Shown: one piece after another, positions 1-64,000 of the stretch | How the letters are laid out: every line of letters begins with the position of its first letter | How positions within the stretch are numbered: position 1 is the first letter of the stretch | Assembly (NCBI GenBank): GCA_963682025.1 | Contig: OY821520.1 | Coordinates: 4,812,705 to 4,876,704, forward strand | Direction: 5' to 3' | Length of the DNA stretch: 64,000 nt | From: Cordilura impudica | Lineage: Eukaryota; Arthropoda; Insecta; Diptera; Scathophagidae | Translations under genes and position numbers: made by a program | Notes under the pieces: generated by a model | Seen by the model: the letters and a program-made list of their open reading frames with translations, nothing else | Databases searched by the model: none | Told to the model about the DNA's origin: nothing

Positions 1-395
1 AAATTAAAAATTAAAAATTAAAAATTAAAAATTAAAAATTAAAAATTAAAAATTAAAAATTAAAAATTAAAAATTAAAAATTAAAAATTAAAAATTAAAA
101 ATTAAAAATTAAAAATTAAAAATTAAAAATTAGAAATTAAAAATTAAAAATTAAAAATTAAAAATTAAAAATTAAAAATTAAAAATTAAAAATTAAAAAT
201 TAAAAATTAAAAATTAAAAATTAAAAATTAAAAATTAAAAATTAAAAATTAAAAATTAAAAATTAAAAATTAAAAATTAAAAATTAAAAATTAAAAATTA
301 AAAATTAAAAATTAAAAATTAAAAATTAAAAATTAAAAATTAAAAATTAAAAATTAAAAATTAAAAATTAAAAATTAAAAATTAAAAATTAAAAA
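1..395. repeat. (TTAAAAA)n heptamer array
   Basis: About 56 tandem 7-bp units, broken only by a TAGAAA variant near 131. It is cut by the window edge, so full length is unknown. Confidence 0.95.
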
Positions 396-695
396 TGAAA
401 AATGAAAAATAAAAAATGAAAAAGAAAAAATAAGAAATGAAAAATAAAAAATGAAAAACGAAACATGAAAAACGAAAAATGAAATATTAAAAACGAAAAA
501 TTTTAAATTAACCGGTTAAATAATAAATAAAAATATATATTTTTATATTAGCAGAGTCCCTGCAGTTGCTTGCTATAAGTGATGCATAGATGACGCTTTC
601 TGTTTGATTTTATAAAAGTGCAATAAAAATATTTAATTACTGGATGTTTCCACATCTCCCCTGTGATAGGACTCACATGATTTTTTTTTGGATAA
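1..695 (+). mobile_element. Heptamer-core element, copy 1 (left end outside the window)
   Basis: The first 395 bases are an almost pure TTAAAAA array with one visible variant. It decays into TGAAAAA/CGAAAAA units and ends in the family's right end at about 505-695. That right end has AACCGGTT, then GCAGAGTCCCTGCAGTTGC, the block around TAGATGACGCTTTCTGTTTG, then ATGTTTCCACATCTCCCCTG and a final CACATGA plus T-run. The same right end recurs at 8.1, 20.2, 43.0 and 50.7 kb, and inverted at 12.6, 28.5 and 36.8 kb. Confidence 0.75.
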
Positions 696-1474
696 GTCTA
701 GAACCGGCTTTGTTTATTATAATACGAGTATTTTGAAAATTTTAAAACATTAATAAATTTGTTATTCACTAATTGAATTCAACTATAAAAAGTACATTTG
801 TACCGTAAATCTCCTTCCTAAGCTAAGCCATATGAACTACAAAGAGAGCAGCATTCATATGGATTTTAAGTAAATTTAATTTAGTAACGAAACAAAACTC
901 TGAGATAACGGTCATAAACAACGGATAAATAACATAACAAGCAACACACTGACAAAACAATGAAACACAACAGAATGTAAAGTTATTACACATTTTGATG
1001 TTGCTTTCCACTAACTTGGAACTTGTATTTCAGTTGAGAAAGGATATGACACATACACATACAACAAGAATACAGACAAAATACGGGTGACAGTGATAAT
1101 GAAAAAATTAATTAAGGTGAAAAGTATTTTTTATATACATACATGCGAGAATAATATTAAAAGAAAATTACATTTAATATAATTTTTAATAATTTGATAT
1201 TATGGATTTGTAAATAAATCAAAGAATTGTTTTGTTTAATCAGTTTTTTGTTTGTAAAACAAAAATCAACCAAAGACAAAACGGAAAGAAAAAAAGAAAT
1301 GTTTATGAAAAAATGTGTATAATTCAAGCTGACTAGAATTTCGAAAAGAAAAGTTAAAAGGGAAAATTAACAACGAATTATAATTTATTAAAAGAATTAT
1401 ATATTTTTACATAACCAAACGGAAATTAATATAAATATAATTACGATTTGCTTAAAAAACTAACATATTTCAAT
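696..1474 (+). promoter_or_regulatory. Upstream region and 5' UTR of the SGSM-like gene (inferred)
   Basis: Sequence free of the local repeat families lies between the first heptamer element and the start codon. It is AT-rich, with an initiator-like TCAGTT at 1030-1035. No convincing TATA box or downstream element could be assigned, so the transcription start is not fixed. The placement is inferred from position only. Confidence 0.35.
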
Positions 1475-1511
1475 ATGAATATTATGAATTCATTTGGTGG
1501 CGGTGATGGTG
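1475..1511 (+). CDS. SGSM1/2-like: SGSM-like exon 1 (start codon)
   Basis: The exon encodes [12 protein letters not shown] and ends in phase 1 at G|GTAAGT. The first G joins AT of exon 2 to make Asp, so the reading continues DAELKERL. A second in-frame ATG lies at 1484. The first ATG was chosen because it is the most upstream in-frame one in the exon. It is 7.7 kb from exon 2, so an alternative first exon cannot be excluded without transcripts. Confidence 0.8.
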
Positions 1512-4500
1512 GTAAGTTTAAGAGAAATTAAAGATACTTGTACTAATTAAAAAAAAAAATATATGTATATAAAATAAAATATTACACCTAATTGTTAGTC
1601 TTTCAATTAAATCATATATCAGCATTCTAATTCTACTTTGTGGAAAAGGAACATTTACTCTTAAATTTTGTTTTTGCAAATGTCGTGTATGTATAACAAC
1701 ACTTATGATTTTACTACGTAACGGTATTGAATGTCAAGCATATGGCTAACTGTAAAAACAGAAAATAAAACATACAATAACGGGGAAAAAATAATATGAA
1801 AGTTTATTCAAATTACGAAAACTAATTCAAATTGTCCCAATTATTAAGACACACATACATAAATATTTTGAAATTTGATAAGATGCGAGCATAAATGAAA
1901 TTGGTATTTTTTGCAGGACTTAAAGTTGAATTTAAAAATATTTATACATTATTATTACATTATTTATAGCTCGAATTCAAATACTTTTATTAACTACCTT
2001 AAAGATGGCACTCCATAACTTCTATCTATTTAAAATAGTATTTAACACTTTCATTCACTTCATTCCAAATGAAATTAGTTCCAATTGTGGGGGAAATTCC
2101 TTTATTGAAACACTTGCTGTAGAGAGAAAAGCACATACGCACAAATTAAAAACAAAATAAAAATACAGCTAAAATGTCAGCTGTTTATTAAGCCGCACTT
2201 GTTTCTTTTCATATTTACATATTTTTTTCTACATCCCTTAAAATAAAATTCGTAATATTTCTATTTCCTTCAGCTCTCTTTATGCTTATCAACATGTTGT
2301 TTTTGTGAAAGTCAAGGTTTTTTCTTGTTATGTTTTCTTCTAATTTAGCAGTGATTTTTTGTAGTTCGTGTGTGTGTATACATATGAAACATGTACAAGT
2401 ACATATAAATATTTAGGTATGTATTCTGTTTGCTTTGATTTTGTTATTGTGTGTAGAATGTGCATTATTAGTTTTGTTTTTTTGCTTTTATACTGTATGG
2501 TAAAATGATGACATATTGAAAGTTCCTTCTTAAAACAAAATGAGTTGTTTACATGAAAAGGATTTTGGGCTATAATTAATGAGCCTTTGATTGTTTTCCT
2601 TTCCTTTAGACACTTTTTCAATAAGTAAATAACACCAATGTAACCTTAACATAAAATTCGTGACCTTTTGGAAAGTAACCAGGGAGTTGTGCCATTTGCT
2701 TGCTTGTTTATGGAATTGACAAATACTTTTCTTTTAGTATGATTTAACGAAGTGAGACCCAACCTTTTTCTACGAGCTTCAATTTCAAAATTAACATTGT
2801 AATTTTTGTCTGAAGTGTATGCTTTAATATGTTACGTTTAATAATATAACATGGAAAACTAAACATGGTTTGCCATTTATTTGTTGTGGTTATGTTTTGC
2901 CTCTAATAAATAACTACTCAAAAATAGAAACGAAAAAAATTAATAACATAGAGCAATAGCCATTACGGTGGGGGGGGGGGGGGAAGGCGGGGGCGTGAGA
3001 AACTATAAGTCAGGGTAAAAGTACCAGGCCAGTATAGTAAAACTTCAAAAGGGTTTGGCGTTCTCAGGCCAAACTTGTATAACTTTTTATATTTTTTCTT
3101 TATCTGATGTTTGTTTTCTTAGATTTTCAGCTGTAACACATGAACCATTGATGATTTCTCGTTTAATTCTTCAGCAAATAGCTTCAGGAAATTAGGTTGT
3201 CCATTTTATCATTTTTAAACAATTTTTTTTGAACACAAAATATTCAGGGTGTATGATTATTATTTATTAGTAGAGTAGAAGAGATGTATAAGTATGAGTA
3301 GTATTTTTAATATTAAATCAAACATTCACAATACAATCACAGAAATAACATATCATGCGACGCTTAAGACAAAATCGGTGTGACTTATGATATGTAATAA
3401 CCTGTTTGAAAATGAAAAATAAAAAATGAAAAATGAAAAATAAAAAATGAAAAATAAAAAATGAAAAATAAAAAATGGAAAATAAACAAGTAAGAAAATT
3501 ATAGTCGGTCTAGACCGACTATACGATACCCTATACCATGCGTTTAGAAACCCTATCTCTTAGGCCCAACTAACTGGACATAGAAAATAAGCAAAAACCA
3601 AATTTGAGTGGGATTTTTATTATTTTTTTTGGCTGCAGGTATAAAAAAGTTCATATCGGATGCTATATCTATAAAGGGGCTAGGTCCAAAAATGGACCGA
3701 TCCTGATCATGTTTGGTAAAGTCTCTTGTATTTTGCAAAAATATGTACAAACAAAATTTGAGAAGAATCAGTGCAATATTTTTGTTTTTTAATAGATTTA
3801 ACTGAAGATCGGAAGCAGCTCTATATGGGGTCAAAGGGATCATTTTTGGACTACCCATTAGTGGATGTAATGAACGCATACAAACCCAATTCGAGTAAGA
3901 TCTATATGACAATTTGGGTCTTAAGGCAATTTATGTCGATTTCATATGGGTAATTTGTATGGGGGCTAGGTCTGAACATGGACCGATTCTCACCAATTTC
4001 AATAGTGTCCATCCCATGGCCGATAAAAGCTTATATACCAAATTTCATCTACATATATTCAGATTTGCGACCTGCAGTTTGATTACAAACTTTACATGGA
4101 CACACAGACGGACGGACGGACATTGTTAAATCAACTCAGAAAGTGATTCTGATTCGATCGGTATAATTAAAGATGGGTCTAGGTCAAATATTTTTGGTTG
4201 TTACAAACAGCAGCACAAAGTCATTATACCCAAACCACATAGTGGTATAGGGTATAAAAATGGAAAATAAAAAATGAAAAATGAAAAATAAAAAATGAAA
4301 ACTGAAAAATGAAAGATGAAAAATGAAAATGAAAAATTAAAAAAAATTAGGAATGAAAATGAAAAATTAAAAATGAAAACTGAAATACGAAATACGAAAA
4401 ATAAAAAATGAAAAATAAAAAATAAAAAATGAAAAATGAAAAATAAAAAATGAAAATGAAAAATGAAAAACGAAAAATTAAAAAAGAAAAATAAAAATGA

Positions 4501-7500
4501 AAAATAAAATACGAAAAATAGAAAATGAAAAATAAAAAAAATTAAAAATAAAATACGAAAAATAAAAAATTAAAAATTAAAAATAAAAATAAAGAATAAA
4601 AAATGAAAAATGAAAATAAAAAATTAAAATAAAAAATGAAAAGTGAAAAGTGAAAAATAAAAAATGAAAAATGAAAAAAAAAAAAATGAAAAATGAAATA
4701 GAAAATGAAAATAAAAATAAAAAATGAAAAATAAAATATGATATATGAAATATGAAAAATGAAAAATGAAAAATGAAAAATGAAAAATGAAAAATGAAAA
4801 ATGAAAATGAAAAACGAAAAACGAAAAATGAAAACTGAAAACAGAAAAATAAAAAATGAAGAAAGAAAAATAAAAAATGAAAAATAAAAAAGAAAAAATG
4901 TAAAATGAAAAATAAAAATAAAAAATGAAAAATGAAAAATAAAAAATGAAAAATAAAAAATTAAAAATTAAAAATAAACAAGTAAGAAAATTATAGTCGG
5001 TCTAGACCGACTATACGATACCCTATACCATGCGTTTAGAAACCCTATCTCTTAGGCCCAACTAACTGGACATAGAAAATAAGCAAAAACCAAATTTGAG
5101 TGGGATTTTTATTAATTTTTTTGGCTGCAGATATGAAAAAGTTCATATCGGATGCTATATCTATATGGGGACTAGGTCCAAAAATGGACCGATCCTGATC
5201 ATGTTTGGTAAAGTCTCTTGTATTTTGCAAAAATATATACAAACAAAATTTGAGAAGAATCAGTGCAATATTTTTGTTTTTTAATAGATTTAAGTGAAGA
5301 GCGAGAAGCAGCTCTATATGGGACCAAAGGGATCATTTTTGGACTACTCATTAATGGATGTAATAAACGCATACAAACCCAATTTGAGTAAGATCTATAT
5401 GACAATTTGGATCTAATGGCAATTTATGTCCATTTCATAGCGGCAATTTGTATGGCAGCTAGGTCTGAACATGGACCGATTTTCACCAATTTCAATAGCG
5501 TTCATCCCATGGCCGACAAAAGCTTATGTACCAAATTTCATCAAAATATGTTCATATTTGCGACCTGTAGTTTGATTACAAGGTTTACATGGACACACAG
5601 ACGGACGGACGGACGGACGGACGGACATTGTTAAATCAACTCAAAAAGTGATTCTGATTCGATCGGTATAATTAAAGATGGGTCTAGGTCAAATATTTTT
5701 GGTTGTTACAAACAGCAGCACAAAGTCATTATACCCAAACCACATAGTGGTATAGGGTATGAAAATAAAAACGGAAAATATAAAATAAAAAATGAAAAAC
5801 GAAAAATGAAAAATAAATAATGAAAAATAAAATATGAAAAATAGAAAATGAAAAATTAAAATTAAAAATTAAAAATAAAAAATAAAAATGGAAAATATGA
5901 AATAAAAAATGAAAAACGAAAAATGAAAAATTAATAATAAAAAATAAAAATGGAAAATATAAAATAAAAAATGAAAAACGAAAAATGAAAAATAAATAAT
6001 GAAAAATAAAACATGAAAAATAACAAATGAAAAATAAAAAATGAAAATTAAAAATTAAATATTGAAAATAAAAAATGAAAAAAAAAAAAAATTAAAAATG
6101 AAAAATAAAAAATGGAAAGTCAAAATGAAAAATAAAAAATAAAAAATTAAAAAGAAAAAATGCGAAATAAACAATGAAAAATGAAAAACGAAAAATAAAA
6201 AATGAAAAATGAAAAAATGAAGAATGAAAATGAAAAATTAAAAATGAAAACTGAAATACGAAAAATAAAAAATGAAAAGTGAAAAATGAAAAATAAAAAT
6301 GAAAAATGAAAAATGAAAAATGAAAAATAAAAAATGAAAAATGAAAGATGAAAATGAAAAATGAAAAAAAAATTAAAAGTAAAAGTAAAATACGAAAAAT
6401 AGAAATTTAAAAATGAAAAATAAAAATGAAAAATAACAAATGAGGACTAAAGAATGAAAAATGAAAAATAAAACTAAAAAATAAAAAATGAAAAGTGAAA
6501 AATAAAAAATGAAAAATGAAAAAAAAATTAAAAATGAAATAGAAAATGAAAAATAAGAAATGAAAAATGTTAAATAAAAAATGAAAAATAAAAAATGAAA
6601 AATAAAACATGAAAAATAAAAAATGAAAAATAAAATATGATATATGAAATATGAAAAATGAAAAATGAAAAATGAAAAATGAAAAACGAAAAACGAAAAA
6701 TGAAAAATGAAAAAAGGAAAATAAAAAATGAAAAAATAAAAAAAAATGTAAAATGAAAAATAAACAATAAAAAATGAAAAATGAAAAATTAAAAATAAAA
6801 AATAAAAATGGAATATATAAAATAAAAAATGAAAAAGGAAAATGAAAAATAAATAATGAATAATAAAATACGAAAAAAAGAAAATGAAAAATAAAAAATG
6901 AAAATTAAAAAATAAAAATATAAAATAAAAAATAAAAAACGAAAAATGAAAAATTAAAAATAAAAAATAACAAGTAAGAAAATTATAGTCGGTCTAGACC
7001 GACTATACGATACTCTACACCATGCGTTTAGAGACCTATTTCTCAGGCCCAACTAACTGGATATAGAAATTAAGCATAAATCAAATTTGAGTGGAATTTT
7101 TATTAATTTTTTTGGCTGCAGATATGAAAAAGTTCATATCGGATGATATATCTATATGGGGACTAGACCCAAAAATGGACCGATTCTGACCATGTTTGGT
7201 AAAGTCTCTTGTATTTTTCAAAAATATATACAAACAAAATTTGAGAAGAATCAGTGCAATATTTTTGTTTTTTGATAGATTTAGGTGAAGATCGGGAAGC
7301 AGCTCTATATGGGGCCTATGACTAAGATTTGTCCAATAGGGATCATGTTTGGACTACTGATAAATGGATGTAATAAACACATACAAACCCAATTTGACTA
7401 AGATTTATATGATAATTTGGATCTTATGGCAATTTAAGTCGATTTCATAGGGGTCATTTGTATGGGGGCTAGCTCTGAACATGGACCGATTCTCACCAAT

Positions 7501-10500
7501 TTCAATACCTTTCATCCTATGGCCGATGAAAGCTTATGTGCCAAATTTCATCAACACATATTTATATTTGCGACCTCCAGTTTGATTACAAGCTTTACAT
7601 GGACACACAGACGGACGGACGGACGGACATCGTTAAATCTAATCAGATAGTGATTCTGATTCGGTCGGTATAATTAAAGATGGGTCTAGGTCAAATATTT
7701 TTGGTAGTTACAAACAGCAGCACAAAGTCATTATACCCAAACCACATAGTGGTATAGGGTATAAAAATGAAAAATAAAAATTAAATATTGAAAACAAAAA
7801 ATGAAAAAAAAAATAAAAAAATAAAAATGAAAAATAAAAAATGGAAAGTAAAAAATTAAAAAATAAAAAATAAAATATAAAAAATTAAAAATTAAAAATA
7901 TAAAATTAAAACTAAAAAATGAAAAACGAAAAATTAAAAATTAAAAATAAATAATGAAGAATGAAAAATAAAAATTTAAAAAAAAATGAAAAACGAAAAA
8001 TGAAAAAAGAAAAACGAAAATTGAAAAACGAAAAATTAAAAATTAAACTATTGAAATAATAAATATTTTTATATTAGCAGAGCCTTTGCAATTGACTGCT
8101 ATAAGTGATACACAAATGACGCGCTCTGTTTGATTTTAAAAAACTGCCATACTAGATGCTTACACATCTCCCTGTGATCGGACTCACATAATTTTTTTAC
8201 ATGGATACATCAATAAAAATTCTTGAGTTATAGCTAAAAAACTAAGCAAACAAATATAAAGATAAGGACAAAATATAAAAGGTAATAAAAAAGGTTGGCC
8301 TGAGAACGGCAACTCCTTTGGAGGTTTTATTATACTGGCCTAGTACTTTCAACCTGACTTCCCAGATAATAACTCCAAAATTGTTCACCAGTATAATCGT
8401 ACGAGACATGAAGTACTTAGTTAACTAAAGAACAGCTGTTTATTGTATATACTTTAAAAATATACTTAGTTTCTGAGTATTCTTTATCTAGTTTTTAGGA
8501 TTATTCCATTTTCCACTCAATTTAAATTTAATATGAATGAGTAATACTCGAATGTTTAGTATTATAAAAAAAATAAGTAAGAAAATTATAGTCGGTCAAG
8601 ACCGCTTATTGGATACCCTATACCATGCGTTTAGAGAATTTGTCTTAGGTCCAACTAATTGGGTATAAAAAATAAGCATAACCCAAATATAAGCGATGGA
8701 AGCTTATATACCAAATTTCATTAAAATATATTCATATTTGCGACCTGTAGTTTGATTAGAAGGTTAACATGGACACAGAGACGGACAGACTGACGGATGT
8801 ACACTATAATGAAAGATGGATCTAGGTCAAATATTTTTGGTAGTTACAAACAACAGCAGAAAGTCATTATATCCTAACCGCCATACTGGTATAGGGTATA
8901 AAAATCACTTATGCGTAGCATAATATACACTTTTCAGTTTTAGACAGTTTTACATTAAATTAAATTAAATTAATTTAAGGAATACTATATCTTAATCTTA
9001 GTGTTTAGTATAAATTTAAACAGGTAATTTAATATTATGTCAGCATCCCTAAAGCTAAAAAAATAGCAAATAAATAATAATGAAATTGTTATTTAAATTC
9101 ATGTGTTGGCTTCGATGCTAATTACTAACATTACTAACATATAGACTTACACAACTTACAGACTTAGCCAAAAAATAAAATCACATTTAATTAGTATTCA
9201 ATTCCTTTACTACTATGGTTGAGCTAGATAATTAACATATTTGATTCTTCCACTACAGATGCTGAACTCAAGGAACGTCTTGTGGCCTATGTAAAGAAGG
9301 AAGTCAAACAACTGATGGAAGAAGCTGTTACTAAAAAATATATACATGAAGAAAGTAGTTCAGTCACATCGCTTTGCGGCGCAGTGGAAGCCTGTCTTAG
9401 TCATGGTCTGCGAAGGAGAGCTTTGGGTCTTTTTAAAACATCATCTACAACCGCTCTGATACAGAAGATAGCCAAGTCATGTCCAGAAGCTGATTATGTG
9501 AGTCATCGTTTATTGGAAATAGAATTTGCAAACGAATGTACGACGGTAACGGGTAAGCGTTCTTCTTCGAGTAGCGATAGTATTATTAAGCCGAAACTGT
9601 TGAATAAGGGTAGCAGTAGTTCGGTAACAACGATAAATACAGTCTCCATAAGTTCGTCATCCAATAGTCCTGTGGTCAAGTGAGTATTACTAGCTTAACG
9701 ATAGATTTTTCCCAGCTTCTGGACAGAAAAATGCTTTAACAAAGCTCGTTTTACTCACAAGGTATTTGTGGATACGCGTGGCTTTGTACGAGAAACGCTT
9801 GGCCAAGATTATTGAACATTTGGTGAGCAATGCTAATAATTACTATGATCGTGATGCGCTGGTCGCTGATCCGGATTATGGTTCTATACTGAGCTCACTG
9901 TTGGTTGGTCCATGTGCATTAGAATTTACTAGAGCAAAAACAGCCGATTATTACTGGTCTGATCCACCGGCTGACGAATTAGTAAGTATAAGTCCGATAA
10001 GCATTTTGAGCAATTATTTTAATATTTCTCAACTTGAAAATAGTTTTAATCTTTTTCTATGTTGTAGTAGTATGAATTCCGCAAAGTTAAGCGGTTATTA
10101 ATATTTTTACTACCCGTATTACCTAAAAATATACAACAATTTGTCGAAAGTCGACTCAGAAAATGATTTTAATAACATCAGTATGAACAACATAGTATTT
10201 CTAAATTGTTGAGAATTGTTATTGTTGAAATATTCAGTTCTCCGGTTAACCATTGATTTATATTTTTTTATTCTTTAGGTTCAAAGACATCGCATTAGCT
10301 CAGGCAATCGTACACCGCCAACATGTCATCGCCCTATTATAAATTTCAAACGAAGTCTGCATACGAGTTCTGAAGATACCAGTAGTGGTTCATTTAAGGC
10401 CAGCTCTCCGGCTAGTGTTGCCAAAGATTATGTAGAGTCTCTACATCAAAATTCGCGTACCACATTACTTTATGGCAAAAACAATGTTCTGGTATTACCG

Positions 10501-13500
10501 GTGAGTTATTAATTTTATCTATTACAGAGAGATATTCTAAGTGTCTATTCCATTGCAGAAGGATGTCGATGAACCCATGCCTGGTTATTTAAGCCTTCAT
10601 CAAAATGTCCAATCATTGACCATCAAATGGACACCCAATCAATTGATGAATGGCTATACAGACCATGACGGTAGCGATATGAGCTCTTTCTGGGCTTATG
10701 CTCTCAACATAAATGTCGATGAAATTGTTTATGTTCATTGTCATCAAAATCGAGGCGAAGATACGGGCGGTACTATAATTTTGGTAGGACAAGATGGTGT
10801 ACAAAGACCTCCAATTCACTTTCCCGAAGGTGGTCATATGCAAGCATTTCTAAGTTGCTTAGAAACTGGACTGTTGCCGCACGGTCAATTGGATCCACCA
10901 CTGTGGTCACAAAGGGGCATTGGTAAAATGTTTCCTTGGCCCAAAAGTGTGCGACGTCGAATTCTACCATCTGTTATGGAATCTACTGATGAAACACCCA
11001 TCGATTATGTCTTCCGAGTTGTTAGTAAAAGTCAACATGAAGAGTTCTGTAAGTTGAATTGAATAATATTTGAATATTGGAAAGAACTTTTAAATTCGTA
11101 ACATTTAATTCAATGTAATTAGTGGCTACTCATCCGATTCTTGAATTGGGACGTACTAGCCCCAGACGAAAACATTTGGGTAGTTGCTCGACAACAGGCA
11201 GTAGTGATTGTTCTAGTAAAAGTTTATCCATGGATCAAAGTACAACTGATCCACCAACGGTAAGTTAATATTTGCTTTGTATGTACATCGCAAGATTCTT
11301 ATTTTGACAATTGTCAATTTTAGATTCAGGTTAGTCAAACAGCTAGTATTGAACTAGTTTGTTCGACTATGAGACGTCAAATTATATCTAGAGCATTTTA
11401 TGGTTGGTTGGCCTATTGCAGACATCTATCGACAGTTAGAACTCACTTGTCGGGTTTGGTAAATGGACGAATAACACCAGACTGTAAGTCAAAGAAATAT
11501 TACTTCAAACGAGAGAAGATAATTTTTATATATTTCAGTGGCTGCAAATGAATCGGGTTTGACTAAGGAAAAGTGGGAGGCTTTACATGATAATGGTGTT
11601 ATTACTAGTAACGAGGAACTGTTTCGTCTGGTATACTTTGGCGGCGTAGTTCATGATATTCGCAAAGAAGTGTGGCCATATCTACTGGGACATTACAGGT
11701 AATTATAGTTCAAATCCAAAAAAAAAAAAAAAATTTGCAAATACGATTTCAGTGGCTTTTAATTCCAATAAATAGTACCTATATTGAAAGTAGAGAAACT
11801 AAAACATAAGTTTGTTAACCATATTCCAAAAAAAAAGCCGTTATACGGTCTTTAGCTGCCTAAAATCCTGATGCATACTTTTCTTGTTTGCAAATGAATC
11901 TACCAGATGGTTTTCTTTTCAAAACAGACAGACATTATATGTATATTTGTTGTGGGGTATAGCCACCGGTTTCGACAATGTTTTTAAATTCTTCAGGATA
12001 GTTATTTGCCGCCTCAACATCTGCAATTGCTGCTTCTCCAGATATTTTTATATTATGGATAATGATTTCTTAGATAATGCTTGTGCTTATCGCAATATTT
12101 TTTAGGGGAATTCCCAAATTAAAGAACATTGTTCGTAATTGTGAAATTTTCATTCGTAAAACAAATTTTGTACATTACGAATGATGTTCGCACTTTCGAA
12201 ATTTCGTAAACCGAGCCTTCGTAAATCGGGAGATTACTTTATATATACTTATATTTATACGAGTATATTTTGTTTTAATGGGGCTTTATTTGCTTTCGAT
12301 TATTTAATTGTCCTAGTATAATGTAAAATATTTGAGATCTTACTATTTTAGAACAGATGTTAGTTACACTGTGGAACATTTTCGGGGCGGTAAGTACTAG
12401 GCCAGTATAGTAGTACCTTTAAAGGGTTCGGCGTTCTCAGGCCAAAATTTTATTGCTTTTTATATTTTTTCCTCGGAATAGAAAAAAATATCATTACATC
12501 TATAGAGCGTATGTTATTATTAAACAAACAAATTTATATTCTAATATAAAAAATATATAAGAGGTAAAACAAAATTATGTGAGTCCCATCACAGGGAGAT
12601 GTGTAAACATCTAGTATGGCACCTTTTTAAAATCAAACAGAAAGCATAATTTATGTATCACTTATAGCAATCAATTACAGGGGCTCTGCTAATATAAAAA
12701 TATTTATTATTTCGTTTTTCATTTTTGATTTATTGTTTTATTTTTATTTTTATTTTTTATTTTTTATTTTTTATTTTTTTATTTTTATTTTTATTTTTTA
12801 TTTTTTATTTTTTATTTTTTATTTTTTAATTTTGCATTTTTCATTTTTATTTTTAATTTTTTATTTTTCATTTTTTATTTTTATTTTTTCAGTTTTCATT
12901 TCTCATTTTTCATTTTTCATTTTTGGTTTTTTATTTTTTATTTTTTACTTTCCATTTTTTATTTTTAATTTTTTATTTTTCTTTTTTCATTATTTATTTT
13001 TAATTTTTTATTTTCCATTTTTTATCGTTTTTAAATTTTATTTTTTATTTTTAATTTTTCTTTTTTAATGTTTTATTTTTCATTTGTAATTTTTCTTTTT
13101 CATTCTCATTTTCATTCATCTTTCATTTTTTGTTTTTCATTATTAATTTTTCGTTTTTCATTTTTTACTTTTCATTTTTCTTTTTTCATTTAAAATTTTT
13201 CATTTTTTATTGTTCTTTTTTAGTTTTTTATTTTTCTTTTTAATTTTTCGTTTTTCATTTTTTATGTTTCATATTTTATGTTTCATTTGTTATGTTTATT
13301 TTTTTATTTTTCATTTTTTCTTTTCCATTTTTCATATTTTTTTCTTTTTAATTTTTTATTTTTCGTTTTTCATTTTTACTTTTATTTTTAATTTTTCATT
13401 TTTTATTTTTCTTTTTTCATTTTTCATTTTTCATTTTTCATTTTTCATTTTTCATTTTTAATTTTTCATTTTTATACCCTAGGCCACTATGTGGTTTGTG

Positions 13501-16500
13501 CTGCTGTTTGTAACTACCAAAAAAATTTGACCTAGACCCATCTCTTATTATACTAATCGACTCAGAATCACTTTCTGAGTCGAGATAGCGATTTCCGTCC
13601 GTCCGTCCGTCTTTCCGTCTGTGTGCCCTTGTAAACCTTGTAATCAAACTACAGGTCGCATTATGAATATATTTGGATAAAATTTGGTATATAAGCGTTT
13701 ATCGGCCATAGAATGAACGCTGTTGAAATCGGTGAAATTCGGTCCATGTTCAGACCTAGTCCCGATACAAATGACCCCTATGAAATCGACATAAATTGCT
13801 ATAAGATCCAAATTATCATACAGATCTCAGGCAAATTGGGTTTGTATATGCTTATTATATCCATTAATCAGTAGTCCAAAAATAATCTTTATAGGATCAT
13901 TTTTAGTCATAGGTCCCATATAGATCTTCACTTAAATCTATCAAAACACAAAAATATGGCACAGATTTTTCTCAAATTTGGCTTGTATATATTTTTTAAA
14001 AATATAAGTGACTTTACCAAATATGGTTAGGATCGCTCCATTTTTCAAATGCTTTACCCGATTTGGAATTTCTCATCCTCCAGAATGAATTTTGTACAAT
14101 GTTATAAGCCATCACCGAAATTGAGATTGATTGGCTGCACTTAATTTAAAAATTAAAATTACTTTGTTACACTCTTTTTTGGCTGCAGTGAAAATATGTT
14201 TTTAATATTTGTTAATCTTAATCAAATTGCTTTTAATTTATATTTTATTTAGCTTTGGCTCTACCATTGAAGAACGTCAGAAATTGGATGACACTAGCAA
14301 GCATTATTATGAGACTATCATGAGTGAATGGTTGGCTGTTGAGGCTATTGTTCGTCAAAGAGAGAAAGAAAAAAATGCTAAAGCATATGCTAAGATTTCG
14401 GCTGAAAATAAACGTAAAGGTGTAAATGCTGCTGGTAAACAGTTGTGTTGTCAGACCGAACTGGAGCCAGCTGATATTGAAAATGATGTGTTTGATGATC
14501 ACGACTTTTCTGATATCTCTGATCCTGGCATTGATTTTGATGATGAGATTATTACAGATATTCAAGAAGAAAAAGATTCGGGTAATTGTGAAGATGAAGA
14601 GGAGGGTGAGGAAGAAAGTCTCGCAAAAGAATATAGCGAAGGTCCAGTACAAAATACAAATCCAGATGAACATAAAGTTATAGCAAAAGAACAAGAACAT
14701 ATCGATTATGAAGAAAATGTTAAAAAATATTCAGAAGATCCTCAAAACGAGTTCATTAATATGGAAAATAAAGATGACGAAAGCAAGAATGATACAAATG
14801 AACAACAGAATTTAGTATTTGAATTTGAGGAAATGGAACCTCTTGCATTACAAGAACACTGCTTTGCAGTAGCCGAACCTGAGAGTGGACTTACACCCGA
14901 ACAAGGCGGAGTATTGCTGTTAAGTATTAAAAGTTCTCCTTCGACTTCATCTTACGAAACCGTTGGCAATGAATTTACTGAAATGTTAGAAATGGCAAAT
15001 AATTTTAACGATATAGAAGAATTCGCAGAATCAACTAAGCCAGACAACACTCAGCAAGGTGAACTGATTGAGGAAACAACAAAAACAAATGAAATCGATC
15101 AAGAGATTGTGGAAGAAGAAGCCGAAGAAGCTCTCGATCTAGAAACCGAAGAAGACGAGGAAGATGGTGCGGATGTCTTTGATGAAAATGTAGAAATTGG
15201 AAATTATACTCGTAAATATCATAGTGTGGATGACCTTCGAAATGAATTGACGAATCAGACTCATGCGGTCATAATCACTGAAGCAGCCTCGAATGATGCT
15301 TTAGAATGTACTGAAGAACCCAACGATGATACATCTCGCAAAACAAGTTTAATATCGCCCATGAATGAAGATATAACAGTAGTGGCATCACTGGATGCTT
15401 TACAAGAACCCAAATCCACTTGTGTTTCACCAGCCAGTTCAAATGGTGGCGTTTATAGTGTAAGTTTTATGAATTAAAAAAAATAAACTCAATCATAAAT
15501 ATCAGTAAAATGTTGTTAATTTGTTTACAGTGTGAATTTTTAGAAAGTTTTGCTTTAAACTTACATCGTATCGAAAAAGATGTACAGCGCTGTGATCGTA
15601 ACTATTGGTATTTTGCAAATGAAAATTTGGACAAACTGAGAAATGTTATAACCACGTGAGTAACTTATATGATAGACCTTACTTTAATTTTCGAATTGTT
15701 CTATAAACGTATCCTTATTTTTGTGCAGTTATGTCTGGGAACATTTAGATGTTGGTTACATGCAAGGCATGTGCGATTTGGTGGCCCCTCTGCTCGTCAT
15801 TTTTGATGATGAAGCTTTAACGTATGGTTGTTTTTGTAAGCTCATGGAACGTATGATTGAAAATTTTCCAAATGGTGGTGCCATGGATATGCATTTTGCA
15901 AACATGAGGTAAGTTTTGTAGTACTCGTAGTTGTGTATTTAACTGAAAGTCAGATCTTTATTAATAGAAGAAAAACTAGATAAAAATTGAGACGATTTTT
16001 ATGCCCTACACCAGGGTAAAAACTAAGCACATGAACATTAAGAACAAACGGTCATAAATAAAAAGTTTAACCTGAGAACGGCAAACTGTTTGGAGGTTTT
16101 ATTATAATGGCCTGACTTGGCATTTCTCACCTCCCAGAATGTCAAATTAACCCTTTAGGGCTGTTATGAAGTGTAAACATCTATACACGCGGGGGGATAA
16201 AAATCTATTTCACAATACAATCACAAAAACAGCGTAACATGTAAGACGTAAGACAAAATCGGTGTAACTTGTGATTGTATTGGGGAAAAAATTATGATAT
16301 ATAGTAATCTGTTTGAAAATGAAAAATGAAAAATAAAAAATGAAAAACGAAAATGAAAAATAAAAAATAAGAAATGAAAAATGAAAAACGAAAAATAAAA
16401 AAAATGAAAAACGTAAAAAGAAAAATGAAAATTGAAAAATAAAAAATGAAAAATGAAAAATAAAAAACGAAAAACGAAAAACGAAAACTGAAAAATAAGA

Positions 16501-19500
16501 AATGAAACATCAAAAATGAAAAAATGAAAAACGAAAACCGAAAAATGAAAAATCAAAAACGAAAACCGAAAAATAAAAAATAAAAAATGAAAAATGAAAA
16601 ATGGGAAATGAAAAATGAAAATTAAAAAATTAAAATGAAAAATAAAAAATAAAAATGAAAAATAAAAAATGGAAAATAAAAAATTAAAACTGAAAAATGA
16701 AAAATGAAAAATAAAAAATGTAAAATTAAAAATGAGAATAAAAAACGGAAAAAAAAAAATGAAAAATGAAAATAGAAAATGAAAAGAAAAAATGAAAAAT
16801 GAAAAATTAAAATTAAAATTTGAAAAATAAAAAATAAAAATTAAAATGAAAAGTGAAAAATAAAAAAGACAAAATCGGTGTTACTTGTATTTGTATTGGT
16901 GAAAAATTATGATATGTAATAACCTGTTTGAAAATAAAAAATGAAAAATGAAAAATAAAAAATGAGAAATGAAAAATCAAAAACGAAAACCGAAAAATAA
17001 AAAATGAAAAATGAGAAATGGGAAATGAAAAATGAAAATTAAAAAAGTAAAGTGAAAAATAAAAAATAAAAATGAAAAATAAAAAATGCAAAATAAAAAA
17101 TTAAAACTGGAAAATTAAAAGTGAAAAATAAAATATGTAAAATTAAAAATGAGAATAAAATATGTAAAATTAAAAATGAGAATAAAAAAATGAAAAAAAA
17201 AAAATGAAAAATGAAAATAGAAAATGAAAAATAAAAAATGAAAAATTAAAATTAAAATTAAAATTTGAAAAATAAAAAATGAAAATGAAAATGAAAAGTG
17301 AAAAATAAAAAAGACAAAATCGGTGTAACTTGTATTTGTATTGGTGAAAAAATTATGATATGTAATAACCTGTTTGAAAATAAGAAATGAAACATGAAAA
17401 AAGAAAAATAAAAAACGAAAAACGAAAAATAAAAATAAGAAATGAAACATGAAAAATAAAAAATGAAAAACGAAAACCGAAAAATGAAAAATAAAAAATG
17501 AGAAATGAAAAATGAAAAACGAAAAATAAAAAATGAAAATTGAAAAATAAAAAAAGAAAAATGAAAAATAAAAAACGAAAAATGAAAACTGAAAAATAAG
17601 AAATGAAACATGAGAAATGGGAAATGAAAACTGAAAACTAAAAAATTAAAATGAAAAGTAAAAAATAAAAATGAAAAATTAAAAATAGAAAATAAAAAAT
17701 TAAAACTGAAAAATTAAAAATGAAAAATAAAAAATGTAAAATTAAAATTGAGAATAAAAAATTAAAAAAAATGAAAAATGAAAATAGAAAATGAAAAATA
17801 AAAAATGAAAAATGAATAATGAAAAATTAAAAATTAAAATAAATAAAAAATCTAAAGATAAAAAACAAAAAATGAAAATAAAATATGAAAAATAAGAAAT
17901 GAAAAATAAAAATGAAAAATGAAAAATAAAAAATGAAAAATAAAAAAATAAAAAATAATAAATAAAAATAAAAATTAAAAATTAAAAATTAAAATTTAAA
18001 AATTAAAAATTAAAAATTAAAAATTAAAAATTAAAAATTAAAAATTAAAAATTAAAAATTAAAAATTAAAAATTAAAAATTAAAATTAAAAATTAAAAAT
18101 AAAAAAACTAAAAATTAAAAATTAAAAATTAAAAATTAAAAATTAAAAATTAAAAATTAAAAATTAAAAATTAAAAAATTAAAAATTAAAAATTAAAAAT
18201 TAAAAATTAAAAATTAAAAATTAAAAATTAAAAAATTAAAAATTAAAAATTAAAATTTTAATATTAAAAATTAAAATTAAAAATTTAATAATAAAAATTA
18301 AAAATTAAAAATTAAAAAATTAAAAATTAAAATTAAAAATGAAAAATAAAAAAATTAAAAATTAAAAATTAAAAATTAAAAATTAAAAATTAAAAATTAA
18401 AAATCAAAAATTAAAAATTAAAAATTAAAAATTAAAAATTAAAAATTAAAAATTAAAAATTAAAAATTAAAAATTAAAATTTAAAATTAAAAATTAAAAA
18501 TTAAAAATTAAAATTTAAAAATTAAAAATTAAAAAATTAAAAATTAAAAATTAAAAAATTAAAAATTAAAAATTAAAAAATTAAAATTAAAAATTAAAAA
18601 TTAAAAATTAAAAATTAAAAATTAAAAATTAAAATTAAAAATTAAAATTAAAAATTAAAAATTTAAAAATTAAAATTAAAAATTAAAAATTAAAAATAAA
18701 AATTAAAAATTAAAAATTAAAAATTAAAAATTAAAAATTAAAAATTAAAAATTAAAAATTAAAAATTAAAAATTAAAAATTAAAAATTAAAAATTAAATA
18801 TAAAAATTAAAATTTAAAAATTAAAAATTAAAATTTAAAAATTAAAATTAAAAATTAAAAAATTAAAAATTAAAAATTAAAAATTAAAAATTAAAAATTA
18901 AAAATTAAAAATTAAAATTAAAATTAAAAATTAAAAATTAAAAATTAAAAATTAAAAATTAAAAAATTAAAAATTAAAAATTAAAAATTAAAAATTAAAA
19001 ATTAAAAATTAAAAATTAAAAATTAAAAATTAAAAATTAAAAATTAAAAATTAAAAATTAAAAATTAAAAATTAAAAATTAAAATAAAATTAAATTAAAA
19101 ATTAAAATTAAAAATTTAAAATTAAAAATTAAAAATTAAAAATTAAAAATTAAAAATTAAAATTAAAAATTAAAAATTAAAAATTAAAAATTAAAAATTA
19201 AAAATTAAAAATTAAAAATTAAAAAATTAAAATTAAAAATTAAAAATTAAAAATTAAAATTAAAAATTAAAAATTAAAAATTAAAAAAATTAAAAATTAA
19301 ATTTAAAATTAAAAATTAAAAATAAAAATTAAAAATTAAAAATTAAAAATTAAATTAAAAATTAAAAATTAAAATTAAAAATTAAAAAATAAAAATTAAA
19401 AATTAAAAATTAAAAATTAAAAATTAAAAATTAAAAATTAAAAATTAAAAATTAAAAATTAAAAATTAAAAATTAAAAAATTAAAAATTAAAATTAAAAT

Positions 19501-22500
19501 TAAAATTAAAAATTAAATTAAAAATTAAAATTAAAATTAAAAAATTAAAAATTAAAAATTAAAAATTAAAAATTAAAAATTAAAATATAAAATTAAAATT
19601 AAAATTAAAATTAAAATTAAAAATTAAAAATTAAAAATTAAAAATTAAAAATTAAAAATTAAAAATTAAAAATTAAAAATTAAAAATTAAAAATTAAAAA
19701 TTAAAAATGAAAATAAAAAATAAACAATAAAAATAAAAAAATGAAAAGTGAATAATAAAAACTTAATAATAAAAAATTAAAAATGAAAATAAAAAAAAAT
19801 TAAATATAAAAAAAAAAAAATTGAATAAAAAGTAATAATAATAAAAAATAAAACAAAAATAAAAAAATTATGAAAATAAAAAATTAGAAATAAAAAAAAA
19901 TTAAAAATAAAATATAAAAAATGAAAAATAAAAAAATTAAAAATAAAAAATTAAAAATGAAAAACGAAAAATTAAAAATAAACCGTTTGAAATAATAAAT
20001 AACAATAAATATATTTATATTTCCCACCTAACAGGTTATATATATATAAAAAAATTTTTAATCATAGAAATAAGCAAATCAGTGCATTTAAATATGCTGT
20101 TAACTTTTTCATTCCAATCAATGCCTGCTATGATGTCGAATATATTCGATAAAAACAGGGAAAGGTTTAGCGAGCCCCTGCATTTTAGCTATAAGTTATA
20201 CATAGATGACGCTTTCTCTTTGGTTTTAAAAAAGTGCCATAAAAAAATCTTTAATTACTAGATGTTTACACATCTCCCCTGTGACCGAACTCACAAGATT
20301 TTTTTTTAGTGTCGCGTCCAATGACCAAATATCACGTTTTGTTATACTGCAAACTTTACCGCAGTTTTTATAATTTGTTTCAACAGAGTTGTTTTTTTTA
20401 GTAGGATATAACTAAGTACATCGTTAAGTTTAATTCTGTTCCAATATCTTTATAATTTTTACCATTTTTCACTTTTTCTATTATTAATTCCTGAATATCC
20501 CTTGAAATTATTTTTCCACGTGGCATTTTTATTTTTTTGAAATTCTATTAACCTTTATTAGTTAACACAACGCTTAGACACACATAACTAAATTAAATAC
20601 TCAAAAGTAATTAGAATTTATGTTTAAATAACCGAACTTTTTATATAGTACGAAATTTTAGTGGTCAATTAAAAAATCATATTTCTAAGGGACTTTTATA
20701 AAACCAGGTTTATTAATGAAATGTTATCTGTCTTTAACAAAATTTTCCTACATGAACAAATTCCATCCAGCTTCCATAAATCTATACTGATACCTCTTTT
20801 CAAAAAAGGTGATCCCAATTTCCCATCAAACTATCGAGGGTTATCGCTGATTAATACCTCATGTAAAATATTTAATACCATTATACTGAATCGTTTAACG
20901 GAATGGATAGATCGTAACATGATTCTGAATGAATTTCAAGCCGGATTTAGAAAGAATTATTCAACCGTTGACAACATTTTTAACCTCGTTAATATTGTGA
21001 ATTTAATCAAAGCAAACAATAATAACACATATGCTTTCTATGTTGATTTTTCGTGCGCATTTGATACGATTCCTCGTAATAGTTTATTTTACAAGCTCTC
21101 ATGCCTTGGTATGTCGTCGAAAATAATAAGAATTTTACAGCACTTGTATGAAAATACGGAAAGTTGTATTTGGGATGGAAACTCTTATTCTGATCCATTT
21201 GCAGTTGAAATAGGTGTAAAGCAGGGTTGTATATTAAGCCCCCTATTAATCTCATTATATGTTAATGATTTGGCTGATGAGTTACCTGGCGGTGTAAATA
21301 TTGCGGAGGTTAATGTTAAAATACTGCTCTATGCCGACGACCTTGTTATATTATCAGATACTCCAACAGAATTGCAAAAAGTGATTGATTGTTTATACTA
21401 TTATTGTTCAACGTGGTCTTTGAAAGCTAATCTAGATAAATCTAAAATAGTGGTATTTCGTTCCGGTACTAGAATTTCTTCAAATTTAAACTGGGTTTTT
21501 GGTGGTGATAATATTGAGATTGTAAGCAGTTATAAATATCTTGGTGTAGACATTACATATAATCTCGCCTTTAGAAAACACTTGAACAATAAATTGGCAG
21601 CCTCGAAACTGGCGATAAACTCTACTTGGTACAAATACATAAACAATCCGCAAATCTCACAGAATAATAAGCTTAAAATATTTCAAGCGGCATCCAGATC
21701 TATTATGTTATATGCAGCGCAAGTGTGGGGATATATGAAATATGACGAGGTTGAAAAACTATATAGATTTTTTATTAAAAAAATGTTGTATCTACCTACC
21801 ATTACACCAAATTACATTTTGTATATAGAAACAAACCTGGAGTCTCTATACGTATCTACCTTAAGACTTCACCTAGGCTATATTAATAAAGTATTAAGTA
21901 TGAATCCTCACAGATTACCTCGTATTTTGGCATTAAAAATTATAGAACAAAATATTTGTTGGGCTAAAGAGTGGGAAAATCTTTGTCAACATATACAGTT
22001 TACCCCTGATAACTCAATATCTCCACTTTGCAAACAGTGGAAACCTATATTGGACCAACTCAAACTCAAGGAACGTAATAATTACATAGAAAATGCAAAA
22101 AGTTCACAATTTCATGATCTATATTCTATACTGGATTACAATGTTTCATCATTATATACTTCAAATTTTTCTCCACGCACAGTCAGTTTAATAATAAGGG
22201 CTAGAGGTGGCTTGTTAGATTTGAATGCAAGGTCTTTCAAAATAACACTGCTGGTATTTGTACAATGTGCAATTTAGGTGCTTCAGAAAATACTTTTCAC
22301 TTTATTGGTGTTTGCCCATTGTACAAAGAATTTAGAATACAATATTTTGGTAAAACCATACTAAATTTGAATGAAGTTATATGTATACTAAATGGCTTAA
22401 ATTTTTTCTCCCTGTATAAATATATAGAAGTTTGTTTAAAATATAGAAGATTTATTTTAAATGAATTTGTTCCATGAAAATATTAACTTATAATTTATCT

Positions 22501-23324
22501 TATAAACATAAAAAATGTGTCCATTATTTTTGTTAATTTCGATTATTTAAAAAGCAGTAGTAAATTATTTTTAACCTGTACGAAACTCATGTGGTTAGGG
22601 AAGTATATATTTTTGAGAAAAGTAAGTGACTTTACTAAATATGATCTTGATTGGTCCAGTTTTGAACTTAATTCCTATAGAAAAATTGTATCAGATATGA
22701 ACTTTTTCAAATTTGCCACTAAAATTTGATTTATGCTTTTTTGTATATAAAATTGTGGCCTCAAATTAATGAAACTCATGGTATGGGGTATCGTATAGTC
22801 GATTCAGATCTACTATAATTTTCTTACTTTTATTATTGTTGTGCTTCTAAAACTAATGGCATTTTTATTGTTTTTGTTTAAGATCCCTCATACAAATTTT
22901 GGACTCCGAAATGTACGATTTAATGGACTCCAACGGTGATTATACCCACTTCTACTTTTGTTATCGTTGGTTTTTATTGGATTTTAAGCGTGAACTAATT
23001 TATGATGATGTCTTTTCTACATGGGAAGTAATTTGGGCAGCAAAAGATGTAGCTTCTGGACATTTTGTATTATTCTTGGCGTTGGCTTTATTAGAAACGT
23101 ATAGAGATATTATACTATCAAATAGTATGGATTTTACAGACGTTATAAAGTTTTTCAATGGTAAGTGGTAATTTAAATAAACATTTAAAACATTTAAAGT
23201 AAACATTGTTATTGTATAATTTTCTTTCAAAATAGAAATGGCTGAAAGACATAATGCCCAATCAATATTGCAATTGTCACGTAGTTTAGTGTTGCAATTG
23301 CAGACAATAATTGAAAATAAATAA
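1475..23324 (+). CDS. SGSM1/2-like: SGSM1/SGSM2-like RUN and TBC domain RabGAP, 13 coding exons
   Basis: Joined exons: 1475-1511, 9259-9679, 9762-9981, 10279-10500, 10559-11048, 11123-11259, 11324-11483, 11539-11698, 14253-15459, 15531-15655, 15729-15908, 22883-23160, 23236-23324. Every junction is GT-AG and the phases close into 3,726 nt, 1,241 residues plus TAA. Residues about 20-205 form a RUN domain, about 300-460 the PH-like Rab-binding region of SGSM proteins, and about 570-1210 a TBC domain. The arginine finger is IEKDVQR (R1038) and the glutamine finger YMQ (Q1072). By family knowledge such proteins stimulate GTP hydrolysis by Rabs and bind Rab9/Rap-type GTPases at endosomal or Golgi membranes; the exact Rab is not readable here. 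Exon 9 puts about 350 acidic, low-complexity residues into the TBC domain. Introns 1, 8 and 11 are 7.7, 2.6 and 7.0 kb and full of repeats. SGSM3 is less likely because no SH3 domain is present. Confidence 0.93.
1512..2954 (+). other. Intron 1, repeat-free 5' part
   Basis: AT-rich intron sequence after GTAAGT. I see no coding stretch, RNA gene or family repeat here. A run of 14 G at about 2971 marks the edge of the first interspersed repeat. Confidence 0.6.
2955..3326 (-). repeat. GGCCTGAGAACGCC-type interspersed repeat, minus orientation
   Basis: It shares blocks with copies at 8.2, 12.4, 16.0, 54.6, 56.4 and 56.5-56.8 kb. The blocks are AGGCCAGTATAGTAAAAC, GTTTGGCGTTCTCAGGCC, the stretch around GAACCATTGATGATTTCTC, and a tail related to 46.38-46.46 kb. 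No coding capacity is seen. A run of 14 G sits at its edge. Its end abuts the left end of heptamer-core copy 2. Confidence 0.55.
3486..4256 (+). mobile_element. Hairpin/GGAC element, copy A
   Basis: A non-coding repeat of about 770 bp. The left end holds the 20-bp palindrome TAGTCGGTCTAGACCGACTA followed by ATACCCTATACCA. The right end is TGGTATAGGGTAT, the perfect 13-base inverse of that block, in a hairpin with CCACATAGTGG. A (GGAC)n tract lies about 150 bp from the right end. Small ORFs in it are broken differently in each copy and not coding. Confidence 0.85.
4978..5760 (+). mobile_element. Hairpin/GGAC element, copy B
   Basis: Full-length, with palindrome, 13-bp inverted ends and an expanded GGAC tract of about six units. 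Heptamer repeats flank both sides. Confidence 0.85.
6970..7763 (+). mobile_element. Hairpin/GGAC element, copy C
   Basis: Full-length and more diverged than A and B. It has a short insertion (ATGACTAAGATTTGTC at about 7318) also seen in copy J and, in inverse, in copy E, so A/B and C/E/J look like two subfamilies. Confidence 0.85.
8205..8380 (+). repeat. GGCCTGAGAACGCC-type repeat, plus orientation
   Basis: Contains AACTAAGCAAACAAATATAA, GGCCTGAGAACGGCAACTCC and GGAGGTTTTATTATACTGGC. It directly follows the right end of heptamer-core copy 2. Confidence 0.5.
8575..8900 (+). mobile_element. Hairpin/GGAC element, copy D (internally deleted)
   Basis: Both ends are kept, but the middle of about 450 bp is gone: sequence jumps from the CCAACTAATTGG region straight to AGCTTATATACCAAATTTCA. 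The palindrome has decayed to GGTCAAGACC. It lies in intron 1, 350 bp before exon 2. Confidence 0.8.
9259..9679 (+). CDS. SGSM1/2-like: SGSM-like exon 2 (RUN domain, first half)
   Basis: The acceptor is CTACAG|AT and the donor CAA|GTGAGT. It encodes the first RUN helices: a charged stretch ([12 protein letters not shown]), then [19 protein letters not shown], then [13 protein letters not shown], all typical of SGSM RUN domains. A Ser/Thr-rich linker fills the end of the exon (about residues 110-150). The exon ends two bases into the Lys codon that opens KYLWIRVAL in exon 3. Confidence 0.92.
9762..9981 (+). CDS. SGSM1/2-like: SGSM-like exon 3 (RUN domain, second half)
   Basis: The preceding intron is only 82 bp. 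The exon encodes [20 protein letters not shown] and [20 protein letters not shown], the most conserved RUN block, then [11 protein letters not shown]. It ends in phase 0 at TTA|GTAAGT. Confidence 0.94.
10279..10500 (+). CDS. SGSM1/2-like: SGSM-like exon 4
   Basis: Phase 0 at both ends (TTTAG|GTT and CCG|GTGAGT), 74 codons. It encodes a basic, Ser-rich linker beginning [14 protein letters not shown] and ending NNVLVLP, which leads into the PH-like Rab-binding region. Open in this frame only and consistent with both neighbours. Confidence 0.9.
10559..11048 (+). CDS. SGSM1/2-like: SGSM-like exon 5 (PH-like Rab-binding region)
   Basis: After TTGCAG|AAG this exon encodes the core of the SGSM PH-like domain: [62 protein letters not shown], and [19 protein letters not shown]. 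This region binds GTPases such as Rab9 in the mammalian proteins (family knowledge). It ends in phase 1 at TTCT|GTAAGT. Confidence 0.95.
11123..11259 (+). CDS. SGSM1/2-like: SGSM-like exon 6
   Basis: Short exon, phase 1 in and phase 0 out (ACG|GTAAGT). It encodes [20 protein letters not shown] followed by a Ser/Thr-rich linker with no recognisable fold. The introns on both sides are under 80 bp. Confidence 0.88.
11324..11483 (+). CDS. SGSM1/2-like: SGSM-like exon 7
   Basis: It encodes [20 protein letters not shown] and [12 protein letters not shown], the conserved helix pair before the SGSM TBC domain. The start is ambiguous: TTTTAG|ATTCAG or the in-frame ATTCAG|GTTAGT six bases later both fit, so two residues are optional. 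It ends in phase 1 at GACT|GTAAGT. Confidence 0.9.
11539..11698 (+). CDS. SGSM1/2-like: SGSM-like exon 8 (start of TBC domain)
   Basis: It encodes [15 protein letters not shown] and [20 protein letters not shown], then YLLGHY. This is the opening TBC segment with the conserved G-(I/V)xxxxRxxVW-type turn. It ends in phase 2 (AG|GTAATT), after which a 2.55-kb intron carries the next repeat block. Confidence 0.94.
11699..12356 (+). other. Intron 8, repeat-free part
   Basis: AT-rich intron after AG|GTAATT. I found no gene. A short open stretch at 11884-12105 has no homology I recognise. Confidence 0.5.
12357..12490 (-). repeat. GGCCTGAGAACGCC-type repeat fragment
   Basis: Contains ACACTGTGGAACATTTTCGG (also at 54.6 kb), then AGGCCAGTATAGTAGTACC and GGCGTTCTCAGGCCAAAA, in the same order as the 2.96-kb copy. 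Confidence 0.5.
12571..13472 (-). mobile_element. Heptamer-core element, copy 3 (left end missing)
   Basis: The inverted right end occupies 12571-12715 (CACAGGGAGATGTGTAAACA, then GGGGCTCTGCTAATATAAAA). A TTTTTAT/TTTTCAT core follows to 13472 and runs directly into hairpin element E. No left end is found before the unique sequence at about 14050. Confidence 0.65.
13473..14047 (-). mobile_element. Hairpin/GGAC element, copy E (truncated)
   Basis: The inverted right end (TATACCCTAGGCCACTATG), GTCC tract and most of the middle are present. It stops near TTAGGATCGCTCCATTTTT, so the palindrome end is lost. Located in intron 8, 205 bp before exon 9. Confidence 0.75.
14253..15459 (+). CDS. SGSM1/2-like: SGSM-like exon 9 (TBC helix plus long acidic insert)
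   Basis: The largest exon, 402 codons. Its first 50 residues continue the TBC domain ([39 protein letters not shown]). The remaining about 350 are Glu/Asp/Ser-rich low complexity with runs such as [20 protein letters not shown] comparable but shorter insert splits the TBC domain in vertebrate SGSM1/2 (recalled, not compared here). Acceptor TATTTAG|C, donor AGT|GTAAGT. Confidence 0.92.
15531..15655 (+). CDS. SGSM1/2-like: SGSM-like exon 10 (arginine finger)
   Basis: It encodes the TBC block [27 protein letters not shown] matches the IxxDxxR arginine-finger motif, so catalytic Arg is predicted at residue 1038. It ends in phase 2 (ACC AC|GTGAGT). Confidence 0.96.
15729..15908 (+). CDS. SGSM1/2-like: SGSM-like exon 11 (glutamine finger)
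   Basis: It encodes [23 protein letters not shown] is the YxQ glutamine finger (Gln at about residue 1072), followed by [20 protein letters not shown]. Both fingers are intact, so GAP activity is expected. It ends in phase 2 before a 7-kb repeat-filled intron. Confidence 0.96.
16010..16165 (+). repeat. GGCCTGAGAACGCC-type repeat fragment
   Basis: Contains CCTGAGAACGGCAAACTG, TTGGAGGTTTTATTATAATGG and CTGACTTGGCATTTCTCACC. It abuts the left end of heptamer-core copy 4, the same adjacency as at 3.3 kb. Confidence 0.45.
16168..20312 (+). mobile_element. Heptamer-core element, copy 4 (complete, in intron 11)
   Basis: The left end starts GAAGTGTAAACATCTATACA and runs to about 16318. The core of about 3.7 kb includes a 1.75-kb TTAAAAA array. 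The right end spans 19985-20312. A 75-bp piece of the left end (AAAATCGGTGT to AACCTGTTTGAAAAT) recurs inside the core at 16863 and 17312, 449 bp apart. The right end has an extra about 150-bp segment (CATTCCAATCAATGCCTGC) shared only with copy 6. Confidence 0.75.
17960..19712. repeat. (TTAAAAA)n heptamer array, imperfect
   Basis: About 250 units with frequent 6- and 8-base slips (TTAAAA, TTAAAAAA) and few substitutions. It lies in intron 11 of the SGSM-like gene, so it should be transcribed in the pre-mRNA. Confidence 0.95.
20316..20526 (-). pseudogene. Tc1-like transposase, N-terminal fragment
   Basis: On the minus strand, from ATG at 20526, the reading is [20 protein letters not shown], then [15 protein letters not shown], the paired-like helix-turn-helix start of Tc1-type transposases. 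A frame break at the A/T run near 20395 precedes a further related stretch ([17 protein letters not shown]). The rest is cut off exactly where heptamer-core copy 4 ends. The family is inferred from memory. Confidence 0.55.
20703..22480 (+). pseudogene. Non-LTR retrotransposon, 5'-truncated RT with one frameshift
   Basis: The open stretch from about 20703 (ATG at 20721) carries reverse transcriptase blocks in order: [73 protein letters not shown] and the catalytic YADDLVIL. A frameshift near 22,240 moves the C-terminal CxxC...H...C knuckle ([13 protein letters not shown]) into another frame, ending at TGA 22478-22480. The endonuclease half is absent, as usual for 5' truncation. It lies in intron 11, sense to the host gene. 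The clade is not assigned. Confidence 0.85.
22598..22830 (-). mobile_element. Hairpin/GGAC element, copy F (old palindrome-end fragment)
   Basis: Only the palindrome end remains, heavily mutated: GTATCGTATAGTCGATTCAG, then TCTACTATAATTTTCTTAC. It sits 52 bp before exon 12. Confidence 0.6.
22883..23160 (+). CDS. SGSM1/2-like: SGSM-like exon 12 (C-terminal TBC)
   Basis: It completes AGA for Arg across the intron, then encodes [40 protein letters not shown] and [20 protein letters not shown], the closing TBC helices. It ends in phase 1 (AATG|GTAAGT). Phase and homology continue perfectly from exon 11 despite the 7-kb intron. Confidence 0.95.
23236..23324 (+). CDS. SGSM1/2-like: SGSM-like exon 13 (stop codon)
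   Basis: It encodes [26 protein letters not shown], then ENK and TAA. The intron before it is 75 bp. Overlapping AATAAA-type hexamers follow the stop at once (about 23316-23332) and again near 23473, so polyadenylation could be close by. Confidence 0.88.
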
Positions 23325-25329
23325 ATAAATAAAGATGTGGAGTTTGTGCTGAAGATGCAAACATTAAAAAGAATACATAAATAATTAATACTCATTAACT
23401 AGCACACAACTAAAGTAGTTTATGCAACAAATCAATACCAAAGTAGAACAAAGTCAAAAAAATATTGTAAACTAAATAAAAGCAGCACGTAAATAAATCA
23501 ATAAATTAGAAAACAAATGGAGTTGTCATATTACCGATTTTAAGATTGTTTTTTTTTTTATATAAAATATATTAATATTGAAAAATTATTCATGATAACT
23601 ATAATAATTTTGAATATTAGCTACAATGTGAAAAAAAATGTTTTGCAGTCTTTCAAAATTAATCTAACTTTGAAACTACAGCTCTTTTTTAAGGTCGAAT
23701 TTATTGAATAGTTCGAAAATTGGTAAAGATAACTCCAGTTGAAACCTTACAACACTTTCACGTAGTAGAAGGCATATCATCACAAGAAACTTACTCAATT
23801 TTGCATATAATTAATTAAACAGTAAAAACAAAAAAAAAAAAAAAAAACAAAAATAATAAAAATGTCTAGTTAACGGCTGGGAATGGATTTTTTATATCAA
23901 ATAATAAAACACTAAAACTGAAACATACAAAACAAAAACAAAATAAAGTATTTATTTTTAATCTAAAGTTACCTGATATTATCTTAAACCAAAAAAAAAA
24001 AATAAAATTTTAACAAAACTAAATGTAAACTTGAAAAAACAAATTAATTGAATTAGTCGCTTTGAATTGAAATGTGAAACAAATTTGTGCAACAAATTTC
24101 CAATATAAGTGCAAGGATAAGTTTTTATTACATTTTGTCAACTTTCGCGAAGATCTGTACAGCCGTCACCATATTATTAATTTCCAGAAAATTATAGTGC
24201 TTTAAAAAATTTTTGCGAAAGATTTTGTCGATTTATTTATTTAAGATTTTCAGAAATGTGTCAAAAGTGAGGATTAATTCAAAAGTTGAAGTTAATATAT
24301 TGTAATAAGTTTTGGTACCGAGTTAAAGCAGATAAAATTCACCATCAACACCTATCAAAAAAAATTTTACTTTTTTTGTTATACTCTCTCAAAGTTCGAT
24401 AATTTTCGCTTATTAAGTGCAAAGTGGTAAAAATATATTTTTTTTGGTTATTTGTTCTTAAATCAAAACTTTGTTTAAATGGAAGCTTCATCTTCAGGTA
24501 TTGGACTATCATCTTGATAAATTTCTTTTTATGTTGCAAAAATATTTAAAAATTTTTTTGTTGAATATAATCCCAAAAATGGTTATTTTTGAATTAAATA
24601 TAGAGTTTCAAAGCGTTATTGGGTGAGATTGGATAAAACAGTTTCCACAGTAAATTTTTGTAGAGTTTCTGCTTGTGGATCCAAAAAACAATTTGCATAT
24701 ATTTGCAATTACGCAAAATATTTAACTTTCTTTTAAAAATCCTAAGTTGCAAATCAAAGTATGCTGCAGACCCAATTGCTAACACTTGTTCATAGTTTTG
24801 GTTTTTGTTTTGTCCTTATTTTCGTTAATGTGATTTTTTTGAGCTGTTGTAAATATGTAACGTAGTATATCAAAAACTTAGTTTAATAGAGTGGGACGAA
24901 AATTGAAAAAGTACAATGATAAGACAATTTGTAAAAAACTCTTTAAGGTAATAAAAGTTTCCGGCTTGCGGAAAATTCATCGTTTAAATACAAATGCATT
25001 ATATTTAATAAAAACCACTACTTTTACTTTATTCTATAAATTGAAGAAATTACAAATTGTGGAATAACATTTTTAGTTCAACATACTTAAAATGTCTTAA
25101 CTCTGGTACGTTTTAATATTCAGATATTCAGTCCACTCTGACCTAAAATCCCAAAAACAAATGATAAAAAATACTGTCAAAGTCGTACTCAGTGATATTC
25201 TACTACTGATCGATGACCAACCGAGGCTTTGGAAACTAACGATGACCAAAGAATTGATAGAACGAATGCTTATTATTTGTATCCTGTGGACGTGAGATTC
25301 TAGTTGAATAGTTTACAAACTATACTCAC
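23325..25329 (+). other. 3' flank of the SGSM-like gene and unique intergenic sequence
   Basis: Several AATAAA signals follow the stop. From about 24060 to 24490 the sequence is repeat-free and less A/T-simple, ending in a short ATG stretch (MEASSSG) before a possible but weak donor (CAG|GTATTG) at 24498. Otherwise no gene is supported. Confidence 0.45.
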
Positions 25330-25755
25330 AATATGGCCAGACATTTTGTTAAGCTCTACTCATAGTTTTATATACCTCCCATATTAAATAACTTTTATAT
25401 TCACGGGCCAGAAATAGTATCACATGCATTATTTCCACTTGGCCAACTATCTGAGGAAGCTCAAGAAGCTCGAAACAAAGAATTTAAAAATTATAGAGAA
25501 CACTATGCGCGTAAATTTAGTCAAGAGAAGTCAAATGAAGGCATATTTAATAGGTTTCAACTTAGTTCAGATCCACTACTTACAGCCAAAAATTAAATTT
25601 ATAAGGAAAAATTCATCAAAGACCACAGATGGCACTGGATTTAATAATTTTGCCAAATAAAACAGATGAAAGAGACGTTAATGATGATGAATATGAAGAC
25701 GATAACTATGAGTGTGAAAATTTTGTTGATATGAAGCATAATTAAAAAAAAAAAA
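25330..25755 (+). pseudogene. Unclassified transposon protein, C-terminal fragment 1
   Basis: The reading LGQLSEEAQEARNKEFKNYR, then EHYARKFSQEKSNEG and SSDPLL, is shared with fragments at 34.8 kb (+) and 36.4 kb (-). An acidic tail (DVNDDEYEDDNYECENF) in another frame may be its C-terminus. I recall this domain from repetitive uncharacterised arthropod proteins; its biochemical role is unknown to me. It ends abruptly at a Helitron. Confidence 0.5.
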
Positions 25756-26132
25756 CTAGCAGATTCCAGCCCTCGAAATTCGAGCGCAAATTCTAGGAAA
25801 TTTTATTTTTTCATTAAATAAAGACCCTAAAAGTATGCTAATCAGTTATAGCCAATTCACAAATCAACACAAAAAACAAACTTATTTTTATTACAAACAC
25901 ATTAACAAATTTAATAAACACACACATAGCATTATATAATTTTATGTATGTGTTAGTAGCAATTTTAAATGCAATTTACTCAAAATAAAGGAAAAAATTT
26001 AAAAATCTGTATATCTGCAAAACGGCTAAAAAGAAATACCTTTCAAATAATATACGTTTGATCAAAATTGGGATAAAACGGTAGAACAAAACATCATTCA
26101 CAAGAAATCGCCTAGCCTATTAATATTATAGA
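25756..26132 (-). mobile_element. Non-autonomous Helitron, copy 1
   Basis: Read on the minus strand it begins TCTATAATATTAATAGG. It ends with a hairpin (CTCGAATTTCGAG with GC flanks), then TGGAATCTGCTAG. It is preceded by A and followed by T, the Helitron A|T target. No coding capacity (377 bp). Four relatives lie at 33.3, 33.9, 51.2 and 62.2 kb. Confidence 0.85.
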
Positions 26133-27900
26133 TAAATAAAAATTCTAATACTTGATATTAAGTTTATTATAACATAAAAAAATATTTATTTGTTTATTTT
26201 CTTTAATAGAGCCTCAACACTATAGTTTGCAATTCAATTCATTAATTTATCTCTTTAGGATCCAAAGTTATATCAGAAAATGTGAACCAAGGTAATTTTT
26301 TCCGAAAAATAAAAAAGCGCTTAACAGGTTTCAAAAAATTTAAAAAAATTTTTTTTTTTCCCAAGTGGTAGTTTTTAATATACTAATACTTATTTGTGAA
26401 ATAAAATATTTTTTTTTAAATACGGCTTCCTTGAATTAATCCTCATTTTGACTATCATTCAACCCATATTAATGGATCTAAAATAAAAACTGAACGATCT
26501 CGTAAGTTGAATAAAAATTCTTACATATACTTTCGCGCAAATTTCATATGCTATAATATGAGTTAATAAATATTTTATCCATTGAGAAATTTTTAATTTA
26601 AATTGTCTATTTTTTTATGAAAAAATCTACTACAAAATCATGTGAACAAATTAATGTATTTGCAGACATTAGAAATGTCAATAATTGTTTAAATCATATT
26701 ATTGCTAAACAAAAAAACGAACAGAAAAAAAACAAAAAACGAAATTTCCCAACAAAGATATATTATACATAAAATTTACTTGTTAATTTATGTAATAATA
26801 ATTTAAATGAAATTTGTAGTGAAAATTTTTGTATAAAATTTAGAGAAAAAAAAAAAATAAATATAAAAATATGATTATTGTTATTGTCTGTTACTCAATT
26901 GTGTACCTTCATACTTATATTCATGCATACATACATTAATAAATGTAAAATCTGTTGCTTTTTTACTCAAGAAAAAAAAATAAAATAAATGTTAATTATA
27001 TACAACTTATATAAATATACTACTAGTTATTTAAAGAAAAAGAGAAAACAAAAATTTATATATATTTATACACATAATAGCATAATATTTACTATATATA
27101 CATAGAAGTGAAATATTTATATACATACTTATACAATACATGCAAAAACATATACAAACATTTTTTATAAAAAAGTGTAAATTTCAAAATATTAACTTTC
27201 AACAATTAGTTTCAAATTGTGGTTTCTAAGTCATTGTTGTTGACACAAGAAAAAGGTTTTTTTTATATGTTTTATAAAGAAAATGAAAATGGAAGAGAAT
27301 AGGCCGATCCACCGAGAAATATGTATTACATTTTTTATTTGACATTTTTCTCTTTTTTTTTTTTTGTATTTTTAATAAATTTCGTTTGGCATTCATCCTT
27401 TATGTAGATTCATCAACAAAGTTGTGGTTGTTTTGAACGGTGTCACTTTCATTTTCATTTCAAACGAAAATAAGCCAAAATTACTATTTACTATCATATA
27501 TGCTAATGCTTTTACTTTTACTTTCGACGACATTCTCTATAATTGATACCAAGTAAAAAACAGGACATTATTGCAAAGGTCCATAGTGAATTTAGTTTTT
27601 GTTAGTTTGTTTAATTTGATTCAAAATTGTTCTACGGACAATAGTACCAGAAATATTTGGCTGCTGAAAATTGTATCTAATGATTTAAGAAGTTTCAGCT
27701 TGTTTTATACGAATACCATAAATATACATACAATCTTATATATTGCAAAACCAACTGTTGTTATTAAAAACCGAATAAAAATAGATTATTTTCGGTAAAA
27801 GCTTAATGCTGTTGATGGGACACGTATTAGTAATAAATTTAACATTTATACAAAATTAATCATACGCCTGCGAGATATCTCTAATATTTTATTTGTGTAA
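26133..27900. other. AT-rich intergenic sequence
   Basis: No gene or family repeat recognised. A-runs, T-runs and TA-rich microsatellite-like stretches (26.98-27.15 kb) dominate. Confidence 0.5.
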
Positions 27901-28253
27901 CATGGGCTCATCGCGATTCTGGTACTATGAGCCATAACAAGTATTTTTGCCCAAGGAACCACACCTGTAAAATCATTTCCGAGCCTGCCAAAATTTCGAT
28001 GAAGATATGTAAATGATATTTTCCATAATACTCAAAAATCGACCTATATTTCCCATCTTTGGGTCGGGAAATCCATTTTTCACCTTTATTTTTATTTTTA
28101 ACAGCCGCCAGGGGGCATTTTCGTGCATTTTTATGGATTTTTTCACCTTTTTGTGGCCGAAATTGACGAAATTATTGCACAAATTGACGAAATTTTGGCT
28201 TTCCCATATATAAAATCGCCCAAAAATATTCAGCGCTGGAAATTATAAGGGGT

Positions 28254-28391
28254 ACCCATATACGATCTATACAGATTTAATTCAATTTAAGTCAAAAAAT
28301 TATTTTTTTAAATATGTTCATTCAAAGAGTAAATAAAAAAAACTAATTTTTTGACTTAAATTAAATGAAATCGATATAGGTCGTATATGGG
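28254..28391. repeat. Foldback with arms of about 58 bp
   Basis: The left arm starts ACCCATATACGATCTATA and includes TTTAAGTCAAAAAATTA. The right arm is its inverse (TAATTTTTTGACTTAAA to GTCGTATATGGG), with a loop of about 20 bp. It looks like a small MITE or the tip of a larger inverted repeat. Confidence 0.7.
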
Positions 28392-28825
28392 CTGTTTAAA
28401 AAAAAATTGTGCGTCGGATCACAGGGGAGATGTGTAAACATTTAGTAATTAACGAGTTTTTTATGACATTTTTTTAAAATTAAACAGAAAGCGTCATCTA
28501 CGTATCACTTATAGCAAAAACTGCAGGGATCTGCTTATATAAAAATATCTATTATTATTTATTATTTCAACCGGTTAATTTTTTATTTTTCATTTTTTAT
28601 TTTTTATGTTTCATTTTTTCATTTTAAATTTTTTGTTTTTAATTTTTTATTTTTTATGTGTCATTTTTATTTTTCACTTTTCATTTCTTATTTTTCTGTT
28701 TCCATTTCTTATTTTACATTTTTTATTTTTTATTTTTCATTTTTCAGTTTTTATTTCTTATTATTTATTCTTATTTTTTATTTTATATTTTTTATTTTTA
28801 ATATTTAATTTTTAATATTTAATTT

Positions 28826-29052
28826 TTAATTTTTAATTTTTAATTTTTAATTTTTAATTTTTAATTTTTAATTTTTAATTTTTAATTTTTAATTTTTAAT
28901 TTTTAATTTTTAATTTTTAATTTTTAATTTTTAATTTTTAATTTTTAATTTTTAATTTTTAATTTTTAATTTTTAATTTTTAATTTTTAATTTTTAATTT
29001 TTAATTTTTAATTTTTAATTTTTAATTTTTAAATTTTAATTTTTAATTTTTA
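28826..29052. repeat. (TTTTTAA)n array, left segment
   Basis: About 32 nearly perfect heptamers leading up to the ribozyme-containing island. Confidence 0.95.
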
Positions 29053-29120
29053 TTTAAATGGTGCGTGGTAAAGAAGAAGAAAGCATATATTTCAATAATT
29101 CATAACTGCACTGTATTCTT

Positions 29121-29161
29121 AATCGGACCGGTTTCTGGCATTTCAGCCTTCATCAGCGATT
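29121..29161 (-). ncRNA. Hammerhead ribozyme motif (predicted, dimer-type)
   Basis: The minus strand reads AAUCG (stem I), CUGAUGA, A-GGC-UGAAAU-GCC-A (stem II), GAAA, CCGG (stem III), UC, then CGAUU (stem I). Stem I is five perfect pairs. Stem III with flanking A/U is ACCGGU, self-complementary and loopless, as in hammerheads that work as dimers. The cleavage triplet is GUC, giving a cut between 29126 and 29125. The base of stem II has an A-A mismatch, which may weaken it. Confidence 0.6.
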
Positions 29162-29655
29162 TATTGAACATTGTGATAATTGTTATGTTTTAATTGAATA
29201 GGTTGTTTCTATATGAAAATTTTTTCTACTTAGGGCGGCCGTGAGGTTTTGAACCGTGAACTTTCACATACACTCGCACTTGCACTTTTTGGTCAGCGCT
29301 TTAACACACTCACCTAAAGTCAGGCCTACGAGCAGTGTGGTTAGTTTTCAGTTTTCGTACCATACAGCTTTACTTTGTATTAATTTCAGAAGATACAACT
29401 CTGTCCAAACAAACAATCGTTATTTTTGAATTTTTGAATATTTTTGCATTTATACTTCTAATTTCCACTATTCTCAGTTTTCGTAAGAGTTGTCATATGT
29501 GATGTACGGTTTTTGTACATACCTACATATGCACTTTACATATATTTGAGATGACGCTGTGAAGCGAAGAAAAATTTTTTGGTTTGTTAGATTTATCGTC
29601 ATTTTTCAGACATATTGCAATTACTACTGTAATTAATATGCAATTTTAATTTTGT

Positions 29656-29725
29656 TTAAATGGTGCGTGGTAAAGAAGAAGAAAGCATATATTTCAAAAA
29701 TTCATAACTGCACTGTATTCTTAAT
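29656..29725. repeat. Second copy of the 71-bp direct repeat
   Basis: Matches 29053-29123 with one mismatch (TTCAAAAATT for TTCAATAATT). It lacks the hammerhead and passes straight into the TTTTTAA array. Confidence 0.9.
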
Positions 29726-31030
29726 TTTTAATTTTTAATTTTTAATTTTTAATTTTTAATTTTTAATTTTTAATTTTTAATTTTTAATTTTTAATTTTTA
29801 ATTTTTAATTTTTAATTTTTAATTTTTAATCTTTAATTTTTAATTTTTAATTTTTAATTTTTAATTTTTAATTTTTAATTTTTAATTTTTAATTTTTAAT
29901 TTTTAATTTTTAATTTTTAATTTTTAATTTTGAATTTTGAATTTTTAATTTTTAATTTTTAATTTTTAATTTTTAATTTTTAATTTTTAATTTTTAATAT
30001 TTAATTTTTAATTTTTAATTTTTAATTTTTAATTTTTAATTTTTAATTTTTAATTTTTAATTTTTAATTTTTAATTTTTAATTTTTAATTTTTAATTTTT
30101 AATTTTTAATTTTTAATTTTTAATTTTTAATTTTTAATTTTTAATTTTTAATTTTTAATTTTTAATTTTCAATTTTTAATTTTTAATTTCTAATTTTTAA
30201 TTTTTAATTTTTAATTTTTAATTTTTAATTTTTAATTTTTAATTTTTAATTTTTAATTTTTAATTTTTAATTTTTAATTTTTAATTTTTAATTTTTAATT
30301 TTTAATTTTTAATTTTTAATTTTTAATTTTTAATTTTTAATTTTTAATTTTTAATTTTTAATTTTTAATTTTTAATTTTTAATTTTTAATTTTTAATTTT
30401 TAATTTTTAATTTTTAATTTTTAATTTTTAATTTTTAATTTTTAATTTTTAATTTTTAATTTTTAATTTTTAATTTTTAATTTTTAATTTTTAATTTTTA
30501 ATTTTTAATTTTTAATTTTTAATTTTTAATTTTTAATTTTTAATTTTTAATTTTTAATTTTTAATTTTTAATTTTTAATTTTTAATTTTTAATTTTTAAT
30601 TTTTAATTTTTAATTTTTAATTTTTAATTTTTAATTTTTAATTTTTAATTTTTAATTTTTAATTTTTAATTTTTAATTTTTAATTTTTAATTTTTAATTT
30701 TTAATTTTTAATTTTTAATTTTTAATTTTTAATTTTTAATTTTTAATTTTTAATTTTTAATTTTTAATTTTTAATTTTTAATTTTTAATTTTTAATTTTT
30801 AATTTTTAATTTTTAATTTTTAATTTTTAATTTTTAATTTTTAATTTTTAATTTTTAATTTTTAATTTTTAATTTTTAATTTTTAATTTTTAATTTTTAA
30901 TTTTTAATTTTTAATTTTTAATTTTTAATTTTTAATTTTTAATTTTTAATTTTTAATTTTTAATTTTTAATTTTTAATTTTTAATTTTTAAGTTTTAATT
31001 TTTAATTTTTAATTTTTAATTTTTAATTTT
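29722..31030. repeat. (TTTTTAA)n array, right segment
   Basis: About 187 heptamers with only a handful of substitutions (for example near 29831, 29932, 30170 and 30991). Confidence 0.95.
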
Positions 31031-31189
31031 TTATTTTTTATTTTTCATGTTTCATTTTCAAACAGGTTATTACATATTATAATTTTTTCACCAATGCAAT
31101 CATAAGTCGAAAATGATTTTGGAGGTATGGTTATTTGGTTAAATATACTTTTAATGGCCCATAGTGCCAGAATCGCGATGAACCCATGG

Positions 31190-33278
31190 AGATTTTTTCG
31201 GCCCCTTTCAATTTGACCTTCCCTATAAATAAGATTTACCAATACGTAGCCCAATCACCAAAAACTCGTAAAAGTTTCTTAAGCTTTTATCGTTATTATT
31301 TGTTTTATTTTATAAAATATGCAAAAAAAAAAATAACGAAAAAATTCTTATATTTTGCATCAAAGTATTTAGAAAGGATCAAGATAATGAGTCCTATAGT
31401 GTTTATTATTTATTTCGTTGTTAAAATAAATCGAAAATAAAGAGTTTCATGTTCTATTGCTTTTTTAGGTTTCTTGTATATATGAGTTGGAATATATATT
31501 AAAATATATTTAAAATATTACTTAAATGTATATGTACACTCATACATGTACATCAAACATTCGTATGCATATAGTAAAATGAGAATAATATTCAGTACAT
31601 ATACATATGAACTAATTAAACTTCATCACAAATAAGAAGTGATGCATAAATTTGTTTAAAGTATTAAAAATATATTTATATTCATATACAAATACATACA
31701 TGTGTGTGTAATATACATAAAGAAGGGAGTTCCGATTTCAAAATAATTTACGTACTCCGTACTCTTAATTAAATTAATATTTAATATTTAATAAATTTAC
31801 ACTCCAGCCGAAGATTTCATTACCAAAAATTATTTCTTAAATTTCTTCTAAAGAAATGTCGTTTGAGTGCTATTATTAATTCAAATTTGAAATCGGAACG
31901 TCTTTGTTATACAAACATTCAATTAGAAAGCATATTATAATTATTGCTACAAGAAGAAATACGAAATAAATAGAAAATATATGTTATTGTTTATGAAGAA
32001 CAACGCTGGTCTTTTATTTCAATGAACCAAGAAACCATGTGTGAAGATATTATAATTTTAAATTTTATTAGGATGCACTTGTTAACATTATTCATTAATT
32101 TCATTTTATTCTTTATTTATTTTTAGAATGCAGTTCAACAAGAAATAGATAGCAGAGATAAAGTTAAGAAAGAAATGCTATTTAATTTTAGTATTTCAAA
32201 ACAAAAAACAAAAATTTCTAAAATTTTGTAGAAATAAATGTTATTGTGCAATTGGTTTTTTTTTTATAAAATATCCAGCCGATTGTAGGATGCGTTGACG
32301 ATAGTTTGAATACTGAAGGCTATCCCTTATATTTTATATCAATGGCGAAATATTACTTTCGGAATATTGGTAAATCAACCGTCGCCCTGTGGACCATATT
32401 TTGAGGAGGCGGCCAAAAATCATTTTTTATGGTTACCGATTTTAAAGTTATGTTATTTATTTGAAAGTAAATACCAGTGAACCTCGGAAGGCAAAACATT
32501 GCGACTCTATTTCAACGATATCACAGTGAACAGGGTTTTCGAAAATGGACTTTCTCAGTATTTTGCTAAAATTAAAAAAAATTTCTAATTTTTAAGTGAC
32601 TGTTACTTTTTTGTTTTAAAAGATTTTAAAGTAAAATAAATTTTATGTAATTTTGTAACTTCTAAGCTATTAAGCTATTAAAGTCACTCAGGTTTAGAAA
32701 TTAAAGAAAAAAATGTTTAAAAAAGGTAAAAATTTCCCGACTACTTAATTGAGCATAACTCCTGCCCTTCAAAAGCCATCAAAAAAGTCTTGCACCCTTC
32801 TGTAGACCGAACCCTCCCCTACACTTCTATTCCCCATTGTATACCCGCCAGTTTCCACCCTTGTGGACCAGAACAATTTTTATGACCCAAGGTCAGATAT
32901 TTTGGTCAAAATTTATGAAAACAAAAGTTTTCCACTATGTTGTTAGGGTATAACGAGTTTGCCCTGATGTTTTCATATTCTGTTATACGGATCGACTCAA
33001 AATCACTTTCTGAATCGAACTAAATATGTCCGTCTGTCCGTCAGCGTGTTATGAATACAAAAGTTGGTCGTACCGGTGTATTTTTGTGCGTGACTTTATT
33101 TGTTTTTTATACTGACAGAAAAAGGAAACGGTAGAGTTAAGAGTTGTTATATACATATAAAAAAGTGTTGAGACGTAATGCGCTTAATTTTTAAATTATA
33201 TTAATGGGTAATTTTTTTTTTATTTTGACAAGTACATTTACATACATAGGCATTTTTAATAGTCGGAACTGGAGTTTT
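31190..33278. other. Intergenic sequence with a decayed GTCC-type repeat
   Basis: No gene is recognised. At about 32940-33060 a diverged piece (ATCGACTCAAAATCACTTTC, then GTCCGTCTGTCCGTC) is related to the GGAC side of the hairpin element in minus orientation. Confidence 0.4.
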
Positions 33279-33651
33279 CTATAATATTAATAGGCAAGGC
33301 GATTTCTCGTGACCGTTGTAAGTTTCACAGTTTTACCCCGGTTTTTACAAAAAATTTATCAATTGAAAAGTATTTCTTTTTAGCTGTTAACCAGATTTAC
33401 AGATTTTCATCGTCTGGAAAATTTTAATGATCGTTTAAAGTTGCTACTAACACATACATAAAATTATACAATGCTACGTGTGTGTTTATTAAATTTGTTA
33501 ATGTGTTTGTGTTAATGTGTTGAGGTTGTTTTCTTGATTTAAAATGAGTTGAATTATTGAATTGTGAAGCATACCTTTAGGGTCCTTATTAAATGAAAAA
33601 ATAAAATTAACTAGAATTTTCACTCGAATTTCGAGCGCTGGAATCTGCTAG
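33279..33651 (+). mobile_element. Non-autonomous Helitron, copy 2
   Basis: Starts TCTATAATATTAATAGG and ends with the hairpin ACTCGAATTTCGAGCG, then CTGGAATCTGCTAG, followed by T. The base before it is T rather than the expected A. Confidence 0.82.
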
Positions 33652-33853
33652 TATAGTTTAAATAGCTGACAAATGCGAAAAATTTAAATAACAGGTAAAA
33701 TGTAAAACACTATTGCGACACACCCTTTTAAGATATGAGCAGGTATGCTTCACCTTTTAAAAGGGATTAGGGTTTGGGTTTTTATGCTTTAAAAAGTGTT
33801 AGTAAACGATAAAAAATTGTATTTTACATAATTGCAAGAAAGAGTATTTATAA

Positions 33854-34117
33854 CTAGCAGATTCCATCGCTCGAAATTCGAGTGCAATTTCTAGGTAACT
33901 TAAAACGTAGCCAATTCACAAACCAACACTATTTTGATATATTATTATTGTGAATGAAGATGACAAACTCATTAACAAACACATTAACAAATTTAATAAA
34001 CACACACATAGCATATGTATAATTTTATGTATGAGTTACTAGCGAATTTAAATGCAATTTAATCGGTAGAACAAAACATCGGTCCCCAGAAATCGCCTAG
34101 CCTATTAATATTATAGA
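33854..34117 (-). mobile_element. Non-autonomous Helitron, copy 3 (internally deleted)
   Basis: Inverted relative to copy 2 and only 202 bp away. Both termini are intact (CTAGCAGATTCC hairpin end and AATATTATAGA), with about 110 bp of interior missing. Confidence 0.82.
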
Positions 34118-34379
34118 TGTTTTCACAATTATTCATTACAGTTTGAATAATGGCTAAGTACTGTTATAAAGATCTCGCTGATATTTATTTTCAACAAAAA
34201 GATGTAGACGATATAATTTTGCACATACTGAGCAACCATTTCTTTAAGAATTTTAACCTGTAAGAAATTGAAATACACAGAGAAAAATTTCAACTTTTGC
34301 ATCAAATTTGAAAACACGGTACATTGAGTGCTCTAATAGCAAGGCAAGGATGAACAAACGTCAAAAGACAACGAAAGTG

Positions 34380-35070
34380 GAAAAAAGGATCGACCAGCAA
34401 AACCAATTGACGGATGTAGTGAAAGATCTTAAAGGCGCAAGCTGGATAATATCAATGAAGAAATTGCATAGGATATAACAAATCCTATCCATAGGATATA
34501 ACAAATTCAAGAAAAATATCTACAGCTAGGCCTCATAATCGACCAACCAAAACAAGGAGAAGGAAACTCAAACGATGGAAATACTGCAAGGAGATTTTTT
34601 CCGATCCAGAAAATGCAGCATATATCACAGGTGTGGATCATGAATTAATAAGACGATTCAAAATCATTACAAGTTCTAGCATGCAGCAGAAAGATAAATG
34701 CAAAGAATTAAAATAAATAAAACAGCTATACGTTATATCGAAAAATACTCTTGTTGATATGTGCCATCCATAGTAATAAAAGCTTGTACCATAGGGAACC
34801 AATAATTCAAAGCAAAATGCTACCAATCGGAGATCTATCTGAAAAAGCGCAAGAAAAAAGGAACAAAGACTACAGATTCTTTCGCGAGCACAACACAAGA
34901 AAAATGTCCAGATGTTACACTAATGAAGACTGTATCACTATATTGTTGTGCACTTCAGATCCTTATATGTCCAATATTCGATAGAAAATGGAAAACTACC
35001 TCTATTAAATTAGACAAAGAAGCTAAAAAACTTCTAGAAGATGAAAATCAAGGCTATTGTTTGATTTAAC
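34380..35070 (+). pseudogene. Unclassified transposon protein, fragment 2
   Basis: Several frames carry a continuous homology: PKQGEGNSNDGNTARRFFSD, then YITGVDHELIRRFKII, then LPIGDLSEKAQEKRNKDYRF, FREHNTRKMS and SDPYMSNIR, then LDKEAKKLLED. It is the longest of the three copies, broken by stops and frameshifts. The domain is familiar from repetitive uncharacterised arthropod proteins; no function is assigned. Confidence 0.55.
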
Positions 35071-36299
35071 GTACTTTTTCAGTTTTATACAGTTAACAAT
35101 TTTTCTTGAATTAAAAATTTATGTATTTTATAAATTTACTATAAAAATGGATATAGAAATATTTAAAAAAACCAATAAAAAAAATTGTAACTAAAATAAA
35201 AACATACGACTTTTTCATTGAAACTTCTCTATCTGGAACTAATATCAGGTAACTTTTACATTCGCTGCTTAATAAATTATATTTTAACTCAGACGCTTTT
35301 CAAAAAAAAAACAACCTTTAGCCCTTGTGAACATAAGGACGAAATTTAACTTACAAAATTTTTAGTAGTAAAATTAACTGAAAAAATAAGACATTATATA
35401 AAAAAAACTTTTTTAACCTTTTAACACTTCACTTTTGTACTAAAATTCAACTAAAAATGAAACTGTTTTTAAAACCCTCCATAACTTCATTTTATTATCG
35501 GTCGATATTTAAGTTTTATAGCAAAAATAAAAGACTAAAGTCCCACCTACCTAGCAAAAACAAAAAAAGAAAAAAACGAATATCAAAATTCCAATCCAAT
35601 CAAAAGTTATGGCTGAAAATCGTTTTTTATTGGCCCAAATTCTGTAACTTTTTAACCGATCAAAATATTTTAGTATTTTTTTTCTAGTGGATAAATATTT
35701 AGTTGAACTTGAGTCTGTTTTAATTTCATTAAAATTGATTGAGTACTTTTTAAGGAATTCTAGGTCAAAATTAAACATTTCATTTTTCACTTTTTTTTAT
35801 TTATTAAAAAATGCCATATTCGGATTTCAGTAATAATTATAAGCATTTTTTTTATTACAATAATGCGATTTTTTTAATGTTAACACTCAAAAAAATTTTT
35901 AAACTAAAAAAAAAAGCAAAATCTACTGCAAATTTTTGCTGCCAAATTCGCAAATTTGTTTACACTCAAAGAATATTTAAACTTAAAAAAAAAAACGTTA
36001 ATAATATTATCTACAAATCTCGCTATTACTACAGAAAAATTTATTATTTTTTGCTGTCAAATTTGTTAATTTTAGCAAAATAAATCTGCCGTACATTAGC
36101 GTAATGTTTCTGCTTTTTTTTTTTAATTTTGATATGAAAATAAGGGTTTTTATTTTTTGAATCTTTCATATTAGATTTTAATATCATTTGTAGCAATGGG
36201 AGGTACTGTTTATTATTTTTTACTAATACTATGTTTTTCATACTTAAATAATAATGAAAGGCAATTATAATTATTATTCATTTGATTTCAAATACTCCA
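35071..36299. other. AT-rich sequence without recognised genes
   Basis: Two diverged direct copies of a roughly 100-bp stretch (ACACTCAAA...TTTAAACT...TTTTTGCTG) occur at about 35885-35960 and 35965-36075. Nothing else is supported. Confidence 0.4.
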
Positions 36300-36560
36300 T
36301 ATTTTGTTCTTTTATTTCTGTTCTTTAGTAGTTTTTTGACTTCTTCATCTAAATCCCGATGTTCCACTTTCCATTAATTTTGAATACCGGAGATGAATGG
36401 ATCTGACGTTGCCAGTAATATATGTATTAAATACATCTTCATTTGTGAAATTTCGTGGATTTTTTTAGTATTGTGTTCTCTATAAAATCTGTAATCTTTA
36501 TTGCTTTTTTCCTTAGTCTTCTCTGATAGATCTCCAAGTGGCACCAAATGATATTTATTG
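36300..36560 (-). pseudogene. Unclassified transposon protein, fragment 3
   Basis: The minus strand encodes VPLGDLSEKTKEKSNKDYRF, YREHNTKKI, SDPFISGIQN and, after a stop, LDEEVKKLLKNR, in the same order as fragment 2. It is opposite in strand to fragments 1 and 2. Upstream of VPLGD the open frame runs into unrelated sequence. Confidence 0.5.
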
Positions 36561-37336
36561 ACATCTTCTAGGTAAATAAAAAAGTAAGAAAATGGCATTA
36601 GTGCATTACAACCTAAAATAATACATAAAAAATCAACTATACAAATGAATTCCCAGTATGTGTTTCCTTTACTACTTGCATTAGTGCATTGTTTGGTAAA
36701 AAAGGTATAAAAAAGGTATGATAATAAAAAAAAATCATGAGGTATGATAATAAAAAAAATGAGTCCTATCACAGGGGAGATGTGTAAACATCTAGTAATT
36801 AAAAATTTTTATAGCAGTTTTTTAAAATCAAACAGAAAGCGTCATCTATGTATCACTTATAGCAATCAACTGCAGGGGCTCGCTAACCCTTTCCCTGTTT
36901 TTATCGAATATATTCGACATCATAGCAGGCATTGATTGGAATGAAAAAGTTAACAGCATATTTAAATTTTGCACTGATTTGCTTAATTCTATGATTGAAA
37001 ATTTTTTATATATATGTATGAATTTAACCTGTTAGGTGGGAAAGTCCAGTTAAAAATCATATATGTCCGGCTTTATAGCCATAGCCATAGCCATATAGAA
37101 ATATTTATTATTATTTATTGTTTCAAACGGTTAATTTAAAATTTTTCGTTTTTGATTTTTGATTTTTCGCTTTTAATTTTTAGTTTTTTCATTTTTTATT
37201 TTTTGTTTTTCGTTTTTAATTTCTTATTTTTCATTATTTTACTTAAAATTTTTTATTTTTCTTTTTTAATTTTTTATTTTTTTTTAATATTTAATTTTTT
37301 ATTTTTCATTTTTCATTTGCGTTTTTTATTTTTTAT

Positions 37337-39346
37337 TTTGTATTTTGTATTTTGTATTTTGTATTTTGTATTTTGTATTTTGTATTTTGTATTTTGTATT
37401 TTGTATTCTGTATTTTGTATTTTGTATTTTGTATTTTGTATTTTGTATTTTGTATTTTGTATTTTGTATTTTGTATTTTGTATTTTGTATTTTGTATTTT
37501 GTATTTTGTATTTTGTATTTTGTATTTTGTATTTTGTATTTTGTATTTTGTATTTTGTATTTTGTATTTTGTATTTTGTATTTTGTATTTTGTATTTTGT
37601 ATTTTGTATTTTGTATTTTGTATTTTGTATTTTGTATTTTGTATTTTGTATTTTGTATTTTGTATTTTGTATTTTGTATTTTGTATTTTGTATTTTGTAT
37701 TTTGTATTTTGTATTTTGTATTTTGTATTTTGTATTTTGTATTTTGTATTTTGTATTTTGTATTTTGTATTTTGTATTTTGTATTTTGTATTTTGTATTT
37801 TGTATTTTGTATTTTGTATTTTGTATTTTGTATTTTGTATTTTGTATTTTGTATTTTGTATTTTGTATTTTGTATTTTGTATTTTGTATTTTGTATTTTG
37901 TATTTTGTATTTTGTATTTTGTATTTTGTATTTTGTATTTTGTATTTTGTATTTTGTATTTTGTATTTTGTATTTTGTATTTTGTATTTTGTATTTTGTA
38001 TTTTGTATTTTGTATTTTGTATTTTGTATTTTGTATTTTGTATTTTGTATTTTGTATTTTGTATTTTGTATTTTGTATTTTGTATTTTGTATTTTGTATT
38101 TTGTATTTTGTATTTTGTATTTTGTATTTTGTATTTTGTATTTTGTATTTTGTATTTTGTATTTTGTATTTTGTATTTTGTATTTTGTATTTTGTATTTT
38201 GTATTTTGTATTTTGTATTTTGTATTTTGTATTTTGTATTTTGTATTTTGTATTTTGTATTTTGTATTTTGTATTTTGTATTTTGTATTTTGTATTTTGT
38301 ATTTTGTATTTTGTATTTTGTATTTTGTATTTTGTATTTTGTATTTTGTATTTTGTATTTTGTATTTTGTATTTTGTATTTTGTATTTTGTATTTTGTAT
38401 TTTGTATTTTGTATTTTGTATTTTGTATTTTGTATTTTGTATTTTGTATTTTGTATTTTGTATTTTGTATTTTGTATTTTGTATTTTGTATTTTGTATTT
38501 TGTATTTTGTATTTTGTATTTTGTATTTTGTATTTTGTATTTTGTATTTTGTATTTTGTATTTTGTATTTTGTATTTTGTATTTTGTATTTTGTATTTTG
38601 TATTTTGTATTTTGTATTTTGTATTTTGTATTTTGTATTTTGTATTTTGTATTTTGTATTTTGTATTTTGTATTTTGTATTTTGTATTTTGTATTTTGTA
38701 TTTTGTATTTTGTATTTTGTATTTTGTATTTTGTATTTTGTATTTTGTATTTTGTATTTTGTATTTTGTATTTTGTATTTTGTATTTTGTATTTTGTATT
38801 TTGTATTTTGTATTTTGTATTTTGTATTTTGTATTTTGTATTTTGTATTTTGTATTTTGTATTTTGTATTTTGTATTTTGTATTTTGTATTTTGTATTTT
38901 GTATTTTGTATTTTGTATTTTGTATTTTGTATTTTGTATTTTGTATTTTGTATTTTGTATTTTGTATTTTGTATTTTGTATTTTGTATTTTGTATTTTGT
39001 ATTTTGTATTTTGTATTTTGTATTTTGTATTTTGTATTTTGTATTTTGTATTTTGTATTTTGTATTTTGTATTTTGTATTTTGTATTTTGTATTTTGTAT
39101 TTTGTATTTTGTATTTTGTATTTTGTATTTTGTATTTTGTATTTTGTATTTTGTATTTTGTATTTTGTATTTTGTATTTTGTATTTTGTATTTTGTATTT
39201 TGTATTTTGTATTTTGTATTTTGTATTTTGTATTTTGTATTTTGTATTTTGTATTTTGTATTTTGTATTTTGTATTTTGTATTTTGTATTTTGTATTTTG
39301 TATTTTGTATTTTGTATTTTGTATTTTGTATTTTGTATTTTGTATT
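37337..39346. repeat. (TATTTTG)n heptamer array, about 287 units
   Basis: Near-perfect 7-bp repeat; the only deviant unit I noticed is TATTCTG at about 37404-37410. Seven is not a multiple of three and the unit makes no stop in any phase on either strand. All six frames are therefore open (YFVFCIL on plus), giving long false ORFs. The purity points to very recent expansion. Confidence 0.97.
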
Positions 39347-39384
39347 TTTATTATTTTTTATTTTTTATTTTTTATTTTTTATTT

Positions 39385-39419
<35 letters not shown>

Positions 39420-39429
39420 ATATTTTATA

Positions 39430-39575
39430 TATTTTTTATTTTTAATTTTTAATTTTAAATTTTTAATTTTTAATTTTTAATTTTTAATTTTTAATTTTTA
39501 ATTTTTAATTTTTAATTTTTAATTTTTAATTTTTAATTTTTAATTTTTAATTTTTAATTTTTAATTTTTAATTAT
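39430..39575. repeat. (TTTTTAA)n short array
   Basis: About 20 heptamers that follow the TATTTTG array and a short TTTTTAT stretch. Confidence 0.9.
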
Positions 39576-39958
39576 TAATTATTAATTTCAATTTTTAATT
39601 TTTCTTTTTTCAATTTTTATTATTTATTTTTCATTTTTTGTTTTTCGTTTTTCATTTTTCATTTCTGATTTTTCATTTTTCAATTTTCATGTATCATAAT
39701 ATTTTATATTTCATTTTTTATTCTTCATTTTTCATTTTTCCTTTTTCATTTTTTTTTATTTTTCATTTGCATTTTTAATTTTTCATTTTTCATATTTCAT
39801 AATTTTTTATATATCATTTTTTAATCTTCATTTTTAATTTTTCATTTTTCCTTTTTCATTTTTGTTAATTTTTCATTTGTATTTTTAATTTTTCATTTTT
39901 TTACATTTTAAATTTTTCATTTTTCGTTTTTGATTTTTTATTTTTCATTCTTCATTTT

Positions 39959-40729
39959 TATACCCTATACCACTATGTGGTTTGGGTATAATGACTTTGT
40001 GCTGCTGTTTGTAACAACCAAAAATATTTGACCTAGACCCATCTTTAATTATACCGATCGAATCAGAAGCACTTTCTGAGTTGATTTAACAATGTCCGTC
40101 CGTCCGTCTGTGTGTCCATATAACCCTTGTAATCAAACTGCAGGTCGCAAATATGAATACATTTTGAAGAAATTTGGTATATAAGCTTTTGTCGGCCATG
40201 GGATGAACGCTACTGAAATTGGTGAGAATCGGTCCATGTTCAGACCTAGCCCCCATACAAATTACCCCTATGTAATCGACATAAATTGCCATAAGATCCA
40301 AATTGTCATATAGATCTTACTCAAATTGGGTTTGTATGCGTTCATTACATCCATTAATGAGTAGTTCAAAAATGATCCATTTGGCCCCATATAGAGCTGC
40401 TTCCCGATCTTCACTTAAATCAATCAAAAAACAAAAATATTGCACTGATTCTTCTCAAATTTTTTTGTATATATTTTTGCAAAATACAAGAGACTTTACC
40501 AAACATGATTAGGATCGATCCATTTTTGGACATAGTCCCCATATGGATATAGCATCCGATATGAACTTTTTCATATCTGCAGCCAAAAAAATTAATAATA
40601 ATCCCACTCAAATTTGGTTTTTGCTTATTTTCTATGTCCAGTTAGTTGGGCCTAAGAGATAGAGTTTCTAAACGCATGGTATAGGGTATCGTATAGTCGG
40701 TCTAGACCGACTATAATTTTTTTACTTGT
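39959..40729 (-). mobile_element. Hairpin/GGAC element, copy G
   Basis: Full-length, inverted. The right end is TATACCCTATACCACTATG and the 20-bp palindrome lies at 40694-40713. It is followed 7 bp later by copy H in the same orientation. Confidence 0.87.
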
Positions 40730-40736
40730 TCATTTT

Positions 40737-41527
40737 TATACCCTATACCACTATGTGGTTTGGGTATAATGACTTTGTGCTGCTGTTTGTAACAACCAAA
40801 AATATTTGACCTAGACCCATCTTTAATTATACCGATCGAATCAGAATCACTTTCTGAGTTGATTTAACAATGTCCGTCCGTCCGTCCGTCCGTCCGTCCG
40901 TCCGTCTGTGTGTCCATGTAAACCTTGTAATCAAACTGCAGGTCGCAAATATGAATATATTTTGATGAAATTTGGTATGTAAGCTTTTATCAGCCATTCG
41001 ATGAACGCTATTGAAATTGGTGAGAATCGGTCCATGTTCAGACCTAGCCCCCATACAAATTACCCCTATGAAATCGACATAAATTGCCATAAGATCCAAA
41101 TTGTCATATAGATCTTACTCAAATTGGGTTTGTATGCGTTCATTACATCCGTTAATGAGTAGTCCAAAAATGATCCCTTTGGCCCCATATAGAGCTGCTT
41201 CCCGATCTTCACTTAACTCTATTAAAAAACAAAAATATTGCACTGATTCTTCTCAAATTTTGTTTGTATATATTTTTGGAAAATAAAAGAGACTTTACCA
41301 AACATGATCAGGATCGGTCAATTTTTGGACCTAGTCCCCATATAGATATATCATCCGATATGAACTTTTGCATATCTGCAGCCAAAAAAATGAATAAAAA
41401 TCCCACTCAAATTTGGTTTTTGCTTATTTTCTATGTCCAGTTAGTTGGGCCTAAGAGATAGAGTTTCTAAACGCATGGTATAGGGTATCGTATAGTCGGC
41501 TAGACCGACTATAATTTTCTTACTTGT
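40737..41527 (-). mobile_element. Hairpin/GGAC element, copy H
   Basis: Full-length, inverted, in tandem with copy G and separated only by a few T/C/A bases. It has the longer GTCC tract (about seven units). The palindrome has lost one base (GTCGGCTAGACCGAC). Confidence 0.87.
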
Positions 41528-41608
41528 TCAATTTTCATTTTTCATTTTCAAACAGGTTATAACATATCATAATTTTTTCACCAATACAATGATAGATGTT
41601 TACACATC

Positions 41609-42437
41609 AAAAAAACCAGGCTACAAATGAATTACATTCCTACTTACAAATATATCAAAAGGGTGGTGTATTTTGTAAGCAGATATCATTACTGGTAATA
41701 GAACAAATAATGACTATTGGAAGCTATGAAATACCTAAAGCACAAATTAAACACATCATTGTATATTTATAGGGCTGTTTAAATTAACGTTATTTGAAAT
41801 TTTTTTGAGAAATTTCATTAAAAAATGTTCTACCGGCTAGTAGTCTCAGGTGCAAAAATATACAATGTTAAAGAGGACACTTTCGCCTTTCTCCGGATCG
41901 TATACGTTTCTTGTTCCCTTTTGTTTCCTAGAAGCTCAATTCCACTAAAGTTGAAATTTGACACAAATATAGTAGTTCAATAAATATTTCAGAACACCCC
42001 TAATATTAAATGGTAGGGCTCCACTTACAACTTCTAAAGACTACAATCTACCAATCTAAAAAGGATCCCAGGTCATTATCGGTGATAACTTGCGAGTAGT
42101 AACCATTTATTTTTGATAAAAAACAAAAAAATCACCTTTTTCTGAGATTAAAAAAACAGATAGCAATAGTTTAAGTTACTGTTTTGGCTACCTTAATCTG
42201 GATAAATTAGCTATAAAATGGCGTTAACATTTTAAAAATCGGTGACAAAAAAATAAATTAGACCAAAAAATCGGCGACAAAACAAATTTCAGCCACAGTG
42301 CGTCGATGCTGTAAAGATATTATATTTAATATTTAGTATTATTTAAAAACAAGTATTTGATATCTTCAATCAAGAATCTAGCCCGGAACCTTCTAAATAC
42401 CGGCTTTAAATACATAAAAATGTCTATTTTTGTATTT
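41609..42437. other. Unique intergenic sequence
   Basis: No coding homology or family repeat recognised between heptamer-core copies 6 and 7. Confidence 0.5.
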
Positions 42438-43098
42438 CATGTGTAAACTTCTATACGCGCAGGGGGTATATTTTTATTCCACAATGCAATCACAAAAACA
42501 GCGTAACATGTGAGACGTAAGACAAAATCGGTGTGACTTGTGATTGTATTGGTGAAAAAATTATGATATGTAATAGCCTGTTTGAAAATTAAATATAAAA
42601 AATAAAAAACGAAAAATGAAAAATAAAAAATGAAAAATGAAAAAAAAATTGAAAAATGAAAAATAAAAAATTAAAAACGAAAAATGAAAAATAAAAAATA
42701 AAAAATGAAAAATAAAAAATTAAGAATAAAAAATGAAAAATGAAAAATAAAAAATCAAAAATGAAAAATAAAAAATTAAAAAATTAAAATGAAAAATAAG
42801 AAATGAAAAAATTAAAAATGAAAAACGAAAAATGAAAAATGAAAAAATTAGAAATTAAAAATGAAATATGAAAAATGAAAATTAAAAAATAAAATAAAAA
42901 GCGAAAAATTAAAAAAATAACCGGTCAAAGTAAGAAGTAATAATAGATATTTTTATATTAGCAGAGCCCCTGCAGTTGTTTGCTATAAGTGATACATAGA
43001 TGTCGCTTTCTGTTTGATTTTAAAAAAATGGCATAAAAAACCGTTAATTACTAGATGTTTACACATCTCCCCTGTGATCGGACTCACATGATTTTTTC
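42438..43098 (+). mobile_element. Heptamer-core element, copy 7 (compact, complete)
   Basis: A useful reference copy of about 660 bp. The left end runs 42438-42585 (TGTGTAAACTTCTATACGCG, CAATCACAAAAACAGCG, AAAATCGGTGTGACTTGTGA). A core of only about 330 bp follows, then the right end 42916-43098 (CCGGTCA, GCAGAGCCCCTGCAGTTG, ACTAGATGTTTACACATC, CCTGTGATCGGACTCACATG). Confidence 0.82.
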
Positions 43099-43809
43099 CA
43101 AATAAACTTCACAGTTTGTACCACTGCTTGCCAAAACAAATTGAGATATAAAAAAAAAAAATAACCACGCTTTGCCGATTTCCTCCCTCTCTCTCTTTAA
43201 ATAATACACCATACACAATAAAGCAACACATAAATATTTTTGCGGTCCAATATGGTAAACAAAAAAAAAAAAAAAATAAACTACGTAAATGTTACAATAA
43301 AACATGTTGAGCATCAGGAGTGACGTGGATAAAAGTAAACAAACAAGAAAATTACTATAGAAACAACATACACATAACCTACCCAAAGGGAAAACAGCAA
43401 ACACCACAAACAATCTACTTTTGTAGAAATGAAAAAAACGCGAGGAAGAGAGAAAGAGAGAGAGCAAGAGAATAAAATCTACTGATTATGCGTTGTAATA
43501 AAGAAGGAAAACAGTATAAGGGAAACTCCAAAACACAGTTAATAATACGGTAACTTTAGGGAATAAACAACAGTTGCTGGCGAGAGTTAAATTCGTTAAC
43601 ATATATAACAATCCGAAATATTAAATAAAATAAGGAAAATTGTCATAAACCTTAAATGGTGTAAAAGTGTAGCAAAAAAAACCTAAATATTACAGTGTAT
43701 AGTATACAAATTGAAATTTTATAAACGTTTATGATTACGCTAAGGAAACAGATTTCTCTAAACAAAATACAGTTAAATCTTAATTATATAAAAAATTTAT
43801 AAAATAATC
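43099..43809 (+). promoter_or_regulatory. Putative promoter and 5' UTR with GAGA tracts
   Basis: Repeat-free sequence carrying CT/GA tracts (CTCCCTCTCTCTCT at about 43184 and GAGAGAAAGAGAGAGAGC at about 43448), typical of GAGA-factor-bound fly promoters. An AT-rich leader then runs to an ATG with a plausible donor. Inference from composition and position. Confidence 0.35.
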
Positions 43810-43837
43810 ATGAAAATGGCACAAACCAATAATCCAG
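43810..43837 (+). CDS. Candidate first coding exon of a gene continuing past the window
   Basis: The exon reads MKMAQTNNP and stops at CCAG|GTATGA in phase 1. The SGSM-like exon 1 ([12 protein letters not shown], then G|GTAAGT) has the same size, phase and setting: a long AT leader, a tiny exon and a long first intron. It could open a tandem RUN/TBC paralogue; fly genomes carry two SGSM1/2-type genes that I recall as close neighbours. No downstream exon was found before 64000, so this is weakly supported. Confidence 0.35.
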
Positions 43838-45374
43838 GTATGATGATTATAGTTCTTAAAATAAGATATAGTATTTTTTTTTTGCTGAGCCAATGGTTGT
43901 GTTTTACACAGCAATATTTATTTATAGTGTAATTGAAAATGAAAGTTAGTTTGTGTACCCCAGACATATTTTTTTTTTGATTTTCACTTCATTTCGCAAT
44001 TTATACCTGTAAACTTTCTAAGGCTGTGTGTAAGGCTGTGCATAAAGCAGTTATGTTTGGTTTGATACAATAAAAACGTTTTCATGCATGTTTAACTCCG
44101 CAGTTAAACCGAGTAAAGAATCTATTTATCAAGGTATACAGTATTGCTTTAAGAAATACACCCTGAATTAAATATTTGAATTTTTGAAAGCTTAAATGTT
44201 ATCCTTTTAAAATGTTGCTTTATTATACGAACAACGGCTTTCTAGTTAATTAAAAAAAAAAGAAAACTATTTCCAGTCTAGTTCAAATCAAATAAATATA
44301 TTATGCACTAAAGCTATGCAGGTAGTTTTGTAGTACTGAATTCCGGAAAACATTTATCATCCCTAATATATATTATTCAAAATACTATCGCTGTAGTTCA
44401 AACATTATGCTGGCGTTGATAATGATGGAAAAATGGGGTATATTATATATGTACGTCGAAGCATACATACATTACACACTTTGATACACACACATACGCA
44501 TACACTCACACACGTACAGAAAAATACTTTAAATATAAACTGATACAAAAACTTTTATTAAAATTTATTTAAACGGGTTTCTCATAATTTGAATTTATAA
44601 TTGTTATTTTTTATCGCCGAGAAGAACTGATATTATGAGAGATTTTTGAACATACATACATTCCCTTTCGTTCTAGTGTAAAATTTTATAAGTAGGCGTT
44701 TGTTTATACTTTTTTTATTGCGTTCTGTTCTCCTTAAGAACGATTTTATCTGTTTTTGATAAAATTTTTTACTTCATTCATCTTTTATATGCTTAAATAT
44801 AACCTTGAAATGTGAAGCAGTTTATTCTGACACAGTTTCTTTTGTTCTAAAATGTGAGCGTTGTTGTTTAAAAATTTATTAAAACTCCAAAAATTACAAA
44901 TATGATACATTAAATTTTTGATTTACTTTAATTTTAATTTAGATAATGTGTAATTTTAACTCGAAATAAAATAATATAATTTTATAAATGCACAACGAAT
45001 ACTTTTTAATTAATAAATGTTTAGTAAATAAATAAAGCTTTACGATTTTAATAAACCCGATTCTTGCTTAATATTTGTTAGTGCAGATAACATATTTTCC
45101 GATAAGGAATAGATATGTATGTATGTATGTATGTATTGCTTAATAACACTAAACAGCAAGGTTTTAGACTGGAGCAACCAAATATCATTCCTAGGCTAAT
45201 TTGGTGGGCTAATTTTAAATCTGTAATTGGTTTTTCTCTATCACGTCAGTTTTTCAAGATAAAAAAAATGTTTTTATTCGGTTTTTACATAAAAAAATCA
45301 TTAGTTTATTTCAAAATCAATGAATTTCCAAAAGTGAACGTCGTTTGTATTTTGTTGGTTCGGTTTCAAGTATT
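43838..45374 (+). other. Putative intron or intergenic sequence, repeat-poor
   Basis: Only simple sequence is seen: an ATGT tract at 45113-45136 and a CA-rich stretch near 44470-44515. No exon candidate with fitting homology. Confidence 0.45.
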
Positions 45375-46012
45375 CGAGTCCAGCAATAGTCTCCCAGCAT
45401 GCTTTTGTCCCAATATCTTTGATAATTACTTTAAATTTTCATTAAATCTTGGTGAGCACGCTCCCCTTGTTCGTCGCTCACCGCACCTATGTTTTGTTGA
45501 AAAAATCTAAATGCGAATGAAGAAAATGCATTCGTGCGCCTAATTCGTGATAATTTTTCAATAATTCAGCAACAATTTGTCTGTAGTTTTCACTCTTATT
45601 GTTTCCAAGAAAACTGTCCACGATGCTCTTGAAAGATATCCACACTTTTTCTCCAAAAACATTGTGAAAAATTGTCATTATTCAATAGCTTCCTGATCCG
45701 AGGGCCAACAAGTAAGCTTTCTTTGATTTTATCATATGAAATTTTAGGAAAAACCGCTAACAAATATTTAAATGCTGCATCATCTTTGTCCAGAGCCTTG
45801 ATATAGTTTTTAAAAAGGCCCAATTTTATGTTTAGCGGCGAAAGAATTAATGGTTTATTTGAATTGTTTTGTTTTCCTGGTGAATACTAAGTTCTTTTTG
45901 GCCACTCTGTTCTGACGCAATGATGACATGTAGCGCGACTAACCCATAGACAAAGGAAACAACAATATTTTGTGAAACTTCCTGCATACCAGTCAACAAT
46001 CCAATGACCTGA
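45375..46012 (-). pseudogene. Unclassified transposon protein (type 2), C-terminal half
   Basis: The minus strand encodes, with frame breaks, VIGLLTGMQ, LGLFKNYIKALDKDDAAFKY, LVGPRIRKLLNND, ENYRQIVAELLKNYHELGAR, MHFLHSHLDFF and ERAHQDL. I recall this order from abundant uncharacterised repetitive proteins of insects and Hydra. Its N-terminal half lies at 49010-49700 on the same strand. The junction at 46012 looks like a splice acceptor (CTGTTTCAG|GT), so the 3-kb gap may sit in a former intron. Confidence 0.6.
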
Positions 46013-46585
46013 AACAGATTAAAATACAGTTATTTACGATGGTCTATATATAAGTGTATATATTAGGGCGGTTCGATTTGTAGGGAGGGAAAAAAAATCG
46101 CTCAAGGGACAAGGAAAATCATATTCTAGGGATCAAAATAAGAAACTTTGTCCAAGGAACCATACCTCTAAAACGAATTCTGATGTCCCGACTTTTGATC
46201 TGTCTGTCTGTCTGCCATGGGGCAACCTCATTTCCCCTCATGCAATTGATCTGAAACTTGGCCCATAATCTTGTTGTGACTACAGATTAATTTTGGGGTA
46301 GTAACGCATAGCCACCGTAGTCACGGAGTGATCTAAAAGTTATTTACCCTCATCCGATCGATCTTTTTGAATAACATAACATAGTCAAGGCGTCTGATTA
46401 TTATTTATTAGCAGAGTAGAAGATACGTATACGTATGAGTGTTAATTTTAATATTAAATCAAACATAGTCAGCCCAATTCTAAACAAAAAATGGGGGGTG
46501 CCAGGTGCCACTGGCATGGGTGGGTTGGCCCTCCAAAGTTAGTGGGGGTCATACATTTTGACTCGATTGGGGCACTCTAAATGGG
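46013..46585. other. Insert flank with repeat fragments
   Basis: Includes a block shared with 27.95 kb (CCAAGGAACCATACCTCTAA), a GTCT tract (46200), and a tail of the GGCCTGAGAACGCC family (46380-46460). No gene. Confidence 0.4.
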
Positions 46586-48608
46586 TATTTTTCTTTTAAG
46601 AGCTTTTTGGTCGCTTAGTGGGATGGGAGTGGGATATCTATCAAAATAAATATTTTGTTTGTCAAGACAACGGTTTTTCAATTTTTCACAAATGCACTTT
46701 TTTGAATTTTTTCCTATTTGTGTCTAAAACCTTACAAATAAAACTTATACTGAGAAAGTAGACAAATTAACCTTTCCGAAGGTATGTAACATACCTAACT
46801 AAAATTTCATACCTTCGATACTGTAATACCCAGAATATGTTAACCTCAGGAAAAAAATCACTTTTTTTCTATAGAAATGTTGAAAAATTATTATTTTTTA
46901 TTTATTTGTAATAATAATTAAATTAGTATATAATAATAATAATATTAAAAATAAAAAGATAAATAATTTGATAAAATTTAATCTTAATTACTTTGGATCC
47001 ATTTATATCATAACTATTTTTATACTTAATTTATTGTAGCTGATAAAGTATTTATGTCTTGTAAATTTTTAAATACCCAGTCTTTCATCCAGCTTTTTGT
47101 CGTCTTTATTTACTGCGTTTTTTTGTCAACCCTTTCTTGGCGTTACTAGGTTCTGCTGTTGATTTTGCTGCTGGTTTATTTGTTGGCTTTGGAAAGAAAT
47201 CGCATTGAATAGAGGCAGAAAACTTTTTCAACTTGAGTGTTCCATCGACAAGCGATATAAAAGCATGGTATTGAGCGGTGCCATCGATTGTTACCGCAGC
47301 ATCGAATCTGCTCTTCAGTGTTTTCAATGATTCCTGATGATCCTCTTTGCTACTAAAAACTATTTTAGTTTCTTTACAATAAATCTTTGCCCAATGGAAT
47401 AAAGCACTCGCATCTAAGATGCGATCTTGATGAGAGCACTGGGGGCTATACTTCGCTGCATTTCTTTTAAGGTTTGCTCCAATACCATCACATATTCCTT
47501 TACCATGAGCAGTAGGATGAAAATGCCACTCAGCTGGCATTCCAAAATCTTTTTCATGAGCCATAAGATTTGCGAAGCTACTTTTGTTTTCAAAATGTTG
47601 ACGAGCTCCGTGCGAAACGTAGTAGACCTTCTTTACTGTAAATTTAGATTTTAGAAATTTTAGTATTCTCTTCTGGTACTCATAAACTGCAACGGTATCA
47701 TGTTTTAAATCGTCGGATATGATTGCCACACTTTTGTGTTCCAGTTTTTCATCTTTCATGTAGTAAATAACTATTGTGAATATACTGTGGAATTCTGAAG
47801 AACATATTTATAGTTTTCTGCGAAATCATATGAAATAACGAATTCACCAGAATTCAAATGTATCTTCAAATCCTTGAAGACCATTGCTCTTTGACTGAAA
47901 ATTATGGGTTCTCAAGTTTAGCAATCCTGTTCACATTTCTTCCACAAAATCATCCATATTTAAAATGATTGTTTTCAATGTGCATCTGTTAGTCTGAAGC
48001 CAAGAATCAAATTTGACCTCCTCTATATATTCTCGATTTAAAGAGTTGATTAAATTTTCTTTGATGAATGTGGTTTCTGGGCAGTTCACCTAAGTGGCAA
48101 GAAGTTGTTGCATTAGGACACATAGTCAATTTAAGGCAATCGTTGTTATCTTGTAAATCTTCTGGCGAATCATCTGTTAAATACTTTTAGTTGATTTCCT
48201 TCAACATCAGTTTAACATTTTCATGGTAAATGCAAACGCATACTGTGTGAGTTCCGCAGCTTCCTGCCAAAACGCAATGTTTTGGCCTCAATTGGGTAAA
48301 TTTTGTGAAGCCAATTTTAACATCCTAGCGTTCAGATTGAAATGTTGCAAATAACTCTTTCAGGTTACAGAGAACCATTCTCTTCTGTTTTGTTATGAAG
48401 GTATGTTACATACCTTCGGAAAGGTTAATTTGTCTAGTTTCTCAGTATAAGTTTTATTTGTAAGGTTTTTCACACAAATAGGAAAAAATTCAAAATAGTT
48501 CATTTGTGAAAAATTGAAAAACCGTTGTCTTGAGTTACAAAACATTTATTTTGATAGATATCTCACTCCCATCCCACTAAGCGACCTAAAAGCTCTTAAA
48601 GGAAAAAT
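46586..48608 (-). mobile_element. DNA transposon with TIRs of about 210 bp, decayed
   Basis: 46586-46795 and 48398-48608 are inverted copies. Shared blocks include GGTCGCTTAGTGGGATGGGA, CAAGACAACGGTTTTTCAAT, ACAAATAAAACTTATACTGA and CCTTTCCGAAGGTATGTAAC. Between them the minus strand carries a degraded transposase-like ORF (47106-47759 and upstream remnants). The superfamily is not assigned. It sits inside the type-2 transposon protein gene. Confidence 0.75.
47106..47850 (-). pseudogene. Transposase-like protein of the long-TIR element
   Basis: A 217-codon open frame (47759-47106) contains VYYVSHGARQHFENKSSFAN, then MPAEWHFHPTAHGKGICDGI and GANLKRNAA, ending in a Lys-rich tail. Just upstream, after a break, is VISYDFAENYKYV. 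In relatives I recall, DxAENY, SDGA and (C)DGxG supply acidic residues of an RNase-H-like catalytic core. Here the SDGA position reads SHGA (Asp to His), and further upstream stops are frequent to about 48390. It is probably inactive. Catalytic assignment is inference. Confidence 0.6.
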
Positions 48609-49009
48609 CCTAAGCTTTCTTATGAAAAAAAATGCCCTTTAAAAAAAAGGCAAAAAATGCTTTGATTTGGCAAAAAAAAAAAGTAAAAAAAATTTTTTTT
48701 TAAAGTATTTTTTTCCGAAATATTGAAGAAATAGCTATCTAAGCTATTTGGGAGAAAATTTTCTAAGAACAATAGGTAATAAGTTACATGAATGAGAAAA
48801 ACACCTGTTTGGCCAAAATGTCAAAATTTGATCCCCTCTAACTCAGAGAGATCTCGACCGATCTTGTTAAAAAATTGTGTTTAAACTATGCAAATTTCAT
48901 CCCGATCGGAAGACATCGATTTCAAAAGTTGGTGCACTTGACATGAAACCCCCATATACAAAGAAATTTAAATCACACACCTTAAGGTCACCGCAGATCT
49001 TCCAATTAT
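48609..49009. other. Insert flank, no gene seen
   Basis: AT-rich sequence with long A and T runs between the long-TIR element and the N-terminal half of the type-2 protein. Confidence 0.4.
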
Positions 49010-49700
49010 GATCGTTGTATTTGAGTAATGTCAAAATTTCAGTATTGATCCGTAATTTCCTTTTGTATTAATGGCATAAGCAATTGGTATGGATGGTTTT
49101 TCATTCCCATTATGCAAAAGAAGAGCCTTTAAGCTGTACTTAGAACCACCAATAAATAATCTCCATTCAGTTTTATAATATGGATGGTTAATTTTTTAAA
49201 ATTTTTTTCAATCAGTACAGTGTAGAATAGAGTGTTCCTTTTCAAAATATTCAGCCAATTCCAAGCTTCTATCTCAATAGATTGTTACTTTTGTCCCAAC
49301 TGCAAGATGTTTCCACTGCTGCATGCGTGAAGCTAGTAATTCTGCGTTTTGCTTCGTTAAAAGTAAATCCCGAATTAGATCACTCAGCTCAGCTTAAATG
49401 GCCCTCATCATCAGCCTCATACAAATTCCATTGTTGATGAAAGATGTTTCGGACTCACTGCTCGTAGCACTAGCAATGACTGGTAATAGATCATTTAATA
49501 TTTTTTCGATTTTTCATATTGATTCCAGCAACTTTTGTTAAACAGAAATAACAATCGGTTTGGTGGTTACTTGACTCCCTCCAAAGTATGGGAATTGAAA
49601 AATCGAAATAGATCTTCTTGCCATTTGACCACTTGTATAAAACAGTTCTGCAACTATTGCAAATTATCGCCAGCATGCGATAAAAAATAAACATTTTTTA
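49010..49700 (-). pseudogene. Unclassified transposon protein (type 2), N-terminal half
   Basis: The minus strand from 49694 reads LAIICNSCRTVLYKWSNGKK, IPILWRESSNHQTDCYFCLT, then, after breaks, WRLFIGGSKYSLKALLLHNG and KPSIPIAYAI (about 49175-49040). These are the upstream blocks of the protein whose end is at 45.4-46.0 kb. The CYFCLT block has a Cys/His pattern suggesting metal binding. Function unknown to me. Confidence 0.6.
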
Positions 49701-50150
49701 TGCCAGATTCGAATTTAGCGTACCCAGATTAGTTAACAAACATGCTTCGTTTCTGCAGTCATTTTTTTAATTTGTAGACCAGCGTAATTATTTACGTCAA
49801 AATCGCATATAAAATCATACACAACTATTCATACTAAATAAAATACATCATTGCCAATACTTTAAACCGAAAACAAAATTAATTTAGGCGAACAAATTGT
49901 TCAGTGTTTTTTTTTTTGTTTGTTTTACGAGTATATTGCCGTTTGTAAAATTAGAATGTTAACGACGAAAGTGAAAAAATATAAATTAAAAAAATAATTA
50001 AAAAAACAAACAAATTTTACGAACGAAAAATATATCTTATTATTTAGTGTAAATTCCTGATCCATGTTAGATATACATATTTCAAAATTTGGATTCAGTA
50101 TTCAGTTCAGCCAGTATAAACATATTGATTGTTTAAGAGCTAAAAGTCTA
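49701..50150. other. No feature recognised
   Basis: AT-rich sequence; nothing supported. Confidence 0.4.
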
Positions 50151-50326
50151 TATATTCATATTTGCGACCTGTAGTTTGATTACAAAATTTACATGGGCAC
50201 ACAGACGGACGGACGAACGGACGGACGGACATCGCTAAATTGATGGGTCTATGTCAAATATTTTTGGTAGTTACAAACAGCAACACAAAGTCATTATACC
50301 CAAACCACATAGTGGTATAGGGTATA
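50151..50326 (+). mobile_element. Hairpin/GGAC element, copy I (right-end fragment)
   Basis: Only the last 175 bp: GCGACCTGTAGTTTGATTAC, GGAC tract, ACAAACAGCAACACAAAGTC and the terminal TATACCC/GGGTATA hairpin. A 25-bp segment after the tract is deleted. Confidence 0.8.
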
Positions 50327-50418
50327 AAAAACAAAGATGAAAATTCTAAATTCGTTTATCTTTCAAACAAATCTAGTTGGCTACGATTTAATTTGGAACA
50401 ATTAATTCAGTTATTTTT

Positions 50419-50801
50419 GATGTGTAAACATCTATACGCGCAGCGGGATAAATTTCTATTTCACAATACAATCACAAAAACAGCGTAACTCATATCGGTG
50501 TGAGCTGAAGCAGATAACGCTGTGTGACTTATGATTGTATTGGTGAAAAAATTATGATATAAAATTATTTTTTTATGCCACTTTTTTAAAAGCGTCATCT
50601 ATGTATCACTTATATACGTTTATATTAGGATATTTTTAACGTTTCACAGCAAAGGGTTGTTGAATTAGCTGAAACAGTTTTTGCTATAAGTGATACATAG
50701 ATGACGCTTTCTGTTTGAGTTTAAAAAAATGACATAAAAAAATCATTAATTACTAGATGTTTACACATCTTCCCTGTGATCGGACTCACATGATTTTTTT
50801 T
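50419..50801 (+). mobile_element. Heptamer-core element, copy 8 (no core)
   Basis: The left end 50419-50565 starts GATGTGTAAACATCTATACG. The right end 50665-50801 ends CTAGATGTTTACACATCTTC and CGGACTCACATGA. In place of the heptamer core there is an inverted piece of the right end (50570-50625, AAGCGTCATCTATGTATCAC). This shows the ends can exist without the array. Confidence 0.75.
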
Positions 50802-51237
50802 GCTTCAAATCTACTTTCTCGTTATGCTTATCTCGTTATGCTTGAAGTTGTGACTTTTTAAAATTTTTTTTTTCACATTATTGTTTTAAACGCAGAACAG
50901 GAAGATGTGTTCAACATGAAGATGTGTTCAACAAAAAAAAAAAAAAAAAAAAAAATTAAGATGGCAAATAATTTTGATATGCATCGTAAAAGCAGAATTG
51001 TTTTTAAGTGATTCAAATTTGGCTTTCAGGTGCAGCAGCGAAAAACTTTTTGAACCGAATAATGGCAATTTTTTGGGAGCAATTGAATTGCTTTCTGTTT
51101 TTGTTCCAAAAGTGAAAATGCATCTAATATCAATAACTGAAGCGGAAAAAAAGAGCTGCATCTAATTTTTCTCCGAAAATTTAAAACGAAATTATTTTAC
51201 AACTACTTAACTTCAAGAGTTTTACATATAATAGTAA
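50802..51237. other. No feature recognised
   Basis: Contains an A-run of about 22 bases (50933-50955) and overlapping short open frames on both strands at 50928-51165 with no homology I recognise. Confidence 0.4.
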
Positions 51238-51594
51238 TCTATAATATTAATAGGCTAGGCGATTTCTTGTGACCGATGTTTTGTTCTACCGTTTTAACCC
51301 AATTTTGATCAAACGCATCTTATTTTAGCCATTTTACAGATTTACAGATTTTGAAATTTTTGCCTTTATTTTGAGTAATTTGCATTTAAATTTGCTACTA
51401 ACACATACATAAAATTATGCAACGCTATGTATGTGTTTATTAAGTTTGTTAATGTGTTTGTAATAGAAATGAGTTTGTTTTTTTGTATTGATTTGTGAAG
51501 TGGCTATAATTGATTAGCATCCCTTTAGGGTCTATAAAATTTCCTGGAATTTGCACTCGAATTTCTAAGACTGGAATCTGCTAGTTAATATTAA
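51238..51594 (+). mobile_element. Non-autonomous Helitron, copy 4
   Basis: A|TCTATAATATTAATAGGC start and CTGGAATCTGCTAG|T end, both in the Helitron target context. The 3' hairpin is partly decayed (ACTCGAATTTCTAAG). Confidence 0.82.
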
Positions 51595-51627
51595 TTCATC
51601 AAAGTTCTTCTCCGCTTTGTAAATATA

Positions 51628-52256
51628 ATGTACTCAACTGAAAAAAATTTAGCAAACGTCCTTATTGATATTGATATATGTGAGCTCAAAGCAGAAATTG
51701 GTGGTGAGTGTATCTCTAATTGTTGGAGATAAATTAAGCCATCTTATTTTAATAAATTAATCGATATTGTGAAAGATTCATTTCAAGAACAATGTGAATT
51801 GTATAATTCTTTAAATGAAATTTTTGGTTTTCTTTTCGATAATAAGAAGCTAAAAACTATAAATATAAATGAATTGAATACTAATTGTACAAGTCTAGCC
51901 AAACACTGGCGATGTTGAAGAGGTGGAATTAAAAAATTAACTTTCTATTTTAAAATATATTTTAAAAGATTATGGAGAATTTGAAATTCATTTTAGAAAG
52001 TATTTTTGAAAAACTATATATGAATATATATGTCTTATATTGAATAATTTTAATAATACCTTTTACCGTTGCTCATTGTGAACGATCGTTTTCAAAACTA
52101 AAATTAGTTGAAAATTATTTATAGTCTATAATGTCACAGGAATTACTTTCTATATCAGCAATACTGTCGATTGAAACTGCAACAGCCAGAACAATTGATT
52201 ACAATGATATAATTGATGAATTTGCCAGCAAAAGAGCTCAAAAAATTACTTTATAA
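51628..52256 (+). pseudogene. hAT transposase relic, C-terminal dimerisation domain
   Basis: Broken frames give SLAKHWRC and, near the end, FTVAHCERSFSKLKLVENYL, then SIMSQELLSISAILSIE and DYNDIIDEFASKRAQK before TAA at 52254. CERSFSKLK...S.MSQ.RL...LSIE is the hATC signature, close to the ZMYM1-like hAT group. Internal stops (for example the TAG after VENYL) make it non-functional. Confidence 0.75.
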
Positions 52257-52295
52257 TTTATCTGTGTTATTTTTTAAAATTAGAATCAATTAAAA

Positions 52296-53057
52296 ACAAG
52301 AAAGAAAATTATAGTCGGTCTAGCCGACTATACGATACCCTATACCATGCGTTTAGAGAATAAGCATAAACCAAATTTGAGTGGCATTTTTATTAATTTT
52401 TTTGGCTGCACATATAAGAAAAAGTTCATATCGGATGCTATGTCTATATGGGGACTAGGTCCAAAAATGGACCGATCCTGACCATGGTTGGTAAAGTCTC
52501 TTGTATTTTGCGAAAATATATACAAACAAAATTTGAGATGAATCAATGCAATATTTTTGTTTTTTGATAGCTTTAAGTGAAGATCGGGAAGCAGCTCTAT
52601 ATGGGGCCTATGACCAAGATTTGTCATAGGGACCGTTTTTGGACTATTCATTAATAGATGTAATAAACACATACAAACCCAATTTGACTAAGATCTATAC
52701 GACAATTTAGATCTTATGGCAATTTATGTCGATTTTATAGGGGCCATTTGTATGGGGGCTTGGTCTGAACATTGACCGATTCCAACCAATTTCAATAGCA
52801 TTTATTCCATGGCGATGAAAACTTATATACCAAATTTCATCAAAATATATTCATATTTGCGACCTGCAGTTTGATTACAAGGTTTACATGGACACACAGA
52901 CGGACGGAAGGACGGACGGACATAGTTAAATCGATTCAAAAAAGTGATTCTGATTCGATCGGTATAATAAAAGATGGGTCTATGTCAAATATTTTTGGTT
53001 GTTACAAACAGCAGCACAAAGTCATTATACCCAAACCACATAGTGGTATAGGGTATA
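52296..53057 (+). mobile_element. Hairpin/GGAC element, copy J
   Basis: Full-length, with a deleted base in the palindrome (GTCGGTCTAGCCGAC) and a deletion after ATGCGTTTAGAG. It carries the ATGACCAAGATTTGTC insertion of copy C, so it belongs to the same subfamily. Confidence 0.85.
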
Positions 53058-54604
53058 ATGAATTCAACAAGAATGACTGTAAAATAACATGATATTGAAA
53101 TTTTAGTTTCTTGAAAATAAAAATTTTATATTTTCGAAATATTTTTCAAAACCGAGTTGCCTTGTAGGTTCTCTAGTCAGTTTCACAAAAAAAAACTTTA
53201 AAGTAATTTTTGCATTTTTTTCCTTAAGTTTATAAAAAAATTAAAAAAAAAATATTTTCTTTTAAAATAACATTTTACTTGGTCGTTTAATTATATTTAA
53301 TCTTCAATTTCATTCAATTAAAAATAGCTTCTCTATTTAAAATAAGTTTGGCATCACCAAAAAGAATTCGGAATTCCAATAAATTAGATTAGATCACTAC
53401 TGTTTCGAAAATAAATAAAGTTGTGGCAGTCATATGCAAAAAAAGATAAAAATAAGTGATTTGAGTGAAATATTTTTTTTAATTTCTTTATTTGTAATAA
53501 TTAGTGCATAACGAATCAATGTTATAATTGAAAAAATTTAATGGCAAAATATATTGTGTAAATTTAAAATTTTTATTTTGGTTATAGAACAACATCATCT
53601 CTAAAAGTGTGTTTTATTAACATCGACCAGTGATTAGGAGTTTTGTTTTTATAAATCAACAGAATATGTTGACGTTTTTTAAAATCATTTCTTTTAATAA
53701 TAGCAGTGTAAAATTTTTTTAAATTATAACAAAGATCAATAAAAATCATGATAAAGTTTAAACATTAATTGTTGTTTTTATCTCTTAAGTCCTGTTTAGT
53801 AGAAAAAAGGACATTTGTTTTGATTTCACAAAGCCTTTTCTATGTGAATTAAAACAAGAAAAAATATATATATTGAAATATATATATTGAAATTAGAGAA
53901 CAACATAACAACTCTTAAGTTTAAGAATTTTTTCATTTACGAGTTATTTTTTGTGATAGGAAATTCAAGAACAGGGGAAAATAAAATGAAAGAAAAAAAT
54001 GTTAAGTATCTGCACAGGGCCCAGAAAAGTTATAAGAGAGCTCTGCCATGTAGCATCGTTAATATAAAGTAGTCAATTCGTTGAAGAAATATTTATTCTG
54101 TTAAGTAAAAACTTTAGCTAGTAGGACCTGGAAAAAGGTATAAGGTTGCTTTTAATTCTATTACGAAGACTTTTATATAATAAAAGCTGACCCGGAAAAC
54201 AATTATTTTATTGCAATAATTTGCAAAAATAATTTGGTCTGTAAAAAAACTTTGTCTGATGAAAAACACATCCCTTTTGAAATTAAGAGCATGGCAATGA
54301 GATCACTCTCTATCCATGTTACCAATTGAAATTTTGGAATGTGCGCAATATTCGATATCTGCATTATATTAGAATATGATGCGATTGAATGATTATAGTG
54401 TTAGTGCTCTTGTTGCTTGCATGAGTCCTCGATTATTGAATTACAATAAACTGCTGTTTGCAGCCGTAACACGATTGCGTGATGCTTGAGTTGTCATTTG
54501 TCGATGAATTCTGTGTGAACTACTTACTCGTACGTTATTTGTACCGGTAAATAAATTGAAACAATATTTATTACATTAATATCACTTTAAAAATATTCTA
54601 ATTT
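53058..54604. other. AT-rich intergenic sequence
   Basis: No gene or family repeat recognised. A short open frame at 53887-54072 has no homology I know. Confidence 0.45.
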
Positions 54605-54740
54605 TATGGTAACACTGTGGAACATTTTCGGGTTAATTTTTTCTAAAGGGTGAGAAATTTCTAGTCAGGGTGAAAGTACTATGCCAGTATAGTAAAACCT
54701 TCAAAGAGTTTGGTATTCTCATACAAAAAAAATTTTTTAA
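54605..54740 (-). repeat. GGCCTGAGAACGCC-type repeat, first part, split by a transposon
   Basis: ACACTGTGGAACATTTTCGG, GGGTGAAAGTACTATGCCAG and AGTTTGGTATTCTCATA. The family's continuation (TCTTGATGTTTATTTGCTTA, GAACCATTGTGATTTCTCA) resumes at about 56385-56460, beyond the DD41D element. Confidence 0.5.
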
Positions 54741-54866
54741 TAAGACGCTTTCTTTCCTAATGCATGTGAGTTTTGAATCTCTCCGTGACTATGCGTGACT
54801 TTTATTAAGTTAATAAAGGGTTAATGGGGACTGTTTATTATCATTTGAAAGAACGTTCTTTGGCAT

Positions 54867-56202
54867 TTATTTTTTGAAGATTATGTCTATCAAAAGTTGG
54901 CCACGTCTCAGATGGTCCATCCGTTGAGTCCAATTTTCGATGACTCGTTCGAGCATTTCGACTGGTAACTGGCGAATGATACGCGTGGTGTTTTGCTCCA
55001 AGGCCTGAATCGAAGCCGGATTGTCCGCATAAACTTTAGACTTTACAAATCCCCACAGGAAAAAGTCTAACGGTGTGATATCACACGATCTTGGTGGCCA
55101 ATCGACCGGCCCAAAATGTGAAATTATCTGCTCACCGAAGTGTTCTCTCAATACATCCATTGATTGATGCGCTGTGTGGGAAGTGGCGCCGTCCTGTTGA
55201 AACCAAATGTCGCCGAGATCACGAGCTTAAATTTCAGGCATCAAATAGTCGGCACGATAACGGTCGCCATTGACGGTTGCATTCTCACCGGTATCATTTT
55301 TGAAGAAATATAGACCGATGATCCCACCGGCCAACAAACCACACCAAACCGTTGTTTTTTTCTGGATGAAGTGGCAGCTCTTGAATCTCTTCAGGTTGCT
55401 CTTCGTCCCAAATGCGGCAATTTTGCTTGTTTACATACCCATTGAGCCAGAAAAGGGCCTCATCGCTGAACAAAATTTGACTCGAAAACGTCGGATCTTC
55501 TCGGAACTTTTCAAGAGCCCATAGAGCGAAGCGATGTCACTTGGGAAGGTCGGGCGGATTCAATTCTTGCACACCTGTATTTTGTAAGCTTTCAATTAAA
55601 ATATCTTTTTTTTTTTTTTTTTTTATTAATCATCACTCAGGGGATGCCCCCTACAGATGCAGTGCATTGTGTTGATCTCAGGAAAGATATAGATATAGGA
55701 AGGAGGAAAGAGGAAGTAGTGTGTCAATTTTTTTTTTTTTTTGCAGCGACAGACCAAAGCCTCTGGTGGGAATCGAACCCACGACCCCCGCATGGTAGGC
55801 GAGCATGCTACCTACTCACCTACCGGGGCACTCAGATCTCGACGTAAAATGCGCCAAGTCATTCCATACGTCAGTCCGAGTTGCTGCGAACGACGTCGAA
55901 TCGACTCTCCACGGTTTTCGTGTACACTCTCAGCTACGGCCGCTGTATTTTTTTCACTGCGCGCTGGACGTGGTCTATTCGGTCGAATATTATCCAAGAA
56001 TGATCTCAAGATGATGGGTGATGGTGTTGCGAATGGTACGCTCAGTAGGCCGATTACATTGACCATAAGTTGAGCGAAGTGCACGAAACACATTCTTCAC
56101 AGAACGTGAATTTTCGTAATAAAGTTGAACGATTTGTAAACGTTGTTCAGGCGTAAGTCTTTCCACGATGAAATGCCAAACAATACTAAACAAAAATAAC
56201 AT
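54867..56202 (-). pseudogene. rosa-like DD41D mariner transposase, frameshifted and SINE-interrupted
   Basis: From 56202 down, in at least three frames: RLTPEQRLQIVQLYYENSR (first HTH), then NIRPNRPRPARSE and SQQLGLTYGMTWRILRRDL (second HTH), then the SINE insertion, then SDEALFWLNG (first catalytic Asp), WFQQDGATSHTA (second) and CDITPLDFFLWG (third). Forty-one residues separate the second Asp from the Asp of TPLD, the DD41D spacing of rosa elements. The C-terminus is VIENWTQRMDHLRRGQLL. All three acidic residues survive, but frameshifts and the insertion make it inactive. Confidence 0.8.
55604..55831 (-). mobile_element. tRNA-Gly-derived SINE
   Basis: On the minus strand the head resembles tRNA-Gly(GCC): A box TAGGTGAGTAGG (55822-55811), GCATGCTCGCCTACCATGCG as anticodon arm, B box GGTTCGATTCC (55779-55769). 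A body of about 150 bp with an A run follows, and an A-rich tail (T run at 55606-55624 on plus). It interrupts the DD41D transposase just after WRILRRDL. Acceptor-stem pairing is absent, so it is not a tRNA gene. Confidence 0.82.
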
Positions 56203-56384
56203 GAGAGCATGACACGACTCACACGTGATCTGTCAAAAAAAGGCTATTGAAAAAAGTATCTCTACTTGGATCACCCGGTATTTGGTGACAACAAGTCTGT
56301 GGACCAAGTTTCAGATTGATTGGATGAGGGGAAATGGGGTTTAAATCACACCATGACTGAGCGTGACTATGCATGACTTTTCTC

Positions 56385-56830
56385 CTTATCTTGATGTTTA
56401 TTTGCTTAGATTTTCAGCAAGAACCATTGTGATTTCTCATTTCATAGTTCAGCAAAATTGTAGCTAAGGCTTAAAAAAATAATTTGTATTAACATGTAAA
56501 ACATAGAATAAAAACACTGATGTATGTTTAATTTAATACGCATACGCAGAAATATCTTCTACTATACTTAAAAATAATAATTATGCGCCCTGAATATTGA
56601 AAAGGAAATAAAAAAAGTGAAAAATAACAATTTAATTTGCTGAGCTATTTGCTGAAGAATAAAGTGAGAAATCATCAATGGTTCCTGAGTTACAAATACA
56701 GATGAAAAACTAAGCAAGCAAACATAAAGATAAGGCAAAAATATTAAAAGTTAAATAAGCTTGGCCTGAAAACGCCAAACCCTTTGGAGGTTTTACTATA
56801 GCAATTTTAGCCTGACTTGGAATTTTCAAA
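56385..56830. repeat. GGCCTGAGAACGCC-type repeats, continuation plus an inverted copy
   Basis: 56385-56460 continues the split minus copy. From about 56525 to 56830 a plus copy follows (GAAATCATCAATGGTTCCTG, AACTAAGCAAGCAAACATAA, GGCCTGAAAACGCCAAACCC, TTTGGAGGTTTTACTATAGC), giving a head-to-head pair. Confidence 0.5.
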
Positions 56831-57324
56831 GAATTTTGTATAATTACCGTTTCAAAATTGATTTAAAGTTAGTTTGGAATTTTCGTCAAACTTATTTCTT
56901 AACGTTCGTCCAGGCCAGTGAAATATCTAACACTGAAATGCCAAATGTTTGTAAATGTAGAAATAGTTTCTTAAGGCAAAAAACGCCACCTTTCCGAAGT
57001 TTTTATGATTATACCAAATGTATTTTTTTAGATTTAAATATAATATTACTGATATGATAATTATGTACAGGGAAACCTGCATTTTCGCTAATTTCTCCAC
57101 CTCAGCGCCACTTAGATGTTATACGGTGTGATTTTAAGCCAAATGGGTAATAAATACAATTTTCGAAAAAGGCGACCCCAGCGTAATCTGGAGAGGAAGG
57201 GGTGTCTAACCTTAACAATAACAATTCGGAACACCTCATGAACATGTGGTTTGAATATAAGGGTGGATAGCTTCAGTTGTTCAGTAGTGATGGCCACACA
57301 TATGTACGTACTCACCAACGTTTT
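56831..57324. other. No feature recognised
   Basis: Short unique stretch between repeats; no supported gene. Confidence 0.4.
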
Positions 57325-58110
57325 TATACCCTATACCACTATGTGGTTTGGGTATAATGACTTTGTGCTGCTGTTTGTAACAACCAAAAATATTTGACCT
57401 AGACCCATCTTTAATTATACCGATCGAATCAGAATCACTTTCTGAGTTGATTTAACAATGTCCGTCCGTCCGTCCGTCCGTCCGTCCGTCTGTGTGTCCA
57501 TGTAAACTTTGTAATCAAACTGCTGGTCGCAAATATGAATATATTTTGATGAAATTTGGTATATGGGCTTCTGTCAGCCATGGGGTGAACGCTATTGAAA
57601 TTGGTGAGAATCGGTCCATGGTTAGACCTAGCCCCCATACAAATTACCCATATGAAATCGACATAAATTGCCATAAGATCCAAATTGTCATATTGATCTT
57701 TCTCAAATTGGGTTTGTATGTGTTCATTACATCCATTAATGCGTAGTCCAAAAATGATCCCTCTGACCCCATATAGAGCTGCTTCCCGATCTTCACTTAA
57801 ATCTATTAAAAAACAAAAAATATTGCACTGATTCTTCTCAAATTTTGTTTGTATATATTTTTGCAAAATACGAGAGACTTTACCAAACATGATCAGGATC
57901 GGTCCATTTTTGGACCTAGTCCCTATATAGATATAGCATCCGATATGAACTTTTTTATATCTGCAGCCAAAAAAATTAATAAAAATCCCACTCAAATTTG
58001 GTTTTTGCTTATTTTCTATGTCCAGTTAGTTGGGCCTAAGAAATAGGGTTTCTAAACGCATGGTGTAGGGTATCGTATAGTCGGTCGAGACCGACTATAA
58101 TTTTCTTACT
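57325..58110 (-). mobile_element. Hairpin/GGAC element, copy K
   Basis: Full-length, inverted, with about six GTCC units. The palindrome has one change (GTCGGTCGAGACCGAC). Close to copies G/H in sequence. Confidence 0.87.
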
Positions 58111-58721
58111 TTTTATTTATTTATTATGGGAGGTGTCAGTCCTACCGATGTGATCCTGTGAGTATTGTTACTCCCATTTTTGTATTACTTCAGATATATG
58201 ATATTGAAAATCAACTATGTAAGTGGTTATCATGCCCATTTATCCGCTTGCTAAGGCCAGCTTTGGATTTTATGACATTTTTAAATAAAGATTAACGAAA
58301 ACGAGTTTTTCTATAATATTTCTATTTGCACAAAAATGATTTTTTTTTGTATGATTCTTTTATCTGGAGTAAGAACTGCTTTTCTTCTATATTATTTGTT
58401 AGTACTTTATGAAAATCTTTTATGAATTTAACGCCTCTTTTGACAATATCATTTACTACAAATAATTCCTTGCAGAAATTGTAATAATAAAAATTCTGCA
58501 GAAATACTAAAACAGCAGAAAATTTGTTTAGTTTTGTGGGACACATAATCGCTTAATTCATTATATGTGAAACGGTCTATGAAAAGGTGTCTTATGACAC
58601 AAAAACAAAATTTCGAGAAATCAGCTGTTAAAGATAAACAATGCATTTCGTTAGTTTTTTTTTCGTTATCTCGTCGGTGTAATTGTTTCTGTTTGTCTTT
58701 TCCTTTATGAACTAGTGAATA
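58111..58721. other. No feature recognised
   Basis: Open frames on the minus strand (58322-58841) show no homology I know and run antisense across the next candidate ORF. Confidence 0.35.
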
Positions 58722-59050
58722 ATGTCTGTCGATGAAGAATTTAACGAGGTTTTTCAAAAATATTTTGGTGAAAATGAAGAGAATGATGATGTTGGTATCA
58801 ATTTGCGGACAGCGAGGATGTTGAATCATTTCAACTGTCATTAATCCCAGTTGACGACAACATGCCCGAATTTATCCAACCAGTTGGTTTATCTCTGCAG
58901 CGTCAGTGGTACATTTATCAGAATCTCAGAAGCTTGGTTTCAGATCCCATGAATGCGGCTATTTTGGCTCCATTGCCATCGAAAAAAATGCCATCAAAAA
59001 AAGCGAGTGACAATAGTCAAAATGCCAATATTGTCACTCGCTTTTTGTGA
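58722..59050 (+). pseudogene. Short acidic ORF pair, possibly a transposase N-terminus relic
   Basis: From ATG 58722 it reads MSVDEEFNEVFQKYFGENEE, then NDDVGINLRTARMLNHF, to a stop. The frame of the ATG at 58862 continues MPEFIQPVGLSLQRQWYIYQ up to IVTRFL and TGA at 59048. The acidic start would suit a piggyBac-like or similar transposase N-terminus, but no diagnostic motif is visible. An 18-bp inverted repeat (58998-59015 with 59029-59046) spans its last codons. Uncertain. Confidence 0.3.
58998..59046. repeat. Perfect 18-bp stem-loop
   Basis: AAAAAGCGAGTGACAATA pairs perfectly with TATTGTCACTCGCTTTTT across a 13-nt loop. It may be the terminus of a removed element, a transcript hairpin, or a local inversion. 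Confidence 0.85.
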
Positions 59051-60053
59051 GTTCATTTTTGTTATGAATTGTGTGTAAAGTTAATGTCTATTATTTGTGT
59101 TTATATCTTATAATTTAAGATTTCTTGAAGATGCCAACCGGAGGTTGGCGAAATATTGAAAATAAAATAAATAAATTTAATTTTATATATTAAAATACAG
59201 ACCTCGAACTTCAAATAAAAATTTTTTTAAAATTAAAACGCAAAGGTCAAATAAAAATACTCATACTAGTTTTTGAATAAATTGTCCTTTATTAGCTTGG
59301 GATCATATGTGACCCCAAGTCCAAAAGGGTTAATGGGGTCATATTATTTTTTTCCCAAAACTCTAAGCTATTAATATAAAATATAACATTTGAAAGTGGC
59401 AAACTGATTAATTTTTGATACAAATTATTTACAAAGAGTACATTTACTGAACATTTCACAAAAATCTAATTTTTCTCGAAATCCAAAAAAAATTTTTTTT
59501 TTTTGTGAAAAAAATTATGGGAGAGGAATTTACTTAAAAATTCACACAGTTAATCTCTAGCATATATTTAACAAAACGTTAAAGTGACACATCAATTTTT
59601 TTAAATTTTGCTAAAGAAAATTTTTTAAAAGTTAAAAAAGGAATTTTCAAAATTTTTTCAAGACAATTTTCCATCTTTGGTCTCATTGTGCAATAGGTTA
59701 ACAATGTGGTAATAAAATATTACTTCATGTCTTAGTACTTGTAGATATAGAGACAAAAAAAAAATGATGGCTATAATTAATTTCTTAAAGTTTAAAAAAT
59801 TTCCGTAAAATTTTTGACGCAAATGTGGTCTGGGGCATTTGCTATTTCTTGGCGAGTTTTATTTGATTTTGAAGCTACATATAAAGCTTTTTGAAAAGAT
59901 AATGTAGTACTGATATCGATTTGTCGAAAATATTTAACTGTAGATGGAAATTTTCGTAACATCTTAAAAAAAGTTATATAAACGTATAAGCACACTTGAA
60001 ATTTTCAATCCATTTCCGGCGGCGCGAATTTTTGAAAGTAATTTCAGTATAAA
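59051..60053. other. Intergenic sequence with a retroelement-tail-like motif
   Basis: At about 59128-59165, CTTGAAGATGCCAACCGG, then a GCCAACC/GGTTGGC stem, GCGAAATATTG and AATAAA-rich sequence resemble the ends of Penelope-like or other retroelements. No gene seen in the rest. Confidence 0.4.
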
Positions 60054-60840
60054 ACAAGTAAGAAAATTATAGCCGGTCTAGACCGACTATACGATACCCT
60101 ATACCATGCGTTTAGAAACCCTATTTCTTAGGCCCAACTAACTGGACATAGAAAATAAGCAAAAGCCAAATTTGAGTGGGATTTTTATTAATTTTTTGGG
60201 CTGCACATATGAAAAAGTTTATATCGGATGCTATATCTATATAGGGACTAGGTCAAAAACAGACCGATCCTCATCATGTTTGGTAAAGTCTCTTGTATTT
60301 TGCAAAAATATATACAAACAAAGTCTGAAAAGAATCAGTGCAATATTTTTATTTTTAATAGATTTAAGTGGAGATCGGGAAGCAGCTCTATATGGGGCCA
60401 AAGGGATCATTTTTGGACTACACATTAAAGGACGTAATGAACGCATACAAAACCCAATTTGAGTAAGGTCTATATGACAATTTGGATCTTATGGAAATTT
60501 ATGTCGGTTTCATAGGGGTTATTTGTATGGGGGCTAGGTCTGAACATGGACCGATTCTCACCAATTTCAACAGCATTCATTCCATGGCTGATGAAAGCTT
60601 ATATACCAAATTTCATCAAAATATTTTCATATTTGCGACCTGCAGTTTGATTACAAGGTTTACATGGACACACAGACGGACGGACGGACGGGCGGACGGA
60701 CGGACATTGTTAAATCAACTCAAAAAGTGATTCTGACTCGATCGGTATAGTTAAAGATGGGTTTAGGTCAAATATTTTTGGTTGTTACAAACAGCAGCAC
60801 AAAGTCATTATACCCAAACCACATAGTGGTATAGGGTATA
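60054..60840 (+). mobile_element. Hairpin/GGAC element, copy L
   Basis: Full-length; palindrome with one change (TAGCCGGTCTAGACCGACTA), GGAC tract with one GGGC unit, intact terminal hairpin. Flanked by non-repeat sequence, so it is useful for defining the element's ends. Confidence 0.87.
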
Positions 60841-61159
60841 AATAAATTAAATAATCAAAATTGTTTTTTATCCAGTCAATTATATTTTTCTACTGAATAG
60901 TTATAAAAAGCAATATAAAAAGGACTAAAGTTGTGATTTTTTCATAATATCAGGTGTTTTGGGCCCCACTAGGCACCGGATGGCACTGTCGCATCGAGCT
61001 AAAAAATGAAATGAAAAAATGTTATAAATGCAAACCTGATATTTTAGAGAGCGCATATATTGATAATTAAAAAAAAAATCACATACAAGCTTGACCAGTC
61101 CAGTGGTTCAGCCGTGATTCGTTTACATACATACGCACCATCGTTTTTATTATAAAGGG
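60841..61159. other. No feature recognised
   Basis: AT-rich spacer. A GTTTACATACATACGCACC block near 61120 looks repeat-derived but has no partner here. Confidence 0.35.
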
Positions 61160-62180
61160 TCTTTTTTTATGGTTCACTACTTTTGGTAACACTGTTGGAA
61201 TTGATAATCGACTTAACAGCTGATAGCTGCTTTTTGTTTAGTTTGACTTGCCATTTCATCAAGGATAGAGAGAGAGAGAGAGCAATGATTGCAAATTGTT
61301 GAAAATTTCTATCACAATAAAGGATCTGTTCGTCAAACTTATCGTTCACTTTGTACATTTTCTGGTCTTCATAATACTCCATCAGAGTGCTCAATTCAAT
61401 TAACTTTGGATCGTTTTCGATCCAAGTTTATTTTTAATGATAATGTGTATTACGTAAGATGCTAGTCAGGTACACCAAACAAGCTTTAGCCCCTGTACAG
61501 TAAAGCAATGAAGAAGACCCACATCGATCTATTCGGAACCATTCTCAGCATATGCAGATTTGTCTATCCACTTTATGGAAGATTTTATGAAAGGATCTTG
61601 TTTTAAGAGCTTTTAGGATTCAACCTGTGCAAGAATTAGAGCTAAAGGACCATCGTATGCGTTACCAATTCGGCCAATGTGTTGAAGTACTAATTGATAT
61701 TGATTTTTATTTTCCATACAAAATTTTGTTCAACGATGAAGTTCATTTTTGGTTAAATGGGTACATAAATTAACAAAATGGTCGCATTTGGAGTGAAAAA
61801 AATCCACAAGCTTTGGTTCAAACTTTTGTCTACAGAAAATTTCTGTTTTGTGAACTTTATGGGCCGGCGGAGTCATTGGTTCAAATTTCTTCAAAAACGA
61901 TGATGGAAGGAATGTTACTGTTAATGATGAATGGTATATAGAAATAATGATGATGAATATTCGACCAGTTACTGGCGAAATGTGGCGGCAATTGTTGCGA
62001 AAAGTGTGTGAAAATTGGGATTCCAGATTGTGCCACGTACGCACCATCCGCGGTGGCCATATTGCCCAAGTCACATTTAAGCACTAATGGCATTAAGTTA
62101 TTCATCAAATGAAGTCAGTTTAAGTGAAACTGAAAATATTTTTCTTTATTTTATTTTAATTTCAAGTTCTATAACTAAAA
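61160..62180 (+). mobile_element. Second mariner-family element, internally deleted
   Basis: Begins near GGTCTTTTTTTATGGTTCAC and ends near an A-run followed by GGCCATTCAC, which may be worn inverted ends. The transposase relic lies inside. A GAGAGAGAGAGAG tract is at 61266. Confidence 0.45.
61560..62087 (+). pseudogene. Mariner-family transposase relic with large internal deletion
   Basis: Readable blocks: IQPVQELELKDHRMRYQFGQ, KILFNDEVHFWLNGYIN (first catalytic Asp region, FNDEVHFWLNG), NGRIWSEKNPQALVQ, FFKNDDGRNVTVND, then directly RKVCENWDSRLCHVRTIRGG and HIAQVTFKH with TAA 62085-62087. The segment with the second and third catalytic residues is missing. Same broad group as the 54.8-kb relic but clearly a different lineage. 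Confidence 0.7.
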
Positions 62181-62234
62181 AAAAAAAAAAAAAAACGGCC
62201 ATTCACAAGTTTATATGTTTCCGTTTTAAATAAA

Positions 62235-62611
62235 CTAGCAGATTCGAGCCCTCCAAATTCGAGCGCAAATTCTAGGAAATTTTATATTTTCAATATTTTC
62301 ATTTAATAATGATCCTCAAAATCAATTATAGCCAATTCACAAATCAACACAAAAAACAAACTCATTTTATTACAAACACATTAACAAATTTAATAAATAC
62401 ATACATAGCATTGTATAATTTTATGCATGTGTTAGTAGCAACTTTAAATGCAATTTACTCAAAATAAAGGAACAAATTTAAAAATCTGTAAATCTGCAAA
62501 TCGGCTAAAAAGAAATACCTTTCAAATAATATACGTTTGGTCAAAATCTGGATAAAACGGTAGAAGAAAACATCAGTCACAAGAAATCGCATAGCCTATT
62601 AATATTATAGG
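62235..62611 (-). mobile_element. Non-autonomous Helitron, copy 5
   Basis: Inverted, with CTAGCAGATTCGAGCC hairpin end at 62235 and TCTATAATATT-type start mutated to CCTATAATATT at 62611. Closest in sequence to copy 1. Confidence 0.83.
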
Positions 62612-63602
62612 TATCCGAGTATTTTAAATTAAAATCAAAAACTTCGATGTTTCTACTAATTTCCCTTCCATTTCAACCATAAACATTTTTTGTATCTAAT
62701 AAGTACATAAAAAATTATACTTAATGGGAAATTTTAATACACAAAAATTCTATTTATACTCGTAAGGTGATTTAAAATAAGCAAAAAGCCTTGAAGCTAT
62801 TTTAAAGAACTACATACACACGAGTATAAAAAAGAAAAATCCTAAAATATGTAAAATTTTCGTACTTTTTTTAGGATTTCGTTGTTTAATAATAAATTTT
62901 TACAGTGATTTGCTTGAACAATATATATTATGCTATTTACTTGAAATATTCCTAAAAGGCTTAAAGCCACACAAAGGTATTTGAATTTTATCTTTATTAC
63001 AAGAGCAGCCATAAGGCTTTATAATATAATGATTTCGCCGCCATATTTGATATGTATTTAATTATGTAGAATTACTTATATATTTGGGTACATTAAAATG
63101 TTGTTCACTAATTCTTAAGTTGGTGTACTAACTTGAATTTACACAATAATTTGAAATAATATTTGAATTTAGTGTACCATCACGTAGTTAAAAATTATAT
63201 TATTTAACCTTTATGCATATATGGAAGAGTTGAGTTACTGACTTGTTAACTAGCTGAAATATTTGAAATATGGGAATTTTGTATAAAAATTAACCTAGAT
63301 ACTTTAGTGCATCCATCATCAACACACAATATCATCTTTCTTTTGTAACCTACAAAAACATTTTTTAAAATAATATTTATGTTCAAAAAAAATTTCCAAA
63401 TCTGTTTCTTGCACTTTAGGAAAATTCTAATAAAAATTTGATTATATTACTGATTTTCTGATATTGCATTATTTTTCAGGTGCTTTTTACAAACATGTAT
63501 TGCTAGTGTAGTGCTACTCGTAAATAGTTAGTTTTAGTTTGGATTTTGAAATTACTGACCAAATCTATTAGCGTCTTGAAAACATGTAGCTCTTTTAGTA
63601 TT
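62612..63602. other. AT-rich intergenic sequence
   Basis: No gene, RNA or family repeat recognised. Confidence 0.45.
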
Positions 63603-64000
63603 ACTTTATTTATTTTATTTATTTATTTATTGAATTTCATAAATTATAATTCAGTACAAAGAATTAATCTTATATAGAAGTACTGAATACTAATTATAGT
63701 TGAATTTTACAATGTACAAGAAAAAAATAATATAATAAAATACTACCTAATACTAACAAAAACAAAGAAAAAAGAAACATAAATATTAATAATAAAATAA
63801 TAATAATAAAATAATAGAAGAAAAAAAAAAATTAGTTTTAATATTCATAAATTTTATTTTTGAATTTAGTTGCGTTGCTGATAATTTGCAAGTGATGGGG
63901 TAGTCGATTCCAAATTGGTATGGCATTAATATAGAAGTGTAACTCCGAAAGTTGAGCCTTATGTTGTATTTGAATTTTAGGTTGACCTGAGTAAATAATT
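63603..64000 (-). pseudogene. Non-LTR retrotransposon 3' end (cut by the window)
   Basis: The minus strand from 64000 reads FYINAIPIWNRLPHHLQ and FKNKIYEY with TAA at 63840-63838. The IPIWNRLP...FK..L..Y pattern is typical of the C-terminus of LINE reverse-transcriptase proteins. A 3' UTR follows, ending in an AAATAAAT-type tail (about 63605-63635 on plus). The rest continues beyond the window. Confidence 0.55.

Follow-up and report, generated by a model that had tools for sequence, protein, structure and literature searches.

The window analysed here comprises 64,000 nucleotides (nt) of the genome of the scathophagid fly Cordilura impudica (assembly GCA_963682025.1, contig OY821520.1, positions 4,812,705 to 4,876,704 of the forward strand), and all coordinates below refer to it. 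Exons of a protein containing RUN and Rab-binding domains, presumably SGSM-like, lie on the plus strand at 9228-11059, as would be expected of an animal genome, and a 534 aa open reading frame (ORF) at 20673-22274 encodes a reverse transcriptase (PF00078), probably a LINE fragment, in which Pfam detected no GIY-YIG domain. Six regions (3385-8348, 12392-14045, 16171-20308, 28397-31121, 36752-41594 and 42441-43097) belong to one family of repeats whose members contain A/T-rich arrays with a 7-bp period; some members also hold internal units, each about 800 bp long, that are tandemly repeated between the arrays. The stretch 37141-39959 combines an array of 7-bp units with a long segment that is open in several frames on both strands and would encode low-complexity peptides. 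The ends of the family members (a subterminal inverted repeat and the 3' end) presumably resemble those of DINE-1/Helentron elements. The member at 28397-31121 carries, within its internal array, a non-coding unit with the following features:

28397-31121, minus strand: host repeat with the 7-bp TTTTTAA array that holds the unit; relatives lacking the unit lie at 16171-20308 and 42441-43097
29124-29725, minus strand (the sense strand of the unit): non-coding unit of 602 bp, from the predicted cut to the equivalent boundary of the upstream copy, repeat register 602
29655-29725, minus strand: 5' copy (upstream in the sense direction) of the 71-bp terminal repeat, with its 5' edge 2-7 nt downstream of the cut-equivalent position
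29563-29588, minus strand: unit positions 140-165, where the second (extended) class of 3' ends falls in other genomic copies; internal in the window copy
29121-29161, minus strand: predicted minimal type I hammerhead with a stem I of 5 bp, a stem II of 3 bp and a stem III of at most 2 bp
29125-29126, minus strand: predicted cleavage site after GUC (C17), placed by the established hammerhead rule
29053-29123, minus strand: 3' copy of the 71-bp terminal repeat, ending at 29053, which is 73 nt past the cut and within the more frequent of the family's two classes of 3' ends
29059-29070, minus strand: AC-rich 12-mer with the highest C content among those in the unit, immediately internal to the usual 3' end

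The preliminary description, made from the letters of the window alone, had reported a 71-bp direct repeat at both ends of an island in a TTTTTAA array, a minus-strand hammerhead core just upstream of one repeat, and an abrupt but fuzzy edge of the other repeat 2-7 nt from the base equivalent to the first base after the predicted cut, and these observations hold on re-examination. The two repeat copies are identical at 70 of 71 positions, the sole mismatch being T at 29096 versus A at 29698, and arrays adjoin both ends of the unit. The first base of the predicted 3' cleavage product is 29125, its equivalent in the other repeat copy is 29727, and that copy starts at 29725 or at most 5 nt inward of it; the uncertainty of 2-7 nt arises because ATTAA is common to the unit and the AAAAATT array. 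The size of 602 bp also agrees with the sites of the 3' signature across the genome and with tandem copies of about equal period (see below). The arrays beside the unit are the internal array of the host repeat rather than free satellite, and both flanks of the host repeat recur within the window. Relatives of the host repeat contain the array, and nowhere else in the window did we find the unit, which is therefore an insertion.

The unit has a GC content of 0.33 and contains no ORF: the longest stop-to-stop frame overlapping it spans 65 aa and lies on the other strand. A stop-to-stop frame of 29 aa crosses the hammerhead, and we considered translation of such a short frame, by analogy with the hammerhead at the ORF start of Penelope elements, but found no support for it. 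An RNA polymerase III promoter on the sense strand, in the form of a pair of A-box-like and B-box-like motifs, is likewise unproven; at equal thresholds, the window yields 17 such matches, 3 of them in the unit, all with one common B box, and neither cmscan nor ARAGORN detected a tRNA at this pair.

The minus strand from 29161 to 29121 can be folded as AAUCG-CUGAUGA-A-GGC-UGAAAU-GCC-A-GAAA-CCGGUC / CGAUU, where stem I is AAUCG/CGAUU and stem II is GGC/GCC, with an A.A mismatch on the core side of stem II in the usual place of a G-C pair. Stem III is formed by the palindrome ACCGGU, which alone can make only the 2 bp listed above, with a 2-nt loop, but could pair over 6 bp with a second molecule or unit. 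The motif thus has the CUGANGA and GAAA core, stems I and II and the UH at the cut that define type I hammerheads, but its stem II has no canonical basal pair and its stem III is not stable. The covariance search that the preliminary description had proposed gave no match to the Rfam hammerhead models, either at the gathering threshold over the whole window or with E-values up to 10 over 1,001 bases, and the complete hammerhead is absent from the minimum-energy fold computed without constraints. The absence of an Rfam match, the A.A mismatch and the nearly missing stem III would all be expected if the hammerhead were a chance resemblance. However, a relaxed hammerhead descriptor found a single site on both strands of the 64-kb window, compared to only 10 sites in 300 Markov-simulated windows. 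Furthermore, chance matches to the core (CTGATGA-N(8-22)-GAAACCGGTC) collected from viral and prokaryote contigs, 46 and at least 116 loci, never combined a stem I of at least 4 bp with a stem II of at least 3 bp (0 of the 162 core matches listed). The location of the motif next to the repeat boundary would be an added coincidence, and an axolotl hammerhead is likewise mismatched (U.U) at the base of stem II, as seen in an excerpt of PMC7229834. We accordingly regard a chance origin of the motif as quite improbable. Relatives of the unit itself were sought in the viral and prokaryote contigs, where two scans gave none; the further core matches there serve as chance background only.

The unit belongs to a large genomic family. 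A 30-mer signature from its 3' part, allowing up to 2 mismatches, matches 7,476 sites in the 1.49 Gb assembly (3,744 forward and 3,732 reverse), whereas the reversed control gave 0 and 0; the genome-wide search with the unit as query, also suggested at the outset, returned 1,642 candidate places, of which the best 40 were scored, with 131 matches in these. We examined two sets of copies. The best-scoring set consists of the window copy and the 39 other scored loci (L193-L231), a selection that disfavours inserts shorter than about 1.1 units. The length-unbiased sample consists of the first 20 clusters on one contig, C1 (L232-L251), supplemented by the 5' parts of L252-L257, which were picked from single hits only; it thus covers 26 of the 79 clusters built from 100 listed signature places, and leans toward less diverged copies because it was drawn from the first listed exact matches on a single contig. 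Positions in copies are numbered from the first base after the cut.

The copies share a distinctive anatomy. Of 90 segment 3' ends, 43 fall 70-90 nt and 32 fall 140-165 nt past the cut, with 15 elsewhere; in the 20 sampled clusters alone, the corresponding numbers are 15, 10 and 9 of 34. The commoner 3' end is about 73 nt downstream of the predicted cut. Tandem inserts extend to about 6 units, and copies occur as partial head-to-tail tandems similar to the pseudo-LTRs (pLTRs) of Penelope elements. Head-to-head inverted copies are present at 15 of the 40 best-scoring loci, and lie at most 60 nt apart in 6 of the 20 sampled clusters. Matches of at least 7 nt between the two flanks were found at 17 of 40 loci, compared to a mean of 12.7% and a maximum of 23% for shuffled flank pairs (40 shuffles); these matches may represent target-site duplications, but several of them are A/T-simple, and in the window copy such a duplication is not resolvable within the array. 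The family is dispersed and mobile, its members end at chosen 3' positions and are truncated at the 5' end, and they share the hammerhead motif.

Loss of the conserved core from other copies had been named in the preliminary description as evidence against it; most of the copies examined retain the core. In 133-137 copies of the best-scoring set, the letters of CUGAUGA and GAAA are invariant, and the commonest change near the catalytic letters, in stem II, affects 13 of 134 copies. This invariance is weak evidence for selection because the copies are young (mean divergence of 0.8% per site from the majority base), and in the same set the hammerhead is not unusually conserved, with 34% of 41-nt windows varying less. 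Among the 29 hammerheads aligned from the 20 sampled clusters, 22 are intact by a strict criterion for the core and 7, namely those of L232, L234, L236, L240, L250 (two) and L251, fail; the failure of L234 consists only of C17 changed to U, which hammerheads tolerate.

We propose, with a probability of roughly three in four, that the unit belongs to a large family of short retroelements that are non-coding, non-autonomous and of the Penelope type. Spread through RNA is well supported by the dispersed sites, the choice of particular 3' ends, the varying extent of 5' truncation and the flanking matches, so that this part of the preliminary description, mobilisation of a non-coding, hammerhead-bearing unit as RNA, stands. 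Under the proposed scheme, a putative Penelope-like reverse transcriptase/endonuclease, encoded elsewhere, would act in trans on tandem transcripts; cDNA synthesis would begin at an internal site just past the hammerhead and run upstream over one or more units until the end of the template or an abort. The terminal direct repeat would then be whatever spans the stretch from the 5' stop to the 3' start. In a minority of insertions, including the window copy, the 5' stop would lie at the predicted cut, as if the template had been cleaved beforehand; a template ending at the cut, combined with a start about 73 nt past the next cut, would produce a single unit with a repeat of about 72 bp, and this is the geometry of the window copy.

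The closest known systems are Penelope-like elements of the Penelope/Poseidon type, such as PAc of Anolis and Pen2a_Av of Adineta vaga. The unit shares with them the pLTR-like partial tandems, head-to-head copies, an optional 3' tail, 5' truncation, AT-rich targets and a minimal hammerhead without a real helix III. Unlike them, it lacks an ORF for a reverse transcriptase with a GIY-YIG domain and spans 602 nt only; given the absence of an ORF, it is not a Penelope element proper but, at most, a non-autonomous relative. The 15 of 90 segment 3' ends outside both classes also count against the Penelope type. Dimeric cleavage is reported for small Penelope hammerhead variants (Luense, Weinberg, Breaker 2017; Cervera, De la Pena 2014). 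As far as their partial descriptions allow comparison, these variants resemble the unit in the palindromic, very short stem III and in the tandem units.

The published systems below are cited from excerpts of the respective articles. In Adineta, Penelope elements combine pLTRs, which can carry non-coding sequence between them, with head-to-head copies, an optional 3' tail and microhomology at the 5' junction (PMC3846280). In Anolis, the reconstituted PAc has a hammerhead at the start of its ORF, two adjacent internal starts of reverse transcription, which explain the optional 3' tail, and AT-rich targets (PMC11167929). The extended tail of the unit, at about 70-80 nt, is longer than the 30-40 bp reported for Penelope-like elements. 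Several distances in the unit are close to those in PAc: an ATG within the hammerhead lies 28 nt before the cut, compared to 26 nt in PAc, and the 3' end of the window copy lies about 100 nt past this ATG, compared to 111-118 nt in PAc (PMC11167929). The AC-rich stretch at 29059-29070 is a possible counterpart of the AC-rich start of reverse transcription in PAc, although, unlike in PAc, no stem-loop is predicted there in the unit (PMC11167929). Among more distant comparisons, the interspersed hammerhead repeats of Aedes aegypti, as described, are also multi-copy, with a palindromic stem III and loop III suited to dimers (PMC3088659), and the terminons of bdelloid rotifers carry a Penelope-type hammerhead near the 3' end, as the unit does, but are giant telomeric coding elements (PMC6431247).

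The preliminary description had called the unit retrozyme-like. If it were an animal (non-LTR) retrozyme, tandem transcripts would self-cleave at two hammerheads, and the released 602-nt RNA would be circularised, reverse-transcribed and inserted. The unit is indeed non-coding, tandem and low in GC, with a type I hammerhead, its palindromic stem III is like those of dimeric hammerheads, and retrozymes are known in invertebrates including insects, with Penelope elements as likely helpers (excerpts of PMC7229834 and PMC7761336). However, the published animal retrozymes are tandem units of about 170-400 nt with canonical type I hammerheads, so that the unit is larger and has a weaker, stem-III-poor hammerhead; moreover, its head-to-head inversions and its two preferred classes of 3' ends are features of Penelope elements, and a circular template would not of itself direct the 5' end to the cut during reverse transcription. 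A retrozyme origin therefore appears unlikely, and 'Penelope-like' is the more apt term, because the inversions, the preferred 3' ends and the stem-III-poor hammerhead all match Penelope elements. Transfer of a satellite-like DNA repeat by DNA recombination or circles, with the hammerhead as a relic, would account for the tandem arrays, the head-to-head copies and the array-like sequence at both window junctions, but is highly improbable in view of the preferred 3' ends, scattered 5' ends and flanking matches at dispersed insertions, which are signatures of retrotransposition.

A further question, for a Penelope-type unit, is whether its 5' boundary is made by the ribozyme, as the preliminary description had suggested on the basis of the window copy. 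Across the copies examined, 5' ends are scattered over the whole unit, and most of them do not coincide with the cut; this is the distribution that the preliminary description itself had counted against its reading, and the notion that every 5' end corresponds to the cut is rejected. Positions 1-4, at most 3 nt from the cut, hold 8 of the 56 ends counted in the best-scoring set (L216 contributes two from a single junction, and the end of the window copy is included), compared to a chance expectation of 0.65 for a 7-nt window and 56 ends (p = 3e-7), a proportion that overstates the excess because the window copy was chosen for this feature, L216 is counted twice, and the window copy, L213 and L215 barely reach the length needed to score. 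The other near-cut ends are in L198, L200 and L227. Four of the eight (the window copy, L213, L215 and L227) adjoin other DNA, and the remaining four are at head-to-head junctions. In the length-unbiased sample, 2 of the 34 ends from the sampled clusters (a few of these 34, as in L233 and L242, being internal breaks due to insertions) and none of the 6 additional ends lie at most 3 nt from the cut, giving 2 of 40 (0.5 expected; p = 0.08). One of these, in L248, is doubtful, the copy being old (79% identity), and the end of L241 was reported at position 600, yet GTG precedes CGATTAAG there, so that this end may be at position 1. Altogether, 10 of the 96 pooled ends lie at most 3 nt from the cut. 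A second cluster, of 5 of the 96 ends (L217, L226, L230, L236 and L254), is found at unit positions 495-497 (29231-29233), beside a GC-rich stretch, and possibly reflects a stop of the reverse transcriptase. From these tallies, scattered 5' truncation is the rule, and an excess of ends at the cut is likely but not secure. The suggestion that the 5' end is the ribozyme product end is only partly supported and would hold for a minority of copies at best.

The ends at the cut might have been produced by means other than cleavage, namely, ascertainment, microhomology with AT-rich targets, or stalling of the polymerase at the folded RNA. We give this explanation about even odds. The window copy was selected for its near-cut end, and copies of query length or longer are favoured by the search; in the length-unbiased sample, near-cut ends are few. 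The cluster at positions 495-497 lies where no ribozyme is predicted. The window junction shares ATTAA with the array, and the unit contains 21 such blocks of at least 5 nt. The best-scoring set nevertheless retains 7 of 55 ends at positions 1-4 without the window copy, and, in L198, L200, L216 and L227, one near-cut end each belongs to an insert of more than 2 units, for which query length should not select. All 8 near-cut ends in this set are on the product side, at positions 1-4, with none at 595-602. Stalling should leave ends near position 6, where the outer edge of stem I lies, so that the product-side ends would better fit run-off at a cleaved end than a halt before stem I. Against this background, we put forward, as a tentative reading somewhat less probable than an origin without cleavage, that a definite minority of insertions were templated by RNA already cut by its own hammerhead, with the product end becoming the 5' boundary of the element. 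For PAc, in vitro insertion employed unprocessed RNA, no reads began or ended at the cut, and cleavage is not needed for insertion (PMC11167929).

Minimal hammerheads of Penelope elements and non-coding retrozymes with hammerheads are already known (PMC7229834, PMC7761336 and PMC6155905), and the excerpt of PMC7761336 describes the role of the former as unknown. Within a limited check of the literature, we found no match for a gene-free, 602-nt unit of the Penelope type that numbers in the thousands and has some of its 5' ends at the cut. The family suggests that the Penelope machinery can carry short non-coding units to high copy numbers. The abundance of gene-free copies also makes the question of hammerhead function countable, given that 5' ends either peak at the cut or do not. 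If our tentative reading is correct, the family would provide genomic evidence that a Penelope-type hammerhead serves during retrotransposition, in contrast to the behavior of PAc in vitro, and, with its thousands of signature sites, would be a system for testing whether RNA cut by its own ribozyme templates insertion.
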